Assembly (NCBI RefSeq): GCF_036785885.1
Contig: NC_092322.1
Location: 37,469,994-37,533,993 of the forward strand
Reading direction: 5' to 3'
DNA: 64,000 nucleotides
DNA from: Coffea arabica
Lineage: Eukaryota > Streptophyta > Magnoliopsida > Gentianales > Rubiaceae
Each line of letters opens with the position of its first letter. Position 1 is the stretch's first letter. The notes below the pieces were generated by a model that was not told the origin of the DNA, did no database searches, and saw only the letters and a list, made by a program, of their open reading frames with translations. Shown here in pieces: positions 1 to 64,000 of this stretch. The position numbers were made by a program, and so were the translations under genes.

Positions 1-870
1 GAGACCAAGTATTACCCAAAACATAGACAATTGATATTACTTTATTCCTATTACTTAACCAACTTATTTTGGCAAAATTTGTTTAATTAGATGCATGAGT
101 ACACAACATTAGAATACCCAACTAATAAAATAATACAAATCTAGTATGTTATTGACAAATTTCAAGCACCACCATAATACCCACTTTGTTTAACCTTCAA
201 TCTCATTTCGTACCACAAAAAATAACTCCTATATGCAACAAATTAGTGAAATTATCATGAAACCTTAGATCTACAATAAAAAAAATGGCTAACACCAATT
301 CAAAAGGTTTTTAACCATTCAAACTTTAAACTTTCGAATTCAGACATTTAAATACCAAAACCCTAAAATCAATAAATTAGATTAAGACAAAGAAGTATTT
401 ACTTACCAAATTAGTGCTATGCAATGTTTTGCTTCTGCCAAAAACCTTCTGTTCAATCTTTCTACGAGTTGGATTGTGCTGCTTCTCTTTCACTTTTCAG
501 TCTCTCTCTTTGACTCTCGAGTCTCTCTCTTTAAGAAGAATAGCGAAAAAATTCAGGTGTTGAAGGCCAATTGCTTAATTGTATCCTTTGGTACATATGT
601 AGGGACATTTTTTGGCAATTCACATTTAGATGTGATGGAGCGATGTTTCTTCCGTCCACTTTCCACATTTCATGTTACCATATGGGGGTTATGTGGTCAT
701 ATTTGAAAGATGGAGAGGGGTTATGTGATCGAATGTGAAACCATAGAGGGGTTATATGTTATTTACCCTTTTTTGGGGGTAGCTATCTGGAGATTGCTAT
801 GAGGTTAAATTTGTATTAACTGATAATATGTTAGAGGCATAACAAAATTATTCTTTTTAGTGCTAAAAAG
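1..870. other. Intergenic DNA with decayed repeat
   Basis: AT-rich sequence with no gene I can support. A pyrimidine-rich tract lies near 480-530. From about 640 to 775 there are several GGGGTTATGTG-like stretches ending in a TTTACCC motif. They resemble the inner part of the inverted repeats of the MITE at 18783-19255, so this is probably a heavily decayed relative. No clean ends or target duplication are visible. Confidence 0.45.
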
Positions 871-874
871 AGCA

Positions 875-1113
875 ATGACTTTCATAAATTAGGTCCAGAA
901 GTGGGCTTTAGGGATTTGGCATATTTGTTATAGAGAAAGCGAAATTTGAGACTCTTTAAACAGAAGGCTCAGAGTTCTTGGAATTGATTCAAAGCATTTT
1001 GAAGAATGTCTGCCAAGTTGTTGCAGGATAGAGAAGAATTCCACGAACCAGAGCAACTTGGAAACTATGTTTCAAATCGAACTTTTAGAGAAAATTCTTT
1101 CTTTAATGTGTAG
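875..1113 (+). repeat. Paralogous segment, empty site of the 18783 MITE
   Basis: This stretch matches 18750-19440 closely, including the shared phrase AGAAGAATTCCACGAACCAG. The 473-bp MITE at 18783-19255 is missing here: the sequence passes directly from the GGCTTTAGGGA region through a TATTTGTTA-like site into AAGCGAAATT. It is therefore a duplicated locus from before that insertion. The duplicated DNA has no recognisable coding potential. At the other copy it lies just downstream of the Ca2+-ATPase gene. Confidence 0.6.
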
Positions 1114-1725
1114 GAAGCCTTATTGTATAATAAAAGTAGTTTTGTTAGCTTGTGGTATGTTCTCTATGTAGTGATGGTAGTTATGCTGATATTTGTAAGA
1201 GTGGCTTGCTGCTACTAGTAACTTTTCCTTGCTCAGTAATGCAAGTCAAAAGTTTCACCCAAAACAAAAAATGGAAGAAGAGTATGCATTCATACTATGA
1301 AAAATCTTAAAGAACATGACTTGAGGCATGAACTAGGTTGTTTTCTATAAAATGATTTGCGCCCTTACAAAATATCTTCTAGTGTTGTAAGTTTCAGCAC
1401 ATCACCTTAAAAATAGTTTTGAAGCCTTATTGTATAATAAAAGCAGTTTTGTCAGCCTGTGATATGTTCTCTCTGTAGTGATGGTAGTTATACTGATATT
1501 TGTGAGAGCGGCTGGCTGCTACTAGTAACTTTTCCTTACTCAGTAATGCAAGTCAAGAGTTCACCCAAAACAAAAAATGGAAGAAGAGTATGCATTCATA
1601 CTGTGAAAAATCTCAAAAAATATGACTTGAGGCATGAACTAGGTTGTTTTCTATAAAATGATTTGCGCCCCTATGAAATATTTTCTAGTGTTGTAAGTTT
1701 CAACACGTTATCTTTAAAATACAAT
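1114..1725 (+). repeat. Tandem duplication, ~307-bp unit
   Basis: Two copies of about 307 bp lie head to tail. Both begin GAAGCCTTATTGTATAATAA, at 1114 and 1421, and both run to the GTTGTAAGTTTCA motif. They differ by scattered substitutions. The first part of the unit is also related to 19430-19680. The short ORF inside copy 2 (1459-1656) is not preserved in copy 1, which argues against coding. Confidence 0.8.
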
Positions 1726-2640
1726 AACCCAACTTATTTTACTAAACCATTCTAATCTACACTATTGAGGTAAGATAGATATATCACATAACACCGTCCT
1801 TTGTTTCATATAGAATACTATAATAATACATTTTCTAATATATTATATTTGTAGTAACAAAAAGAATAGTGGAAGAATCCCAAAATTGTAAAGATAGATG
1901 TAAAAGACATGTTTCATCATATATTTGTACTTAGAAGAGTATAGGAGTTACAACCTAGATATTAAACCAAATAATTATACAATTTTAGCAACAAAGCATT
2001 ATTGTACAATATATTATGGTCAAAAAATTTCTCCTTTATATTATAAAAGTATAATTGAAAATACCATTCAATTAAGTTCAGGATATTTGATTTTTTAAAA
2101 TTAAAATACCCCAGCGTCATGAATTATAATGATCAAAATTGAACTCTGGCTTAAGTCTAATTGATAAAAGAAAGTAGAAATATGAAAAAGAAAAATTTAG
2201 CAGAATTAAGGTGTAGTTTTGTCCCGTAGAGAGTTAAATGAAAAAAATAAATAAAGTTTAGGAAATAAATTGCAAATCCGACCATTCCTTATAGGCGAAG
2301 TTTTTAGGATTAACCCTTTTCCAGTTGGAGTAGCACACGTGCCAAATTCACAAAGCACCTTTAAATTAAAGCAAATCTAAAGGGAAAAAGAAAAGGAAAA
2401 AATCGGGGGAAGAATCAAAGTGAAAGAAAAAAGTCTGCTTTTTACTTCTGCTTTTTTTTTTTTCAGACTTTTCCTTCCCAAGCAAAAGAAGAATCCTAAT
2501 ACTAATGCATATATTCCCAGGCCAATAATCAATTGGGCCCATATATTCCCTACTCAATAATCAATTGGTCCCCTCTCCTTTTTCCCTTTGATAATTATTC
2601 TCCTAAATAATTCTCCCTATCTTTAGAAAAGCTTATATGG
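1726..2640. other. Intergenic DNA
   Basis: AT-rich non-coding sequence with poly-A/T tracts, for example near 2440-2465. No gene or element ends seen. Confidence 0.5.
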
Positions 2641-2649
2641 ATTTGAGTT

Positions 2650-2852
2650 GCAAATTCCCTTTTCAATCATCATCTTCATCTTCATCCTGGGCTGTAATCG
2701 TCTACTCACCGTGGCTGAAATACCGGATTTTTCCACCGCCGTCCCATCATTTGACTCCTCGGATACCGGATTTTCGACGTATTACTGAAATACCTTAGTA
2801 GTAATTGCGTTTTAATTTCGCCAAGCCAAGCCAAGCCAAGCATATTTAACGG
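2650..2852 (+). other. Probable 5' UTR exon of the Smr gene
   Basis: This is a relatively C/T-rich, leader-like block downstream of a TATA-like CTTATATGGA near 2630. It contains four CCAAG repeats at 2821-2840 and ends at a plausible donor (exon end 2852, then GTACTTC). A matching acceptor, GCGCAACAG, lies just upstream of the Smr start codon at about 4900. The implied 5' UTR intron (about 2.0 kb) would contain the element at 3608-4789. The exon is inferred from base composition and splice signals only. Confidence 0.35.
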
Positions 2853-3599
2853 GTACTTCTTCTTCTTTTTTCATGTTATATTGTCTTCTTATAATTAGGA
2901 TTTTTTGTCGGTGATTTTTGGATGAGTAATTAGCTTATGATTGTGTATTAAATGTCTACGTGTTTTATCTGACTAATTTTTATTTTTAAACAATTTTTTT
3001 GGTATAGCTTTATTATGACAGTATATTAAACTAATTAGAGCATATTTATGATAGTGTATTAGTCAAAGTACATATTTGATGTGCTTTATGAATATTGGCT
3101 TCAGACTTTTGTATTTAATTTAGAATTATTATATTTTGGCAGAGTTTAATGATGTATAACTAGTGTGGATATTTTAATTAGTTCATGAATTTAATTTAGC
3201 TTATTCAGTAGCTTATAATACTATAATTAATGATTACGGGTATAATCAGATTATAGTTTTATATGTAAAATGATAAAAACTGAAAAACTTGCTTAGAGCA
3301 ATTTTAGTGGAAGGTTCAGTTTCTGGGAACGGTTAGTACAATTTCACGACATTGAAAGAATGATTTTTTTTTTCCCATTTTTTATCTCTCTCTCTCTCTC
3401 TTCTGATTGGAGCATTCAGTTTTTTCGCAGCAATTATTTTTCGTCTTTCATTTTTGTTGATGGGCTAATAAAAAGTAGTGTGTTATTGTCATTCCAATTT
3501 GTATTTGTATCAATTAGTTGATCGAAAGCTTCATTTTGTGTTATATTAACTGTTATTGGAATTTCTTTTGTCTGGATTAATATCTTCATACACAACGGT
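2853..3599. other. Probable intron / non-coding DNA
   Basis: T-rich sequence with a short CT dinucleotide run near 3388-3402. No ORF of interest. It is best explained as part of a 5' UTR intron of the downstream gene. Confidence 0.35.
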
Positions 3600-3607
3600 G
3601 ACAAAGA

Positions 3608-4789
3608 GGCTAATTGATTAGAATATAGGCGAAAAAAAAAATATTCAGACACTTGCGGGTCTAACAGGGTTCTGTATATATCTATGGGTGCCGGCACCTG
3701 ACACAAAATTTTTTTTTTTTTTATAAAAGACACATGGGTGCCGGCACCTGACAAAGACTGCAAAAGCTGGCTGCTGGGCAGTCAAATTGTTAAAAAAAAA
3801 AAATCGGCAGGCTTCAATGCAATTCAGACAAAGTAGCTCCCATGAATTTTTCACACTTTTTTGCTTCAGATTTGCCCCTTTTGGCAGGCTTGTGGACAAA
3901 ACAAAAATTGTCTGGCAGCTCCCTTTTGTCTGGCTTGTGCACAAATTCGTTCAATTAATCCATTCAATTAATTAACCTCGCCAAATACATCTAAATTCAT
4001 TTAATCAGACCTCTTAAAATTAATTCATTCAATTAATTAAACTAATTAATTCACTAAACTAATTAAAATAATTGTATACTACATAACGTAAACTAATTAT
4101 CAACTATCTTAACAAAAAATGAATTGCATTAAACTAATATCACTAGTTTCGAAATTAAGCTATGCTAATTATATTAATTTTATATATTTATTTTATTAGC
4201 ATAGGTATTATTTCAAATATTTAAATTACCCGGACTAAATGGCTAACAGTTATCGTACGTAAATTTTTCTTTTGGTTTAGCTTTTTTGCTTCACAGGAGC
4301 TGCCTTCTTTTCACTTAACAAATTGCTGAGCTTCTTTTCACTTAACAGGAGCTTCCTTTCCTGCGCAATTTAGCTTCCATTCCCAACTTCCTACCGCCTC
4401 TACGTATATCCAACAGTGCCCCTGTAACCCCTCCTCTTTCTTCCCCAACAAAAAGAAGGCTCTATAGTTTAGTACCTTGTTTCGCATTTTTTTTCTATCC
4501 AATCAATTTCACTGGCAGCCAGCTTTTTTTTTCAGCCTGCCAAATTTTTTTTTTTAACAATTTGACTGGAGTGCCCGGCAGCCAGCTTTTGCAGACTTTG
4601 TCAGGTGCCGGGCTGACAGGGCTGTGTCAGCCCGGCACCCATGTGTCAACTATAAAAAAAAAAATTTTTTTTTTGGTGTTAGGTGGCGGGCTGACACGGC
4701 TCGGCACCCATAGATTTATACAACTCCCCTATCAGACTCGCAAGTGTCTGACTTTTCTTTTATACACCAATATTCTAATCAATTAGCCC
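3608..4789. mobile_element. Non-autonomous DNA element with long TIRs
   Basis: The ends GGCTAATTGATTAGAATAT (left) and its inverse (right) open inverted repeats of about 200-250 bp. These arms include copies of GGGTGCCGGCACC, a poly-A/T tract and a GCTGGCTGC segment. The flanks carry an identical 8-bp direct repeat, GACAAAGA, at 3600-3607 and 4790-4797, which I read as the target-site duplication. The centre is AT-rich and non-coding. An 8-bp duplication fits hAT and the long TIRs fit Mutator-like MITEs, so I leave the superfamily open. It sits about 130 bp upstream of a start codon. Confidence 0.8.
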
Positions 4790-4928
4790 GACAAAGATGT
4801 GAATTTTGCATTATTGAGAGTTCTCTATAATTGCATAAACTTTGGGACAAAAAAGGGAAGAGAGGGGAAGGGGGACCGGCTGTTGCATGTGCGCAACAGG
4901 ATGGTTTTGAGAATATCTGTCGTCTAAG

Positions 4929-5096
4929 ATGACTACTGCTGCTGGTGCAGGACCTCTGAACACAAAGATGTCACAGAGGAGAGGTAAAACGTCTAGTTGG
5001 ACTGTATTTGACCTGACTACTTCTGCAAGTGTACAACCTCTGGACACAAAAATGTTGCGGAGGAGAGGTAAAACGTCTGGTTGTACTGCATTTGAC
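4929..5096 (+). repeat. 84-bp in-frame tandem duplication at the gene start
   Basis: Two 84-bp units (4929-5012 and 5013-5096) encode repeated 28-residue blocks, each containing TKM..RRGKTS..T.FDL. The first unit begins with the ATG and the second with CTG. The frame is kept, so the protein gained 28 residues without disruption. Confidence 0.85.
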
Positions 5097-8000
5097 CTTG
5101 AACATCGTCGTAAGCAGCGTCTTGAACCTGAAGCAAAGGATGAATTTTTTCCAGCAATATCAAGCTCAATGGACCAAAGTCAGAAAGCCTTGACAAACAT
5201 AGCAAATATAACTGCATCGGAGAAGCATTTTGCGTCTCTACTACAGGATGCTGTCAAATTTCAGATCAAGCCAAAACGCAGCGATATGCATGAAAAGAAA
5301 TTGCAGGGTGGTTGCTCTAGTGGTGTCAAAGATGCTTTGAAGGCAAATGGAATGCTTAAGGAGCTCCATCCTTGGGCAGGCCAATGCCTGATTGAGGATG
5401 TTTTGGCTGGTGTAGACTATGATGTTGATAAGGCCTCATCCTTATTGAAAATGATGGTTTCCTCTGAGCAAAAATACAATAATATTAAAATTACTGGGAC
5501 TGATGAATTAAAGTTCAATCATAAGAAGTCTCTTGTGAATGAAAATAAGTCATTAGCTGAAAAGGACACAGATCTTTCTCAAGTGATGCATCTTCTTGAG
5601 GGTCTTCTGCTTAGCAGTAATCGAGATTTGACAGATGAACGTGCTTCTTCGAGGAGAGTGCTTCTGCATGATGTCTTTGCTACAAAAATGATTCTGAATT
5701 CCATCAAATCTTTACCCATTGAGCGGGAAGAAGATGATGTTTACTTGGCTCAAAGAAAAGAGGCACAAAAGATGACAAGGTTTGTTTCTGGTATAAATTT
5801 TAGCTGCAATCTGCACTATGAACTTGAATTTTGTTTTTACTTCAATCATATGTAGTACTTGTAATAAGGATGCTTCTTTCCTTTTTCTTGTTCTCATACA
5901 CAAATTTCAGGGAAAAAGGTATAGAAATCCTGGTATTAAAAATATGTAATTCACATACTCAATTATGACAAATTGCTCATCACATCCATTTTCTTGCTAG
6001 AATTTTGGGATTGCACTTTAAATGGCACCTTTTAAACTTATCCCTTCAACTTATTGTGCTCTGGAATATTCGATGCATTATGAATATGGTGGAGATTGCA
6101 GATATGGAAGAGCATTGGTATCATAGTTTTTTAGTTCTTGCTATCCGAATGTGCTTTATGTTGAATTTCTAATTTTTGGTCTTTGAACCCTCCATAGTTG
6201 TTTGAATTAAGGACTGGGAGATTATGTTTGTTTAATTTGGTTCTCAGTCATATATCATGATGTGTACGGCCATTTTGTTATTTAATTTAGTTTCATATTC
6301 ATCACAGAAGTTTAGAGAACATGAATAAGCAACTTGAATCACATTCAGAACTCTTGATTATATACTGGGTAAGTGTGTCATAATTGAAATTCTTCTTTAA
6401 GGATAGCTATGTATATCTTGCTACTTCTCTGATAAACGTTTCCATGGACAAGAACTTGCCTTGCCATTTGCGGTTTTCCTGAACCAGCTTGCTTTAGATC
6501 ATATTCTTTTGCTTGAGCCAGTGTTGTGATATTCTTTTCCATTTCTGAAATCCTGCTTTTAAACAAAAAAAAAAAAGGGTTACATGACTGGCAATTTATG
6601 AATATAGTTATTTTTTCTGGTGTGATAGCCTTCTTTTATTAGAATATTATTCTTTGCAGTTGTCAGATACCACCTTGTGCTACCTTAGATGATAATTTCT
6701 TTGCTTTTAGTGTTCTTATGCTTTTATTCACAAGAATCTTGTGCTATTTCTTTTATGCTTTTGTTATGCAGGTTTTCAACTTTGAAATCTTTTACATATG
6801 ATTTGGTTTGCAAGATTTTTAATTTGCCAAGATATTCGAGAATTTATGCAAAGAGGCACTTTTAGAAACAGAAGTTAACACTAAAACCTTGGATAACTAG
6901 CAAAAGAGTGAGTGAGAGTATGAGTATTTATCAATTAAATGATAATTTAAGTTTTACCACTAATGTTACTAAAAGGTATGCCAAAATTGGAAGGTTGTGT
7001 CTTGTGTTTGACAATTAGGGTGTGCATAAACGGGCAAAAATGAATTATCAACCAATTTTAGAATGAATTAGGGGACGTGAATTGGTAATTATGCTGGATG
7101 CTTGGAAATATATATAAATATACATATATACAAATGACCAAAAAAGTACAGAAATGGATCTGGCTTTCTTAAGTTTGAAATTATCAATTTCGAATTCATT
7201 ACAGCCGTTAGGGACTCATTAAAATCGGAGTCTGCATTTGGTACTATATATTAGTAAAAGCATATTTCTGTTTGTACACAAATACATACAGACAGTTTAT
7301 GTATTTATATGTGTATATATACATAATGTGTATATATTCACATAAATATGTCACACAGACCGTCAGACACAGCCTAATTCTATTCCAGTTTATACCCACT
7401 GCTGATACTGTGATGTTCTCCATCTCTCTTAAAGCTCACACTTGACAACTCACAGCTGGCACTCAAAAACTCATGGGCTTACCCTTGCCTCACAGCTCTT
7501 TCCTTCTTGTCTGTCGTCTCTATTGTCAGTCATCTCTGTATAAATATGCTGTCCATTCTCTTGCCATCTTGCACCACCGTCATTCATTGACCTCATCTGA
7601 CTCTGCCATGTTGCACTTCCTGGTTTCTGGAAGGTAGACTTCCGTACTAGTAGATGTAGTTGTACTGGTTCCTTGATGGTTGCTTTTGTGTTGACCTCTG
7701 GATGTCGAGTTGTAATGATAAGTCATTCTTGTTTGATTTAAGTAGAATCTGGTTAGTGCATTTTTTTTTTTGGCACTGATCTTGTAGTGGTTCTGGTGAA
7801 GTTGAACTAGCATTGGCAATTATTTTGCGAACTCAGTTCTTGTGGTTTCTGTTTTTGCTGAAACCTTGTAGTGTTAAGATTGTACCCTTCTAAAGTATAT
7901 TGAGTTATGCTGAAGTTTAGGTTTCTGTTTTGAAGATTATTTAGCTCACAGTCCTTGTCTATGCACTTTTCTTATTAAAAAACAGTTCAGCATCTCGGAA

Positions 8001-8928
8001 CTCTAAGGCTTCCGTGGATGCCTATCTGAGAGGGGATCACTTATCTGCTCAACTCTATTCACGGAAAGCTCGTGAAGAATGGCTGACTGCTAAACAACTA
8101 AATGCCAAGGCAGCAAAAGAAATTCTGAGAATCAAGAATTTGAAGAATGATGAGTGGACATTAGATTTGCATGGTCTTCATGCTGCAGAAGCAGTCCAAG
8201 CCTTGCAAGAACATTTGCAGAGGATTGAATCTCAGATGCCTACAAAACAGCTTGCTTGTGCTAGAAGATTCAATGCAATTCAATCTCAGATGCCTTGTGC
8301 TAGAATACTCAACATATCTCAGATGCCTATTGCTTGTGCTAGAATATTCAATGTATCTCAGATGCCTGCTAGAAGATTCAATGTAATGGCAGGAATTGTA
8401 TCTTCCACAGCTCCTAATGTTGCAATTTTTAGGGATTTGGAAGAGTGTGATAGCCAGATTCCATTGTTTAGGCCAAGACCAGCATCTGTAGAAGTAATAA
8501 CAGGTACTGTTTCTCCTTTTTAAATCAATTGCACATGCTAAAGTGTTTAATATTCTGGTTTTATGCATGTGCTTGCTCTTCTAATATACTATCTAAGCAA
8601 TGTGCCTGAATTTCCTTACAAGGGATGTGGACCTCTTAATGAAGTTTTAAGTGGTTTAAGCCAGTTGTTTTAGTCAGACAGGATAATACTACTATATAGT
8701 GCAATATGATTCTTGTGATACGTTTTCAGGAAAAGGCAAGCATAGTCGGGGTGAAGCCACACTTCCTCCAGCCATTAGGAGCTTTCTTGATGAAAATAGG
8801 TAATATTCTTCGTTTCTTTTTCAAGGTGAGTGTTAGGAAATTGCAGTTAAAAAAGTTTAAATTTTTGCAGATATCACTATAGTGAAGCACGACCTGGGGT
8901 GATTGAAGTACAAGTCAAATTCCAGTGA
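4929..8928 (+). CDS. DUF1771 and Smr domain protein
   Basis: Four exons join in frame: 4929-5779, 7986-8503, 8730-8799 and 8871-8928, all with GT-AG borders. The N-terminal half is hydrophilic and has a CUE-like stretch (LHPWAGQCLIEDVLAGVDYD). Exon 2 starts with a DUF1771-type helical region (DAYLRGDHLSAQLYSRKARE) followed by the Smr motif LDLHGLHAAEAV. Exon 3 supplies the second Smr motif, ITGKGKHSRG, and exon 4 ends with EARPGVIEVQVKFQ. The family resembles plant proteins such as Arabidopsis At5g58720. Smr domains are MutS2-related and several act as nucleases; the role in this plant subfamily is not established here. Two oddities are an 84-bp duplication covering the start codon and a minisatellite between the two Smr motifs. 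The second copy of the duplicated unit has CTG where the first has ATG, supporting 4929 as the start. Confidence 0.85.
8231..8389 (+). repeat. In-frame minisatellite inside the Smr region
   Basis: CTCAGATGCC recurs at 8231, 8285, 8318 and 8357, each followed by variants of GCTTGTGCTAGAAxATTCAATG. Spacings are 54, 33 and 39 bp, all multiples of three, so the array encodes degenerate SQMP..CAR.FN repeats. It lies between the LDLHG motif and the exon encoding TGKGKHS, in what should be a linker of the domain. Confidence 0.85.
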
Positions 8929-10169
8929 TGATGAGCTCTGTGCATTGCACTATCTTGCAATGAGGGAGTTCTCCTTATTTGATATGTATCATAGATTGGT
9001 CTTAGGTATTTTGCGGTAATTAGCCTTGTCTTGTATATACTGCTGTACACACTGTTCTGTTCTTTAACTTAAATAGTTTGCTAATTGTACAGTTCAGATT
9101 GATGTCAATGAAGTTTTACAAGGAGAAGTAGACAGCCTTTTTCTTCTTCATATTGCATTTCTGTTGTTTGCATGCCAGTGTGGCTATGTAGCTACTCAAG
9201 TACCTCGCCAGAATGGTGGCCACATGTAGTAGTATATGCTTGTGGAACTATAACAAAATTGTTACTGAGTGCAGAAATGAGGATAGTGGTTGCATGAAGA
9301 TTTTTCTGGATCTTTCTTTGGTTTGTGGATCTCTTTTGATAAAGTTTGTTTTGGCTCTTGCTAACTGTGGACACCTATATAGTGGACGAATGGAATCTCT
9401 TGCCTCCTTCAATGCACGCTCTTGGCTAAGCAACTGTATCAGAATTGGCTGCCGTTGCATAATGGCACTTTACCTTGGCAATTTGAAGCAAACTAGTATA
9501 ATCTTGGCAGAGTATCCTGAATAAAAGGGTTAGCCGGTTAGACATTAATTTTCTTGTTCACGTGGAATCATTAAATAAAAATTGTCTTGGCAGAAAGTAC
9601 CCCAAATGAGAGGATTCAATGCTACTTTTCGTGACAGACGGGACTCAGTTTGAATTAGTTGTTTTTCAGGTTTTTTTTTTTTAAAAAAAATCTTACTGTA
9701 GCTGTTTTTGAAAAACCGCTAATGTTGTTTGGATTGCTGTATTTGAAAAACTAATTGTCTTAAAAAAAACATTTCAAAATTTTTCAAACTATACAATTCA
9801 AAATATTTCTCGAAATTTTTAAACTATACACTTCAAAATATTAAAAAAGACACATTTCAAAAATTTTTTTAAAAATTTCTACAGTAAGTTACAGTAAAAT
9901 TTTAGACAAACACCTAAAAAAACTCACTTGCCAATTATGCAAAGTTACTTGATAGTATATTTTCATGAAATGCAAGGGCAGTCAGAAATTGCAGAAAGCT
10001 AATTTTTTATCGGTGCCTTGTTTGGAAGCTAAGTTTTTTGCTAAGTTTGTCTGCTACAATTTTTTTAAAAACTTTAATTTATGTTGTTCTGCGTGGCCAT
10101 CATATAATTCTGCACAGGGCCCTATTTTAAGTATCGGAAACGTTTTTTCAAAATACCAAATGTTGATTC
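8929..10169. other. 3' UTR and non-coding DNA of the Smr gene
   Basis: The first few hundred bases are a plausible 3' UTR. From about 9660 to 9930 there is an AT-rich stretch with TTTGGATTGCTGTATTTGAA on one side and ACAGTAAAATTTTAGACAAA on the other. This looks like an eroded MITE, but clean ends are not visible. Confidence 0.4.
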
Positions 10170-10632
10170 TATAATGCTTCTTAGAGATGTATGGCGGTTG
10201 TTGAATAACTCTTAGGCAGCGATGCAGATGATGGTCCACTGACTCTGGTGAATGTTGGAAACGCTCGACCAAGACCCGATGGCACTTACTATGGCTAAGG
10301 AATATCGGTGTAATGGCCACGGACTCTTCAAATTCCACCCTTTGTGTGGGGTGGGCTCCTAATAACCCCGCTCAGCCAACAAATTACACAAGTGGAGCAA
10401 CAGTGGAACATTCATGAGTAGGTTTTCGAATATTCTGTCCCGGTGGCTGCTCCGTTACCCATTGTTGACCTGAGAGTGCACTATCTGGAATCCTTCATCT
10501 AGGAGGAGGGTTTAGGTATGGGTCAAAAAGAGCCAGCCCTAAGAGCAGAAACATGGCTAAGGCCAGCTCGAGATTGTCATCGTCGAGCTCGTCCTCCAAG
10601 TCCCTGCCATGGAAATGTACTTGATTATCCAT
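10170..10632 (-). pseudogene. PIF/Harbinger (ALP1-like) nuclease fragment
   Basis: Reading from 10632 downward gives a Met start and an acidic, hydrophobic leader (DLEDELDDDNLELALAMFLL). Next comes DSALSGQQWVTE and, after a shift, VEFEESVAITPIFLSHSKC and VERFQHSPESVDHHLHRCLR. The last block matches the helix-turn-helix-like region before the DDE nuclease of Harbinger/ALP1 proteins, which has the pattern FQ.SGETISRHF. In-frame stops and at least one frameshift interrupt it, and no catalytic nuclease part follows. It is a truncated relic. Whether it came from an active element or a domesticated ALP1-like gene cannot be told here. Confidence 0.6.
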
Positions 10633-11409
10633 CAAATAGCCACTAATCCGAAGAACAGACCTGCAAGTTCATACATCCAGGTCAAAATATGCCACAGTAG
10701 GAACATAAACCTCGTCAAAAGAGAAGCTTGCTTCAGTTCTCCGTGATATGAACTGAGATGTTACGTAAGGCATCAAACCCACCTATAATGGTGTAGACAT
10801 GATAGGTATTTACACTAATTGAGGCAAAGCAAGAGAAGTAAAAAAAGCTGAATGCCAGAGTTAGCAATTTCGAAAGAATTCAACAGGGCCGTGTAGCAAC
10901 TCATCAGGTCACCTTAGAATTTATTTCCCAACTTTCACAAGTGCTTGCTTTCATTCAGAGGAGGGAACAGAAGCTTTGCAAGATATAGGAAGGAAACTAG
11001 TTTATGGAGAGGAAGTGCATGGAGAAGGTACAATTCTAATTTGGTGAAAGCTTAGATGGCAAGTGTAGCAAGAAGATGCAATACCCGAAGAAGATGTAAC
11101 GGGATTCATAAGACTAAAAGTCCGTCAATATCATTCTCAATAATCATTTCCTTGTCACTTATATTCCCTCACTCGGCATGTATGTTACCTCAATACTCTT
11201 CAAGCAATGTCCACATTGTAATTTAAGTTCTTCAACCTAAAGATGACACAAACTTTATTTTTACGAGAGGAAAGCAGAGCTGAATTTCCAAAGAAACAGT
11301 ACAATTTCCGTAATGACTTTGACCTGCTTTGTTCTCCGTTGATCCCAAGATATTGGAAAAGAATTAGAGCTTTTCTGATCATTCCAATCTTGCACAAACA
11401 AAAATTGGC
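10633..11409. other. Unassigned non-coding DNA
   Basis: Mixed-composition sequence between the Harbinger relic and the fold-back element. Nothing recognisable; short ORFs only. Confidence 0.4.
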
Positions 11410-13554
11410 AGCCAAAGGGGATACCTTTATGGTAGGAACCTGCATATGATAGGAAGGCCGGCAGAGAGGGACATATGTTGCGGTTGCATACAGTCCAAAC
11501 GGAGACAGTAAATTGTTGCAAAGCGTGTGGAGAGGAAATATACGAGAACCATCTGCGGATGCAACCAAAAAGCACACTGACTTCGTACGATCTCATAGAT
11601 TGGGGCAGGAAGTGTTATTGCAGGTTAAAAAATCAGAGGCATTTATGTATATTCAAATGTACCCATTACTAATGGAAAAATGCTACAAATGCCTTGGACA
11701 AAAAATATGCGTAAAGAAGGTACCGAAATTTTAAGAAATAATAAATGATTATCGCACACGCGTGGGGGATAATAATTTGGAAGAAGGAAAAGTGGAGGTA
11801 AACGAAAGGATTCAAGCCTTCATTATATTTATATACATATATAAATTTAGTACCAAGTATTGAGCTTAAGCACGTGGGAAAATGGAGTAGTAACTATCGT
11901 TATGGTAAAAAAACAGTTTTAGACATGATATAATAGGTTATAATAATTTTAGTAACCATTTGATTACCTGTTGGATTTATCCACTTGAATAAGATTATGC
12001 ATAAAAATAAGAAAGTAAGTTTGTCATCTAAAATAGTAAGTTAACGTAATAAACTAGTAACTTTTGTAGCCCAAAAGGTGAATTGAAAGTATTATGAAAC
12101 ATACTTTTTAAAGAGATAAATTACAATTTTTATCCTCAATATACTTTTGAGGGAGTAACTAGTGTGTTTGGACATGAGATTATTTGCCCAAATATATTTG
12201 CTTACATTACCATTACAATTTCCAATACACTTTTTTATCTTCCCAATTATCTTTTTATCTTACATACATCACATCACAAAAAGTGCTACAATAAGAATAT
12301 CTCAAATAATTTACAATCCAAACACACATACGTATGTTTTTATACATAAATAATCATTTTTACTTATAACATAGTAAATTTGATTAATGATAAAAACATG
12401 CTAATTTATGGCAAAAATATTCTATTATGCTTAAAAAACTTTTGCCAAGCCCATATTTTATTGTTATTTGAAATAACACTAAAATGTTTTATTAATGATT
12501 AAAACTGAGTACCTTACTTAGCAAGTACTGTTAATATACTTGTATAAATACTTGATTGTATGTGAATAAAGTAATATTTTTAAAATTTATACATAATTAA
12601 ATTTTTTTTTTTGAAGTTTAAAAAAAAGTAAGCGAAAATTTTTTTGCACAGAGTACAAAAATCCACAAGTCAAAATAGTTGGTCTGAAAGGGAAAGATAC
12701 AGCTGAATATCATTGTTTAAAGTACTAAATAAATAGATGTAAAATGCTGGTTAAAAGCTCGTACTTTGACATATAATAAAGGAAAGTCATAAAAAGCAGG
12801 TCATTTATGGAAAAAGTTTTCATTAATAAAAATACCAGCTCTTCACGGTTTTCTTACCAGTCCTCCAAAGTATGAGCAAAGTGCCAATAGTTGAAATAGT
12901 AATTTTTTCTATTTATATGGAATTAATTTGTTTTTTGCATTTTAAAAAAAATTATAAAAATTTTTTATCAGAAAGCACATAAGTCAAAAGGATTGGTCTA
13001 AAAGGGAAAGGAATAGCAGATTTTTTTTTTGGCAAACAAAGTCCAGCATTTTCAATCCAATCACAATACTGATGATTAACATGGACAAAATGCCGTAACA
13101 TATAATCAGTTGACTAAATCATCATACTTCCAAGTTTTAAACAATAGAAATATCAGTGCCTAAGAGCTGAATCTATAAACTATTATGTTATTCAAGCCAA
13201 GTTCTCATAATCAAGTTCTTTTGCATTACCTAATCACGAAATATTCCCATTCTAAATCAAAGACAAGATACAAACTGCATCCTTCAGCTGTTGTTACCTT
13301 CGAAAAAACTTCCCAGTCTGAAAGTCGAGGTAGCTGAACTCTTTGCCCCTCCTTAAACATCCCTAGCAGATATGTATAGTACTTGTATTTCACGCTCGAA
13401 GGACACAGTGTTGTGTTTGAAAAATACCCCGAAAAATATGTAATCCAAGCGGAACCGATTCTTCATTATTTAAAATACCAAATCTGTGATTGTGTTTTAA
13501 CTGTTCCATTGGTATCCTAATGTATCATTTTTCCATCAAATACCACCTCTTTAA

Positions 13555-14395
13555 CACCCATTTTTCCTTAAAAAATTTATTTATTGAATAAAATAAAAAT
13601 AAACCGGTTTTGCAATAAAACACTAGCTCTTTATAACTTTCTTTCATTATAAGAACATAGTACCCATTTTTCCATAAAAAAATTATTTATCGGATAAAAT
13701 AAAAATAAACTCGTTTTTCAATAAAACACTAGCTCTTTATGGCTTTCCTCCATTATAAGAACAGAGTACCCATTTTTTTATAAAAAAATTTATTTATCGA
13801 ATAAAATAAAAATAAACCCATTTTCCAATAAAACACTAGTTCTTTATGGCTTTCCTCCATTATAACAACAGAGTACCCATTTTTTCATAAAAAAATTATT
13901 TATTGAATAAAATAAAAATAAATCCATTTTTCAATAAAACACTAGTTCTGTATGACTTTCCTCCAAAGTATCCATTTTTTCATAAAAGAATTTATTTATC
14001 GGATAAAATAAAAATAAATCCGTTTTTCAATAAAACGCTAGCTCTTTATGACTTTTCTCCATTATAAGAACAAAGTATCTATTTTCTCATAAATAAATTT
14101 ATTTATCAGATAAAATAAAAAAAAACATGTTTTTCAATAAAATACTAGCTCTTTATGATTTTCCTCCATTATAAGAACATAGTACCCATTTTTCCAAAAA
14201 AAAATTTATTTATCGGATAAAATAAAAATAAATCCACTTTCCAATAAAACACTAGCTTTTTATGGTTTTCTTTCATTATAAGAACAGAGTACCCATTTTT
14301 CATAAACAAATTTATTTATTGGATAAAATAAAAATAAATCCATTTTTCAATAAAGCACCAGCTACTTATGGCTTTCCTCCATAAATTATCTATTT
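13555..14395 (+). repeat. Tandem array, ~105-bp units (left arm)
   Basis: About eight units, each containing TTATTTATCGGATAAAATAA, then CAATAAAACACTAGCTCTTT and CATTATAAGAACAGAGTACC variants. One unit is shortened near 13965. The array lies inside the left arm of the fold-back element. Confidence 0.85.
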
Positions 14396-14399
14396 TCAT

Positions 14400-15790
14400 A
14401 AGTTAATTTATTAGTTGGATAAAATCAGAATAAAATTAGGTTGAACAGCAAATTACCCTTTAGGATAAAATTGAAATACAGGAAAGTAACCTATAGCAAG
14501 TTTTAACTCCATTTCCAATACAAAAATATGCTAGAAATTCTTTTTGCAAATGCAAGACACCTAATTCATAAAGTCTCAAGAAACCTTTACAACCGTTATG
14601 CAAAAGCAACTTATTCATTCTAAATTTTTAGCATCAATTTGATTATCTGTTGGACGCATCCACCTAAATAGGATAATATGTATTTTCTGGGACACGAGAC
14701 ATAATAAGAATTAAACTTGTATTAATGTACACCTAACAAAATGAGAGAAATAGCGTAACAATTAATACAATAATAAGAATAATAGAGTTGGTATAACAAA
14801 ATTAGTATAGTCTAGAATTTTATTTTTTTCTGCATATAGTTCACGAATATGAGATTCAACCACTAAAAAAAAGACATCTATATCTATCTATATGTATTGC
14901 AGAGGGAATTTCGGATAAGGAGCTTTCCAAATTGTCAAAAGTCTGAATACTATTTTATTAGAATTTTACATTTCTAAAATTAAGAAATGTTTATCTCACA
15001 ACTAATCCTATAACTACTCGTACAAATCTTATAATCATGCTCATGTTTTTCCCACTTTTCCCTCACGTTTTCCCCACTAACCCATAAAATTAAAACTCCT
15101 AAATTTTAACTAACAGATAATAACTACCAATGTAAAATGATATATGCAAATTCCAATTAATGTCTCACATTTACTGCTAACTTTACTGATAGTAATAACT
15201 AACAGTTGTTACTGACATTCACATCTCACACTTACCACATTACTCATAGTAATAAGTAACTGTTAACTTAAGAAATTTGCAACTAACGAAAGTCACATAT
15301 CCAAAATTTAGGAGCATGTTTAAATTATAATTTTCACAATTCAACGTATTTTATTGTCATAATATAGTTTACTCTCATAATCATTCACAAAACTGATGCT
15401 CACTAATCCAATTGACCCATTTCATTTGTCATCATATAAATTCAATACAGTGAAAAAATTATGTATCATACATTCACCATGGATAAATCTCAGTTACAAA
15501 CATTTCAGTCAGTGGCAAAGCCAAGATTTGTTTTCTAGAGGGGCTAAAATTGTAAAAACTTAGGAAGGCTAACTTCGTTTTATACAAATAATTACAAATA
15601 TGAAATAAAATTTTTAAAATTTGGGGGAGAGTGGAGCTATGGCCCCATTAGTCCCTATTGGTTCCATCATTGAATTCAATGGCGTCTTAATTTTAAATTT
15701 GCAAGATTACAAAGGAGAAAACAACTAATCATAAAACGAATTTTATACTATGGTGATCCCACTCAAATATTTTAAGGTTCAAAAAGTTCA
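14400..15790. other. Central spacer of the fold-back element
   Basis: AT-rich and without coding potential. A stretch at about 15515-15665 (CAGTGGCAAAGCCAAGATTT... GGGGGAGAGTGGAGCTATGG) resembles a common plant hAT/MITE end sequence and may be a small nested insertion. Its boundaries are not clear. Confidence 0.45.
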
Positions 15791-15799
15791 CCTCCAAAA

Positions 15800-16435
15800 C
15801 TTTGGAAAATGGGTTTGATTTTTATTTTATCCGATAAACAAATTTGTCAAACGTGTCCAAAATGGGTACTCTTTTGTTATAATGGAGGAAAGTCATAAAG
15901 AGATGGTTTTTTGTTGGAAAACACCATTTTTTTAATTTTATCCGATATATAAATTTCTTTTTCGCCTCCAAAATGGGTACTATTTTGTTGTACTGGAGGA
16001 AAGCCGTAAAAAGCTGGTGTTTTATTCGAAAACGGGTTCGATTTTTATTTTATCCCATAAACAAATTTGTTTTTCGCCTCTAAAATGGGTACTTTTTTGT
16101 TATAATAGAGGAAAGCCATAAAGACCTGAAATTTTTGCCCGAAAAAGGGTTTCATTTTCTATTTTATCCGATAAATAAATTTGTTTTTTGCCTACAAATG
16201 AGTACTCTTTTGTTATAATGGAGGATAGCCATAAAGAGCTAGTGTTTTATTGAAAAACGGATTTATTTTTATTTTATCCAATAAATAAATTTGTTTATGA
16301 AAAAATAGGTATTCTGTTCTTATAATGGAGGAAACCTATAAAGAATAAGTGTTTTATTGGAAAAACGGATTTTTATGTATTTTATCCGATACATAAATTT
16401 GTTTATGGAAAAATAGGTGTTAAAGAGATGATATT
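15800..16435 (-). repeat. Tandem array, ~105-bp units (right arm)
   Basis: Inverted counterpart of the array at 13555-14395. About six units contain TTTATTTTATCCGATAAA and TTGTTATAATGGAGGAAAG. Unit number differs between the arms, so the arrays have expanded or contracted independently. Confidence 0.8.
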
Positions 16436-18131
16436 TGATGGGAAAATGATACTTTAGGATATCAATGGATAACAGTTAAAACAAAATCACAGATTTGGTA
16501 TTTTAAATAATGACGAATCGGTTCCGTTTGGATTAGATTTTTTTGGGATATTTTTCAAAAACAGCACTGTAGTCCTTTGAACGTGAACTACAAGTACTGT
16601 ATGTATCTGCTATTCCTTTCCCTTTTAGACCATTCCTTTTGACTTATGTGCTTTCTGATAAAAGATTTTCATTAATTTTTTTTAAAATGCAAAAAAAAAA
16701 ATTAATGAAAGTATGTATAAATCGAAAAAAATATTATTTTAATTATTGCCAGTTTGCTCATACGTTGGACGACTGGTAAGAAAACCGTGAATAGCTGCTG
16801 GTATTTTTATGAATGATAACTTTTCCCGTAAATAGCCTGCTCTTTATGGTTTTCCTTTATTATATGTCAAGGTACCTGCTTTTAACGAGTATTTTACATC
16901 TAATTTATTTGGTACTTTAAACAATGATATTCAGATGTTTCTTTCCCTTTTAGACCAACTATTTTGACTTGTAGATTTTTGTGCTCTGGGAAAAAAAATT
17001 TTCGCTTACTTTTTTTTAACTGCAAAAGAAAAAATTTATTTCCCTATAAATTCCAAAAATATTTATTTATTCACATACGATCAAGTATGTATACAAGTAT
17101 ATTAACAGTACTTACTAAGTAAGGTATCCGTTTTAATCATTAATAATACATTTTAGTGTTATTTCAAATAACACAAAAAAATACGGGCTTGGTATAATTT
17201 TGTTTAGCATAATAGAATATTTTTGCCATACATTAGCATGTTTTTGTCATTAATCAAATTTACTATGTTATAAGTAAAAATCACTATTTATGTATAAAAA
17301 CATACTTTTACTTCAAATAAACTTACTCCCTCAAAAGTATATTTGAGATATAAAATTGTAATTTATCTCTTTAAAAAGTATGTTTCATATTACTTTCAAT
17401 TTACCTTTTCGACTGCAAAAGTTACTAATTTATTACGTTAACATACTATTTTAGATGAGAAACTTACTTCCTTATTTTTATCCATAATCCTATTCAAGCG
17501 GATGGGTCCAATGGATAATCAAACGGTCGCTAAAATTTTTATAACCTATTACATCATGTCTAAAACTGTTTTGTTTACCATAACGATAGTTATGGCACCA
17601 TTTTCCCGGATGTTTAAACTGAACACCTGGCTACTAAATTTATATATGTATATAAATATAATGAAGCCTTCAATCCCTTTGTGTTTCGCGTTGCCACGGA
17701 ACTACTACGTTTACCTCTGCTCCACTTTTCCTTCTTTCTTCCAAGTTATTATCCCCCATACGTGTGAGATTTACATTTATTATTTGTTAAAATTTTGGTA
17801 CCTTCTTTACACACATTTTTTTTGTCTCAGGCATTTGCAACATTTTTTCATTGCTAACGGGTAGATTTACAAATGCATAAATGCCAGTGGTTCTGACCTG
17901 CAATTACCCTTTCCTTGCCCAATCTATTACATTGGAAAACGGAAGTCCGAACGTGTGCTTTTTTGCTTGCAGCCACAGACAAAAATTTAATGTTTGCTCT
18001 CCACGCGATCTTCCATAGCTTAACGTCTCCGTTTGCACTTCATCCAACTCCAACACGTGTCACTTTCTGCAGGTCTTCCTACCATAGGCACGGTCAAAGC
18101 ATTCCTGTCATAAAGGTTTCCCAGCCAAAGG

Positions 18132-18773
18132 AGCTGGTATGGCCGTCTTTTCACACTCCTATAGTTGTTGTTGTGCCTCTATTTCCTAACCTTCCAATAT
18201 TTTCTTTCTTTTAATAAAAAATATGATAACACCATTTTTTGAGGAGAAAATTGTCAAACGTTAAGCATATGAGGGCATGACCATCTTTTCACACTTCTAA
18301 CATACATGAGATCTAACCCACATGTTTGATTGTTCCTTTGCAGGGGCAACTTGTGTGTTTTCCGATTACAGGGAGCAATTTGCTACTCATCCAACATTCA
18401 TTGCGTAGAGGCAACATGTGATTAAGCCATGATTTTATTAGTTCATTGATCTTCACTTACACAAAAGCACCAACTGACACTGAATAGGTGTTAAAATCCA
18501 TTTGGTTTTATGTTTCTTGACCATTACAGTCGCTAGAATTTGGATCTGGATTTGACTCTATGTAAAGTGCATGATTCTGGAGTTGGATTTAGTGGTTATA
18601 ACCTATAACCGAGATCTTATATCTACTCCCATATTGCATGAATTTTACCACATATTTCGTAATTGCTGCCATGCATGTTGTCAAAATTGGATTTTGACCA
18701 CTCTAGCCATTAACATGTATGATCAACACTAGATTATTCCTTCATAACAGAAGTTGGCTTTAGGGACTCAATA
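18132..18773. other. Non-coding DNA
   Basis: No gene or element ends seen. The last part is the flank that is duplicated near 875-940. Confidence 0.4.
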
Positions 18774-18782
18774 TTTCTGTTA

Positions 18783-19255
18783 GGGTAAATTATATTTTAC
18801 CCCCCTGTGGTTTACCCTTTTTTTACATAACCCCCATATAGTTTCAAAAGCTATACATAACCCCCTCATGGTTTGGATTAAAGTGCCAAAGTAACGGAAA
18901 TAGTCCCTCGTAACGGAACTTCTAAAAATGTCGAAATTACCCTTATAAATACATGACACATTAACTCCCTATGATTTTTATATTTTACCATATAACCCCC
19001 TTATGGTTTAATACTTTACCATATAACCCCCTTATGATTTTCAAAATATACACATAACCCCCCTTGGTTAATACATAAATTTCAGCCTTACATAAGGGTA
19101 TTTTTGACATTTTAGATGACGCCGTTACGAGTGACTATTTTCGTTACTTTGACACTTTAATCCAAACTATAAGGGGGTTATGTATAGCTTTTGAAACCAT
19201 AGAGGGGTTATGTGAAAAAACGCTAAACCATAGGGGGGTAAAGTGGAATTTGCCC
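18783..19255. mobile_element. 473-bp MULE-type MITE
   Basis: The left end GGGTAAATTATATTTTACCC and the inverted right end GGGCAAATTCCACTTTACCC open inverted repeats of roughly 170 bp, rich in ACCCCC and CTATGGTTT motifs. The identical 9-bp repeat TTTCTGTTA flanks it (18774-18782 and 19256-19264). No ORF. The paralogous empty site at 875-960 confirms the insertion. The terminal motif resembles that of MULE2 at 51019-56228 (GGGTAAAATATA, ACCCCCCTATGGTTT), so MULE2-type transposase may have moved it; that is inference. Confidence 0.9.
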
Positions 19256-19264
19256 TTTCTGTTA

Positions 19265-19690
19265 TGAAGGAAGCGAAATTGTGAACTCTTTCAACACATG
19301 GCTTAGAGTGCTTAGGATTGATTCAGAGCATTTTGAAGACCGTATGCAAGCTGTTGCAGGGTGGAGAAGAATTCCACGAACCAGAACACAAATGGAACTT
19401 TTCAGTGAAAATTCTTTCTTTAATGTTTAGGAAGCCTAACTGTATAGTAAGCAATTTTCTCTATCTATGGTAGTGTTCTCTGTTTGTTCTCTATGTAGTG
19501 ATGGTAGTTATTAGACTGATGTTTGTAAGAGTAGCCTGCTGCTGCTAGTAACTTTTCCATGTTTAGTAATGCAAGCAGAGTTTCAACCAACCAACCCCCC
19601 CCCCCCCCCCCCCCCAACAAAAAAAAAAAAAAAGGGGGAGAAGTGCATACATTCATACTGTGAAAAATCTCGAAGAAGATATACAAACAC
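19265..19690 (+). repeat. Paralogue of 930-1290 with homopolymer tract
   Basis: Matches 930-1290, including GAAGAATTCCACGAACCAGA and TAGTGATGGTAGTTAT. It contains a long poly-C run followed by poly-A at about 19595-19634. It lies in the 3' flank of the minus-strand Ca2+-ATPase gene. Confidence 0.7.
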
Positions 19691-19910
19691 CGCATATGTC
19701 CTAGGCTCTTATTCTTTTATAGGTGTTCGAGTACTATCGTAAGTTTAAAGCCTCGACAAGAGCTCGGCATGTCTGGCCATCATATCATATGGCTGTCTTT
19801 GGACTTGTACGCATTATACATGTATACCTATATTATTCTTGTTATTAATGCATGCAGGCATTATAAAAGGCTGCATCACAGGCAACTCTTCTGGCTTGAC
19901 CAAGGTGATC

Positions 19911-23888
<3,978 letters not shown>

Positions 23889-24296
23889 GGCAGAAATATA
23901 ACAGGATTAACCAGAAACAGATAGGAACTATGGACTGTATCACACCAAAGGATAGTGAGAAATAGTGAGAAATGGGAATTTAGAACTCAAGAATTGCAAA
24001 GTGATTTCTACATGTAGACAAAGTATTATCCAAAAAGGTTTGCATGATATAGAGTAAACGGTCAACAACTGTTTTACAGAATTAGAAGTAAACTTCCAAG
24101 AAGACTGCTTGAACTTTAGCTGTATATCTAAGAAACTGAGAAAAGTTTGAAAAAGCAAAGAGGGAAGGTACCACCAAAGGGCCTTCTACAGGGAGTTGGC
24201 TTTGACTCTTTGATCAGTCTTGATAGTTTTGGGAAACGTGACAATGCAACTTTAGAGCTTTTGGGCTGTATGATAAATTGCAATGCCATGACCGCA

Positions 24297-24304
24297 TATT
24301 TATA
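24297..24304 (-). promoter_or_regulatory. Probable TATA box of the Ca2+-ATPase gene
   Basis: TATAAATA on the minus strand, about 410 bp upstream of the start codon. A GTACC donor-like site at 24171 and an acceptor-like GATACAG near 23940 suggest a small 5' UTR intron between it and the ATG. This rests on motif match only. Confidence 0.4.
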
Positions 24305-24309
24305 CTCTC

Positions 24310-27202
24310 TTTTTTCCTTTGCTCCTGCTTCCCAAATCTTTTTCCCCATGCTCTTTCTCCAGCTTCAAGAGCTAAGGTTGAACAAAGGAAACTTCGTGGA
24401 TGCATCCTTTATGCTTAAATACTAATTGCAGCTGTTACAACTCTTAAAGGAATGATGTAATTAGCCACGGTCGGTAACAAGTCTCTGGGGTTCTTTCTGG
24501 TAAGCAAGCATGCTTGCAGTTGCAGTTCGTTTCTGTTGAGGAAGAAAATGATTGCTCATATCATTTAAATATATAAATTACAAGACTTCCCGGGAACATT
24601 GCTGGATATTTTACATCATTAGTCCTAGGTTTATTCAGTGTAATTGTCGATCGTGGATTAAATGCATGCTTTGATTAGACAAGTCATCATAGAAACTACC
24701 ACGAATTTGCTCGATTTAAAAGTACATAAACATCGTCTACTAGTACATATCTTATCATCTCAATGTTCCTTTCTGTCTATATAAGCAGACTTTTGAGCTG
24801 AGAATTAACATTTTCGTTAAGACAAGCACCATTTCATAATTTATCATGTCTGATATCTACTAGGTAATATCCAGTTTTGTTTTACCGGGGTACACGTGCA
24901 CAATAAGCACACTGAATAAAGGTAAGCTCATTATTAAAAATTTTAAATTATCAGCTACCCACTGAATTGCAATACTCTTATCGAAAAAATTAACAAGAGA
25001 AAAATAGCAATCTACCACAAGAAACTAGTGCACCGAATAAATAAACCAACAATGGCATCTCCTCGTTAAATGAAAGGATAGATCTTATATATACTGACGA
25101 TGACAGTATATCTATTTGTGATTATTGATGCATACCACTTAATCTAAAATTGAATTAAACTTTAATTTTTTACATATATGACATGTATCTATGCTGCTTG
25201 CGTATATATCACCAGTATATACAGGATTAATCCTCAATAAAACAAACTTATAGCAGCCGCAAATCCATTTGCAACACGAGCATAGAAGGGAAACATAAAA
25301 CACGAAGACACCAATTAATATGCTTAGTTAGCAAAGGTATAACCGGGGGAAAAAAACATGGGCTATTATATTCAAAAGGCAATGACAAACTTTCTTTCTG
25401 TGGCGTCAGCTTATATAGCTACATGAACTTTGTATAGTTTTCGATTTTTCGTACACTGGAAAAGAAAATTCTAGTTCCTTGGTTATTTGTAATCTTGCAT
25501 AAATAAATAGTTGGGGTAGTTAGTGCATTGGCAGTCGAGCAACAAAGAGGCAAAAACCTCAGTTTGGGAAGGGAAAGTCAACAGGAACGGATACGTCCTC
25601 TTCCAGTGTCTCAAGTCCTCAGAAGCGTCTTGTCCGGATCCGAAGCAGGACGGAGATAAAATGAGGGCAGTGGAGCAATTGCCTCCACTGGCCCCACAAA
25701 AATTATATATATATATATATAATCTTCAGCTTTGTCCTTGCATTTGTAGATAATTGCCCTCACAGCCTTTAATATTTTTATATTTGCTTGGTTTGCCGAC
25801 AACTTAGTTTTTGTTTAACAAACTTTAAAAAATAAATAAATAAATAGAATAGAAGAAACCAACCCAACCTTACACCGAATTGAAACCAACAAAAATCTTA
25901 TTTTATCTGTACTATTCTACTTTCTCTCTCGTTGTTAATATAATTTCAAGCCTTAGATAGGCAAAGTCATTTGAAAAACTCCTTTAATTTCCTTCTATAC
26001 ACATTGAAACTTATAAAAATTACTTTTTCTTCATTCCAACTTAAAAAAAAAAGGTTACAAAAAAGTTTACTATTAGAGATTCACGAGAAGTATAAAAACC
26101 CTTTATTTGGTATTCGGGATTTCATATTAGTTGTGAAAAAGCCTTTTATTTTAAGGGATTTGAGAGGTAGAATTGTTTATTTAGACTGTTACTTCCCAAA
26201 TAACACTCAAATAAGTATTTTTAAGAAACTTTACTTGATTGTTTCTTTAATATGATTGTATAAATTTTGATTGGTCTTGCTCAAAAGTTATTTCCTTATT
26301 ATAATTAATTATGTAAAATTAGATAATAAAAGGCAAAAGAATAGTTCACTCTGTGCTCGCCATGCAGCTCTGTAACTGGTCTTGGTGGAAGAAAAAAAAT
26401 TGTGTATATTATTTTATTTTAAAAAAATTGGGGACTCTTTGATGAATGATTATTATTACATATATCAAAATTTAAGTATTTTAGAAAAGCTTAAAAAAGG
26501 GATAAGAAAACACACCGAGAAAAATTGTAAAGTGATTATGCACATAAAATTTAGAATATATTGGTTATATTGTTATTGAGTATATTGGTTTGATACTCTT
26601 CGATTAATGGATTTTTATATATTAACTTTGCCTCCACTGAATTACATTTCTAGTTTTGCCACTGATCCGAAGCCTCTCTAGTTGAGTTTTGTCTAGTCTG
26701 TCAAGTTGTATAATTCTTATAATATTTGGTGTAAAATGATACATTTTGGTGTAAATGTTAATTATATTCACCTATACAGCTAATTTATAATTACACTAAA
26801 ATTATACTAATTTATGCCAAAAATCATAAGAACTATAACAATTGGACTGAACTAAACAGAATCAATTGGAGAGACCCTAATCATATTGTTGTTGCTAGTC
26901 TAATATGCTAAAAGCACCCTAAAAACTTGTCAGATAACCTCTTGTAATGAGAATTAGCAAGTTTAGTCTGATTATTAATTCCATACCATCTCTATACAAT
27001 TATCCGAGATGAATCGATCTCACATGCATGCCAAAACATTGACGCTTGGGACTTGTCACAGATATACGAGCAAAAAATATTAAAGATAAACAGTAGTCCC
27101 ACACAAGCAATTCTTTCTTTTTCAACGAAAAAGTGTTTAAAGGATTTAAAGTGCCATATATTAAAAACCAATGAGCATTTTGGGCAGCATAACTGGTATC
27201 AT

Positions 27203-27205
<3 letters not shown>
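24310..27205. other. Intergenic DNA
   Basis: AT-rich, with a short TA run near 25708-25722. From about 25665 to 26660 there are GCCTCCACTGGCCCC and GCCTCCACTGAATTACA... TTTTGCCACTG motifs, which resemble the ends of common plant hAT-type MITEs, but I cannot define borders. The ORFs at 25523, 25971 and 26382 are unremarkable. No gene recognised. Confidence 0.45.

Positions 27206-27234
<29 letters not shown>
27206..27234. repeat. (AT)n microsatellite
   Basis: An uninterrupted AT dinucleotide tract of about 29 bp. Confidence 0.95.
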
Positions 27235-27235
<1 letters not shown>

Positions 27236-28194
27236 CGTCAATGCATCTTGTGGAGGAAGAAATCCTCTATAGACACATGTCAGGACCAAGGAGCTCTGTT
27301 CGGACCTCACCCCCAAACCCAAATTGAGCCTAACTAACTATCTTAATTGGGGACTGCCAAATTTTCGGGGTAAGATCAAAGTCAGGATTGAAGAAGGACT
27401 TTACCTTTAGTATCCTAGTAGGACTCATGCTCATGTATGAGATAACTACAAGGAATAGAAGGATAACTCCGAACTCTTTCATAGATATCCAGGGGAGGGA
27501 GTCTTATAAATAATTGTAGGATGGACTAACAAAAGGTACAAAAAATATAGTGCATGCATTGTCTTTACGGGGAGTCACAACGGGGACTATTCCTAAACTG
27601 ATTTGAGCATTGAAGTTACAACGAGGGGATAATACTGCTGTTTGACTCATTGCAGGCCAGTTCGACTACGCCTGTTCGGTGTCCTGTTCGGATCATGCTG
27701 TCGGCGGAATCTCCACTTCTCATGAACAGTGACTTGATTTAGAACATATATGAAGTCCTAAGAAAAATGAGTATCTTCCTATTATCCTATATATAAAGCA
27801 TCAAGGATGGTTTTGGTGTTAGAATTTTATTTTCACTAGTGTTTCCATCTTTGTACTCATTAACAGTAATTAACGGTAAGGATTTACAGTAGATAACTAC
27901 TATATGCAAATCTTAAATAATTTTTTAGTAACTTCCATTAACTTCTAATATTTCAACTTCCAATAACTTGGAAGTTAATACATTAAAAGGAAAAAAAGGA
28001 ATAAAAACTTCCAATAACTCTTTTTTTGGAACTACCAACTGCCACTTTTTTATTATAAAAAAGTTCTACTTTTTTTTTGGGTTCAATTGTACACCCATTT
28101 CCAAGTATATGTAATATAGCCACAATTCTTGTATAGCTTGAGTAATTAATTTCAACGACCTTTTATCCTGGAGTAGTTTGAATGAATGAATCTA
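27235..28194. other. Intergenic DNA, possible LTR remnant
   Basis: From about 27280 to 27700 the composition changes (GTCAGGACCAAGGAGC... GGGAGGGAGTCTTATAAATA) and resembles a plant LTR with a TATA motif. No second copy, PBS or target duplication is seen. The rest is AT-rich flank. Confidence 0.3.
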
Positions 28195-28492
28195 GGGAGA
28201 ATTGTAATTTTGATCCCCAATCTATAGTGCACGCGCGTAATTAGTCCTCAATCTATTTCGAAAATCAATTTTGGTCCACAATCTATTCAATTTTGCGCTA
28301 AAAGTGAATAATTGACGGAATTTCTTCAATTTCAACCATAACCAAGTCACGTGAGATTACGTGCCGGCACTAAAACCCCCTTTTCAATTTTTTTAATTTC
28401 CGAAGCACGCTTTTTAATATTTTCAGCTTTGTCTTGCCTTTGGACATATTAAACAAAGACATTAAAGGCTAAAATTCACTAATCAAGGAGTG
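28195..28492 (+). repeat. MULE1 left TIR
   Basis: About 298 bp that pair, inverted, with 44940-45240. Matching blocks include CACGTGAGAT/ATCTCACGTG and the AAGGCTAAAATTCACTAATC phrase. It ends a short distance before the transposase start codon at 28684, so it probably carries the promoter. Confidence 0.85.
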
Positions 28493-28683
28493 GATCCCAC
28501 CAAAAAGGTTGAATATCAGAAAAAGAAACATTTGCTCTCGTATTTCTCATCCTGGTCTCTTCTCTTCAACAAAAGAACAACGAACCCTAAGAGCCAAAAT
28601 CAAGAATCAAAACGTGAAAAAATACGGAAAAATCTTGCCGAATTCAATCAAGCTGAAGCTGCTCGTGGTATTGCAAAGCAGAA

Positions 28684-31585
28684 ATGGCAGTGAGACCTAA
28701 GGAAATGAACAAGCTGGCAGCACCTAATTATGGTATGTGATTTTGCTTTCTTTTTGTGATATATATGCACAATCGCCAACTATAATGTTAGAATATAGTG
28801 GAAAAGATGCTTTTTGTGCTTGAGGGGACAAAAAATCTGTAAGGAAGGCTTTATTAACGACCAATCCTGAAAAAAACCCTAAAAAAATTTGTCATTTGTG
28901 ATGTGGTCCTATGTGTGTCTCTAAACAGGATCTTATCATGCTGGTTCATACTGTACAAGTAGGACTTATTTTACTGCAATTGATGGTCCTTGTCTTTGAA
29001 TCTTTGCTAAAGTATGCATTTTTTATTGTCGGTTTGCTAGTTTTGCTATTTCTGTCATCTAAATTATGGCCTGTGTAGGTTGTTTGTTGTTTTTGTTTCT
29101 TTTTTTTTTTTAATGTAGATAGTGATAGCACGATAGTGACTATGAAGTGTCACTTATGGGGAAAATGTGAAACTGAACCTGATGGTCATTATGAGGGAGG
29201 TGAATTAAGGGTGTTTGATCATGTAGAGGTCACAGGTATAAGCCTTTTTGAAATGGATAGAATGTTAGAAAGTCAGGTTGGGGCTATAGGTGACAAAAAG
29301 TACCACATTTTGATAGAGGAACATGGCTTCCATCTGTTACAGCATGATAGAGAATTGCATGCCTATTGTGTTGATCAATTTGAGTATGGAAGGACAGTTG
29401 ATTTGAACATAGAGGTTTCTTTTAGTGAGTTATTAGCATCACAGTGGGGCTCTGATGTTGATGATGAAGATTTTGTATTAGAAGATGAAGATGATGAATC
29501 TGATAGTGAATATATAGAGGGTTCTGATTTTGGAGAATTCTCAGGAAAAGATTCTGATTATGAGCAAAATTCTGATGACAATGACTACAAAGAAAATGTT
29601 GATCATAATTTAGAATGGTTAGGGGTAGAAAATCACAGGAAAGAGCAACTTAAGAGGAATGAAAAAAAGGAATGTGTAGAGGAAACTAAGGGACAAATAG
29701 TGACTAATTCTGATACTGATGATGACAACTCCGACATAGATGTTGCACCAGATTCAGGTTCAGATATTGATAGTCTCCAAGGTTTAGATGAAGAGGGTCA
29801 TTCAAGACCCCCTATGTATGACCCCAATGATGCAGATAACCCCAACCTTGAAATTAGGCAGGTATTTACCACATTCAAGGAGTTTAAAGAGGCAGTTAGA
29901 ACCTGGAATATCAAGTGGGGTAGACCATTTAAATTTACCAAGAGTGAAACCATTAGATGCAGGGCAATTTGTCCTAACAAAGGATGTGACTGGAGCATAT
30001 ATGCTAGGAAAATGAAAGGTGATCACAGATTGGAAGTTAGAACATTCCAGCAGAAGCACAAATGTGGGTTTTCATATCATAACAAGAGTGTAGAATCTGG
30101 GTGGGTTGGCAGAAAATATGTTAACACATTTAGGGAGAATCTCAGGATGGATTATGCTAGCTTCAAAAACTTGGTAATGAAAGAGAACAAGTGTTATTTG
30201 AGTAGACATCAAGGCTATAGAGCTAAAAAGATTGGCAGGGAGTTGGCCCAAGCTAGTGATGTGGACCAGTACAATAAGTTGCCCAAGTATATCAATGAAA
30301 TCTTGAGAAGTAACCCAGGTAGTACTATAGTGATAAAGGTGGCAGAAGACTACTGTGATTCAGTCACCAAACAAGGAAAATTTCAAAGATTGTACATGTG
30401 TTTTGCTAGGATGAAAAAAGGATTTTTAGATGCTTGCAGGCCTGTGTTTGGGTTAGATGAGACTTTTCTCAAAGGTGCGGCTGGTGAAGTATTACTGACA
30501 GCAGTTGGAGTTGATCCAAATAATGGTTTGTATCCAATTGCTTATGCAGCAACTGAGGGAGAAACTAAGGATTCCTGGATTTGGTTTCTTACTTTACTTA
30601 AGGAGGATCTAAAAATTGAAAAAGATTATGAATGGACCATAATGAGTGACAAGCAGAAGGGCATAATTCAGACATGTGATTCAGTTTTTCCAGGGACTGA
30701 TCATAGATTTTGTGTGAAGCATATGCATAGCAATATGGTAGCTGCTGGATTCAAAGGGACAGCCATGAGGCAAGCCTTATGGAAAGCAGCTAAGGCAACT
30801 ACTCATGCACAATTCATAAAAAGAATGGAAGCCATAGCAGAACTGGATGTTGATGCAATTAAGTGGTTAGAGGACAAGAATCCAGCAGAGTGGAGTAGAT
30901 CACACTTCAGGACATTCCCTAAATGTGATATGTTGTTGAATAACATATGTGAATCATTTAACAGCAAAATATTAGATGCCAAGGTCCATTATTGTCATGA
31001 TGGAGGCATTGAGGCATGTTGTCATGCAAAGAATGCAAGAAAATAGAGATAGAGTTAGGGAAAAGTGGAGTAAATTTGGTTTCTGTCCAAAAATCAGAAA
31101 AAGGATGAAGGATAATATTGACAAGGCAACTTACTATGTGCCTTACAAATCAAATGATGTCAGTTTTGAAGTTGCTTGTCCTTATGGTGAAAAGTGGGCA
31201 GTCAATATTGAGGATAGGACTTGCTCATGCAGGAAATGGGATTTGACAGGGATACCATGTGCTCATGCAATTTCAACTTTGTGGATTGCTATGAAGGACC
31301 CTATGCAGTACATTGATGACTCTTACAGTGTTGAAACGTATCTTAAGTATTATGACCCTTGCATTTTACCTGTGAATGGAGAGCATGAGTGGGAAGATGT
31401 AGATGTTCAGCCACCCTTGCCACCAACTTATGGAAGAGCACCAGGAAGACCAAGAAACAGAGGAGAAAATCTGCTGATGAGATACAAGAAACAAAGGAGC
31501 AGGGCAAGAAGGTGAGGAGATTTGGTCAAATCTGTAAATGCTCATTCTATGGTGAGCAAGGTCATAACACACGGACATGTAAGCT
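28684..31585 (+). pseudogene. MULE1 mudrA-like transposase, 5' part
   Basis: A short first exon (28684-28732) splices in frame to 29119. The N terminus carries a PB1-like region, then a long acidic stretch (DVDDEDFVLEDEDDESDSEY). A MuDR DNA-binding region follows (QVFTTFKEFKEAVRTWNIKW with RAICPNKGCDWSIYA), then the MULE DDE core (FGLDETFLKG, IMSDKQKGI, ICESFNSK). After that come a SWIM zinc finger (CSCRKWDLTGIPCAHAIS) and a zinc knuckle. It is broken: one frameshift lies near 30976-30990 and a second near 31450. The knuckle reads CSFYGEQGHNTRTC, with Tyr where Cys is expected. The LTR element then interrupts it at 31586. The coding sequence resumes at 42579. Confidence 0.9.
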
Positions 31586-34500
31586 TGTGAGGACTTGAAA
31601 AATTTCTTATTTTATCGAATATTATTGGTTTATTTAAATATTTACTCACCCGTTTTCTCCGAATAATTTATTCCAACCATTTTAAATCCATTCGTATCGA
31701 ACAATGTTCTCTTATATTTTTAAAACGTCCCGTTAGCAAATTTAATAATGAGTATACTTGTTTCGAGATGATATTTTAGCCGAAAGTACAATTACCTTGG
31801 AGAATTAAGAATGATCAATAGTAGATTGAGAAAAATTAATTGAGGAAGTAGAGGTGAATGGGTTCTAATTAAGTTACCCCGTGTTCACGTAGAAAGTTTT
31901 CGAAAAATCACACCGCGCGGCAAATTGGAGACTTGAGGAATCAATGTGTGAGTACTCATGGTTTATTTCTAAGATAACTATTTTTATGATTAATTACCCT
32001 AATATTAGTTACTTCTATCATCGTTACAAGAATTTCTTTTAAGTTTTACTTTACCGCGCGCGAATCAGAAAGTCGCATAAATCGAACCGAAGCGGCCAAG
32101 TGGAGATTTAAGAAACTTAATCTAGACTACTAAGAGTGAATAATTATAATGCTTAAGGAAGTGCATTAGAGGTTTAGTGCACAAGTGAAACAAACCCGAG
32201 AGGAAACGAGCACGAAACGCGCGCGTAGGCACACTATTGGAGAGTTGACTTTTGTGCACAAAGGCCACCAACCACCAAGCTTCCATGAGAAGCTTCATTA
32301 TCAGATTTTCACTCCCTCTCACTCTCTCAAAGCAGCCAGCCACCCCAAGGAGAAGAAGAACCAAAAACCTTCATCATCTCACTTCAATTTCTTGCACCAT
32401 TTCACTTCAAATATACCGTACAAACTCAAAACAACTTGGAGACTATCTTGGACTAGGAAGAGGACTTCATTCTCATGATTTTCTTGTAGCTTCAAGGTGA
32501 CCAAAATTTTTGAGTTTCAACACCCAAGAGGAAGTGAATGATCTAACCTTCTAAACTTGATTTTTGTAAGTTAGATTGGACTTGGAAGCTTGTAACTTTA
32601 TGTGGGTAACTTTGGTTGGTTGAAAATTATGTGAGTGGGTTCTATGAACTCCCACAATCGACTTGTTAGACTGATATGATGATTTTGGATGTGATTTATG
32701 TTGATTAAGTGTTAAACTATTGGTTATATGTTGAAAAAGTGGAAAGAAAATCAAAGGAAACCAAAGGGAGAAAGGGGCCGAATCTGCCCTGTTCTTGCCG
32801 CAGCCTTAGTTCAATTTTTTTGTGATCAAATTGTCTTGATTTTAATTTAGATATATTTTATAGGTTGTGTGGAAAGTTTCCACCAAAAATCACTTGATTT
32901 GGTTGGGTAAAAGTTGCATTTTTGAAAATCCTTCAAACCTGGAAAACGTGTACAGAGATACTCTGGCAGCGAATTTTGAACAAACATAACTCTTTGCACC
33001 GACGTCAAAATCGAGTTTTGTTTGTGGCATTTGAAATTAGAGACTTCCAGTTAGAAAACCGGTATAAAATTCATCCCTTGATTCGACTTGAGTGAACCGT
33101 ACTAGTTTTTCAAAGTTACCTGTCCTGTTTCATTGCTGTTCTAGAGAACCTATGATGTGCTGTGACTTGTTGCTTGAATTTAAGCTAACTATGAATAGAA
33201 TTCCAAAATAATTTTTTCTAAGAAATTGTAGCCCTGTGAATGTAGTTTCCAACGCCACCAACCATGCCTAATTCCAAGTTGAATTGACTGAGTTATGGCC
33301 AAATTACAGACCTGCACTAGAGATAGAAAACCCTAATTTTGGGCTAGCCGATGGCTTAGCTCGAATTGGGACTTATTATTTTGAAACTTTTGGTATTAAT
33401 CACCTACCAAATGTATCTTGGATTTTTATTAAAGCTTCTCTTCATAAATGAACCATGTTTGAGATGATTTCATTAGCCAAATGTTTGAAAACGGAAAACA
33501 GAAGCTTGAAGACAGATTTGTCTTCGGATTCCCTTGAACTTTGATAGTTTAGTTAACTACCTTCCCCTTTGAATTTTCAAGTGAAATTTGGTAGAGGGAT
33601 AGTTCTCATATGGGAGTTGAATTTTACCAATTTTTGTGTCGTTCAAAAACTGTTTTGACGTACGAATAAGTTACCAAATTTAAACTTCCAAATCTGGAAA
33701 ATTGCCTAACAGTCTCAATTTTTGGCCAATTTTGAGCTGCTATATCTTGACATTCAAAACTACGATTCTTGTTCCATTTATTGTGTTTTAAACTTTGATT
33801 GTAACTTTACTTGAATTTCAAATTTGAGAGGCTATTTCACATTCTGTGAATTTTGCTGAATTTCCAAAGTTTGCCAAAAACCAACCGCGAATCTGCCTTG
33901 GAAGTACAAGTCAGCAACTTCAAGCCAAAATTTGAGTGTCTTCCACTTAGAATTATGGAAAAGTGTCTTCTAGAAACTTTTAGTACTTCAAAACGAGTTT
34001 CCAACAGTACCAAGTTTTCTGATTTCGGACATACGAAAAGTGAGATATGATTTTTCAAAGAATGCACCTCTAATCTGAAATTTTCAAACTTGACGGGAAT
34101 TGAGTTTTTGGAGACTCTTCCCTATCCTCGAATACTAATTGACCATTTTGGACTTGTCTTCATGAAGGAAATCAGTTTTCCCTAGTGTTGTTAAACACCA
34201 CCTTCGAATCTTGAATTTTGAGCAATTAAGGCTCATTTTCATGATATTCTCTAAGATTGTACAAGTGTGCAATCTTCTTTGATAATTGGGGTTTTTAAAT
34301 GATAGTGTGTAACAGATAACTATTGTTTGCTCAGGATTTCAAGGGGACCTTCAAGAGGATCTTACAACGGACGTTTAAGTACTTGAATTGTGCAACACAT
34401 TCTCTTATTTTGATAGGTGAAAGTCAAGTGTATGTGAACTTGTTACATGCTTAATTGTTATTAGTAATTGGAAATTTTGAAAATGTTGAGTCTAGTGTGT

Positions 34501-36091
34501 ACTTTACCGCACTCGTTCTCATTTGAATGAATAATGATTGAATTGACTGAAATGAAATGAATGGATTGAAATGTATTGAGTGGATTGAATGAAATGAAAT
34601 GGCATGCTATGGCTGCATACGTCGCTGGAGTGAATCTCCTCGACTCATAAATGTTAAATGGGGAATGCCCAAACTCATAGACCAGCTTGGACTTGAGCCG
34701 GCATGGGATTGGTCGGGAACCTTGGTGAGCCGTGGGAATGAAATGATAAGTTTGATCTATTGGAGAGATCTTACTTGGTCTACTCGTGCAGTAGCACCTT
34801 TAACGCAGTTCGGGTCCGGTGGGGGGTTGTAAGGTGGAAGGACCTGTGAATAGAGCTGTAAACGAACCGAATCGAACCGAATATCTCATGTTTGAGTTCT
34901 GTTTGTTAAGCGATTCGAACAACGTTCGTGTTCGTTCGTTAATTTTCGAACACCAAATCTGTGTTCGTGTTCGGCTCGTTAGCAAAATTCGTGTTCGAAT
35001 TCGAGTTCATGTTTGGCTCGTTTAACATAAACGAGCCGTTCGCGAACATGTTCGAAATGTTCGAATCCAAATTATTTTAACCCTTAAATATGCCATGCAA
35101 ATCATTAATCATTCTAAAAAGCAATTAAAGCAACTAAGTGGCTAAATTCTATTATTCATTAACTATATAACTAATATTAACATAAAAATAACAAATAAAA
35201 CAAAGCAATTTGCCCTTTAAATATAAAAGTCTAGCCATAAAATTAACTCTAAAATTTGTCAAATGATAATTATGTCCATATTCGTGAACGTTCATTAAAA
35301 CTCATGTTCGCGAATGTTCGTTTAGAATGTTTGCGAATGTTCGTTAAAATTTGCGAATATGCTCGTGTTCGCTTGATTATTAATCGAACAAAAAAATTTG
35401 TTCAAATTCGGTTCGTTTAAGGTTTCGAACGAGTCTTTCACGAACACGAACGACTCGAAATGAACCGAGCTACCGAACAGCTTGGTTCGTTTAACAGCTC
35501 TACCTGTGAATTAAAGTGGAGTTTTACGAATTTAAAAATACCGACCTGGGTGACGGAGTGTCATCGTGGAAAGGTATTCAATCGAGGTTGGCAAATCAAG
35601 TGGAAATTAGTTTTCGAGAGCTACCATATCCTTGAATTATTTCTGTTTAAATTTCACTTGAATTGTTAATTACTCGAATATTATTGTTTTACTTGTTGGA
35701 TGGGATTGTTACTTGGACAACATGCTTGCATGTGTGTTCTTGGCTTCACGAGCAATCGCTCACCCCGTAAATTTATTTTCCTTAACAGGAATGGATTTGG
35801 AGTAAAACTCGAAAAAAATCCTTGAGATGTACTTTTGTGTTAGGGTTTCAAATGTAATCGATTAGACATCTTCTAGCAGTGGTATATTTTGAAAAATTAA
35901 TGTATTTTGAAGTTGTGATGTAAGATTGAATATTTATATATGGAAGCATCTCTATTTTCTTACTTTGTCTTGTCGTTTTAGTTATCATTGTATTAAGGTT
36001 GAACGAGAATTGTACTGAATCCTAGCGAGAGTTGGGCAAGAGTCCCGTCAATACCCTTTGGTTCGTTTTAAGGAGAAGTGGGGGCGTCACA
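31586..36091 (+). repeat. 5' LTR (with nested MITE)
   Basis: 4506 bp. Removing the MITE and one copy of its target duplication (660 bp) leaves 3846 bp, close to the 3863-bp 3' LTR. The two LTRs align end to end with many substitutions and small indels, for example a gap of about 27 bp near 38877. The insertion is therefore not recent. ORFs inside (such as 32185-32478) recur as LTR sequence at 39303 and are not taken as genes. Confidence 0.92.
34852..35501. mobile_element. 650-bp MITE nested in the 5' LTR
   Basis: Starts AGAGCTGTAAACGAACC and ends with the inverse (GGTTCGTTTAACAGCTCT). It is flanked by a perfect 10-bp direct repeat, ACCTGTGAAT (34842-34851 and 35502-35511). The subterminal parts are dense in TTCG/CGAA motifs such as GTTCGTGTTCG; the middle is AT-rich. 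The 3' LTR at 41987 lacks it, which gives a clean empty site. The 9- to 10-bp duplication suggests a Mutator-type MITE. Confidence 0.93.
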
Positions 36092-36092
36092 A

Positions 36093-36106
36093 TTGATATC
36101 AGAGTC
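36093..36106 (+). promoter_or_regulatory. Primer-binding site of the LTR element
   Basis: TTGATATCAGAGTC lies one base after the 5' LTR and resembles TGGTATCAGAGC, the initiator-tRNA-Met type PBS. Mismatches indicate decay. Confidence 0.7.
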
Positions 36107-36359
36107 TAAATTTCAGATCTTTGTAGTGTATCTTAGGCTTAAAAGTTTAGGATGCCGAACAGTGAAACTAGTTTGAAAATTTAGTGACAACTTGTAGGGC
36201 TGAAAATCGGAGCCTAGGTTTAAAGAGTTATTTGGGGAGATATTTGAGAGACTTTACTCTCGAGAATAGTGACTGGATAACTTAGTTATTCCTTAAGTGA
36301 TATTGAGCGAGTTAGCGGCTTTAAGTCTCTAATCCGGAAATTGTGGTTGTTTTGCAGGG

Positions 36360-36884
36360 ATGGAGAATGGAAATAGGAACCCTGCTGCTAATGGAAATGG
36401 TCATGCCAATGGCCATGTAGAGCCTCCTAGGCTTATTTACTATCGAACTCTTGGTGGAGGAGCACGTGTGCATTACTCACCCACTACTAAGTATTCTCGA
36501 TGTCCGTGTAGGTTGACATATGCATACCCGAATCACCTTGTACTAGCCCTTAACGACGAGCGTCGTCAGTTGGTGAACACCAACCGAGATCTGATCTAGG
36601 AGGTGGAGGAGCTGAGCCAGATGGTGAGTACTCAGGGCGAGAGGGTTACTGAGCTTGAGGAGGTATTGGCTGGCGAGGTGGCTACGGTCGAGGTCACTCG
36701 CGAGGAGCTTCAAAGAGTTAGGACTCCACATACTAGGTTAGATGAGGAGGTACGAGATCGGGCTTTCGGGATCCTAGCAGATATTAGTAGGTTGGTTGAT
36801 GAGGTGATGGACATTATTCAAAACCCGGTTCAGGAGAAGGATCCTGAGGAGGAGATTCCACCTGGTAGCCCTACTGTGGACTAG
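36360..36884 (+). pseudogene. Pre-gag coiled-coil ORF of the LTR element
   Basis: Starts ATG GAG AAT GGA after a plausible leader and reads about 174 codons to 36884, with one internal TAG at 36597-36599 that could derive from CAG. The N-terminal part is Asn/Gly-rich followed by LIYYRTLGGGARVHYSPTTK. The second half has a heptad-like pattern (VEELSQMVSTQGERVTELEE) suggesting a coiled coil. It does not match gag or any domain I recognise. Its place between PBS and gag makes it an accessory ORF of this family. Confidence 0.6.
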
Positions 36885-37213
36885 ATCCAGAGTGATAGAC
36901 CCTTTTGACTGATGCAGTTAGAATTAGTTGGGGTGATGCTAGTGCCAAGGCCATTGTATTTTTGTATGATTGTGTGGCCTATTTTTGAGGCACTTGACTT
37001 TACTTTAGTCATGTGTGACTAAAAGTACTCTTGTGGCACCTGTGTGCTATATTTTTTTATTTTCCTCATGACTTGCTAATTGTATGAATTTTGAAGTGTT
37101 AATGAATATAAATTATTGTTATTTTCAATGTTTTTCGATTGGCTCTTGTTTTAAATATTTCCTCGTGTAATCACCTTTATTTTTGCACTAGGTACTATTA
37201 GAATTATGGAAGG

Positions 37214-38500
37214 ATGAAGGAGTGGTCGAGACTGTGGGCAAGGGTCTAGATAAGCTCAATCTCATGGGGATGATCAAGGATCGGCAATTGGACCGACTCA
37301 GGGACAAGAGAATGTAGAGGGTAATCAAGTGGCTACTGCCATTAATAAAATGATTGATATCCTTGAACGCCTAACAGAGAGATAGGGTCCAGGACCACTT
37401 AACCAGCCCGAGAGTCAGGATAGAGGGGAAGATAGGGTTTTGGAGAGATTCCTAAAATTTAACCCGCCTAAGTTGATCCTGAGGTAGCGGAGAATTGGCT
37501 GGAGAGGATGACCAATATATTCGCTGCTTTAAACTATACCGAAGATAGGCGAGTGAATTTTGCTGCTTTCCAATTTGAGGGAGTAGCACGTGTTTGGTGG
37601 GACGTGATAAAGGGAAAGTGGGAAAGAGCCCAAACCCCTTGGATTTGGGAGAATTTCACAAGGAAATTTAATGAGAAATTTCTTCTGCCTCTGATTCAAG
37701 AGAAGCGAGAGGATGAGTTTATAAAATTAAGACAAGGAACTCTTAGTGTCGCGGAGTACGAGGGGAAGTTTACTAAAGTTTCTAAGTACGCTCCCGAATT
37801 GGTGATTAATGAGCGAAAAAAGATAAGACGTTTTGTATAGGGGCTTAATGTAGAAATTCAGGAGGGCTTGGCCGCAGCCCAAATCTCTACATTTTCTAAG
37901 GTACTAGAGAAAGCGCGGAGAGTCGAGAATGCAAGAATGCAAGTTAGGAACTTCCACAATAAGAAAATGAACTTTTCTAATCCTACTTTTGGACATGCTA
38001 GTAAGAGTGCCCCATTTTCAAAAAGGAAAAAAGGAATGGGAGGAGTGGAGATACCTAATACAAAAAGGGGAACTCAAAATAGAGAAGGTCACAATAGACG
38101 GGGTTAACTGAGAGGAACACCTTCTAGTGGTTCGGCAGTGATACCTCAAGTTAATTGTGGTTACTGTAGTAAATCAAATCACTCGGAGAATTACTGTTGG
38201 AGAAAGTCTGGGAAGTGTTTGTTATGTGGTAGTGCCGAGCACTAGCTCGCGACTTGTCCAAATAAACTGAAGGTAGGAGGTAGCACCCAAAAGCCAGAAA
38301 AGTCAACCTCTAAACAGACCAATGCTGGGGAAAGTCGACCTAAGGTACCTGATAGGGTTTATGCACTGGACCATCAACAGATACCCGATACGACTGAGGT
38401 GGTTGAAAGTACGATCCCTATTTTCTACCGTTTAGCTAAGGTCTTAATTGATTAGGGCGCAGCACATTCTTTTGTAAACTCTAATATTATGGGTGGAATA
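37214..38500 (+). pseudogene. Degenerate gag and protease start
   Basis: The retrotransposon gag core reads FAALNYTEDRRVNFAAFQFE, VWWDVIKGKW, FNEKFLLPLIQEKREDEFIK and LRQGTLSVAEYEGKF. Further on are two zinc knuckles, CGYCSKSNHSENYC and CLLCGSAEH..ATC, then a protease-like VLID.GAAHSFVN. In-frame stops occur at about 37383, 37838, 38105, 38243 and 38453. Most are explained by CAG/CAA to TAG/TAA changes. A short deletion near 37472 removes part of the gag N-terminal motif. Confidence 0.85.
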
Positions 38501-38697
38501 GACTTGAATTCAAGTAAGTTATCATATGATTTAGAGGTTAGGACGCCTATTGGGGAATCAAAGTTCGATTGTTAATTGAATGAATAGAAATTGTGAAATA
38601 TGGATCGGAGAGTGTAAGTTAGTGATTGATTTGAAGAGCATAACTATTAAGGAAATGATATTATTTTAGATGTGAATTTTGAAAACGAAATTCTTTT

Positions 38698-38710
38698 AAA
38701 GAGGGGAGGA
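38698..38710 (+). promoter_or_regulatory. Polypurine tract
   Basis: AAAGAGGGGAGGA lies immediately before the 3' LTR, as expected for plus-strand priming. Confidence 0.75.
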
Positions 38711-41700
38711 TGTGAGGACCCGAAAAATTTTCTTATTTTATCGAATATTATTGGTTTATTTAAATATTTACTCATTCGTTTTTTCCGAATAATTTATTCC
38801 AGCCATTTTAACTCCATTCATATGGAACAATGTCTCTCTTATATTTTTAAAACGTCCCGTTAGAAAATTTAATTTTTCGAAAGTTCGTTTAAGTGATGAA
38901 TAACGAGTATACGTGTTTCGAGACGATATTTTAGCCGAGAGTACAATTATCTTGGAGAATTAAGAATGATCAATAGTAGATTGAAAAAAATTAATTGAGG
39001 AAGTAGAGGTGAATGAATTCTAATTAAGTTACCCCGTGTTCGCGTCGAAGGTTTTCGAAAAATCACATCGCACTACAAATTGGAGACTTGAGGAATCAAT
39101 GTGTGAGTACTCATGGTTTATTTCTAAGATAACTATTTTTATGATTAATTACCCTAATATTAGTTACTTCTATCTTCGTTACAAGAATTTTTTTAAGTTT
39201 CACTTTATCGCGCGCGGATCGGAAATTCGCGTAAATCGAACCTAAGCAGCTAAGTGGAGATTTAAGAAACTTAATTTAGACTACTAAGAGTGAATAATAA
39301 TAATGCTTAAGGAAGTGCATTTGAGGTTTAGTGCACAAGTGAAACAAACTCGAGAGGAAACAGGTACGAAATGCGCGCGTACGCGTACTATTGGAGAGTT
39401 GACTTTTGTGCACAAAGGCCACCAACCACCAAGTTTCCATGAGAAGCTTTATTATCAGATTTTCACTCCCTCTCACTCTCTCAAAGCAGCCGGCCACCCC
39501 AAGGAGAAGAAGAACCAAAAACCTTCATCATCTCACTTCAATTTCTTGCACTATTTCACTTCAAATTTACCGTACAAACTCAAAATAACTTGGAGACTAT
39601 CTTGAACTAGGAAGAGGGCTTCATTCTCATGGTTTTCTTGGAGTTTCAAGGTGACCAAAATTCTTAGTTTCAAAACCCAAGAGGTAGTGAATGATCTAAC
39701 CTTCTAAACTTGATTTTTGTAAGTTAGATTGGACTTGGAAGCTTGTACTTCATGTGGGTAACTTTGGTTGGTTGAAAATCATGTGAGTGGGCTCTATGAA
39801 CTCCCACAATGGACTTGTTGGACTGATATGATGATTTTGGATGTGATTTATGTTGATTAAGTGTTAAACTAGTAGTTATATGGTGAAAAAGTGAAAAGAA
39901 AATCAAAGGAAACCAAAGGGAGGAAGGGGCTGAATCTGCCCTGTTCTTGCCGCAGCCTTAGTTCAATTTTTTTGTGATCAAATTATCTTGATTTTGATGT
40001 AGATATGTTGTATAGGTTGTGTAGAAAGTTTCCACCAAAAATCACTTGATTTGGTTGGGTAAAAGTTGCATTTTTGAAAATCCTTCAAACCTGGAAAATG
40101 TGTACAGAAGTACTCTGGCAGCGAATTTTGAATAAACATAACTCTTTGCTCCGACGTCGAAATCGAGTGCCGTTTGTGGCATTTGAAACTAAACACTTCC
40201 AATTTTCTAAAGGTATAAAATGCATCCCCTGATTCAACTTGAGTGAACCGTACTAGTTTTTCAAATTTACCTATCCTGTTTCACTGCTATGCTAGAGAAC
40301 CTGTGATGTGCTGTGATTTGTTGATTGAATTTGAACTAGCTATGAACAGAATTTCAAAATGATTTCTTCTGAGAAATTGTATCCCTATTAATGTAGTTTC
40401 CAACGCCATCAACTGTGCCCAATTCCAAGTTGAATTGACTGAGTTATGGCCAAATTACAGACCTGCACCAGAGATAGAAAACCCTAATTTTGGGCTAGCC
40501 GATGGCTTAGCTAGAATTGGGACTTGTTATTTTGAAACTTTTGGTGTTAATCACCTACCAAATGTATGTTGGATGTTTCTTAGACCTTTTCTTCATAATT
40601 GAACCATGTTTGAGATGATTTCATTAGCCAAATGTTTGAAAATGGAAAACGGAAGCTTGAAGACAGATTTGTCTTCGGATTCCCTTGAATTTTGGTAGTT
40701 TAGTTAACTACCTTCCCTGTGAATTTTCAAGTGAAATTTGGTAGAGGGATAGTCCTCATATGGGAGTTGAATTGTGCCAATTTTTGTGTCATTCCAAAAC
40801 TATTTTGATGTACGAATAAGTTACCAAAGTTAAACTTCCAAATCTGGAAAATTGCCTAACAGTCTCGATTTTTGGCCAACTTTGAACTGCTATATCTTGA
40901 CACTCAAAACTCCGATTCTTGTTCAGTTTGTTCTGTTTTAAACTTTGATTATTGCTCTAATTTATTTTCAAATTTGGGAGGCTATTTCACATTCTGTGAA
41001 TTTTGCCGAATTTTCAAATTTGCCAAAAACCAACCGCGAATCTGTCTTGGAAGTAAAAGTCAGAAACTTCAAGCCAAAATTTGAGTGTCTTCCACTTAGA
41101 ATCATGGAAAAGTGTCTTCTAAGAACTTTAGTACTTCAGAACTAGTTTCCAACAGTACCAAGTTTTCCGATTTCGGACCTACGAAGAGTGAGATATGATT
41201 TTTCAAAAAATGCACCTCTAATATGAAATTTTCAAACTTGACGGGAATTGAGTTTTTGGAGACTCTTCCCTATCCTCCAATGCTAATTGACCATTTTGGA
41301 CTCATGAAGGAAATCAGTTTTCCCTTGTGTTGTTAAACACCATCTTTGAACCTTGAATTTTGAGCAATTAAGGCTCATTTTCATGATATTCTCTAAGATT
41401 GTACAAGTGTACAATCTTCTTTGATAATTGGGGTTTCTAAGTGATAGTGTGTAACAGATAACTATTGTTTGCTCAGGCTTTCAAGGGGACCTTCGAGAGG
41501 ACCTCACAACGGATGCTTAAGTACTTGAATTGTGCAACACACTCTCTTATTTTGATAGGTGAGTATCAAGTGTATGTGAACTTGTTACGTGCTTAATTGT
41601 TATTAGTAATTGAAGATTTTGAAAATGTTGAGTCGAGTGTGTACTTTACCGCACTAGTTCTTATTTGAATGAATAATGATTGAATTGATTGAAATGAAAT

Positions 41701-42573
41701 GAATGGATTGAAATGTATTGAATGGATTGAATGAAATGAAATGGTATGCTATGGCTGCATACGTCACTGGAGTGAATCTCCTTGACTCATAAATGTTAAA
41801 TAGGGGACGCCCAAACTCATAGGCCAACCTTGGACTCGAGCCAGCATGGGTTTGATCAGGAACCTTGGTGAGCCGTGGGAATAAAATGGTAAGGTTGATC
41901 TATTGGAGAGATCTTACTTGACCTACTCGTGCAGCAGCGCCTTTAACGCAGTTCGGGCCCGGTAGGGGGTTGTATGGTGGAAGGACCTGTGAAGTAAAGT
42001 GGAGTTCTACAGATTTAAAAATACCGACCTGGGTGACGGAGTGTCATCGTGGGAAGGTATTCAATCGAGGTTGGCAAAGCAAATGGAAATTAGCTCCTGA
42101 GAGTTACCATATCCTTGAATTGTTTCTGTTTAAATTTCACTTGAATTGTTAATTACTCGAATATTATTGTTTTACTTGTTGGATGGGATTGTTACTTGGA
42201 CAACGTGCTTGCATGTGTGTTCTTGGCCTCACGAGCAATCATTCTTCCCGTAGATTTGTTTTCCTTAACAGGAACGGACTTGGAGTAAAATTCGAAGAAC
42301 CCCTTGGGATGTACTTTTGTGTTAGGGTTTCAAATGTAATCGATTAGACATCTTCTGGCAGTGGTATATTTTGAAAAATTAATGTATTTTGAAGTTGTGA
42401 TGTAAGATTGAATATTTATATATGAAAGCATCTGCATTTTTTTACTTTGTCTTGTCGTTTTAGTTATCATTGTATTAAATGTGAACGAGAATTGTACCGA
42501 GTCCTGGCAAGAGTTGGGTAGGCGTCCCGCCGATACCCTTTGGTTCGCCTTAGGGAGAAGTGGGGGCGTCACA
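38711..42573 (+). repeat. 3' LTR
   Basis: 3863 bp, TG...CA termini, homologous over its length to the 5' LTR but without the MITE. It is followed by the AAGCT target duplication. Confidence 0.93.
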
Positions 42574-42578
42574 AAGCT

Positions 42579-43168
42579 TAGAGAGGAAGCAGGTGTTGCA
42601 GCCAGTCAAATGAGTGGACAGGGGCAGGAAACACAAGCAAATCAGGAGGATATGAGTCTCCCACAACTAGATGACATGAGAGTAGATAACTTTGTAAGTC
42701 AAGCATGTAATTTGTGTAAATAGATATACCTGTGTTTGTAACATTGTAGCAGCTAATGCATTTTATTCTTTGTTGCAGGTCAGGGGCAACACTTCAAATG
42801 CAAAGAAGAGGAGAACAAAAACATCAAGAAAATCTGTTGTAATTTTATTACTTAATGTACATTTGGTTATTGTTTCTTGTGAGTTCAATATTTAGTGGTT
42901 AAATGCTGATGTATTGTAGGGAAAAGGCACCAAACGAAGTGCAAAGCAAATAGATTCATCACAGAACAACCCAGCAACTGCTGATGACAACATAATATCT
43001 TCTGCCCCTACTGCTCAACCAAACGTGCATGAAACTTTTGGGATCCCAAAGCATTTTGTGGTACATAGCAGTCAACCAATTGGCCAAGGAGGAATAGGGA
43101 TACCTTTTAGGATCAAAGATGTTCAAACCCACCTTGCAATGACAAAGGGAAAGCCAACTGATATGTAG
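42579..43168 (+). pseudogene. MULE1 transposase, 3' part
   Basis: Coding sequence continues from the AAGCT site as REEAGVAASQMSGQGQETQA, to a donor after 42693. It then runs 42779-42838 and 42920-43168, all with GT-AG borders and a kept frame, ending at TAG. The tail is Lys/Thr/Ser-rich (RRTKTSRKS) and low in complexity. It lacks its own start and is separated by 11 kb from the 5' part. Confidence 0.8.
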
Positions 43169-44330
43169 CTAATCAGCACCTTTTGGATGTTGCTAATCAG
43201 TACCTAACTTAATGTTGCTAATCAGCACCTTTTGGATGGTTGTGTTGCTGAATTTGATTAGTAGTAGCTTTTGTCAGATTAGTAGCTATTGTCAGTATTT
43301 GGAACTCATGTATCTTGAGAACAAGCCAGCATGAACATGATAGTTTTGAAGTTTGTAATCATTTCTGCCAAATGACAAAACAGTGTCTATTTGATGATTG
43401 TAATGAATTCTGAATGTATCTTTTGTACATTAGTTCCAAGCCAGCAATGAAATCTTCTTTTATCTTTTGGTATTCTTTTGTTTTTTGGTATGTTACCATT
43501 TGTTTTGTTTTAATATCCAACATTACATATAATGTTCAGGTTTTATAGTAGCTTACTGGTCGTTCTGTTTTCATTTTGTTTTCTAGTCGTTCTGTTCCAT
43601 TACATATGATGTTCAGGTTTTTGAAGTTTAGTTTTCATTATGTTTTCTGGTCGTTCTAGATTGTGGAAATTATCATAAATAGGTGCTTCAAGTTTTATAT
43701 AGGATTCTAGGCAGGAAAATGCCTTTATTTGATCAATGGGATGGTGGTTGTGAAAGTATGCTTCTAGCTGTGGATGACTTGGATGCATTAAATTCCTATT
43801 ATTCTTCCATGTTTCTTTACATCTGCAATGCAAGGATTGCAGTGAATTTCCTATTCTGATTTTTGAGACTGTTTAATCGAATGATATGTAACCCATGTTC
43901 ATGCATAAACTGGAAATTACATATGTAAATGAACTCAACATCCAGTTAACTTGTAAATGAACTTTAAAAACACAACTAATTAAAAGCAGATTGGAACATC
44001 CAATATATTCATTCATTCAAAATAAACAGAATGTACTAGCCGATGTCAGTAAATTACAACTTACACATTCACCCATTCCAACAAAAAATACCAAAATTAC
44101 AATCCGGATGAATGTCTTTCATCTCTATTCATTCAAGAAAATAGAAAGTACTAGCCTGATAGTAGATTACAACTTACACATTCACCCATTCCAACAAAAA
44201 CTACCAAAATTACAGAACAGGAGGAATTTCTTTCATCTCTAAGTTTAGATAGTACCTAGCTTAGCTTAATACTTAACACATTGTCCTTGAGCTGCTTAGT
44301 TGATACCAAGACAGTTCAACCTTCTGCCTT
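43169..44330. other. MULE1 interior between convergent genes
   Basis: T-rich 3' flank of the transposase, including repeated GTTTTCTGGTCGTTCT phrases near 43555-43660. A tandem pair at about 44010-44243 (unit about 117 bp, with ACATTCACCCATTCCAAC) probably lies in the 3' UTR of the minus-strand GRF gene. Confidence 0.6.
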
Positions 44331-44721
44331 TTACACTAGTAACACAATAACCAGCAGAAGTACCAATAACAAAATTGCTAACACTAATTTTCTTTCCCTT
44401 GCTCTTAGCCTCTCAATTGTAGCATTCTTAGAGTTCATGCTCCGTAGTAGTCCAGGAATCAGAGCTGTTGACCTTTTACATATTTTCGGATCATGCCATT
44501 CAAAATAATCGCTTCCTTTTCCTCTATCACCCTTCACAGCCAACATCATAAAGCTTTAGCTCAAAACTCAGAAATAGAGACAGAAAAGTCGAAATCAAAA
44601 ACAAAGACAACCATATCTTCTTGATTGCACAAGTGAAATTTCTTCTCCTAGGATTGTTGTCTGTCCAAGAAGTAATCATTATTGCTTGCTGCTTGCAGTC
44701 GCAATTTTTCATTGGTTCCAT
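44331..44721 (-). pseudogene. MULE1 GRF zinc-finger protein with hydrophobic tail
   Basis: Exon 1 (44721 downward) reads MEPMKNCDCKQQAIMITSWT then NNPRRRNFTC. After about 90 bp the frame DRGKGSDYFEWHDPKIC resumes and continues to ALIPGLLRSM and a C-terminal hydrophobic run, LVLAILLLVLLLVIVLLV. This order (CxC, TSW, NPxRR, YFEW, C-terminal membrane segment) matches plant GRF-type zinc-finger proteins. The expected intron would begin after AAGAAG, but the base there is A (ATATGG instead of GTATGG), so the donor seems to have been lost by G-to-A change. One expected Cys before YFEW is Ser. Probably inactive. It is convergent with the transposase. Confidence 0.7.
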
Positions 44722-44939
44722 GACGAGCTAAATTGAAAAGAGAAGAAACTCGACCCCAAGTTTTTGCCCAGATCTTGCAACTTTTTGCCAGAATGACGAA
44801 TTTTTTGGTCTAATTAGAATGGGATTAAGGCTCCTAGGGTTTGTTCTTGAGTTGGAAGAAAGAAGATGAGGAAAGAAGGAAATAGAGGACGTCGTCGTCC
44901 TACTTTGTTTTGTGATTTATTTCTACACATGGGGGGGGT

Positions 44940-45240
44940 CCACTCCTTGATTAGTGAATTTTAGCCTTTAATGTCTTTGTTTAATATGTCCAAAGGCAAG
45001 ACAAAGCTGAAAATATTAAAACACGTGTTTCAGAAATTAAAAAAAATTGAAAAAGGGGTTTTAGTGCCTGCACGTGATCTCACGTGACTTGGTTCCGGTT
45101 GAAATTGAAGAAATTCACATCAATTGTCCACTTTTAGAGCAAAATTGAATAGATTGGGGACCAAAATTGATTTTCGAAATAGATTGGGGACTAATTACGC
45201 GTGTACACTATAGATTGGAGATCAAAATTACAATTCTCCC
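44940..45240 (-). repeat. MULE1 right TIR
   Basis: Inverted partner of 28195-28492, with a few substitutions and small indels. It is the likely promoter region for the minus-strand GRF gene. Confidence 0.85.
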
Positions 45241-45241
45241 T

Positions 45242-45841
45242 TGGCTTTTATTTTCTTGGATACTAAAATAGAAACTCATGATTAACTTTCTATACAGTTT
45301 TTTAAAAGTCATTTTTGACCAAACAATATTAGCTATAATTGCTACTTTTTCAACTATTGCCGCTCAACCAATATTCAGCATTTTGTTAGTTGATTTTAGG
45401 ATTTTGAACAAGGCACAATTACCCGGATACTAAGATGACTTGTAACTTCAATTATTGGGAGAACATGACTTAAAAATTTTTTTCTTGAAAATTGTATATA
45501 GGGCATAATAAGAAAGTTGGGCATCAATTAATTCTATTTTTAAAATCATGACAAGCATTTTGGATAAATCGAAAGAGAAAAACAACACATGAAATGGGAC
45601 AGACGTAGTGCTAAAAGTAGAAAATGCTTAGCATTACATGGTACAGCTGCCGGTGACACTCATCTCTTTCAGTCCCTAGGACATTTAGAAAGGACGGCCA
45701 AAAAAAAAGATGATCATGATCATAACTACGTACGATAATCAAACCTTGATGCTAATTAAGACAACAAATAAAAACCCTGAAGGTTTTATTTGGTACAACA
45801 TTTGCTTGATCTTGTTGAATGCAAATTTCCGGCCTAGGTAG
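45242..45841. other. Intergenic DNA
   Basis: AT-rich. The last 100-150 bp probably belong to the 3' UTR of the dirigent gene. Nothing else seen. Confidence 0.4.
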
Positions 45842-46549
<708 letters not shown>

Positions 46550-46897
46550 TCATGATCCTAGAAACTGAATAAATTTGTGCCTGGAGATGGAGCGTATTGG
46601 TTTATATGCACAAGAACAAGCCAAGGCCCATGGAACCATGCAAAGAAGCTCACTGATAAAATCAAACAGATATAGCATATAGGCCTAATTTTAGTGATTG
46701 CATTGCACCTCAGCCTGGCTATTGAGTATTGACCTGATTAGGGTGCCATGTCTAGAATATTGCCATTTGTCAAATTGTACACATGAGGATTCAGTACCAG
46801 TAAGCTGGCTTTGACTTGGTAAGATTCTGATGGAGGAAATCCATTTCAACCATTTGGCAAAGAGTGTAAGATTGCCAGCAATTAGCCCATTAGCTAC

Positions 46898-47290
46898 TTG
46901 TCCTTACCCTCTTTATATAAGATTTACCTGTCAATGTCCTTTAATATCACCAAAAAAAAAAAAAAAAAATGTATGTTGACAGTAATCTCTCACCTTGCTA
47001 ATTTAGGCTGCCTAGTGGCTTCACCTCCCCTAAAATTAATCAATCTTCTACTGATCCCTACTCTGTATTTTAATATGTACTTCTTATTCTTTTTCTTGTT
47101 ATTATTGTTGTTACTCGTTATTAGGGACAGTGATTTGAGATATTTATTTGTGGAGAGGATGGCCATAATCTCACCTATTTTAAGCTTAAACTTAATTTTT
47201 TTTTTTTTTGGAGGGGATCAATTGAATTCAGGATGTTGTTAGTAGCTCCACCATGTTCAAATAGTAGAAATGTCCCATTAAACGATAATG
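46898..47290 (+). repeat. Direct duplication, copy 1
   Basis: Begins CTTGTCCTTACCCTCTTTAT and shares long blocks with 47449-47990, including GACAGTGATTTGAGATA and AGGATGGCCATAATCTCAC. Non-coding. It has no insertion after TGATCCCTACTCTG. Confidence 0.75.
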
Positions 47291-47448
47291 ATATTTTATT
47301 TTTTTGCACCATTTTCACTGATATTGAATGCACCAAGGGGCGATATAAAATTGGGGCACTAAGGGCACTTGCTCCTACTAGCCTCAAGAAATTTTAGATA
47401 TTTGGAAAAATTTTATTTATAAAAAAATTATTTACTTACATCACAAAC

Positions 47449-47990
47449 TCTTGTCCTTACTCTTTAAAATAAGTTTTACCTATCAATGTTCTTTAATATT
47501 ATAAAAAAAATTCATACGCTGACGCTAATCTCTTACCACTTTTTGGCCGCGGCCTAACAGCTTCACCTTCTCCAGTTAATCAATCGTCTACTGATCCTAC
47601 TTTGTGCATCAAGAAAAGCCCACCAGATCAGGGGTTCAAATCCCCCTTGGTGCATTAAGGGGAAGCAGAGTACTTTGTTTTGTCAATAAATCCAAGGAAT
47701 GCACCTGGAGATTCACCTCCAGTCCCATATAAGTTCAGTTCGGTTCCCCTCCCCTCCTCCATCACAACGTAGAAGTAGAGTAAATTGTTGATATTGGACC
47801 AAAAAAGGGAATTCCTTTTTTTTTTTTTTTATTACTGCTGTTTGCGCGTTATTAATGACAGTGATTTGAGATAACTACCTATGGATAGGATGGCCATAAT
47901 CTCACATATTATAAGATTAAACTTAACTTTTTTTAAAATCTTTTAAAGGGGATCAATTAAATTCAAGATGTTTTTAGTAGCATATTTTTG
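47449..47990 (+). repeat. Direct duplication, copy 2, with SINE insertion
   Basis: Second copy of the 46898 segment, offset by about 551 bp. It contains an extra block of about 200 bp (47605-47815) absent from copy 1. Confidence 0.7.
47605..47815 (+). mobile_element. tRNA-derived SINE, probably 5'-truncated
   Basis: Contains the RNA polymerase III B-box-like GGTTCAAATCC at 47633-47643 and an A-rich end (GGACCAAAAAAGGG). The block interrupts a duplicated segment whose other copy lacks it. No clear A box and no clean target duplication. Confidence 0.5.
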
Positions 47991-47999
47991 CTTTAGTTT

Positions 48000-49011
48000 T
48001 TTGTTTCGTACAAATACATTAGCATATTTTTGCCTTAGTTTTTTGTTTCCTACAAAAACACCAATATTGCCTGAGTAAAAGGGGCAAAATCTCAATTAAG
48101 TACTAAACAGCACTTAAAACCAATTATAGTAAAAATGGGCCTTTTTCTTCTTGTAGCATTGCAAAATGACTTAAAATGTCATTTAAATATTGTGCCAAAT
48201 AGTCACTTATCAAAAACTATTCTAAATAAACCGATTTCAAAATGTTTTCAACTTCAAGCCACATTAAACCTAGACACGAAAAGGAACAATCATGCATGTA
48301 AGGAACAACCAATTTAACATAAACTATGTTTAACATAAATCTCCAATGACTAATATACCAAATTACTACACTATTATCAATTAATTAATCATAAAAAATA
48401 GGTAAATTTAAAAAAAGTAAAGCAAATCATCAATTTTGCCTACATTTTCCACAAGATTTTGGGTAACAACAATCTTAAAGGAACTCTTCAACTTGTTTTA
48501 AAAAAATGTTGCGTTCAAAATAGTAAAATTGAACAAGGTACATTAAGAAACTTAAGCTAGTTAACATCAATCTAATACTAAACTTATTAAGTATCAAAAA
48601 ACAGAGACAACATATGGATAACAACAAAAATCAGCAAAGAAAATTTTCATAATTTTAGGACAATAGAGTACTTGAGAGACTAATAAAATGAAGAAAACTG
48701 AAACGCAGGAGGCAGACTTGAAAGAAAAATCATTCAGTAGTATCAAAGGCCAAAGGAAAGAGCTTTAATATGGCAATTAAATGGACAAATTTAAGAAATG
48801 TGTTAAGTACATTTTTGGCACTCTATTTTGTGGCACTTTTAAGTAGTTTTTAGGCATTTTCGACTAGAATCAGGAGTTGAAGTGGCACTTTTCTTAAGAA
48901 TTAATGCTTGTATGTTGATTGATCAATGATTAAACTTTTGTCCCTTTTTAGTTATTAGTTTGTTGTTCTTCCAGGAAAAAAGGGAAAAAAAAATGAAAGT
49001 ATGAAGTCACC
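48000..49011. other. Intergenic DNA
   Basis: AT-rich, with a repeated CATATTTTTGC..TAGTTTTTTGTTTC phrase near 47980-48055. No gene recognised. Confidence 0.45.
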
Positions 49012-49019
49012 AAGCGAAG

Positions 49020-50117
49020 TAGGGCTGTCAACTGTCCGGATCTGGACCCGTCAACATTTTTCCGGGTACGGGTAGGTATATAGATCCGTGACCCAGACCC
49101 ATTTTATCTAATAAATTTACGGGTCAGATACGGAATATACCATTCCAACCCGAACCCGTTTTTATTAATTAATAATTTAAAAAATATATACCTATTTATC
49201 AATTATTCATATCAAATTATCAATACTACTTTCAGGAACCCTACCCACCGCCGCACATCCCTTTTTCCCCTCACTCTCTTTTCTCTTTTGCTCTGCCTCC
49301 CGCCTCCGCCTCCGCCAGTGACCACTGACCAGTCCGCTCTTCCATCTCCATTCTCCAGCTCCATCTCTCCATCTCCATCTCCGTCGAGTCTGGCCAGCTC
49401 CAAAGAAGCCCAACCCAGTCCAATCTCACTCTCTTCTCTTTTGCTCTCTCCATCTTTGACGCCGGCGATCTCTCTCCATCTCTGACGCTTGACGGTTGCA
49501 GCTCCAAAGAAACCCAACTCTTCCAGCTGTTGAGGGAAAATTTCACTGTTGGCAAGCTGAAAAACTTGGAGCTTTTGCACAATTCGTAACCAAAATGAGA
49601 ATCCATGCGTTGTACAAACGATAGCAACAACACAACACAGCACTCACATTCACATGTTTTTATCAGACATGGTGAGTCCCCCCAGGCAACTATTTTGCTC
49701 TTTGTCTGGTATTGGATTGAGAGACCCCACGAGACAAAACTCCTTTATTTGTTCTATTTGGTTTGGTACCAACTGCCAAATGCTTTAGAACATGGATAAG
49801 CTTGATGACTAAGTAAAGATAGAGCAAAACAACATTTGATTTGCCAGTGAAGCTATTTATATCAAAATGGAAACTATTTCTTGGCCACTAGTATGGAATA
49901 GAAGTTAAACAGCAATGTGAATATCAGCAAAAACAGGTTTTCTCGGGCCTTTTTCCGGGTAGGCCCAACCCAGATTTGGGACCCGTCGAGTGCGGGTCTA
50001 GTAGAAATATTAGGAGACCCGTCGGGTATTTGGGTCGGATCCGGAACTAATGCAGTATAACGGGTCCGGGTCCGAATTTATTAATTTTGGCCTGGCCCCA
50101 GCCCGTTGACAGGCCTA
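49020..50117. mobile_element. hAT-type non-autonomous element with GC-rich interior
   Basis: The left end TAGGGCTGTCAAC and the inverted right end TAGGCCTGTCAAC form short TIRs. Both flanks carry the 8-bp repeat AAGCGAAG (49012-49019 and 50118-50125), the hAT hallmark. Subterminal regions are dense in GGGTCCGGGT/ACCCGAC motifs. The interior at about 49230-49560 is unlike the ends: C/T-rich (CTCCATCTCCATCTCCGTCG) with overlapping minus-strand ORFs. It may be a captured gene fragment, perhaps a leader region. No transposase. Confidence 0.88.
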
Positions 50118-50419
50118 AAGCGAAGAAAGCAAAGAGTGTTAAAAAGTGAAAAATGGTCTCAAGACAGAGGAACGAAACCTGTGAAGCTGAAATGGTTTCT
50201 GGTCCTCTGGAGTGGTCTATGGACAGAATGGTTTCTCAAGAACAATGCACAGAAATCAGCCTTGACACCACAGGAGCACAAGACCAGTTTCTCCCCTAGT
50301 GTCTCTGGCTGAAATTTGAATGCAAGTTGCATAACTTGTGGGCCTTGATTCCTTTTGAAACCACTCGTTCTTACTTTTGTTTAGAGCATTGACAAGACAC
50401 TTTGATGATTAGAAGTAAA

Positions 50420-50640
50420 ATTCAGTGGCCACCATGAAAGGATTTAAGTCTCTCCTTGGGTTGTAGGTAAGGGTTTAAATCCCACTTGCAGCGAAAAAAA
50501 TTCAAGAGTAATGCTAAAGCACCCTTTTGGTCTAGTAAAATCTGTATATCTACTAGCCTCTAATATAAGCCTCTTTAGGCTCTCCTCCCCTATAGACTTA
50601 GATAGAATAGGTTATACAATTATCGTTGCCAAAAAAAAAA
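50420..50640 (+). mobile_element. tRNA-derived SINE with perfect TSD
   Basis: A 221-bp element ending in a 10-bp A tail after TTATCGTTGCC. It is flanked by the perfect 13-bp repeat GATTAGAAGTAAA (50407-50419 and 50641-50653). The B-box-like GGTTTAAATCC lies at 50472-50482, and the start (CAGTGGCCACC) could hold a weak A box. The intact duplication suggests a fairly young insertion. Confidence 0.88.
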
Positions 50641-50653
50641 GATTAGAAGTAAA

Positions 50654-51009
50654 GGTCAAGCATTATTGAGAAATAGCTTTTTGTGACTTCAAATCATTTT
50701 TATTTCATTAATGCCACAACTCTTGACCTTTTGAAGGCATGTTTACATTGAAAGACACGAGAGTTCTCTATAAATAAAAGTTTGTGTCTTTCATTTGAGC
50801 TAAACTTGGAGGCTAAAGACACTCCTTCACTTTAGGATGTACTTTTCATATTTATTATTTCTTTAGTGTAGGAGTAGAATAGATTAGTATAGTTTTTATC
50901 CACTCTTGTATTTGTAATTAAACTAGTAGAGGTGCCCTGCGCTATGCGTAGGGTGGGCACATGTGACCCGTGTTAATAGTGTGTTTTGTTTTATAAGTAT
51001 TAATGTAAG
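50654..51009. other. Non-coding DNA
   Basis: Nothing recognised between the SINE and MULE2. Confidence 0.4.
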
Positions 51010-51018
51010 AAATTATTT

Positions 51019-51126
51019 GGGTAAAATATACGGAACCCCCCTATGGTTTCGCGAAAAGACACGGAACCCCCCTATCGTTTAGAAACATACACATAAACGC
51101 CCTAAACTTCATAACTAAAGTGAAAA
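51019..51126 (+). repeat. MULE2 left TIR
   Basis: Pairs inverted with 56121-56228 over about 108 bp, with few differences. It lies about 200 bp upstream of the GRF start codon. Confidence 0.9.
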
Positions 51127-51322
51127 TGACCTATAACCTGCTGAGTGAACTACTGATGATGGGTCTGCGAGGTTCTTTTGAAAAGATCGTGAGTTTCATT
51201 CCCAAGCTACCCTTCAGTTGCTATATAGAAGGCACTACATATTAGGGGAGAATAGATTTGAAGCTATCAAAGAGTGAAAGGAAAAAGGAAGAAGATCTAC
51301 TTCTGAGTATATCGAAGTCGTC

Positions 51323-51751
51323 ATGTCCACTTCTGCAAATTTTGGAGGAGGTTTGACAGATCTAAGGTATGAATGGTCTCGATGCTTCTGCAAGAAAAGA
51401 GCAAAAATCAAGATCGTGGAGTCCAACAAACCCTCAAAAGGTAGGCTGTATTACATTTGTGAAGATCAATCCTGCTCCTTTTGGGCATGGTGCAATCCTC
51501 TAAGAAGGGATGGAATGGGCAATGAATGTACTAGTAAAAGTCCAGAAGCAAGATTAGACAAAAGTTCTGGGTTCTCTCCAAGAGTGAACAGTAATGAAGG
51601 TATGCTGGCTGTGAACAATGGTGACATTTTGTTGGGGCTACATGCAAAGTTGAGTACGGTTGAAGGCACTATGGGGATGTTGAAAGTGATAATGATTTTA
51701 TCTCTTATTATTTGTTGTTTATCTCTAGTTATTGCTGCTTATAGAAAATAG
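51323..51751 (+). CDS. GRF-type zinc-finger protein with C-terminal membrane segment
   Basis: A single-exon ORF of 142 residues with no break. Residues about 21-57 form a GRF-type finger: CFC near the start, then NKPSKGRLYYICED and CSFWAW. A polar linker follows, and the C terminus is a predicted membrane helix (VIMILSLIICCLSLVIAAY). The GRF domain is a small zinc-binding module known from nucleic-acid-processing enzymes such as APE2 and TOP3A. Small plant GRF proteins with a membrane tail form a poorly characterised family. It is encoded inside MULE2, convergent with the transposase; MULE1 has a counterpart in the same relative position. Any role in transposition is inference. Confidence 0.85.
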   Translation: MSTSANFGGGLTDLRYEWSRCFCKKRAKIKIVESNKPSKGRLYYICEDQSCSFWAWCNPLRRDGMGNECTSKSPEARLDKSSGFSPRVNSNEGMLAVNNGDILLGLHAKLSTVEGTMGMLKVIMILSLIICCLSLVIAAYRK

Positions 51752-52099
51752 TAGTTTGGCTAGTGGCAGTATAATGATGTACCAAATAATGTAATGATTT
51801 TAGTTTATGAAAAAATTCCAAATTTTGTCATGATTTGTATTCTTGTCTGAAAGAAAGATAATAACCATACAACCTGTTTACTCATGAACCAACTATAATT
51901 TAGATAGTCATAATATGATAACCACAATCCAATATATGGCATTACAAAAAAGAGCAATAATGCTAATAATGTCATTACAAAAAAGAGCATCACTTACAAA
52001 ATATGTTAATCCATTATACAATGTTTGCTCTGAAGATAGCATGTATACCATTACAACTTGTTTACATGGACACAAGTCCTAAAAATAACATTCCTGATC

Positions 52100-55000
52100 C
52101 TAATTTTTCTTAAATCTTTTGGATCGAGAATTGGGGTTGTTATCAGTAACTGCAACAGTGCTGCTTTGCTGAGATGTTTGATGCACTGGTGCTTCTCTGG
52201 TTGGGGCTGAAGTGGAAGCCGTTCTTGCCCCTCGCTAGGTATTGCTTGTTGGAGCCTGCAACCAGAGTAAAAAATTTACTGTTGGAATAATTATCAAGAG
52301 TACATAGTGCAAGAAAAATTCAAGTACTTAAATGTACCTTGTACAACTTGGATTTGGGATGAAGAGGTTCCTTACAAGTTCTCCTATTATGGCAAGCTTT
52401 TAAACATCTCTTACAATATACTGGCAACCCCTTTTTGGAAGCTCTTTGTGGATCTCTCGGTTCATCCGGACCTCTTCTCCTAAGTTTTTTAGGTCTCCCA
52501 GGTTGTTTTTTCACAAATTGTGGATTTAACAGCTGCATTCCACTATCAATCCAGTGTTCTTTGGATGGAATAGCTCCAATGCTATAAGCATATGCCCTCA
52601 AGTATGCCTCTTTACTATAGCACTCATGGACATAGTTTTCAACCTTCATCCGCATGCTTTGAATGGCAGAAATAGCATGCACACATGGAATTCCAGTTAA
52701 CTAGAATGCACCACATGAACAGCTTCTACGTTGCAAGTTCACAACGGAGGTTCTGTTGAAACCATCAACCTCAAATGATTCAATACTATCAAATATAGCA
52801 ATACAATGTCTGCTATTCTCTACACTTTTGGCTAGCTTCTCAACAATGTTTAGACACAATTTGCCTCCATATTTCTCCATGCCTTGTCTCTTCAATGTCA
52901 ATCGTTGCATTAACTTTCTTCTGAAAAATTCAAGAAAAGTCACAATTGGCTCGTCTCTTGCTTTTAAAATGTAGTTGTTAAAACTCTCATTCAGATTGTT
53001 GACTGAAATATCAGTCTTAGCAGCCATTCCATAATGTGCTCTAGACCACAAGTAATATGGCAGCCTTTTTAACCAACCAGCAGCAGTAAGGTTCTCTCCA
53101 TTTTGTGGTTGAGCTATCTCCAAAGCATTCAATGCTCTCTTGAAATCATCACCATTAGTTGCTGATGCAGTAGCCCAAAACAATTCTCTCAATTCACTGT
53201 CTTTGAACTTTGCCTTAAAATTCTCAAACAGATGCTTAAGGCAAAATCTGTGTTCTATACCAGGAAATAGCTCTTCTATAGCATGTACCAGTCCTTTTTG
53301 CCTGTCAGAAATGAAGGTATAAGGCACTACATTGCCCCTTCCAATATAAGTAATCAGTTCCTTCAAAAATCAAGTCCAGCTATTATAGTTTTCCACTTCA
53401 ACAATAGCAATGCCTATGGGAAACATATTGTCATTCTCATCCATTCCAAGTGCTGCTAACAGCTGACCTCCAAAGGGTCCCTTCAAAAAGCAACCATCTA
53501 GGCCAATGATTGGTCTACAACCTGCAAGAAAGCCCTTTTTAAGAGCACCCAAGCCATCGAACAGCCTTTGAAATGTTGCCCTTTCCTCAATAGACCTCCT
53601 GTCTATTTGTATAGCTATATGACTGTCTGGATTTGACTGTCTAACCGTGGCAGCATAATCCCACAGCCGTTCATATTGCTCCATATCACAACCTTTGATT
53701 GCCTCCCTGGCCTTCCTCTTAGTCCTGTATGCTTTTTTGCTACTTATATTAACCATGAATCTTCTTCTGGCATCATTAATAATGCCATCCAAGCTGCAAT
53801 TAGGGTCATCTCGAACCTTCTCTTGAAACTTTCTGCTCAGATAAGTTGAGGTTGCATGCTTGTTAGTGTACTCTCTGCCGCAATGGTGCTCTCTCTTTAG
53901 TGTTTTGATTTAAAAAGTGTCAGTCCTATTAACTCTGCTTGCATGAATCCTCCAAGAATATCCTTTTACACATTTGGCAGTTATCCACCAACTGTCATTG
54001 TTGATATATAAAACTTCGTATCCCTCTCTAATGTTCCATTCCATAAGTACTTCTCTAAATTTTGTAAAATGAGTTAATTTCTTCCTAACCTTTAATTCAA
54101 AATTTGGCTTGTTAAACTCCACTGAAGCATTGAAATATGAGTAGTCAGGCCCATTTTCATCACTAGAATATAGGAAGTCTTCATCTGCAGTCACAGGTTC
54201 ATTCCATTCCTCACTGTCAAGGCCAATAGGTTGGTCTCCTCCATGCTGATGCTGTACTGTGGACTCCTCACCTTGTGCTTCCTCATGTTGTTGCTGCTGC
54301 TTATTCATGTCTTCAGTTTGCTGATGCTGTGTTGTGGACTCCTCAACTTGTGGTTGCTAATGTTGTTGTTGCTGCTCATTCAAGTCACCAATTTGCTGAT
54401 TTGTTTGAGGTATAGTTGAACCAACAGTTGCAAAGATGTCCTCATCTTCTGCAAATTCTAGGCCTTCTCTCAACCAATCTGGACCAGGTTCTTCGTTTCC
54501 ATCACAGTGATGCTGCTGTTCATTGTTGACTTGATTCTTCTCAATAGAGGTTCTGTCAAAGTCACAATGTTGTTCATTGTTGACTTGATTGGTCTCAACA
54601 GAGGTTCTGTCAAAGTTACATTGATTTTCACATTCTTCTTTACTTTGGTTCACTGAAGAAACCTCTTGCTGGCTGTCGACAGCATCTATTCTGGTTGTTT
54701 GCTGAAATAATTTTCTGACAGTTTTTGTAACTGCTCTCTTTACAGGTTGCACCACAGTTTGTCTTTTCCTCGATGGAGTTTTACCACCCTTTCTTCTGTT
54801 TTTCTTAGTTGGTTCGAAGGGATTTTGTGTGCCATCATTAGTTTCTACAGCAGTTGGGCCATCTAAATCATTTTCTTGCCCTCTTGTGTCACCAATATAT
54901 GGTTCAAAACCAGTCAGATCAACAGGATTTTGTGAAGCTCCGACACCTTTTCTAGTCAAATCTGAATTTATCTCTGAAGAACCTTCATTGTACGGTAAAG

Positions 55001-55387
55001 CAAGTGGACCATCATTCGTCACTCTTTCGAATAAGAGCTTACCATCTGGTGAGATAATTTTGAGAGGCGTCTGACCTGCCTCTACATATATTTGCATATA
55101 AGGAAGCCCTTCATAAAGGTAGTCAACAATTCTATGTCCACGTCATCATTTATTGGGATAACACCTACATTCACATCATGGTCTGGAATGGAATACCAAA
55201 ATTTTGCACATGCCGCTTCTTTTTCAATTTTGGAGTACAGGTTGAATAATGAAAATGTTGATAACTCATCAGGATCGCAATTGTGAAACACTCTCACTAA
55301 ATCACTTGTATACCTAATATTGGGATGATGTATAAACCGCCCACCATAGTGCATGTGGATATCCACTGTCCTAAAAGGATCCGACAT
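52100..55387 (-). pseudogene. MULE2 mudrA-like transposase
   Basis: From ATG at 55387 the order is as follows. First a PB1-like N terminus (DIHMHYGGRFIHH), a long polar linker, and a MuDR DNA-binding part (FTKFREVLMEWNIREGY with TAKCVKGYSWRIHAS). Then the MULE DDE core (IGLDGCFLKGPFGGQLLAAL, FISDRQKGLVHAIEE, NLNESFNNYILKA), a SWIM finger (CSCGAF.LTGIPCVHAIS) and a zinc knuckle (YCKRCLKACHNRRTC). The last intron is 52256-52337 and the stop lies at 52100-52102. Breaks are one small frameshift near 55095 and five in-frame stops, at about 54357, 53910, 53370, 52701 and 52235. Frame is otherwise kept for 3.3 kb. It is clearly a different lineage from the MULE1 transposase. Confidence 0.9.
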
Positions 55388-55814
55388 GGTCCCCAATCTA
55401 AATTATTTAATCAACACTTTTAGAATTCAAATATAGATTAATAAACTATATTAAGCTACATCACACTTTTAGATTATAACAACAATCAGATTATTAAGTG
55501 AAATCTGATTTGTAGTCAAATCCAAACCCGACACATATTTTTTCCTCCTGACATCAACCACATACTCCAAAAAAGACCCATATTCTCCAAAAAAAACTAA
55601 AAAAATTAAGATCTTTACATTTTTAAACCCTATTTTCTCTGATAAATCACCTAAATATGGGCCACCAAATATAAAAATGACAGATATAGGGTAATGTGGG
55701 TTAATGTGGAAAAGGAATAAACAAATTGGAAAAGGATTACAAATCCTAAACATTAAATGGACTGAATATTGAACAATAAGTTCTGATTCTTACCTAGAAA
55801 TGTCGAACAAGCTT

Positions 55815-55928
55815 CACGATCAGATTTCCTCACCAATCTGTCTTTCCCTTCTTCGCGACCGAATGCAGCATCATGATCAGATACAACCACCAATCTGTCA
55901 CTTCCTTCTTCGCGATCGAATGCAGCCA
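55815..55928 (-). repeat. 57-bp tandem pair in the MULE2 leader
   Basis: Two units of 57 bp, each with GATCAGAT, CACCAATCTGTC, CTTCTTCGCGA and GAATGCAGC. They lie between the right TIR and the transposase start, so in the promoter or 5' UTR. Confidence 0.75.
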
Positions 55929-56120
55929 CGGCTTTTTCAAATCAGATTCACGATATTTCAGCAACAATTTAGTATACAAATCCCTTGTCTTAGGATTTTT
56001 TTCTTACACAGGATGAACAAGAAAAGAGTCAGTTGTTCATTCTCTCTCCCTTTCTATTATAAATGAGGGTATTTTGGGTATTCGACCTGCAGCCGGTAAC
56101 TCAACCGGTTAAGAAGTCTA

Positions 56121-56228
56121 TTTCCACTTTAGTTATGAAGTTTAGGGCGTTTATGTGTATGTTTCTAAACGATAGGAGGGTTCCGTGTCTTTTCGTGAAA
56201 CCATAGGGGGGTTCCGTGTATTTTATCC
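56121..56228 (-). repeat. MULE2 right TIR
   Basis: Inverted partner of 51019-51126. It ends directly at the AAATTATTT target duplication. Confidence 0.9.
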
Positions 56229-56424
56229 AAATTATTTTATAATATGTAAAATAATTGTGAGGTAGCTGTTTTCGATTAAATGAGGATTATTGGAAAGAAT
56301 TATTGGTAGGTTGTTGTATAAAATATTGTTTAATGTTGAATAAAGATTTGGTATGTATGTGTTGTAAAGTAGCGGACTATAAGAAAAGCAATGAGCAGCG
56401 AAATTGTAATTTTTTATAGTTATT

Positions 56425-57701
56425 TTATATTGGACGAATTTCTACAAGTTCATCATCGAATATGTGCATTCGATATTTGTTCATTCCTAAATGGGAAATT
56501 ATGAGAATATAGCCTGGTCTAATAACATGGTATCGCAACATTTTTTTCCACCCATGGGTTAAAAGATTATCTTCAACTTTGATGTCCCAACATTTGTGTT
56601 GACAATAAAAGATGATTATGTTGTTTTTGGGAAAATATGAGCAGTATCTTCGGGATGTAGCTCCTGCAAAATAAAATAGATTATTAAAGCAAAGTGATTT
56701 AATTTTTGTTTTTGCATGGGCTAATATAAGTTTGAAAATTTTTGCTTACCAAGATTTCCATATCTGTGGTTGTGATGACTACATAAAATGCGAACTTTGT
56801 GAGGAAAAGTTTCTCTTGCAGAAAAAATGCCTGTAATTTTTAAGTAGATAAATAGGAAGTTGTATTGATTATATATGAGGATATAGTGTATTAATATTTG
56901 TTTTACCGTATTCCTTGTGCATATGTGGTTCAATAGGGACGATATTCCATTCGTAGAAGCTTGTGCAGTGATCTGGATTGAAAATTTGAACTCTAAATGT
57001 CATGACTCCAATGTGCCACAAATGAAGCAAGGAATTTGGCTCTAGATTGTGATCTTCGATGAATTTTTTCCAACCTGAGTTTTGAGGATTTTCATCTAGT
57101 TTTAGAAACCATATTTTATTTCCAACTTTAAATATTGTTGTTCTTCTTATGTGTGGTTGCAGATTATGCATGAATTTTGGTGGGATGACCTGCAATTTAG
57201 ATTTAAATATGGGTTATATATGTTTTGGAGATAAATTATATATAGTAGAGCAATTTTATAAATTTAATACCAATGTCTTTGTTTCTGGTCCATCATATTG
57301 CATCAAGAATGCATTGATTGGAGAAACTGCAATGGGAAAGAAATGAGTAGTTATTTAGGAAGTAAGTTTGATGTACATAGACATTTTTTTTTGTTCTAAA
57401 TAGGAATTGTACCTAAATGAAGATGAACTGGAGGATATGGTTGTATAAAAGAGGCAAACCAGCTAATGATATGTGCATCGTGTGTCCAGAGCTCTGTCGA
57501 TGGTTGATATAATCTGTAGATTATGCTTTCTTGGAGCCATGGAGCTATTTGATAAGTTGGACGTAAATTGCGGTGCGGTGTGGCTATTACGGCAGTAGTT
57601 GGATGACCATTCTGATCAACAAGGTAATAGGTAGTTTTTATGAGTGCAAATGAAAGCTCTTCATGATCAACTTGCCAGTGTATGAACATAGGTGGTTCCA
57701 T
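56425..57701 (-). CDS. Two-B3-domain protein (REM-like)
   Basis: Five exons join in frame with GT-AG borders: 57413-57701, 57271-57326, 56907-57189, 56750-56830 and 56425-56663, giving 315 residues. Residues about 116-190 form a B3 domain (VIPPKFMHNLQPHIRRTTIF, VGNKIWFLKL, SGWKKFIEDHNL). Residues about 235-310 form a second, more diverged one (NIIIFYCQHKCWDIKV, THGWKKMLRYH, MNKYRMHIFDDE). The first ~100 residues (HWQVDHEELSFALIKTTYYL...) match nothing I know but recur in the neighbouring paralogue. B3 domains bind DNA in plants, so a nuclear regulatory role is likely. I see no stop or shift. The weak conservation is typical of REM-type B3 genes. The gene model rests on splice consensus and frame continuity. 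Confidence 0.78.
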
Positions 57702-57814
57702 TGATTTTTTAGGTAATGTGGATAAGAATGGAAGTTGTTAAGGTGGTATAGTTTGTGTTAGTTACTGGGTTGTATTTTGGTTTTGGTATTGAGGAAAGAA
57801 TGTGCTTGGATGGG

Positions 57815-57822
57815 TATTTATA
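57815..57822 (-). promoter_or_regulatory. Probable TATA box of the B3 gene
   Basis: TATAAATA on the minus strand, about 115 bp upstream of the ATG at 57701, a normal distance for a short leader. Confidence 0.5.
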
Positions 57823-58696
57823 GAGAAAGAAAGAATGTGTTTGGTGGAGTATTGTCAAGAAAAGGTTTGGTTTTGAGCATGTGCGTGAGTAATGTTGAAA
57901 TGTTATATGTGATGTATTTAGTATTAGATTTTTTTTATTTTAGTGGCTAGGATCATGCATAGAAAGTGCTGAAGAAATCTGGTTTGATAGATTCTTGAAA
58001 ATGACATAAAGGTGTCTACCATTATATAGGAGACAGGAAAGTACTAAGTGATAGACGCAAATAGACATGCATCTGTGGATAATAAAATGCAAGTGAATTT
58101 GTTTATAGATGACAAAGGATAAATTTGGGTGAAAAAAATTATATTTTGTTAATTGTTTGGGTAATTATGGTTTTAAAATGAATGGACGATGTATATTTTT
58201 ATAGTTAGGAATTTTTTTAAAAATATGTTCTATTAGTTAGCATTGTAGCTTCGATACAGGGATAGGGGTGTTGTGGTTTGGAGCTAATTTTGTTATGTTG
58301 TACAAGGAATAAATTATGTGGTATAATTGGTGTATATTTGTTATTTTTTTTAATCTGCTGGGCATATGGCTGCATTAATTTTTGCTTTCAAAGATTGAGA
58401 AAAATGAAAGATTATGGATAAAGTGAATTCTGAAGAAAAATAGAAAAGTTAATATAAGGTCTCTAATAAACTATCTATAATAGTGAAAATAGAGAGAATA
58501 GGCTGGTGTAATGATAAAGTTGGATAGAGAGGTATTTATAAATCCAATATAATGGACGATAAAGTTGATAGGAAGCATAAAACTAACTATAAAGAGAATA
58601 AAAAGAAAAGCGCGAGGATAGTTATAAAAATGAAATTTAGTAATACATATAGGTGCATAAAAATTAACAACAAAAGAGGTTTTGCAACTGAAGTCA
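57823..58696. other. Intergenic DNA between the B3 paralogues
   Basis: AT-rich sequence forming the upstream region of one B3 gene and the 3' flank of the other. No element recognised. The ORFs at 58471 and 58552 are incidental. Confidence 0.45.
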
Positions 58697-60044
58697 TTAT
58701 ATTGGGGATGGTGTTTCGATTTGGTATGACCAGAGTACCATTCGTGGGTCCTGCAAAGCACATTTTTCTCTTCGATTTTCAGCACAGATAATGACTTGAT
58801 AATCGAGCATTGCTGTAGAGAGGAAGAATAAGAGCTCATTCATTATTCCATCAATTTCCATGATAAATTCTATCCATCCTTCTCTAAGACAATTGTTTCT
58901 GCAGTGTGCTTGACCATGGATGTTTTGTCTATGCAGCTGAATGATTGAAGCAGAGGCATTTGTCTGGGTTGCTGTGTTGACTTTGAAAGGCAGTTTCTGC
59001 GAGCATATGTTATGAATTAGCTTTACTACACGATAATTTGTAGGTATAAATAATGTATAGAGAGATTATACCAATTCAAGGATGTCCTCAAGGGTAAGTC
59101 AACGGAAGAATGCTGGAAAAGTTAAATTCTGTGTGAAATTGTTTGATAAGCCGATCATAACTTCTTGATAGATACAAGCAGAGCTGTCAAAATGCATTTG
59201 TACAAATGGATCAGGCTGTGGTTTATGTGTTAGTTGCGTTGTCCAGGGAAATATCTATTGCTGATAATTTTTTCCAAAGATGGCTGCATTGAATTCCATG
59301 TTTCGTAGATGTTTAAATAGAATGGCATCACCTGTTTTGAGATCATGGTCTTTAGCAAAGTCATTCCAGACTTGACCAAATTCAAAATTTGTTAAGTTGA
59401 TGAGCCAATGTGCATCCTTGGCTTTAATAGTGATAAATAGCCGCCTCCATTGCTGGATTACTGGAATGAGGCCATCTGGGACAAGCTGGTTAATAATGAT
59501 GGCATGTTAATTATTTCTGCAATAAATGTTTGTTTATATACAAGATTAATACTGTGTATTAGAGCATTACCAGTCTTCTATTTTTTGCAAAGCAGATTGT
59601 AAAACAACATGGTTGTGGTCCATAGATATGAGGATTGATTTGAGGAAGTCTAGCATCTGTATTGAAAGCAATTCAAATAGCAGTTAGGTGGAAAACAATA
59701 TATAAGTAATGGATGATTAAATGAAAAACATTAAATTACCTGGTGGATATGGTGAGACAAATATAGGACATGCTCTAACCACTTGGGAATTGACATAGTG
59801 TTTTTAAGTTCAAGAATTCCTACATCTTCAATCAGGACAGAATGTTGCTCAATGAATGCAACATCATATTTGTAGGTATAATGTTTTTGATCTTGCTGTA
59901 AAGCTATAGCAGTGAGTATTTTGTTTCCATTACCTGTGACTAAGAAGTATTTGTACAATTTCTGTCTTTCTGGCATAATTTTGGTAGTAATTGTCCATGA
60001 AATGAATGCTTCATCATCTATGTTATTGCAAAGGATAGAGGAAA
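58697..60044 (-). pseudogene. Decayed B3-domain paralogue
   Basis: Exons 59740-60044, 59571-59656, 59072-59485 and 58697-58996 parallel the neighbouring gene. The N-terminal domain (FISWTITTKI, KLYKYFLVTGNGNKILTAIA) is followed by a B3 domain (LVPDGLIPVIQQWRRLFITI, FGQVWNDFAKDHDLKTGD). A second B3-like part follows (FPAFFR, CLREGWIEFIMEIDG). Defects are a one-base frameshift near 59755 and two in-frame stops, at 59255-59257 and 59099-59101. At the frameshift, reading frame 2 gives IFVSPYPP, matching the PYPP of the intact gene. The intron that splits 56830/56907 in the intact gene is absent here. The first exon is upstream of 60044 and not resolved; a candidate ends near 60588. Confidence 0.65.
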
Positions 60045-61199
60045 CTGCAAAGAGAGTAAAAAAGTAAACACAAAGCTATTGGAGATAACGGCTGTATAAT
60101 TATATATGTCAAATTTTGTTACATAACTATCATTGTTTAGGGGAAAATGAGTCAATGTATAGTAGGAAATGCTATTTTCCTAAATGACTGCTAAATGTGC
60201 ATGGATATGTCACGATTGGAAGCATCAGGAAATGAGATGAGAATAAGCAAAAAATATTAAGAGTAGAATTGGCGAAAGCGACTACAATTAAATTTTACAC
60301 ATGATAGGACAATAAAGGAGTGAATGTTTTGTGATGGTCTATATATATGAAAATAATCTTTATTATAGACTAAAACATGAGTAATATTGAAGGCAAATAA
60401 TTGTGCTACATTATGTGCAGAAATGGCGGGAAAAAATGACAGTGGTAAAACTTTTGTAATAAGGAGAGAATTTATTATCTTGGTTGGTATTTTTGTGAAT
60501 GATTTTATATCTAAATCATTACAGTATTATTACTTAAAATTAGATTTTAAAGCATCTGAAGGGCTATTTGTTATGTACCTGAAAAAGTAGATGCTCTGTA
60601 TTTTCACAGGCGTTGCTGCTTTTGTCCAGCAAAGGTTGGAAGAGATGGTGGTAGTAAGTATTCAAGTGGGGTTCATTTTTGCCGGTAGAGAATTCGGTAG
60701 TAATTGACGGTGAAAAGGTTGCTATTAAATGGGGACAGGGGTGGCATTTTAATTGGCATTTAATGTGGCCAGTAAATGATAGGAAGTGGGTAGTTGTTCT
60801 CTATTTTGAATGTTTAGGGTTTTTTTGTTTTTATTGATGCAGTAGTGGTGATGTTTATGTGTTATAATTGGTGTTTATTATGGTCAGTAAATGATAGAAA
60901 GGGAGGTAAGTATTTTGTCATGGATTCTATTGTTTTTGTTGGTTTAGTTTTAATAGGACAGGAAATAGCATCTTATTGGTTTTATATTAAATATAAATTT
61001 GCTATGCATGAATTTCGAGTAGTTAGATTATAGCAAAGACAAAATTAAGGTCTATGAAAATGAATCATAGCATTCATATTTTCTTTAAATATTATTAAAA
61101 TAATAAATTTAAATTTTATTAAAATAAATTACAGTATTTTTTAGTCTATGAATTTAGGCAGGTTCATTGTATATCACCATGTATTATATATATTATATT
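60045..61199. other. Unassigned DNA upstream of the B3 paralogue
   Basis: May contain the first exon and promoter of the decayed B3 gene. A short GGCCAGTAAATGATAGGAAG phrase near 60768 recurs as GGTCAGTAAATGATAGAAAG near 60879. Otherwise nothing recognised. Confidence 0.4.
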
Positions 61200-61335
61200 T
61201 TGCTCAGATTTTAGCAGTTGAGATCATGGATAGGAGACTTGCACATCCGGATTTGATCCTCAAGTTTGACATGGAGAAAGCGTATGACAGAGTGGAATGG
61301 CCTTTCCTTCTTTTCATGCTTCGGATGATAGCATC
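61200..61335 (+). mobile_element. LINE reverse-transcriptase fragment
   Basis: The frame reads LAVEIMDRRLAHPDLILKFD followed by MEKAYDRVEWPFLLFMLRM, the conserved DMEKAYDRVEW block of plant non-LTR reverse transcriptases. It is only about 130 bp long and stops abruptly where gypsy-type sequence begins. Confidence 0.75.
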
Positions 61336-61339
61336 ATGG

Positions 61340-61553
61340 TACGTAGGCAGGCCAACAATGGCTCGAGTAATCGAGGAGCTGAGGATCACGTGCACGCACC
61401 AAGTGGACCCATTACTAGGGCTCGCGCAAAGAAACTTCGTGAGCAACTCAATGTACTTATTCAAGCCATACACAAGTCCTTTGAAGGATTCATACACTCA
61501 AGTGAAGGTGGTCGCGGTCCGATAATGAGCATTGAAGCTACACCTGAGGATTA
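61340..61553 (+). pseudogene. 3' end of a gypsy-type polyprotein
   Basis: The plus frame reads RRQANNGSSNRG, SGPITRARAKKLREQLNVLI, then ends at TAG (61551-61553). A GPxTRARAKK motif close to a stop is common at the C terminus of plant gypsy-type polyproteins. The fragment is truncated at its left edge against the LINE piece and leads straight into the LTR-like region. Confidence 0.6.
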
Positions 61554-61559
61554 GGGTTT

Positions 61560-62180
61560 TTGCCAAACCCTAATTTCCGTTTTAGCATCATAGTTAGTTA
61601 TTTCCACATTAGTTGATTAGATTGAATAATTGGCTAAGTGCATATTGCACGTAGAATCGCCAAGGGTAGGATTGATTATTTACTCATTATTATTTGCTAG
61701 AGTGGGCTGCCTAGGAAGGAAAGCCCACGTGAGGCCCAACCCGTCGGGGTTTAAGCCTCCCTTATTAGGGCCCATATCCACTGCACCCTTAGTCCATTTT
61801 CTTACTAGATTAGGTTTTTCACTTGTAGCCTATATAAGGCACCATATTACATCAATAAATGGTAGACACTTTTATCATAAAATATTTGAGAGAATTTTCT
61901 CCATAGCTTTCGAGCAACCCTTGAACAACGTAGAGTTACACTCTAGTGTTCTTGTTTGGCTTATCAATTCAAGAATCGCACTTGGATTGTGGCGCCTTCT
62001 ACACTTGCCTGAGGTTCGCTAATTTGTTTGATTACGGGTTGAGATAATATCAACAAGTTCGTAGTCACGGGGATTAGAGGGGTCATAGGGTTTCCGCTGC
62101 TACCGTTTCTTGCATTCGAAGTCAAATCCAACAAGTGATCTTGGGTCGCGAATCTTCTCACCAACGAGATTCGTATTAGC
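61560..62180 (+). repeat. LTR of a gypsy-type element
   Basis: Placed by position: it follows a polyprotein C terminus and is followed by a PBS at 62181. It contains a TATA motif (TATATAAGG at 61831) and an AATAAA signal near 61854. Exact ends are uncertain because no second copy is in the window. Confidence 0.6.
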
Positions 62181-62192
62181 TGGTATCAGAGC
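62181..62192 (+). promoter_or_regulatory. Primer-binding site (tRNA-Met type)
   Basis: TGGTATCAGAGC is a perfect match to the usual plant initiator-tRNA-Met primer-binding site. Confidence 0.85.
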
Positions 62193-64000
62193 TAGCTTGT
62201 TGGTAAAATCGTTATCCCTCTTTTCGTGCCTTAATTCGTATCTGTCTCGGTAGCGCAAAAAAAAATTTTTTTTTTTTGTGCACGTTGCCGCGAGTTTCCT
62301 TTGTTCTCAAGTCTGGTTGTCATTGTTTGGTTCTGTTTTGTTGTCACCTTCAATTTCTGGAATTCCTAGGAGTCACTTGTGTGGTGACTGGGTCATTTGT
62401 GTGTTCCATCGTTTGTTAACAAAAAAAAAAAAAAAAAACCGCTGGTGTCTTAGTTGTCACATCCTTATTGCTATTTTCTATTGACTCGTGGGCAACCTGT
62501 CCATGTCTTGTTTATTGTTAATTTCTATTGAGTCTTGTGTGAAATCTGCTCGTGTCTTGCTGTCTTTGTTTCCACCGTTTGTGTCCAGCAAATTAAAGAA
62601 TCAACCAGTGTTGATAGTCGTGCCCCAAGTCACACATAAAATATTGAGTCATTAGGAATTTCTGTCTTGCCGCACTTGCATTGATAAATCTGTCCAAATT
62701 GTCTCCTCATTGTTTGTGCGTGATAATTGTTCAGCAGCTTGTTATCTTATTGTTCTCGTGATTGAGTCCAATCTGAGTCAAAAAAAAAAAAAGGGAGGCA
62801 AGAAAATTCTGGTCGGTGTCTCCTTCCAAGTCGCAAAGTGCAGTTTGAAGTTTCCAAATTCTGGTCGTGACTCTTGTTGAGTTGTGGCTGTTCCTAAGCC
62901 CCAACTTGTTCCGTTCCAAGTTGTTTTTCTTTATCTAGGAGAATATTAGTACCTTGTTCTTGAATTTCGTAAGCAAAACTTCACGGTTTCTTAGAGCTCT
63001 TGAAGAGGTTCTTGATCCTTTGAAATCTGGAAATTTGCAGTGATATTCTTGAAGCTATTTGCTGGAAATTTTTGTGTTTGGTTTACAACTCTTGATTGTT
63101 AATGGTTGGTCTATACCAGGTGCCGAACCTTGACCTGTTTGGGAACCAAAACCTAGCCTATCTGATTACCAAAAAAAAAAAAAAAAGAACAGCCGCTAGA
63201 TTTCCAAACCTGATTGGTTCCTAAAACCGAAGGGGCTTCCAACTTCAATTTGTCTCCCAATTCATAGCCACCGCTTGCCATACTTATCACCAGTCTTGGT
63301 ACCCTTCTCAGGCACGTAGGAAAGGAACTCACTCGGCTGAACAGCTAGAGCAAAAAAAAAAAAAAAAAAAAAGGAATAGCTGCTGGAGGACTTCCAATCC
63401 TAATTGACTTCTAAATCCAAAAGGGACCCGACAAGACCAAGTGGCCCTCCAACTCACTTGTCTTCTATTTGGTAGCTGACCCTTCCCTAGAATTACTCCT
63501 AAGGTGTGTCTGCATCTCTGCCAAAAAGGAAACCAGCGCCTTGAGTCAGCTAGAACAGGAGTAAACTTTCCACAAAAGTCTAGCAAAGCAAAAGGACCAA
63601 CTTCCTTGTCGGTTAGAGCCTTGAACGTCATTCTTATATTTTTTTGTAGCTTTTGTGTCCATTCTTTTTCCAATTTTCATTCTTATATATATTCTACCAC
63701 TCCATTCTTAGTGTCCTAATTTTGTTTTCCAAGAAAATCTCCACTCTTACGAACCTCAAATTCTAGCATGAACTTGATTTTTGAGCTAAACGTGAGCACT
63801 TGAGGAATTCTAATTTCTTCAAGGTTTGCAAGGGGCTGTGAGAAAATTTTGGTGAGCTCATTGGAGTGATCTGAGTGACCATATACGAGTGTGAGAGTAT
63901 ACACTTAGGGAGTGAAGTGAAAAAAAAAGGAGGGAGACAAACGTTTCTCCTCTCTTTACCCTTTCTTTACTACTAACCCTTGCAGGTACACTTGAGACTC
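62193..64000 (+). mobile_element. 5' leader of the gypsy-type element, runs off the window
   Basis: About 1.8 kb of non-coding leader after the PBS, with several poly-A runs (62421, 62781, 63171, 63355). A diverged tandem pair of about 180 bp (about 63168-63345 and 63346-63520) shares AGCxGCTxGA.TTCCAAxCCTxATTG and a LYS-rich A tract. No gag has started by the window end. Confidence 0.55.

What the first reader, a model, noticed from the sequence alone, without database searches (positions are those of the whole stretch)
51019..56228. Two-gene Mutator elements: mudrA-like transposase plus a convergent GRF-finger, membrane-tailed ORF
Seen directly: MULE2 has a perfect 9-bp target duplication and TIRs, a minus-strand mudrA-like gene, and a plus-strand 142-aa GRF zinc-finger ORF (51323-51751) ending in a hydrophobic helix. 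MULE1 (28195-45240) has the same layout in mirror image: transposase on plus, GRF-finger plus hydrophobic tail on minus (44331-44721) just inside the other TIR. The two elements have different TIRs and well-diverged transposases, so the pairing is unlikely to be one chance capture. Maize MuDR also has a second gene (mudrB) facing mudrA; the GRF protein could be an accessory factor of this kind. A membrane tail is unexpected for a transposition factor and hints at nuclear-envelope or ER anchoring. That function is inference.
Basis: partly seen in the sequence, partly recalled or inferred. Interest (0 to 1): 0.82.

Follow-up and report, generated by a model that had tools for sequence, protein, structure and literature searches.

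The report
Jumping genes with membrane-tailed zinc-finger partner
Two distantly related Mutator jumping genes lying close together in what looks like a plant genome each carry, besides the enzyme that moves them, a small second gene for a zinc-finger-like protein with a membrane anchor, which may be an overlooked helper of the jumping process but whose function and wider occurrence are untested.

Summary
MULE2 (51019-56228) has TIRs of about 127 bp, a perfect 9-bp target duplication, a minus-strand mudrA-like gene (now broken) and an intact plus-strand 142-aa ORF with a significant GRF zinc ribbon (PF06839, E 8.7e-8) and a strong C-terminal hydrophobic helix. MULE1 (28194-45241) has 308-bp TIRs, no recognisable target duplication, a plus-strand mudrA split by an 11-kb LTR retrotransposon and, convergent beside the other TIR, a two-piece GRF-like gene with a stronger hydrophobic tail. 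Its GRF match stays below Pfam's cut-off. Of 53 ORFs (70-250 aa) in the window only these two have such C-termini. The transposases are 33% identical and the TIRs unlike, so the layout occurs in two MULE lineages. Best reading: a MuDR-style second gene for a tail-anchored, nucleic-acid-binding accessory protein. Selection is weakly supported for MULE2's protein and not shown for MULE1's. Convergent second genes are known (MuDR, Abermu ORFR); nothing in my open-access paper listings describes one as GRF or membrane-tailed. No plant genome could be searched: recurrence, tree congruence and dN/dS are untested.

The parts
51010..51018 (.). MULE2 left 9-bp target site duplication AAATTATTT
   Evidence: read directly
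51019..51146 (+). MULE2 left TIR (about 127 bp)
51323..51751 (+). MULE2 second gene: 142-aa protein, GRF zinc ribbon (residues 21-58), helix 100-141 in the model with hydrophobic segment about 120-140; intact
   Evidence: ORF; PF06839 E 8.7e-8; NEIL3, E 0.0018; helix; hydropathy
52320..55387 (-). MULE2 mudrA-like transposase gene, broken: in-frame stops whose codons begin (in + coordinates) at 54357, 53910, 53370 and 52701, and one frame change near 55.1 kb
56099..56228 (-). MULE2 right TIR
56229..56237 (.). MULE2 right target site duplication AAATTATTT
28194..28501 (+). MULE1 left TIR (308 bp, 93.5% to the right one)
29142..31585 (+). MULE1 mudrA-like transposase (DBD_Tnp_Mut, MULE, SWIM; then a CCHC-like knuckle read by eye), with frame changes near 30.99 and 31.51 kb, interrupted at 31585
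31586..42573 (.). LTR retrotransposon nested in MULE1 mudrA (LTRs 31586-36091 and 38711-42573, 5-bp TSD AAGCT); not part of the MULE
42574..43170 (+). probable 3' end of MULE1 mudrA (one frame continues across the empty site; further introns and the end read by eye)
44331..44721 (-). MULE1 second gene: GRF-like, two pieces in different frames, C-terminal hydrophobic helix; probably damaged in this copy
44932..45241 (-). MULE1 right TIR

Best explanation
Both are two-gene Mutator-like elements of the MuDR layout: each gene starts inside one TIR and the two run towards each other. One codes for a MURA-type transposase; the other for a small protein made of a GRF (or GRF-like) zinc ribbon, a short helical, possibly coiled-coil segment and a C-terminal membrane anchor. 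Most likely mechanism (inferred): the second protein is transcribed from its own TIR side, inserted after translation as a tail-anchored protein into the ER and nuclear membranes, oligomerises through the helix, and uses the ribbon facing the cytosol or nucleoplasm to hold nucleic acid of the element (DNA ends or transcripts), helping reinsertion or shielding the element from silencing: a role comparable to maize MURB or Arabidopsis VANC, by an unrelated protein. Shown: element anatomy, the paired genes, the GRF match (firm for MULE2, weak for MULE1), the hydrophobic tails, relatives with the same make-up. Inferred: membrane insertion, nucleic-acid binding, helper role.
For: TSD and TIRs enclose both genes in MULE2. 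MULE1 has the same relative order and convergence. PF06839 E 8.7e-8 for MULE2; two NEIL3 chains are the only PDB sequences matched up to E 1, at 0.0018 and 0.0043. The only 2 of 53 window ORFs (70-250 aa) with C-terminal hydropathy of 2.5 or more are these two (MULE1 by its second piece of 72 aa); 2 of 444 in shuffled sequence. Relatives: P0001 98% and P0002 50% for MULE2, P0003-P0005 for MULE1. Against neutral simulation without stops, MULE2/P0002 shows excess GRF identity (reached in 17 of 4000 runs; 29 of 4000 with AT bias) and a tail more hydrophobic than expected (219 of 20000; 659 with AT bias). Start codons lie about 304 and 841 bp (MULE2) and 948 and 520 bp (MULE1) from the element ends (first value corrected by one base). 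Published convergent second genes in MULEs.
Against: Only two elements in one window of one unidentified host. MULE1's GRF is below Pfam's cut-off, and its relation to MULE2's is not demonstrated. For MULE1-type relatives, ligand and tail conservation do not exceed neutral expectation, and its GRF piece is if anything less conserved than the rest (3542, 3446 and 3799 of 4000 runs reach its identity); tail alone 661, 1502 and 2718 of 20000, with AT bias 1211, 3731 and 5017. The whole-protein run also leaves MULE2's tail unremarkable (297 of 4000; 573 with AT bias). The relatives come from contigs of 739-1477 bases without context, so they are not shown to lie in MULEs. The structure model is poor (mean pLDDT 48). 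Active MULEs with a transposase gene only are known.
Confidence: 0.55

Rival explanations
1. Independent gene captures: MULEs often pick up host sequence, and these two picked up members of a plant family of small membrane-tailed GRF proteins, which are passengers without a role in transposition.
For: MULE gene capture is well documented. The two GRF families are not demonstrably each other's kin. GRF genes are annotated as ordinary genes in sorghum and rice (passages). MULE1's copy is probably damaged and its family shows no clear selection signal.
Against: Same slot, same convergence and same tail in two elements with unlike TIRs and 33% identical transposases; my expectation, not tested, is that captures come as fragments in varying place and orientation. 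MULE2's second gene is a complete ORF with a near-identical relative.
Confidence: 0.3
2. The small genes are host genes around which MULE ends happened to come to lie; the TIR pairs enclose them by accident.
For: MULE1 has no target duplication, so its ends could come from two copies.
Against: MULE2 has a perfect 9-bp duplication around one element with TIRs about 94% alike. MULE1's TIRs are 93.5% alike over 308 bp.
Confidence: 0.05
3. A special case of the best explanation: the second protein does not help transposition itself but acts against host silencing (VANC-like), for instance by binding element RNA at the ER, where plant small-RNA steps take place (recalled).
For: VANC of VANDAL MULEs is a published anti-silencing gene; a nucleic-acid-binding ribbon on a membrane anchor would fit.
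Against: No direct evidence; no sequence link to VANC was tested.
Confidence: 0.2

Closest known systems
Maize MuDR (mudrA + mudrB)
   Same: Two genes transcribed in opposite directions, 4.9 kb, 9-bp duplication; that each gene starts at one TIR and they converge is recalled.
   Different: mudrB is reported to seem restricted to Zea, function undetermined.
Abermu type II MULEs (ORF1 transposase + ORFR), PMC9168764
   Same: ORFR runs opposite to ORF1 and lies between ORF1 and the 3' TIR; it changes faster than ORF1 and its function is unknown.
   Different: The main text has no occurrence of GRF or transmembrane.
VANDAL / Hiun (vanB, vanC) and Kaonashi (Ulp1) MULEs
   Same: MULEs with further genes; VANC has an anti-silencing role.
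   Different: Mostly called non-TIR MULEs, though some relatives have TIRs, with other second proteins; the elements here have clear TIRs and a GRF or GRF-like ribbon.
GRF zinc ribbon of NEIL3 (also APE2 and topoisomerase 3 alpha, recalled)
   Same: Sequence match to PF06839 and to NEIL3 chains 7omk_A and 7jl5_A.
   Different: Those are domains of larger soluble DNA enzymes (recalled); here the ribbon stands alone on a hydrophobic tail.

Membership tests
Mutator-like element (MULE) | MULE/MuDR transposase domains | tested here: met
   PF10551 and PF03108 in both elements; SWIM PF04434 in MULE1 only, no SWIM hit in MULE2
Mutator-like element (MULE) | Long terminal inverted repeats | tested here: met
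   308 aligned bp, 93.5% (MULE1) and 127 aligned bp, 94.5% without gaps counted (MULE2)
Mutator-like element (MULE) | 8-11-bp target duplication, MULE2 | tested here: met
   Perfect 9 bp
Mutator-like element (MULE) | 8-11-bp target duplication, MULE1 | tested here: not met
   No match at the flanks for 8-11 bp; decay or recombined ends would also give this
MuDR-type two-gene element | Second gene convergent with mudrA, next to the opposite TIR | tested here: met
MuDR-type two-gene element | Second protein homologous to MURB | not testable with these tools
   No MURB sequence was on hand
GRF zinc ribbon (PF06839) | Score above Pfam's gathering cut-off, MULE2 protein | tested here: met
   32.6 against 25.9 bits; relative P0001 32.6, P0002 25.1, just below
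GRF zinc ribbon (PF06839) | Score above Pfam's gathering cut-off, MULE1 protein | tested here: not met
   17.9, 16.1 and 12.5 bits for three joins, no hit for single pieces; relatives: P0005 15.0 bits, P0003 and P0004 no GRF hit
GRF zinc ribbon (PF06839) | Presumed Cys ligands kept among relatives | tested here: met
   MULE2 type: C21, C23, C46, C51 in 3 of 3 rows. MULE1 type: Cys before the YFE motif in 3 of 4 rows, Ser in the window copy
Tail-anchored membrane protein | Single hydrophobic helix at the extreme C-terminus | tested here: met
   Sequence and, for MULE2, model only; membrane insertion was not tested
Pack-MULE | No transposase gene, host fragments only | tested here: not met
   Both elements carry mudrA-like genes
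Abermu | Sequence identity to Hvu_Abermu | not testable with these tools
   Sequence not on hand

The most novel reading that the evidence does not exclude
Many of the small membrane-tailed GRF proteins annotated as plant host genes are in truth the second gene of a broad class of two-gene MULEs: a tail-anchored nucleic-acid-binding helper that ties transposition or escape from silencing to the nuclear envelope or ER, kept while TIRs and transposases diverged.
Probability: 0.25. Interest if true: 0.82.

Novelty: new variant of a known kind. Interest (0 to 1): 0.56.

Why it matters
What the second protein of two-gene MULEs does is still open for mudrB and for Abermu ORFR. A second gene with a recognisable domain (GRF) and a membrane tail, in the same slot of two MULE lineages, makes the question testable by localisation and nucleic-acid binding. 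If it is general, plant gene sets hold transposon genes under a host label, and membranes enter the picture of DNA transposition.

Tried and rejected
Scans for loci: relatives of the second genes were sought in genome contigs (P0002: 19 pattern stretches, none a relative) and viral contigs (P0001: 7 stretches, none; A2: 39 stretches, none). These are bacterial, archaeal and viral collections, so nothing follows for plants. A third match to the MULE2 TIR in the window turned out to be a short element without room for these genes (18783-19255).

Structure: AlphaFold of the MULE2 protein with 3 rows gave mean pLDDT 48, with short strands in the GRF part at low confidence and a long C-terminal helix, above 80 in residues 121-140. 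I judged a fold search useless and ran none.

Rejected argument: broken mudrA beside an intact GRF ORF in MULE2 as a sign of selection. By my own arithmetic (no call), five defects in about 3 kb predict about 0.7 in 429 bp. dN/dS, tree comparison and recurrence could not be done: no DNA for P0001-P0005, no plant genomes. The protein searches gave few relatives: 2 of 5 candidates, 3 of 1483, 3 of 39.

Literature (open-access PMC only; subscription journals mostly missing). Listed and matching papers: 20 of 27, 20 of 1131, 1 of 1 (on NEIL1 and NEIL3, not opened), 20 of 177, 2 of 2, 15 of 3183, 30 of 2512, with none of the three GRF phrases in any of the 30, 13 of 13, 10 of 2445, 12 of 17. No listed title or abstract start links a GRF zinc finger with a MULE; one paper listed holds the word GRF once and MULE twice (PMC9832951, not opened). 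Unlisted papers were not seen.
Full report
What is there. MULE2 spans 51019-56228 with the perfect duplication AAATTATTT on both sides and TIRs that align over 127 bp with 7 mismatches. The plus-strand ORF 51323-51751 codes for 142 aa. It matches the GRF zinc ribbon PF06839 with E 8.7e-8, 32.6 bits against a cut-off of 25.9; the only solved sequences matched up to E 1 are two NEIL3 chains, E 0.0018 and 0.0043. The minus strand holds a mudrA-like gene from 55387 to 52320 with DBD_Tnp_Mut and MULE domains in separate ORFs and no SWIM hit, four in-frame stops and a change of frame. This copy is therefore not autonomous now.

MULE1 spans 28194-45241 with TIRs of 308 aligned bp and 20 mismatches. 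No 8-11-bp duplication is visible. Its mudrA starts at 29142 on the plus strand, has DBD_Tnp_Mut, MULE and SWIM domains, changes frame twice, and is cut at 31585 by an LTR retrotransposon (31586-42573, duplication AAGCT); across the empty site one reading frame goes on. Without the insert the MULE would be about 6 kb. Beside the right TIR, on the minus strand, lies the second gene, 44721-44331, in two pieces in different frames.

Is MULE1's second gene really GRF? The first piece reads CDCKQQAIMITSWTDNNPRRRNFTC, the second KGDRGKGSDYFEWHD followed by a helix-like stretch and the tail. Alone, neither piece matches a Pfam family. Of 20 joins listed by a script I tested two: E 0.012 and 0.17. The junction that relative P0004, continuous over this place, suggests gives E 0.0034; with it the window copy does not start its intron with GT. 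All are below Pfam's cut-off. Of its relatives P0005 has a weak GRF match (E 0.027), P0003 and P0004 none; these three lack part or all of the first half. In all three a Cys stands where the window has Ser. I read this as a diverged GRF-type protein with a damaged copy in the window; the label is likely, not certain.

Are the tails more than chance? Among 53 ATG-started ORFs of 70-250 aa in the window, two have a mean hydropathy of 2.5 or more over 19 residues within the last 35: the second piece of the MULE1 gene (3.47) and the MULE2 gene (2.83); the next is 1.94. In 30 windows shuffled within 500-bp blocks, 2 of 444 such ORFs reach 2.5. The MULE2 model shows one helix from 100 to 141, mean pLDDT 83 and 86 in residues 121-140, in an otherwise poor model.

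Relatives and selection. A database of 5.8 billion proteins, in which plants seem to be scarce (my inference from the few hits), holds two MULE2-type relatives (P0001 98%, P0002 50%) and three MULE1-type (P0003 91%, P0004 65%, P0005 80%, over 45, 73 and 49% of the query). No DNA or context was available for them. I simulated neutral change without stops from the window DNA to the same protein divergence. MULE2 against P0002, runs of 4000 that reach the observed value, with AT-biased mutation in brackets: GRF identity 17 (29), four Cys kept 244 (177), tail hydropathy 297 (573), as few polar residues in the tail 527 (751), Cys and few polar residues together 34 (31). Tail alone at its own divergence (7 of 21 identical), runs of 20000: hydropathy 219 (659), few polar residues 751 (1291). 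MULE1 type: no measure is unusual for P0003, P0004 or P0005, and the GRF piece is if anything less conserved than the rest; tail alone, hydropathy 661, 1502 and 2718 of 20000 (1211, 3731, 5017), few polar residues 9983, 9980 and 5797 (11607, 12676, 7816). The tail-alone test was designed after the first one. So selection is weakly supported for MULE2's protein and not for MULE1's.

One origin or two? The transposases share 33% over 416 aa, the TIRs are unlike, and profile comparison of the two second-gene families gives P 0.0069 and probability 5.6% with shallow profiles. This fits deep divergence from one two-gene ancestor or two acquisitions; the data do not decide. The shared slot, convergence and domain order favour inheritance, or repeated acquisition for a use (inference).

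Known ground. MULEs with a second gene transcribed against the transposase are known: MuDR (PMC2725143 and PMC6446971, passages) and Abermu type II, whose ORFR runs opposite to the transposase next to the 3' TIR (PMC9168764, sections 15, 16 and 23, and passages). That paper reports Ka/Ks below 1 for ORFR with faster change than the transposase and considers both capture and descent; its main text holds neither GRF nor transmembrane. A 2026 review of gene capture names VANC and Ulp1 in MULEs; its main text holds no GRF (PMC13317346, passages). GRF genes appear under host labels in a sorghum and a rice paper (passages). The name At4g04775-like for small GRF proteins is recalled; in the two papers found with that name the passages seen give no domain.

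Verdict. The layout is real and repeated in two elements. It is a new variant of the two-gene MULE: a second gene with a GRF or GRF-like ribbon and a membrane tail. Function, recurrence and congruence are open.

Noticed in passing
window 18774-19264: Short MULE without a gene seen (MITE-like): TIRs of about 135 nt, 88% complementary, 205 nt apart, perfect 9-bp duplication TTTCTGTTA; TIR 73% like MULE2's over 70 bp.
   Followed up: partly
window 31586-42573: LTR retrotransposon nested in MULE1 with very long LTRs (about 4.5 and 3.9 kb, 93% identical over 3251 aligned positions) and a short inside in which I saw by eye only a gag-like ORF. LTR divergence (K2P 0.073) is about that of the MULE1 TIRs (0.068) although it must be the younger insertion.
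   Followed up: partly
window 11700-17821: Large imperfect inverted repeat (arms about 11.7-14.4 and 15.9-17.8 kb; the 25 of 64 pairs listed are 70-93% complementary, one of them the MITE above), with internal repeats, perhaps a foldback element.
   Followed up: no
window 19911-23906: Minus-strand ORFs that read like an ER-type calcium ATPase, and a Smr-like gene near 4.9-8.5 kb; labels by eye from translations.
   Followed up: no
window 45842-46504: Minus-strand 220-aa ORF that looks like a dirigent protein by eye, just outside MULE1.
   Followed up: no
window 44011-44241: Tandem copies of about 118 bp, 87% alike, between the stop of the MULE1 second gene and mudrA.
   Followed up: no
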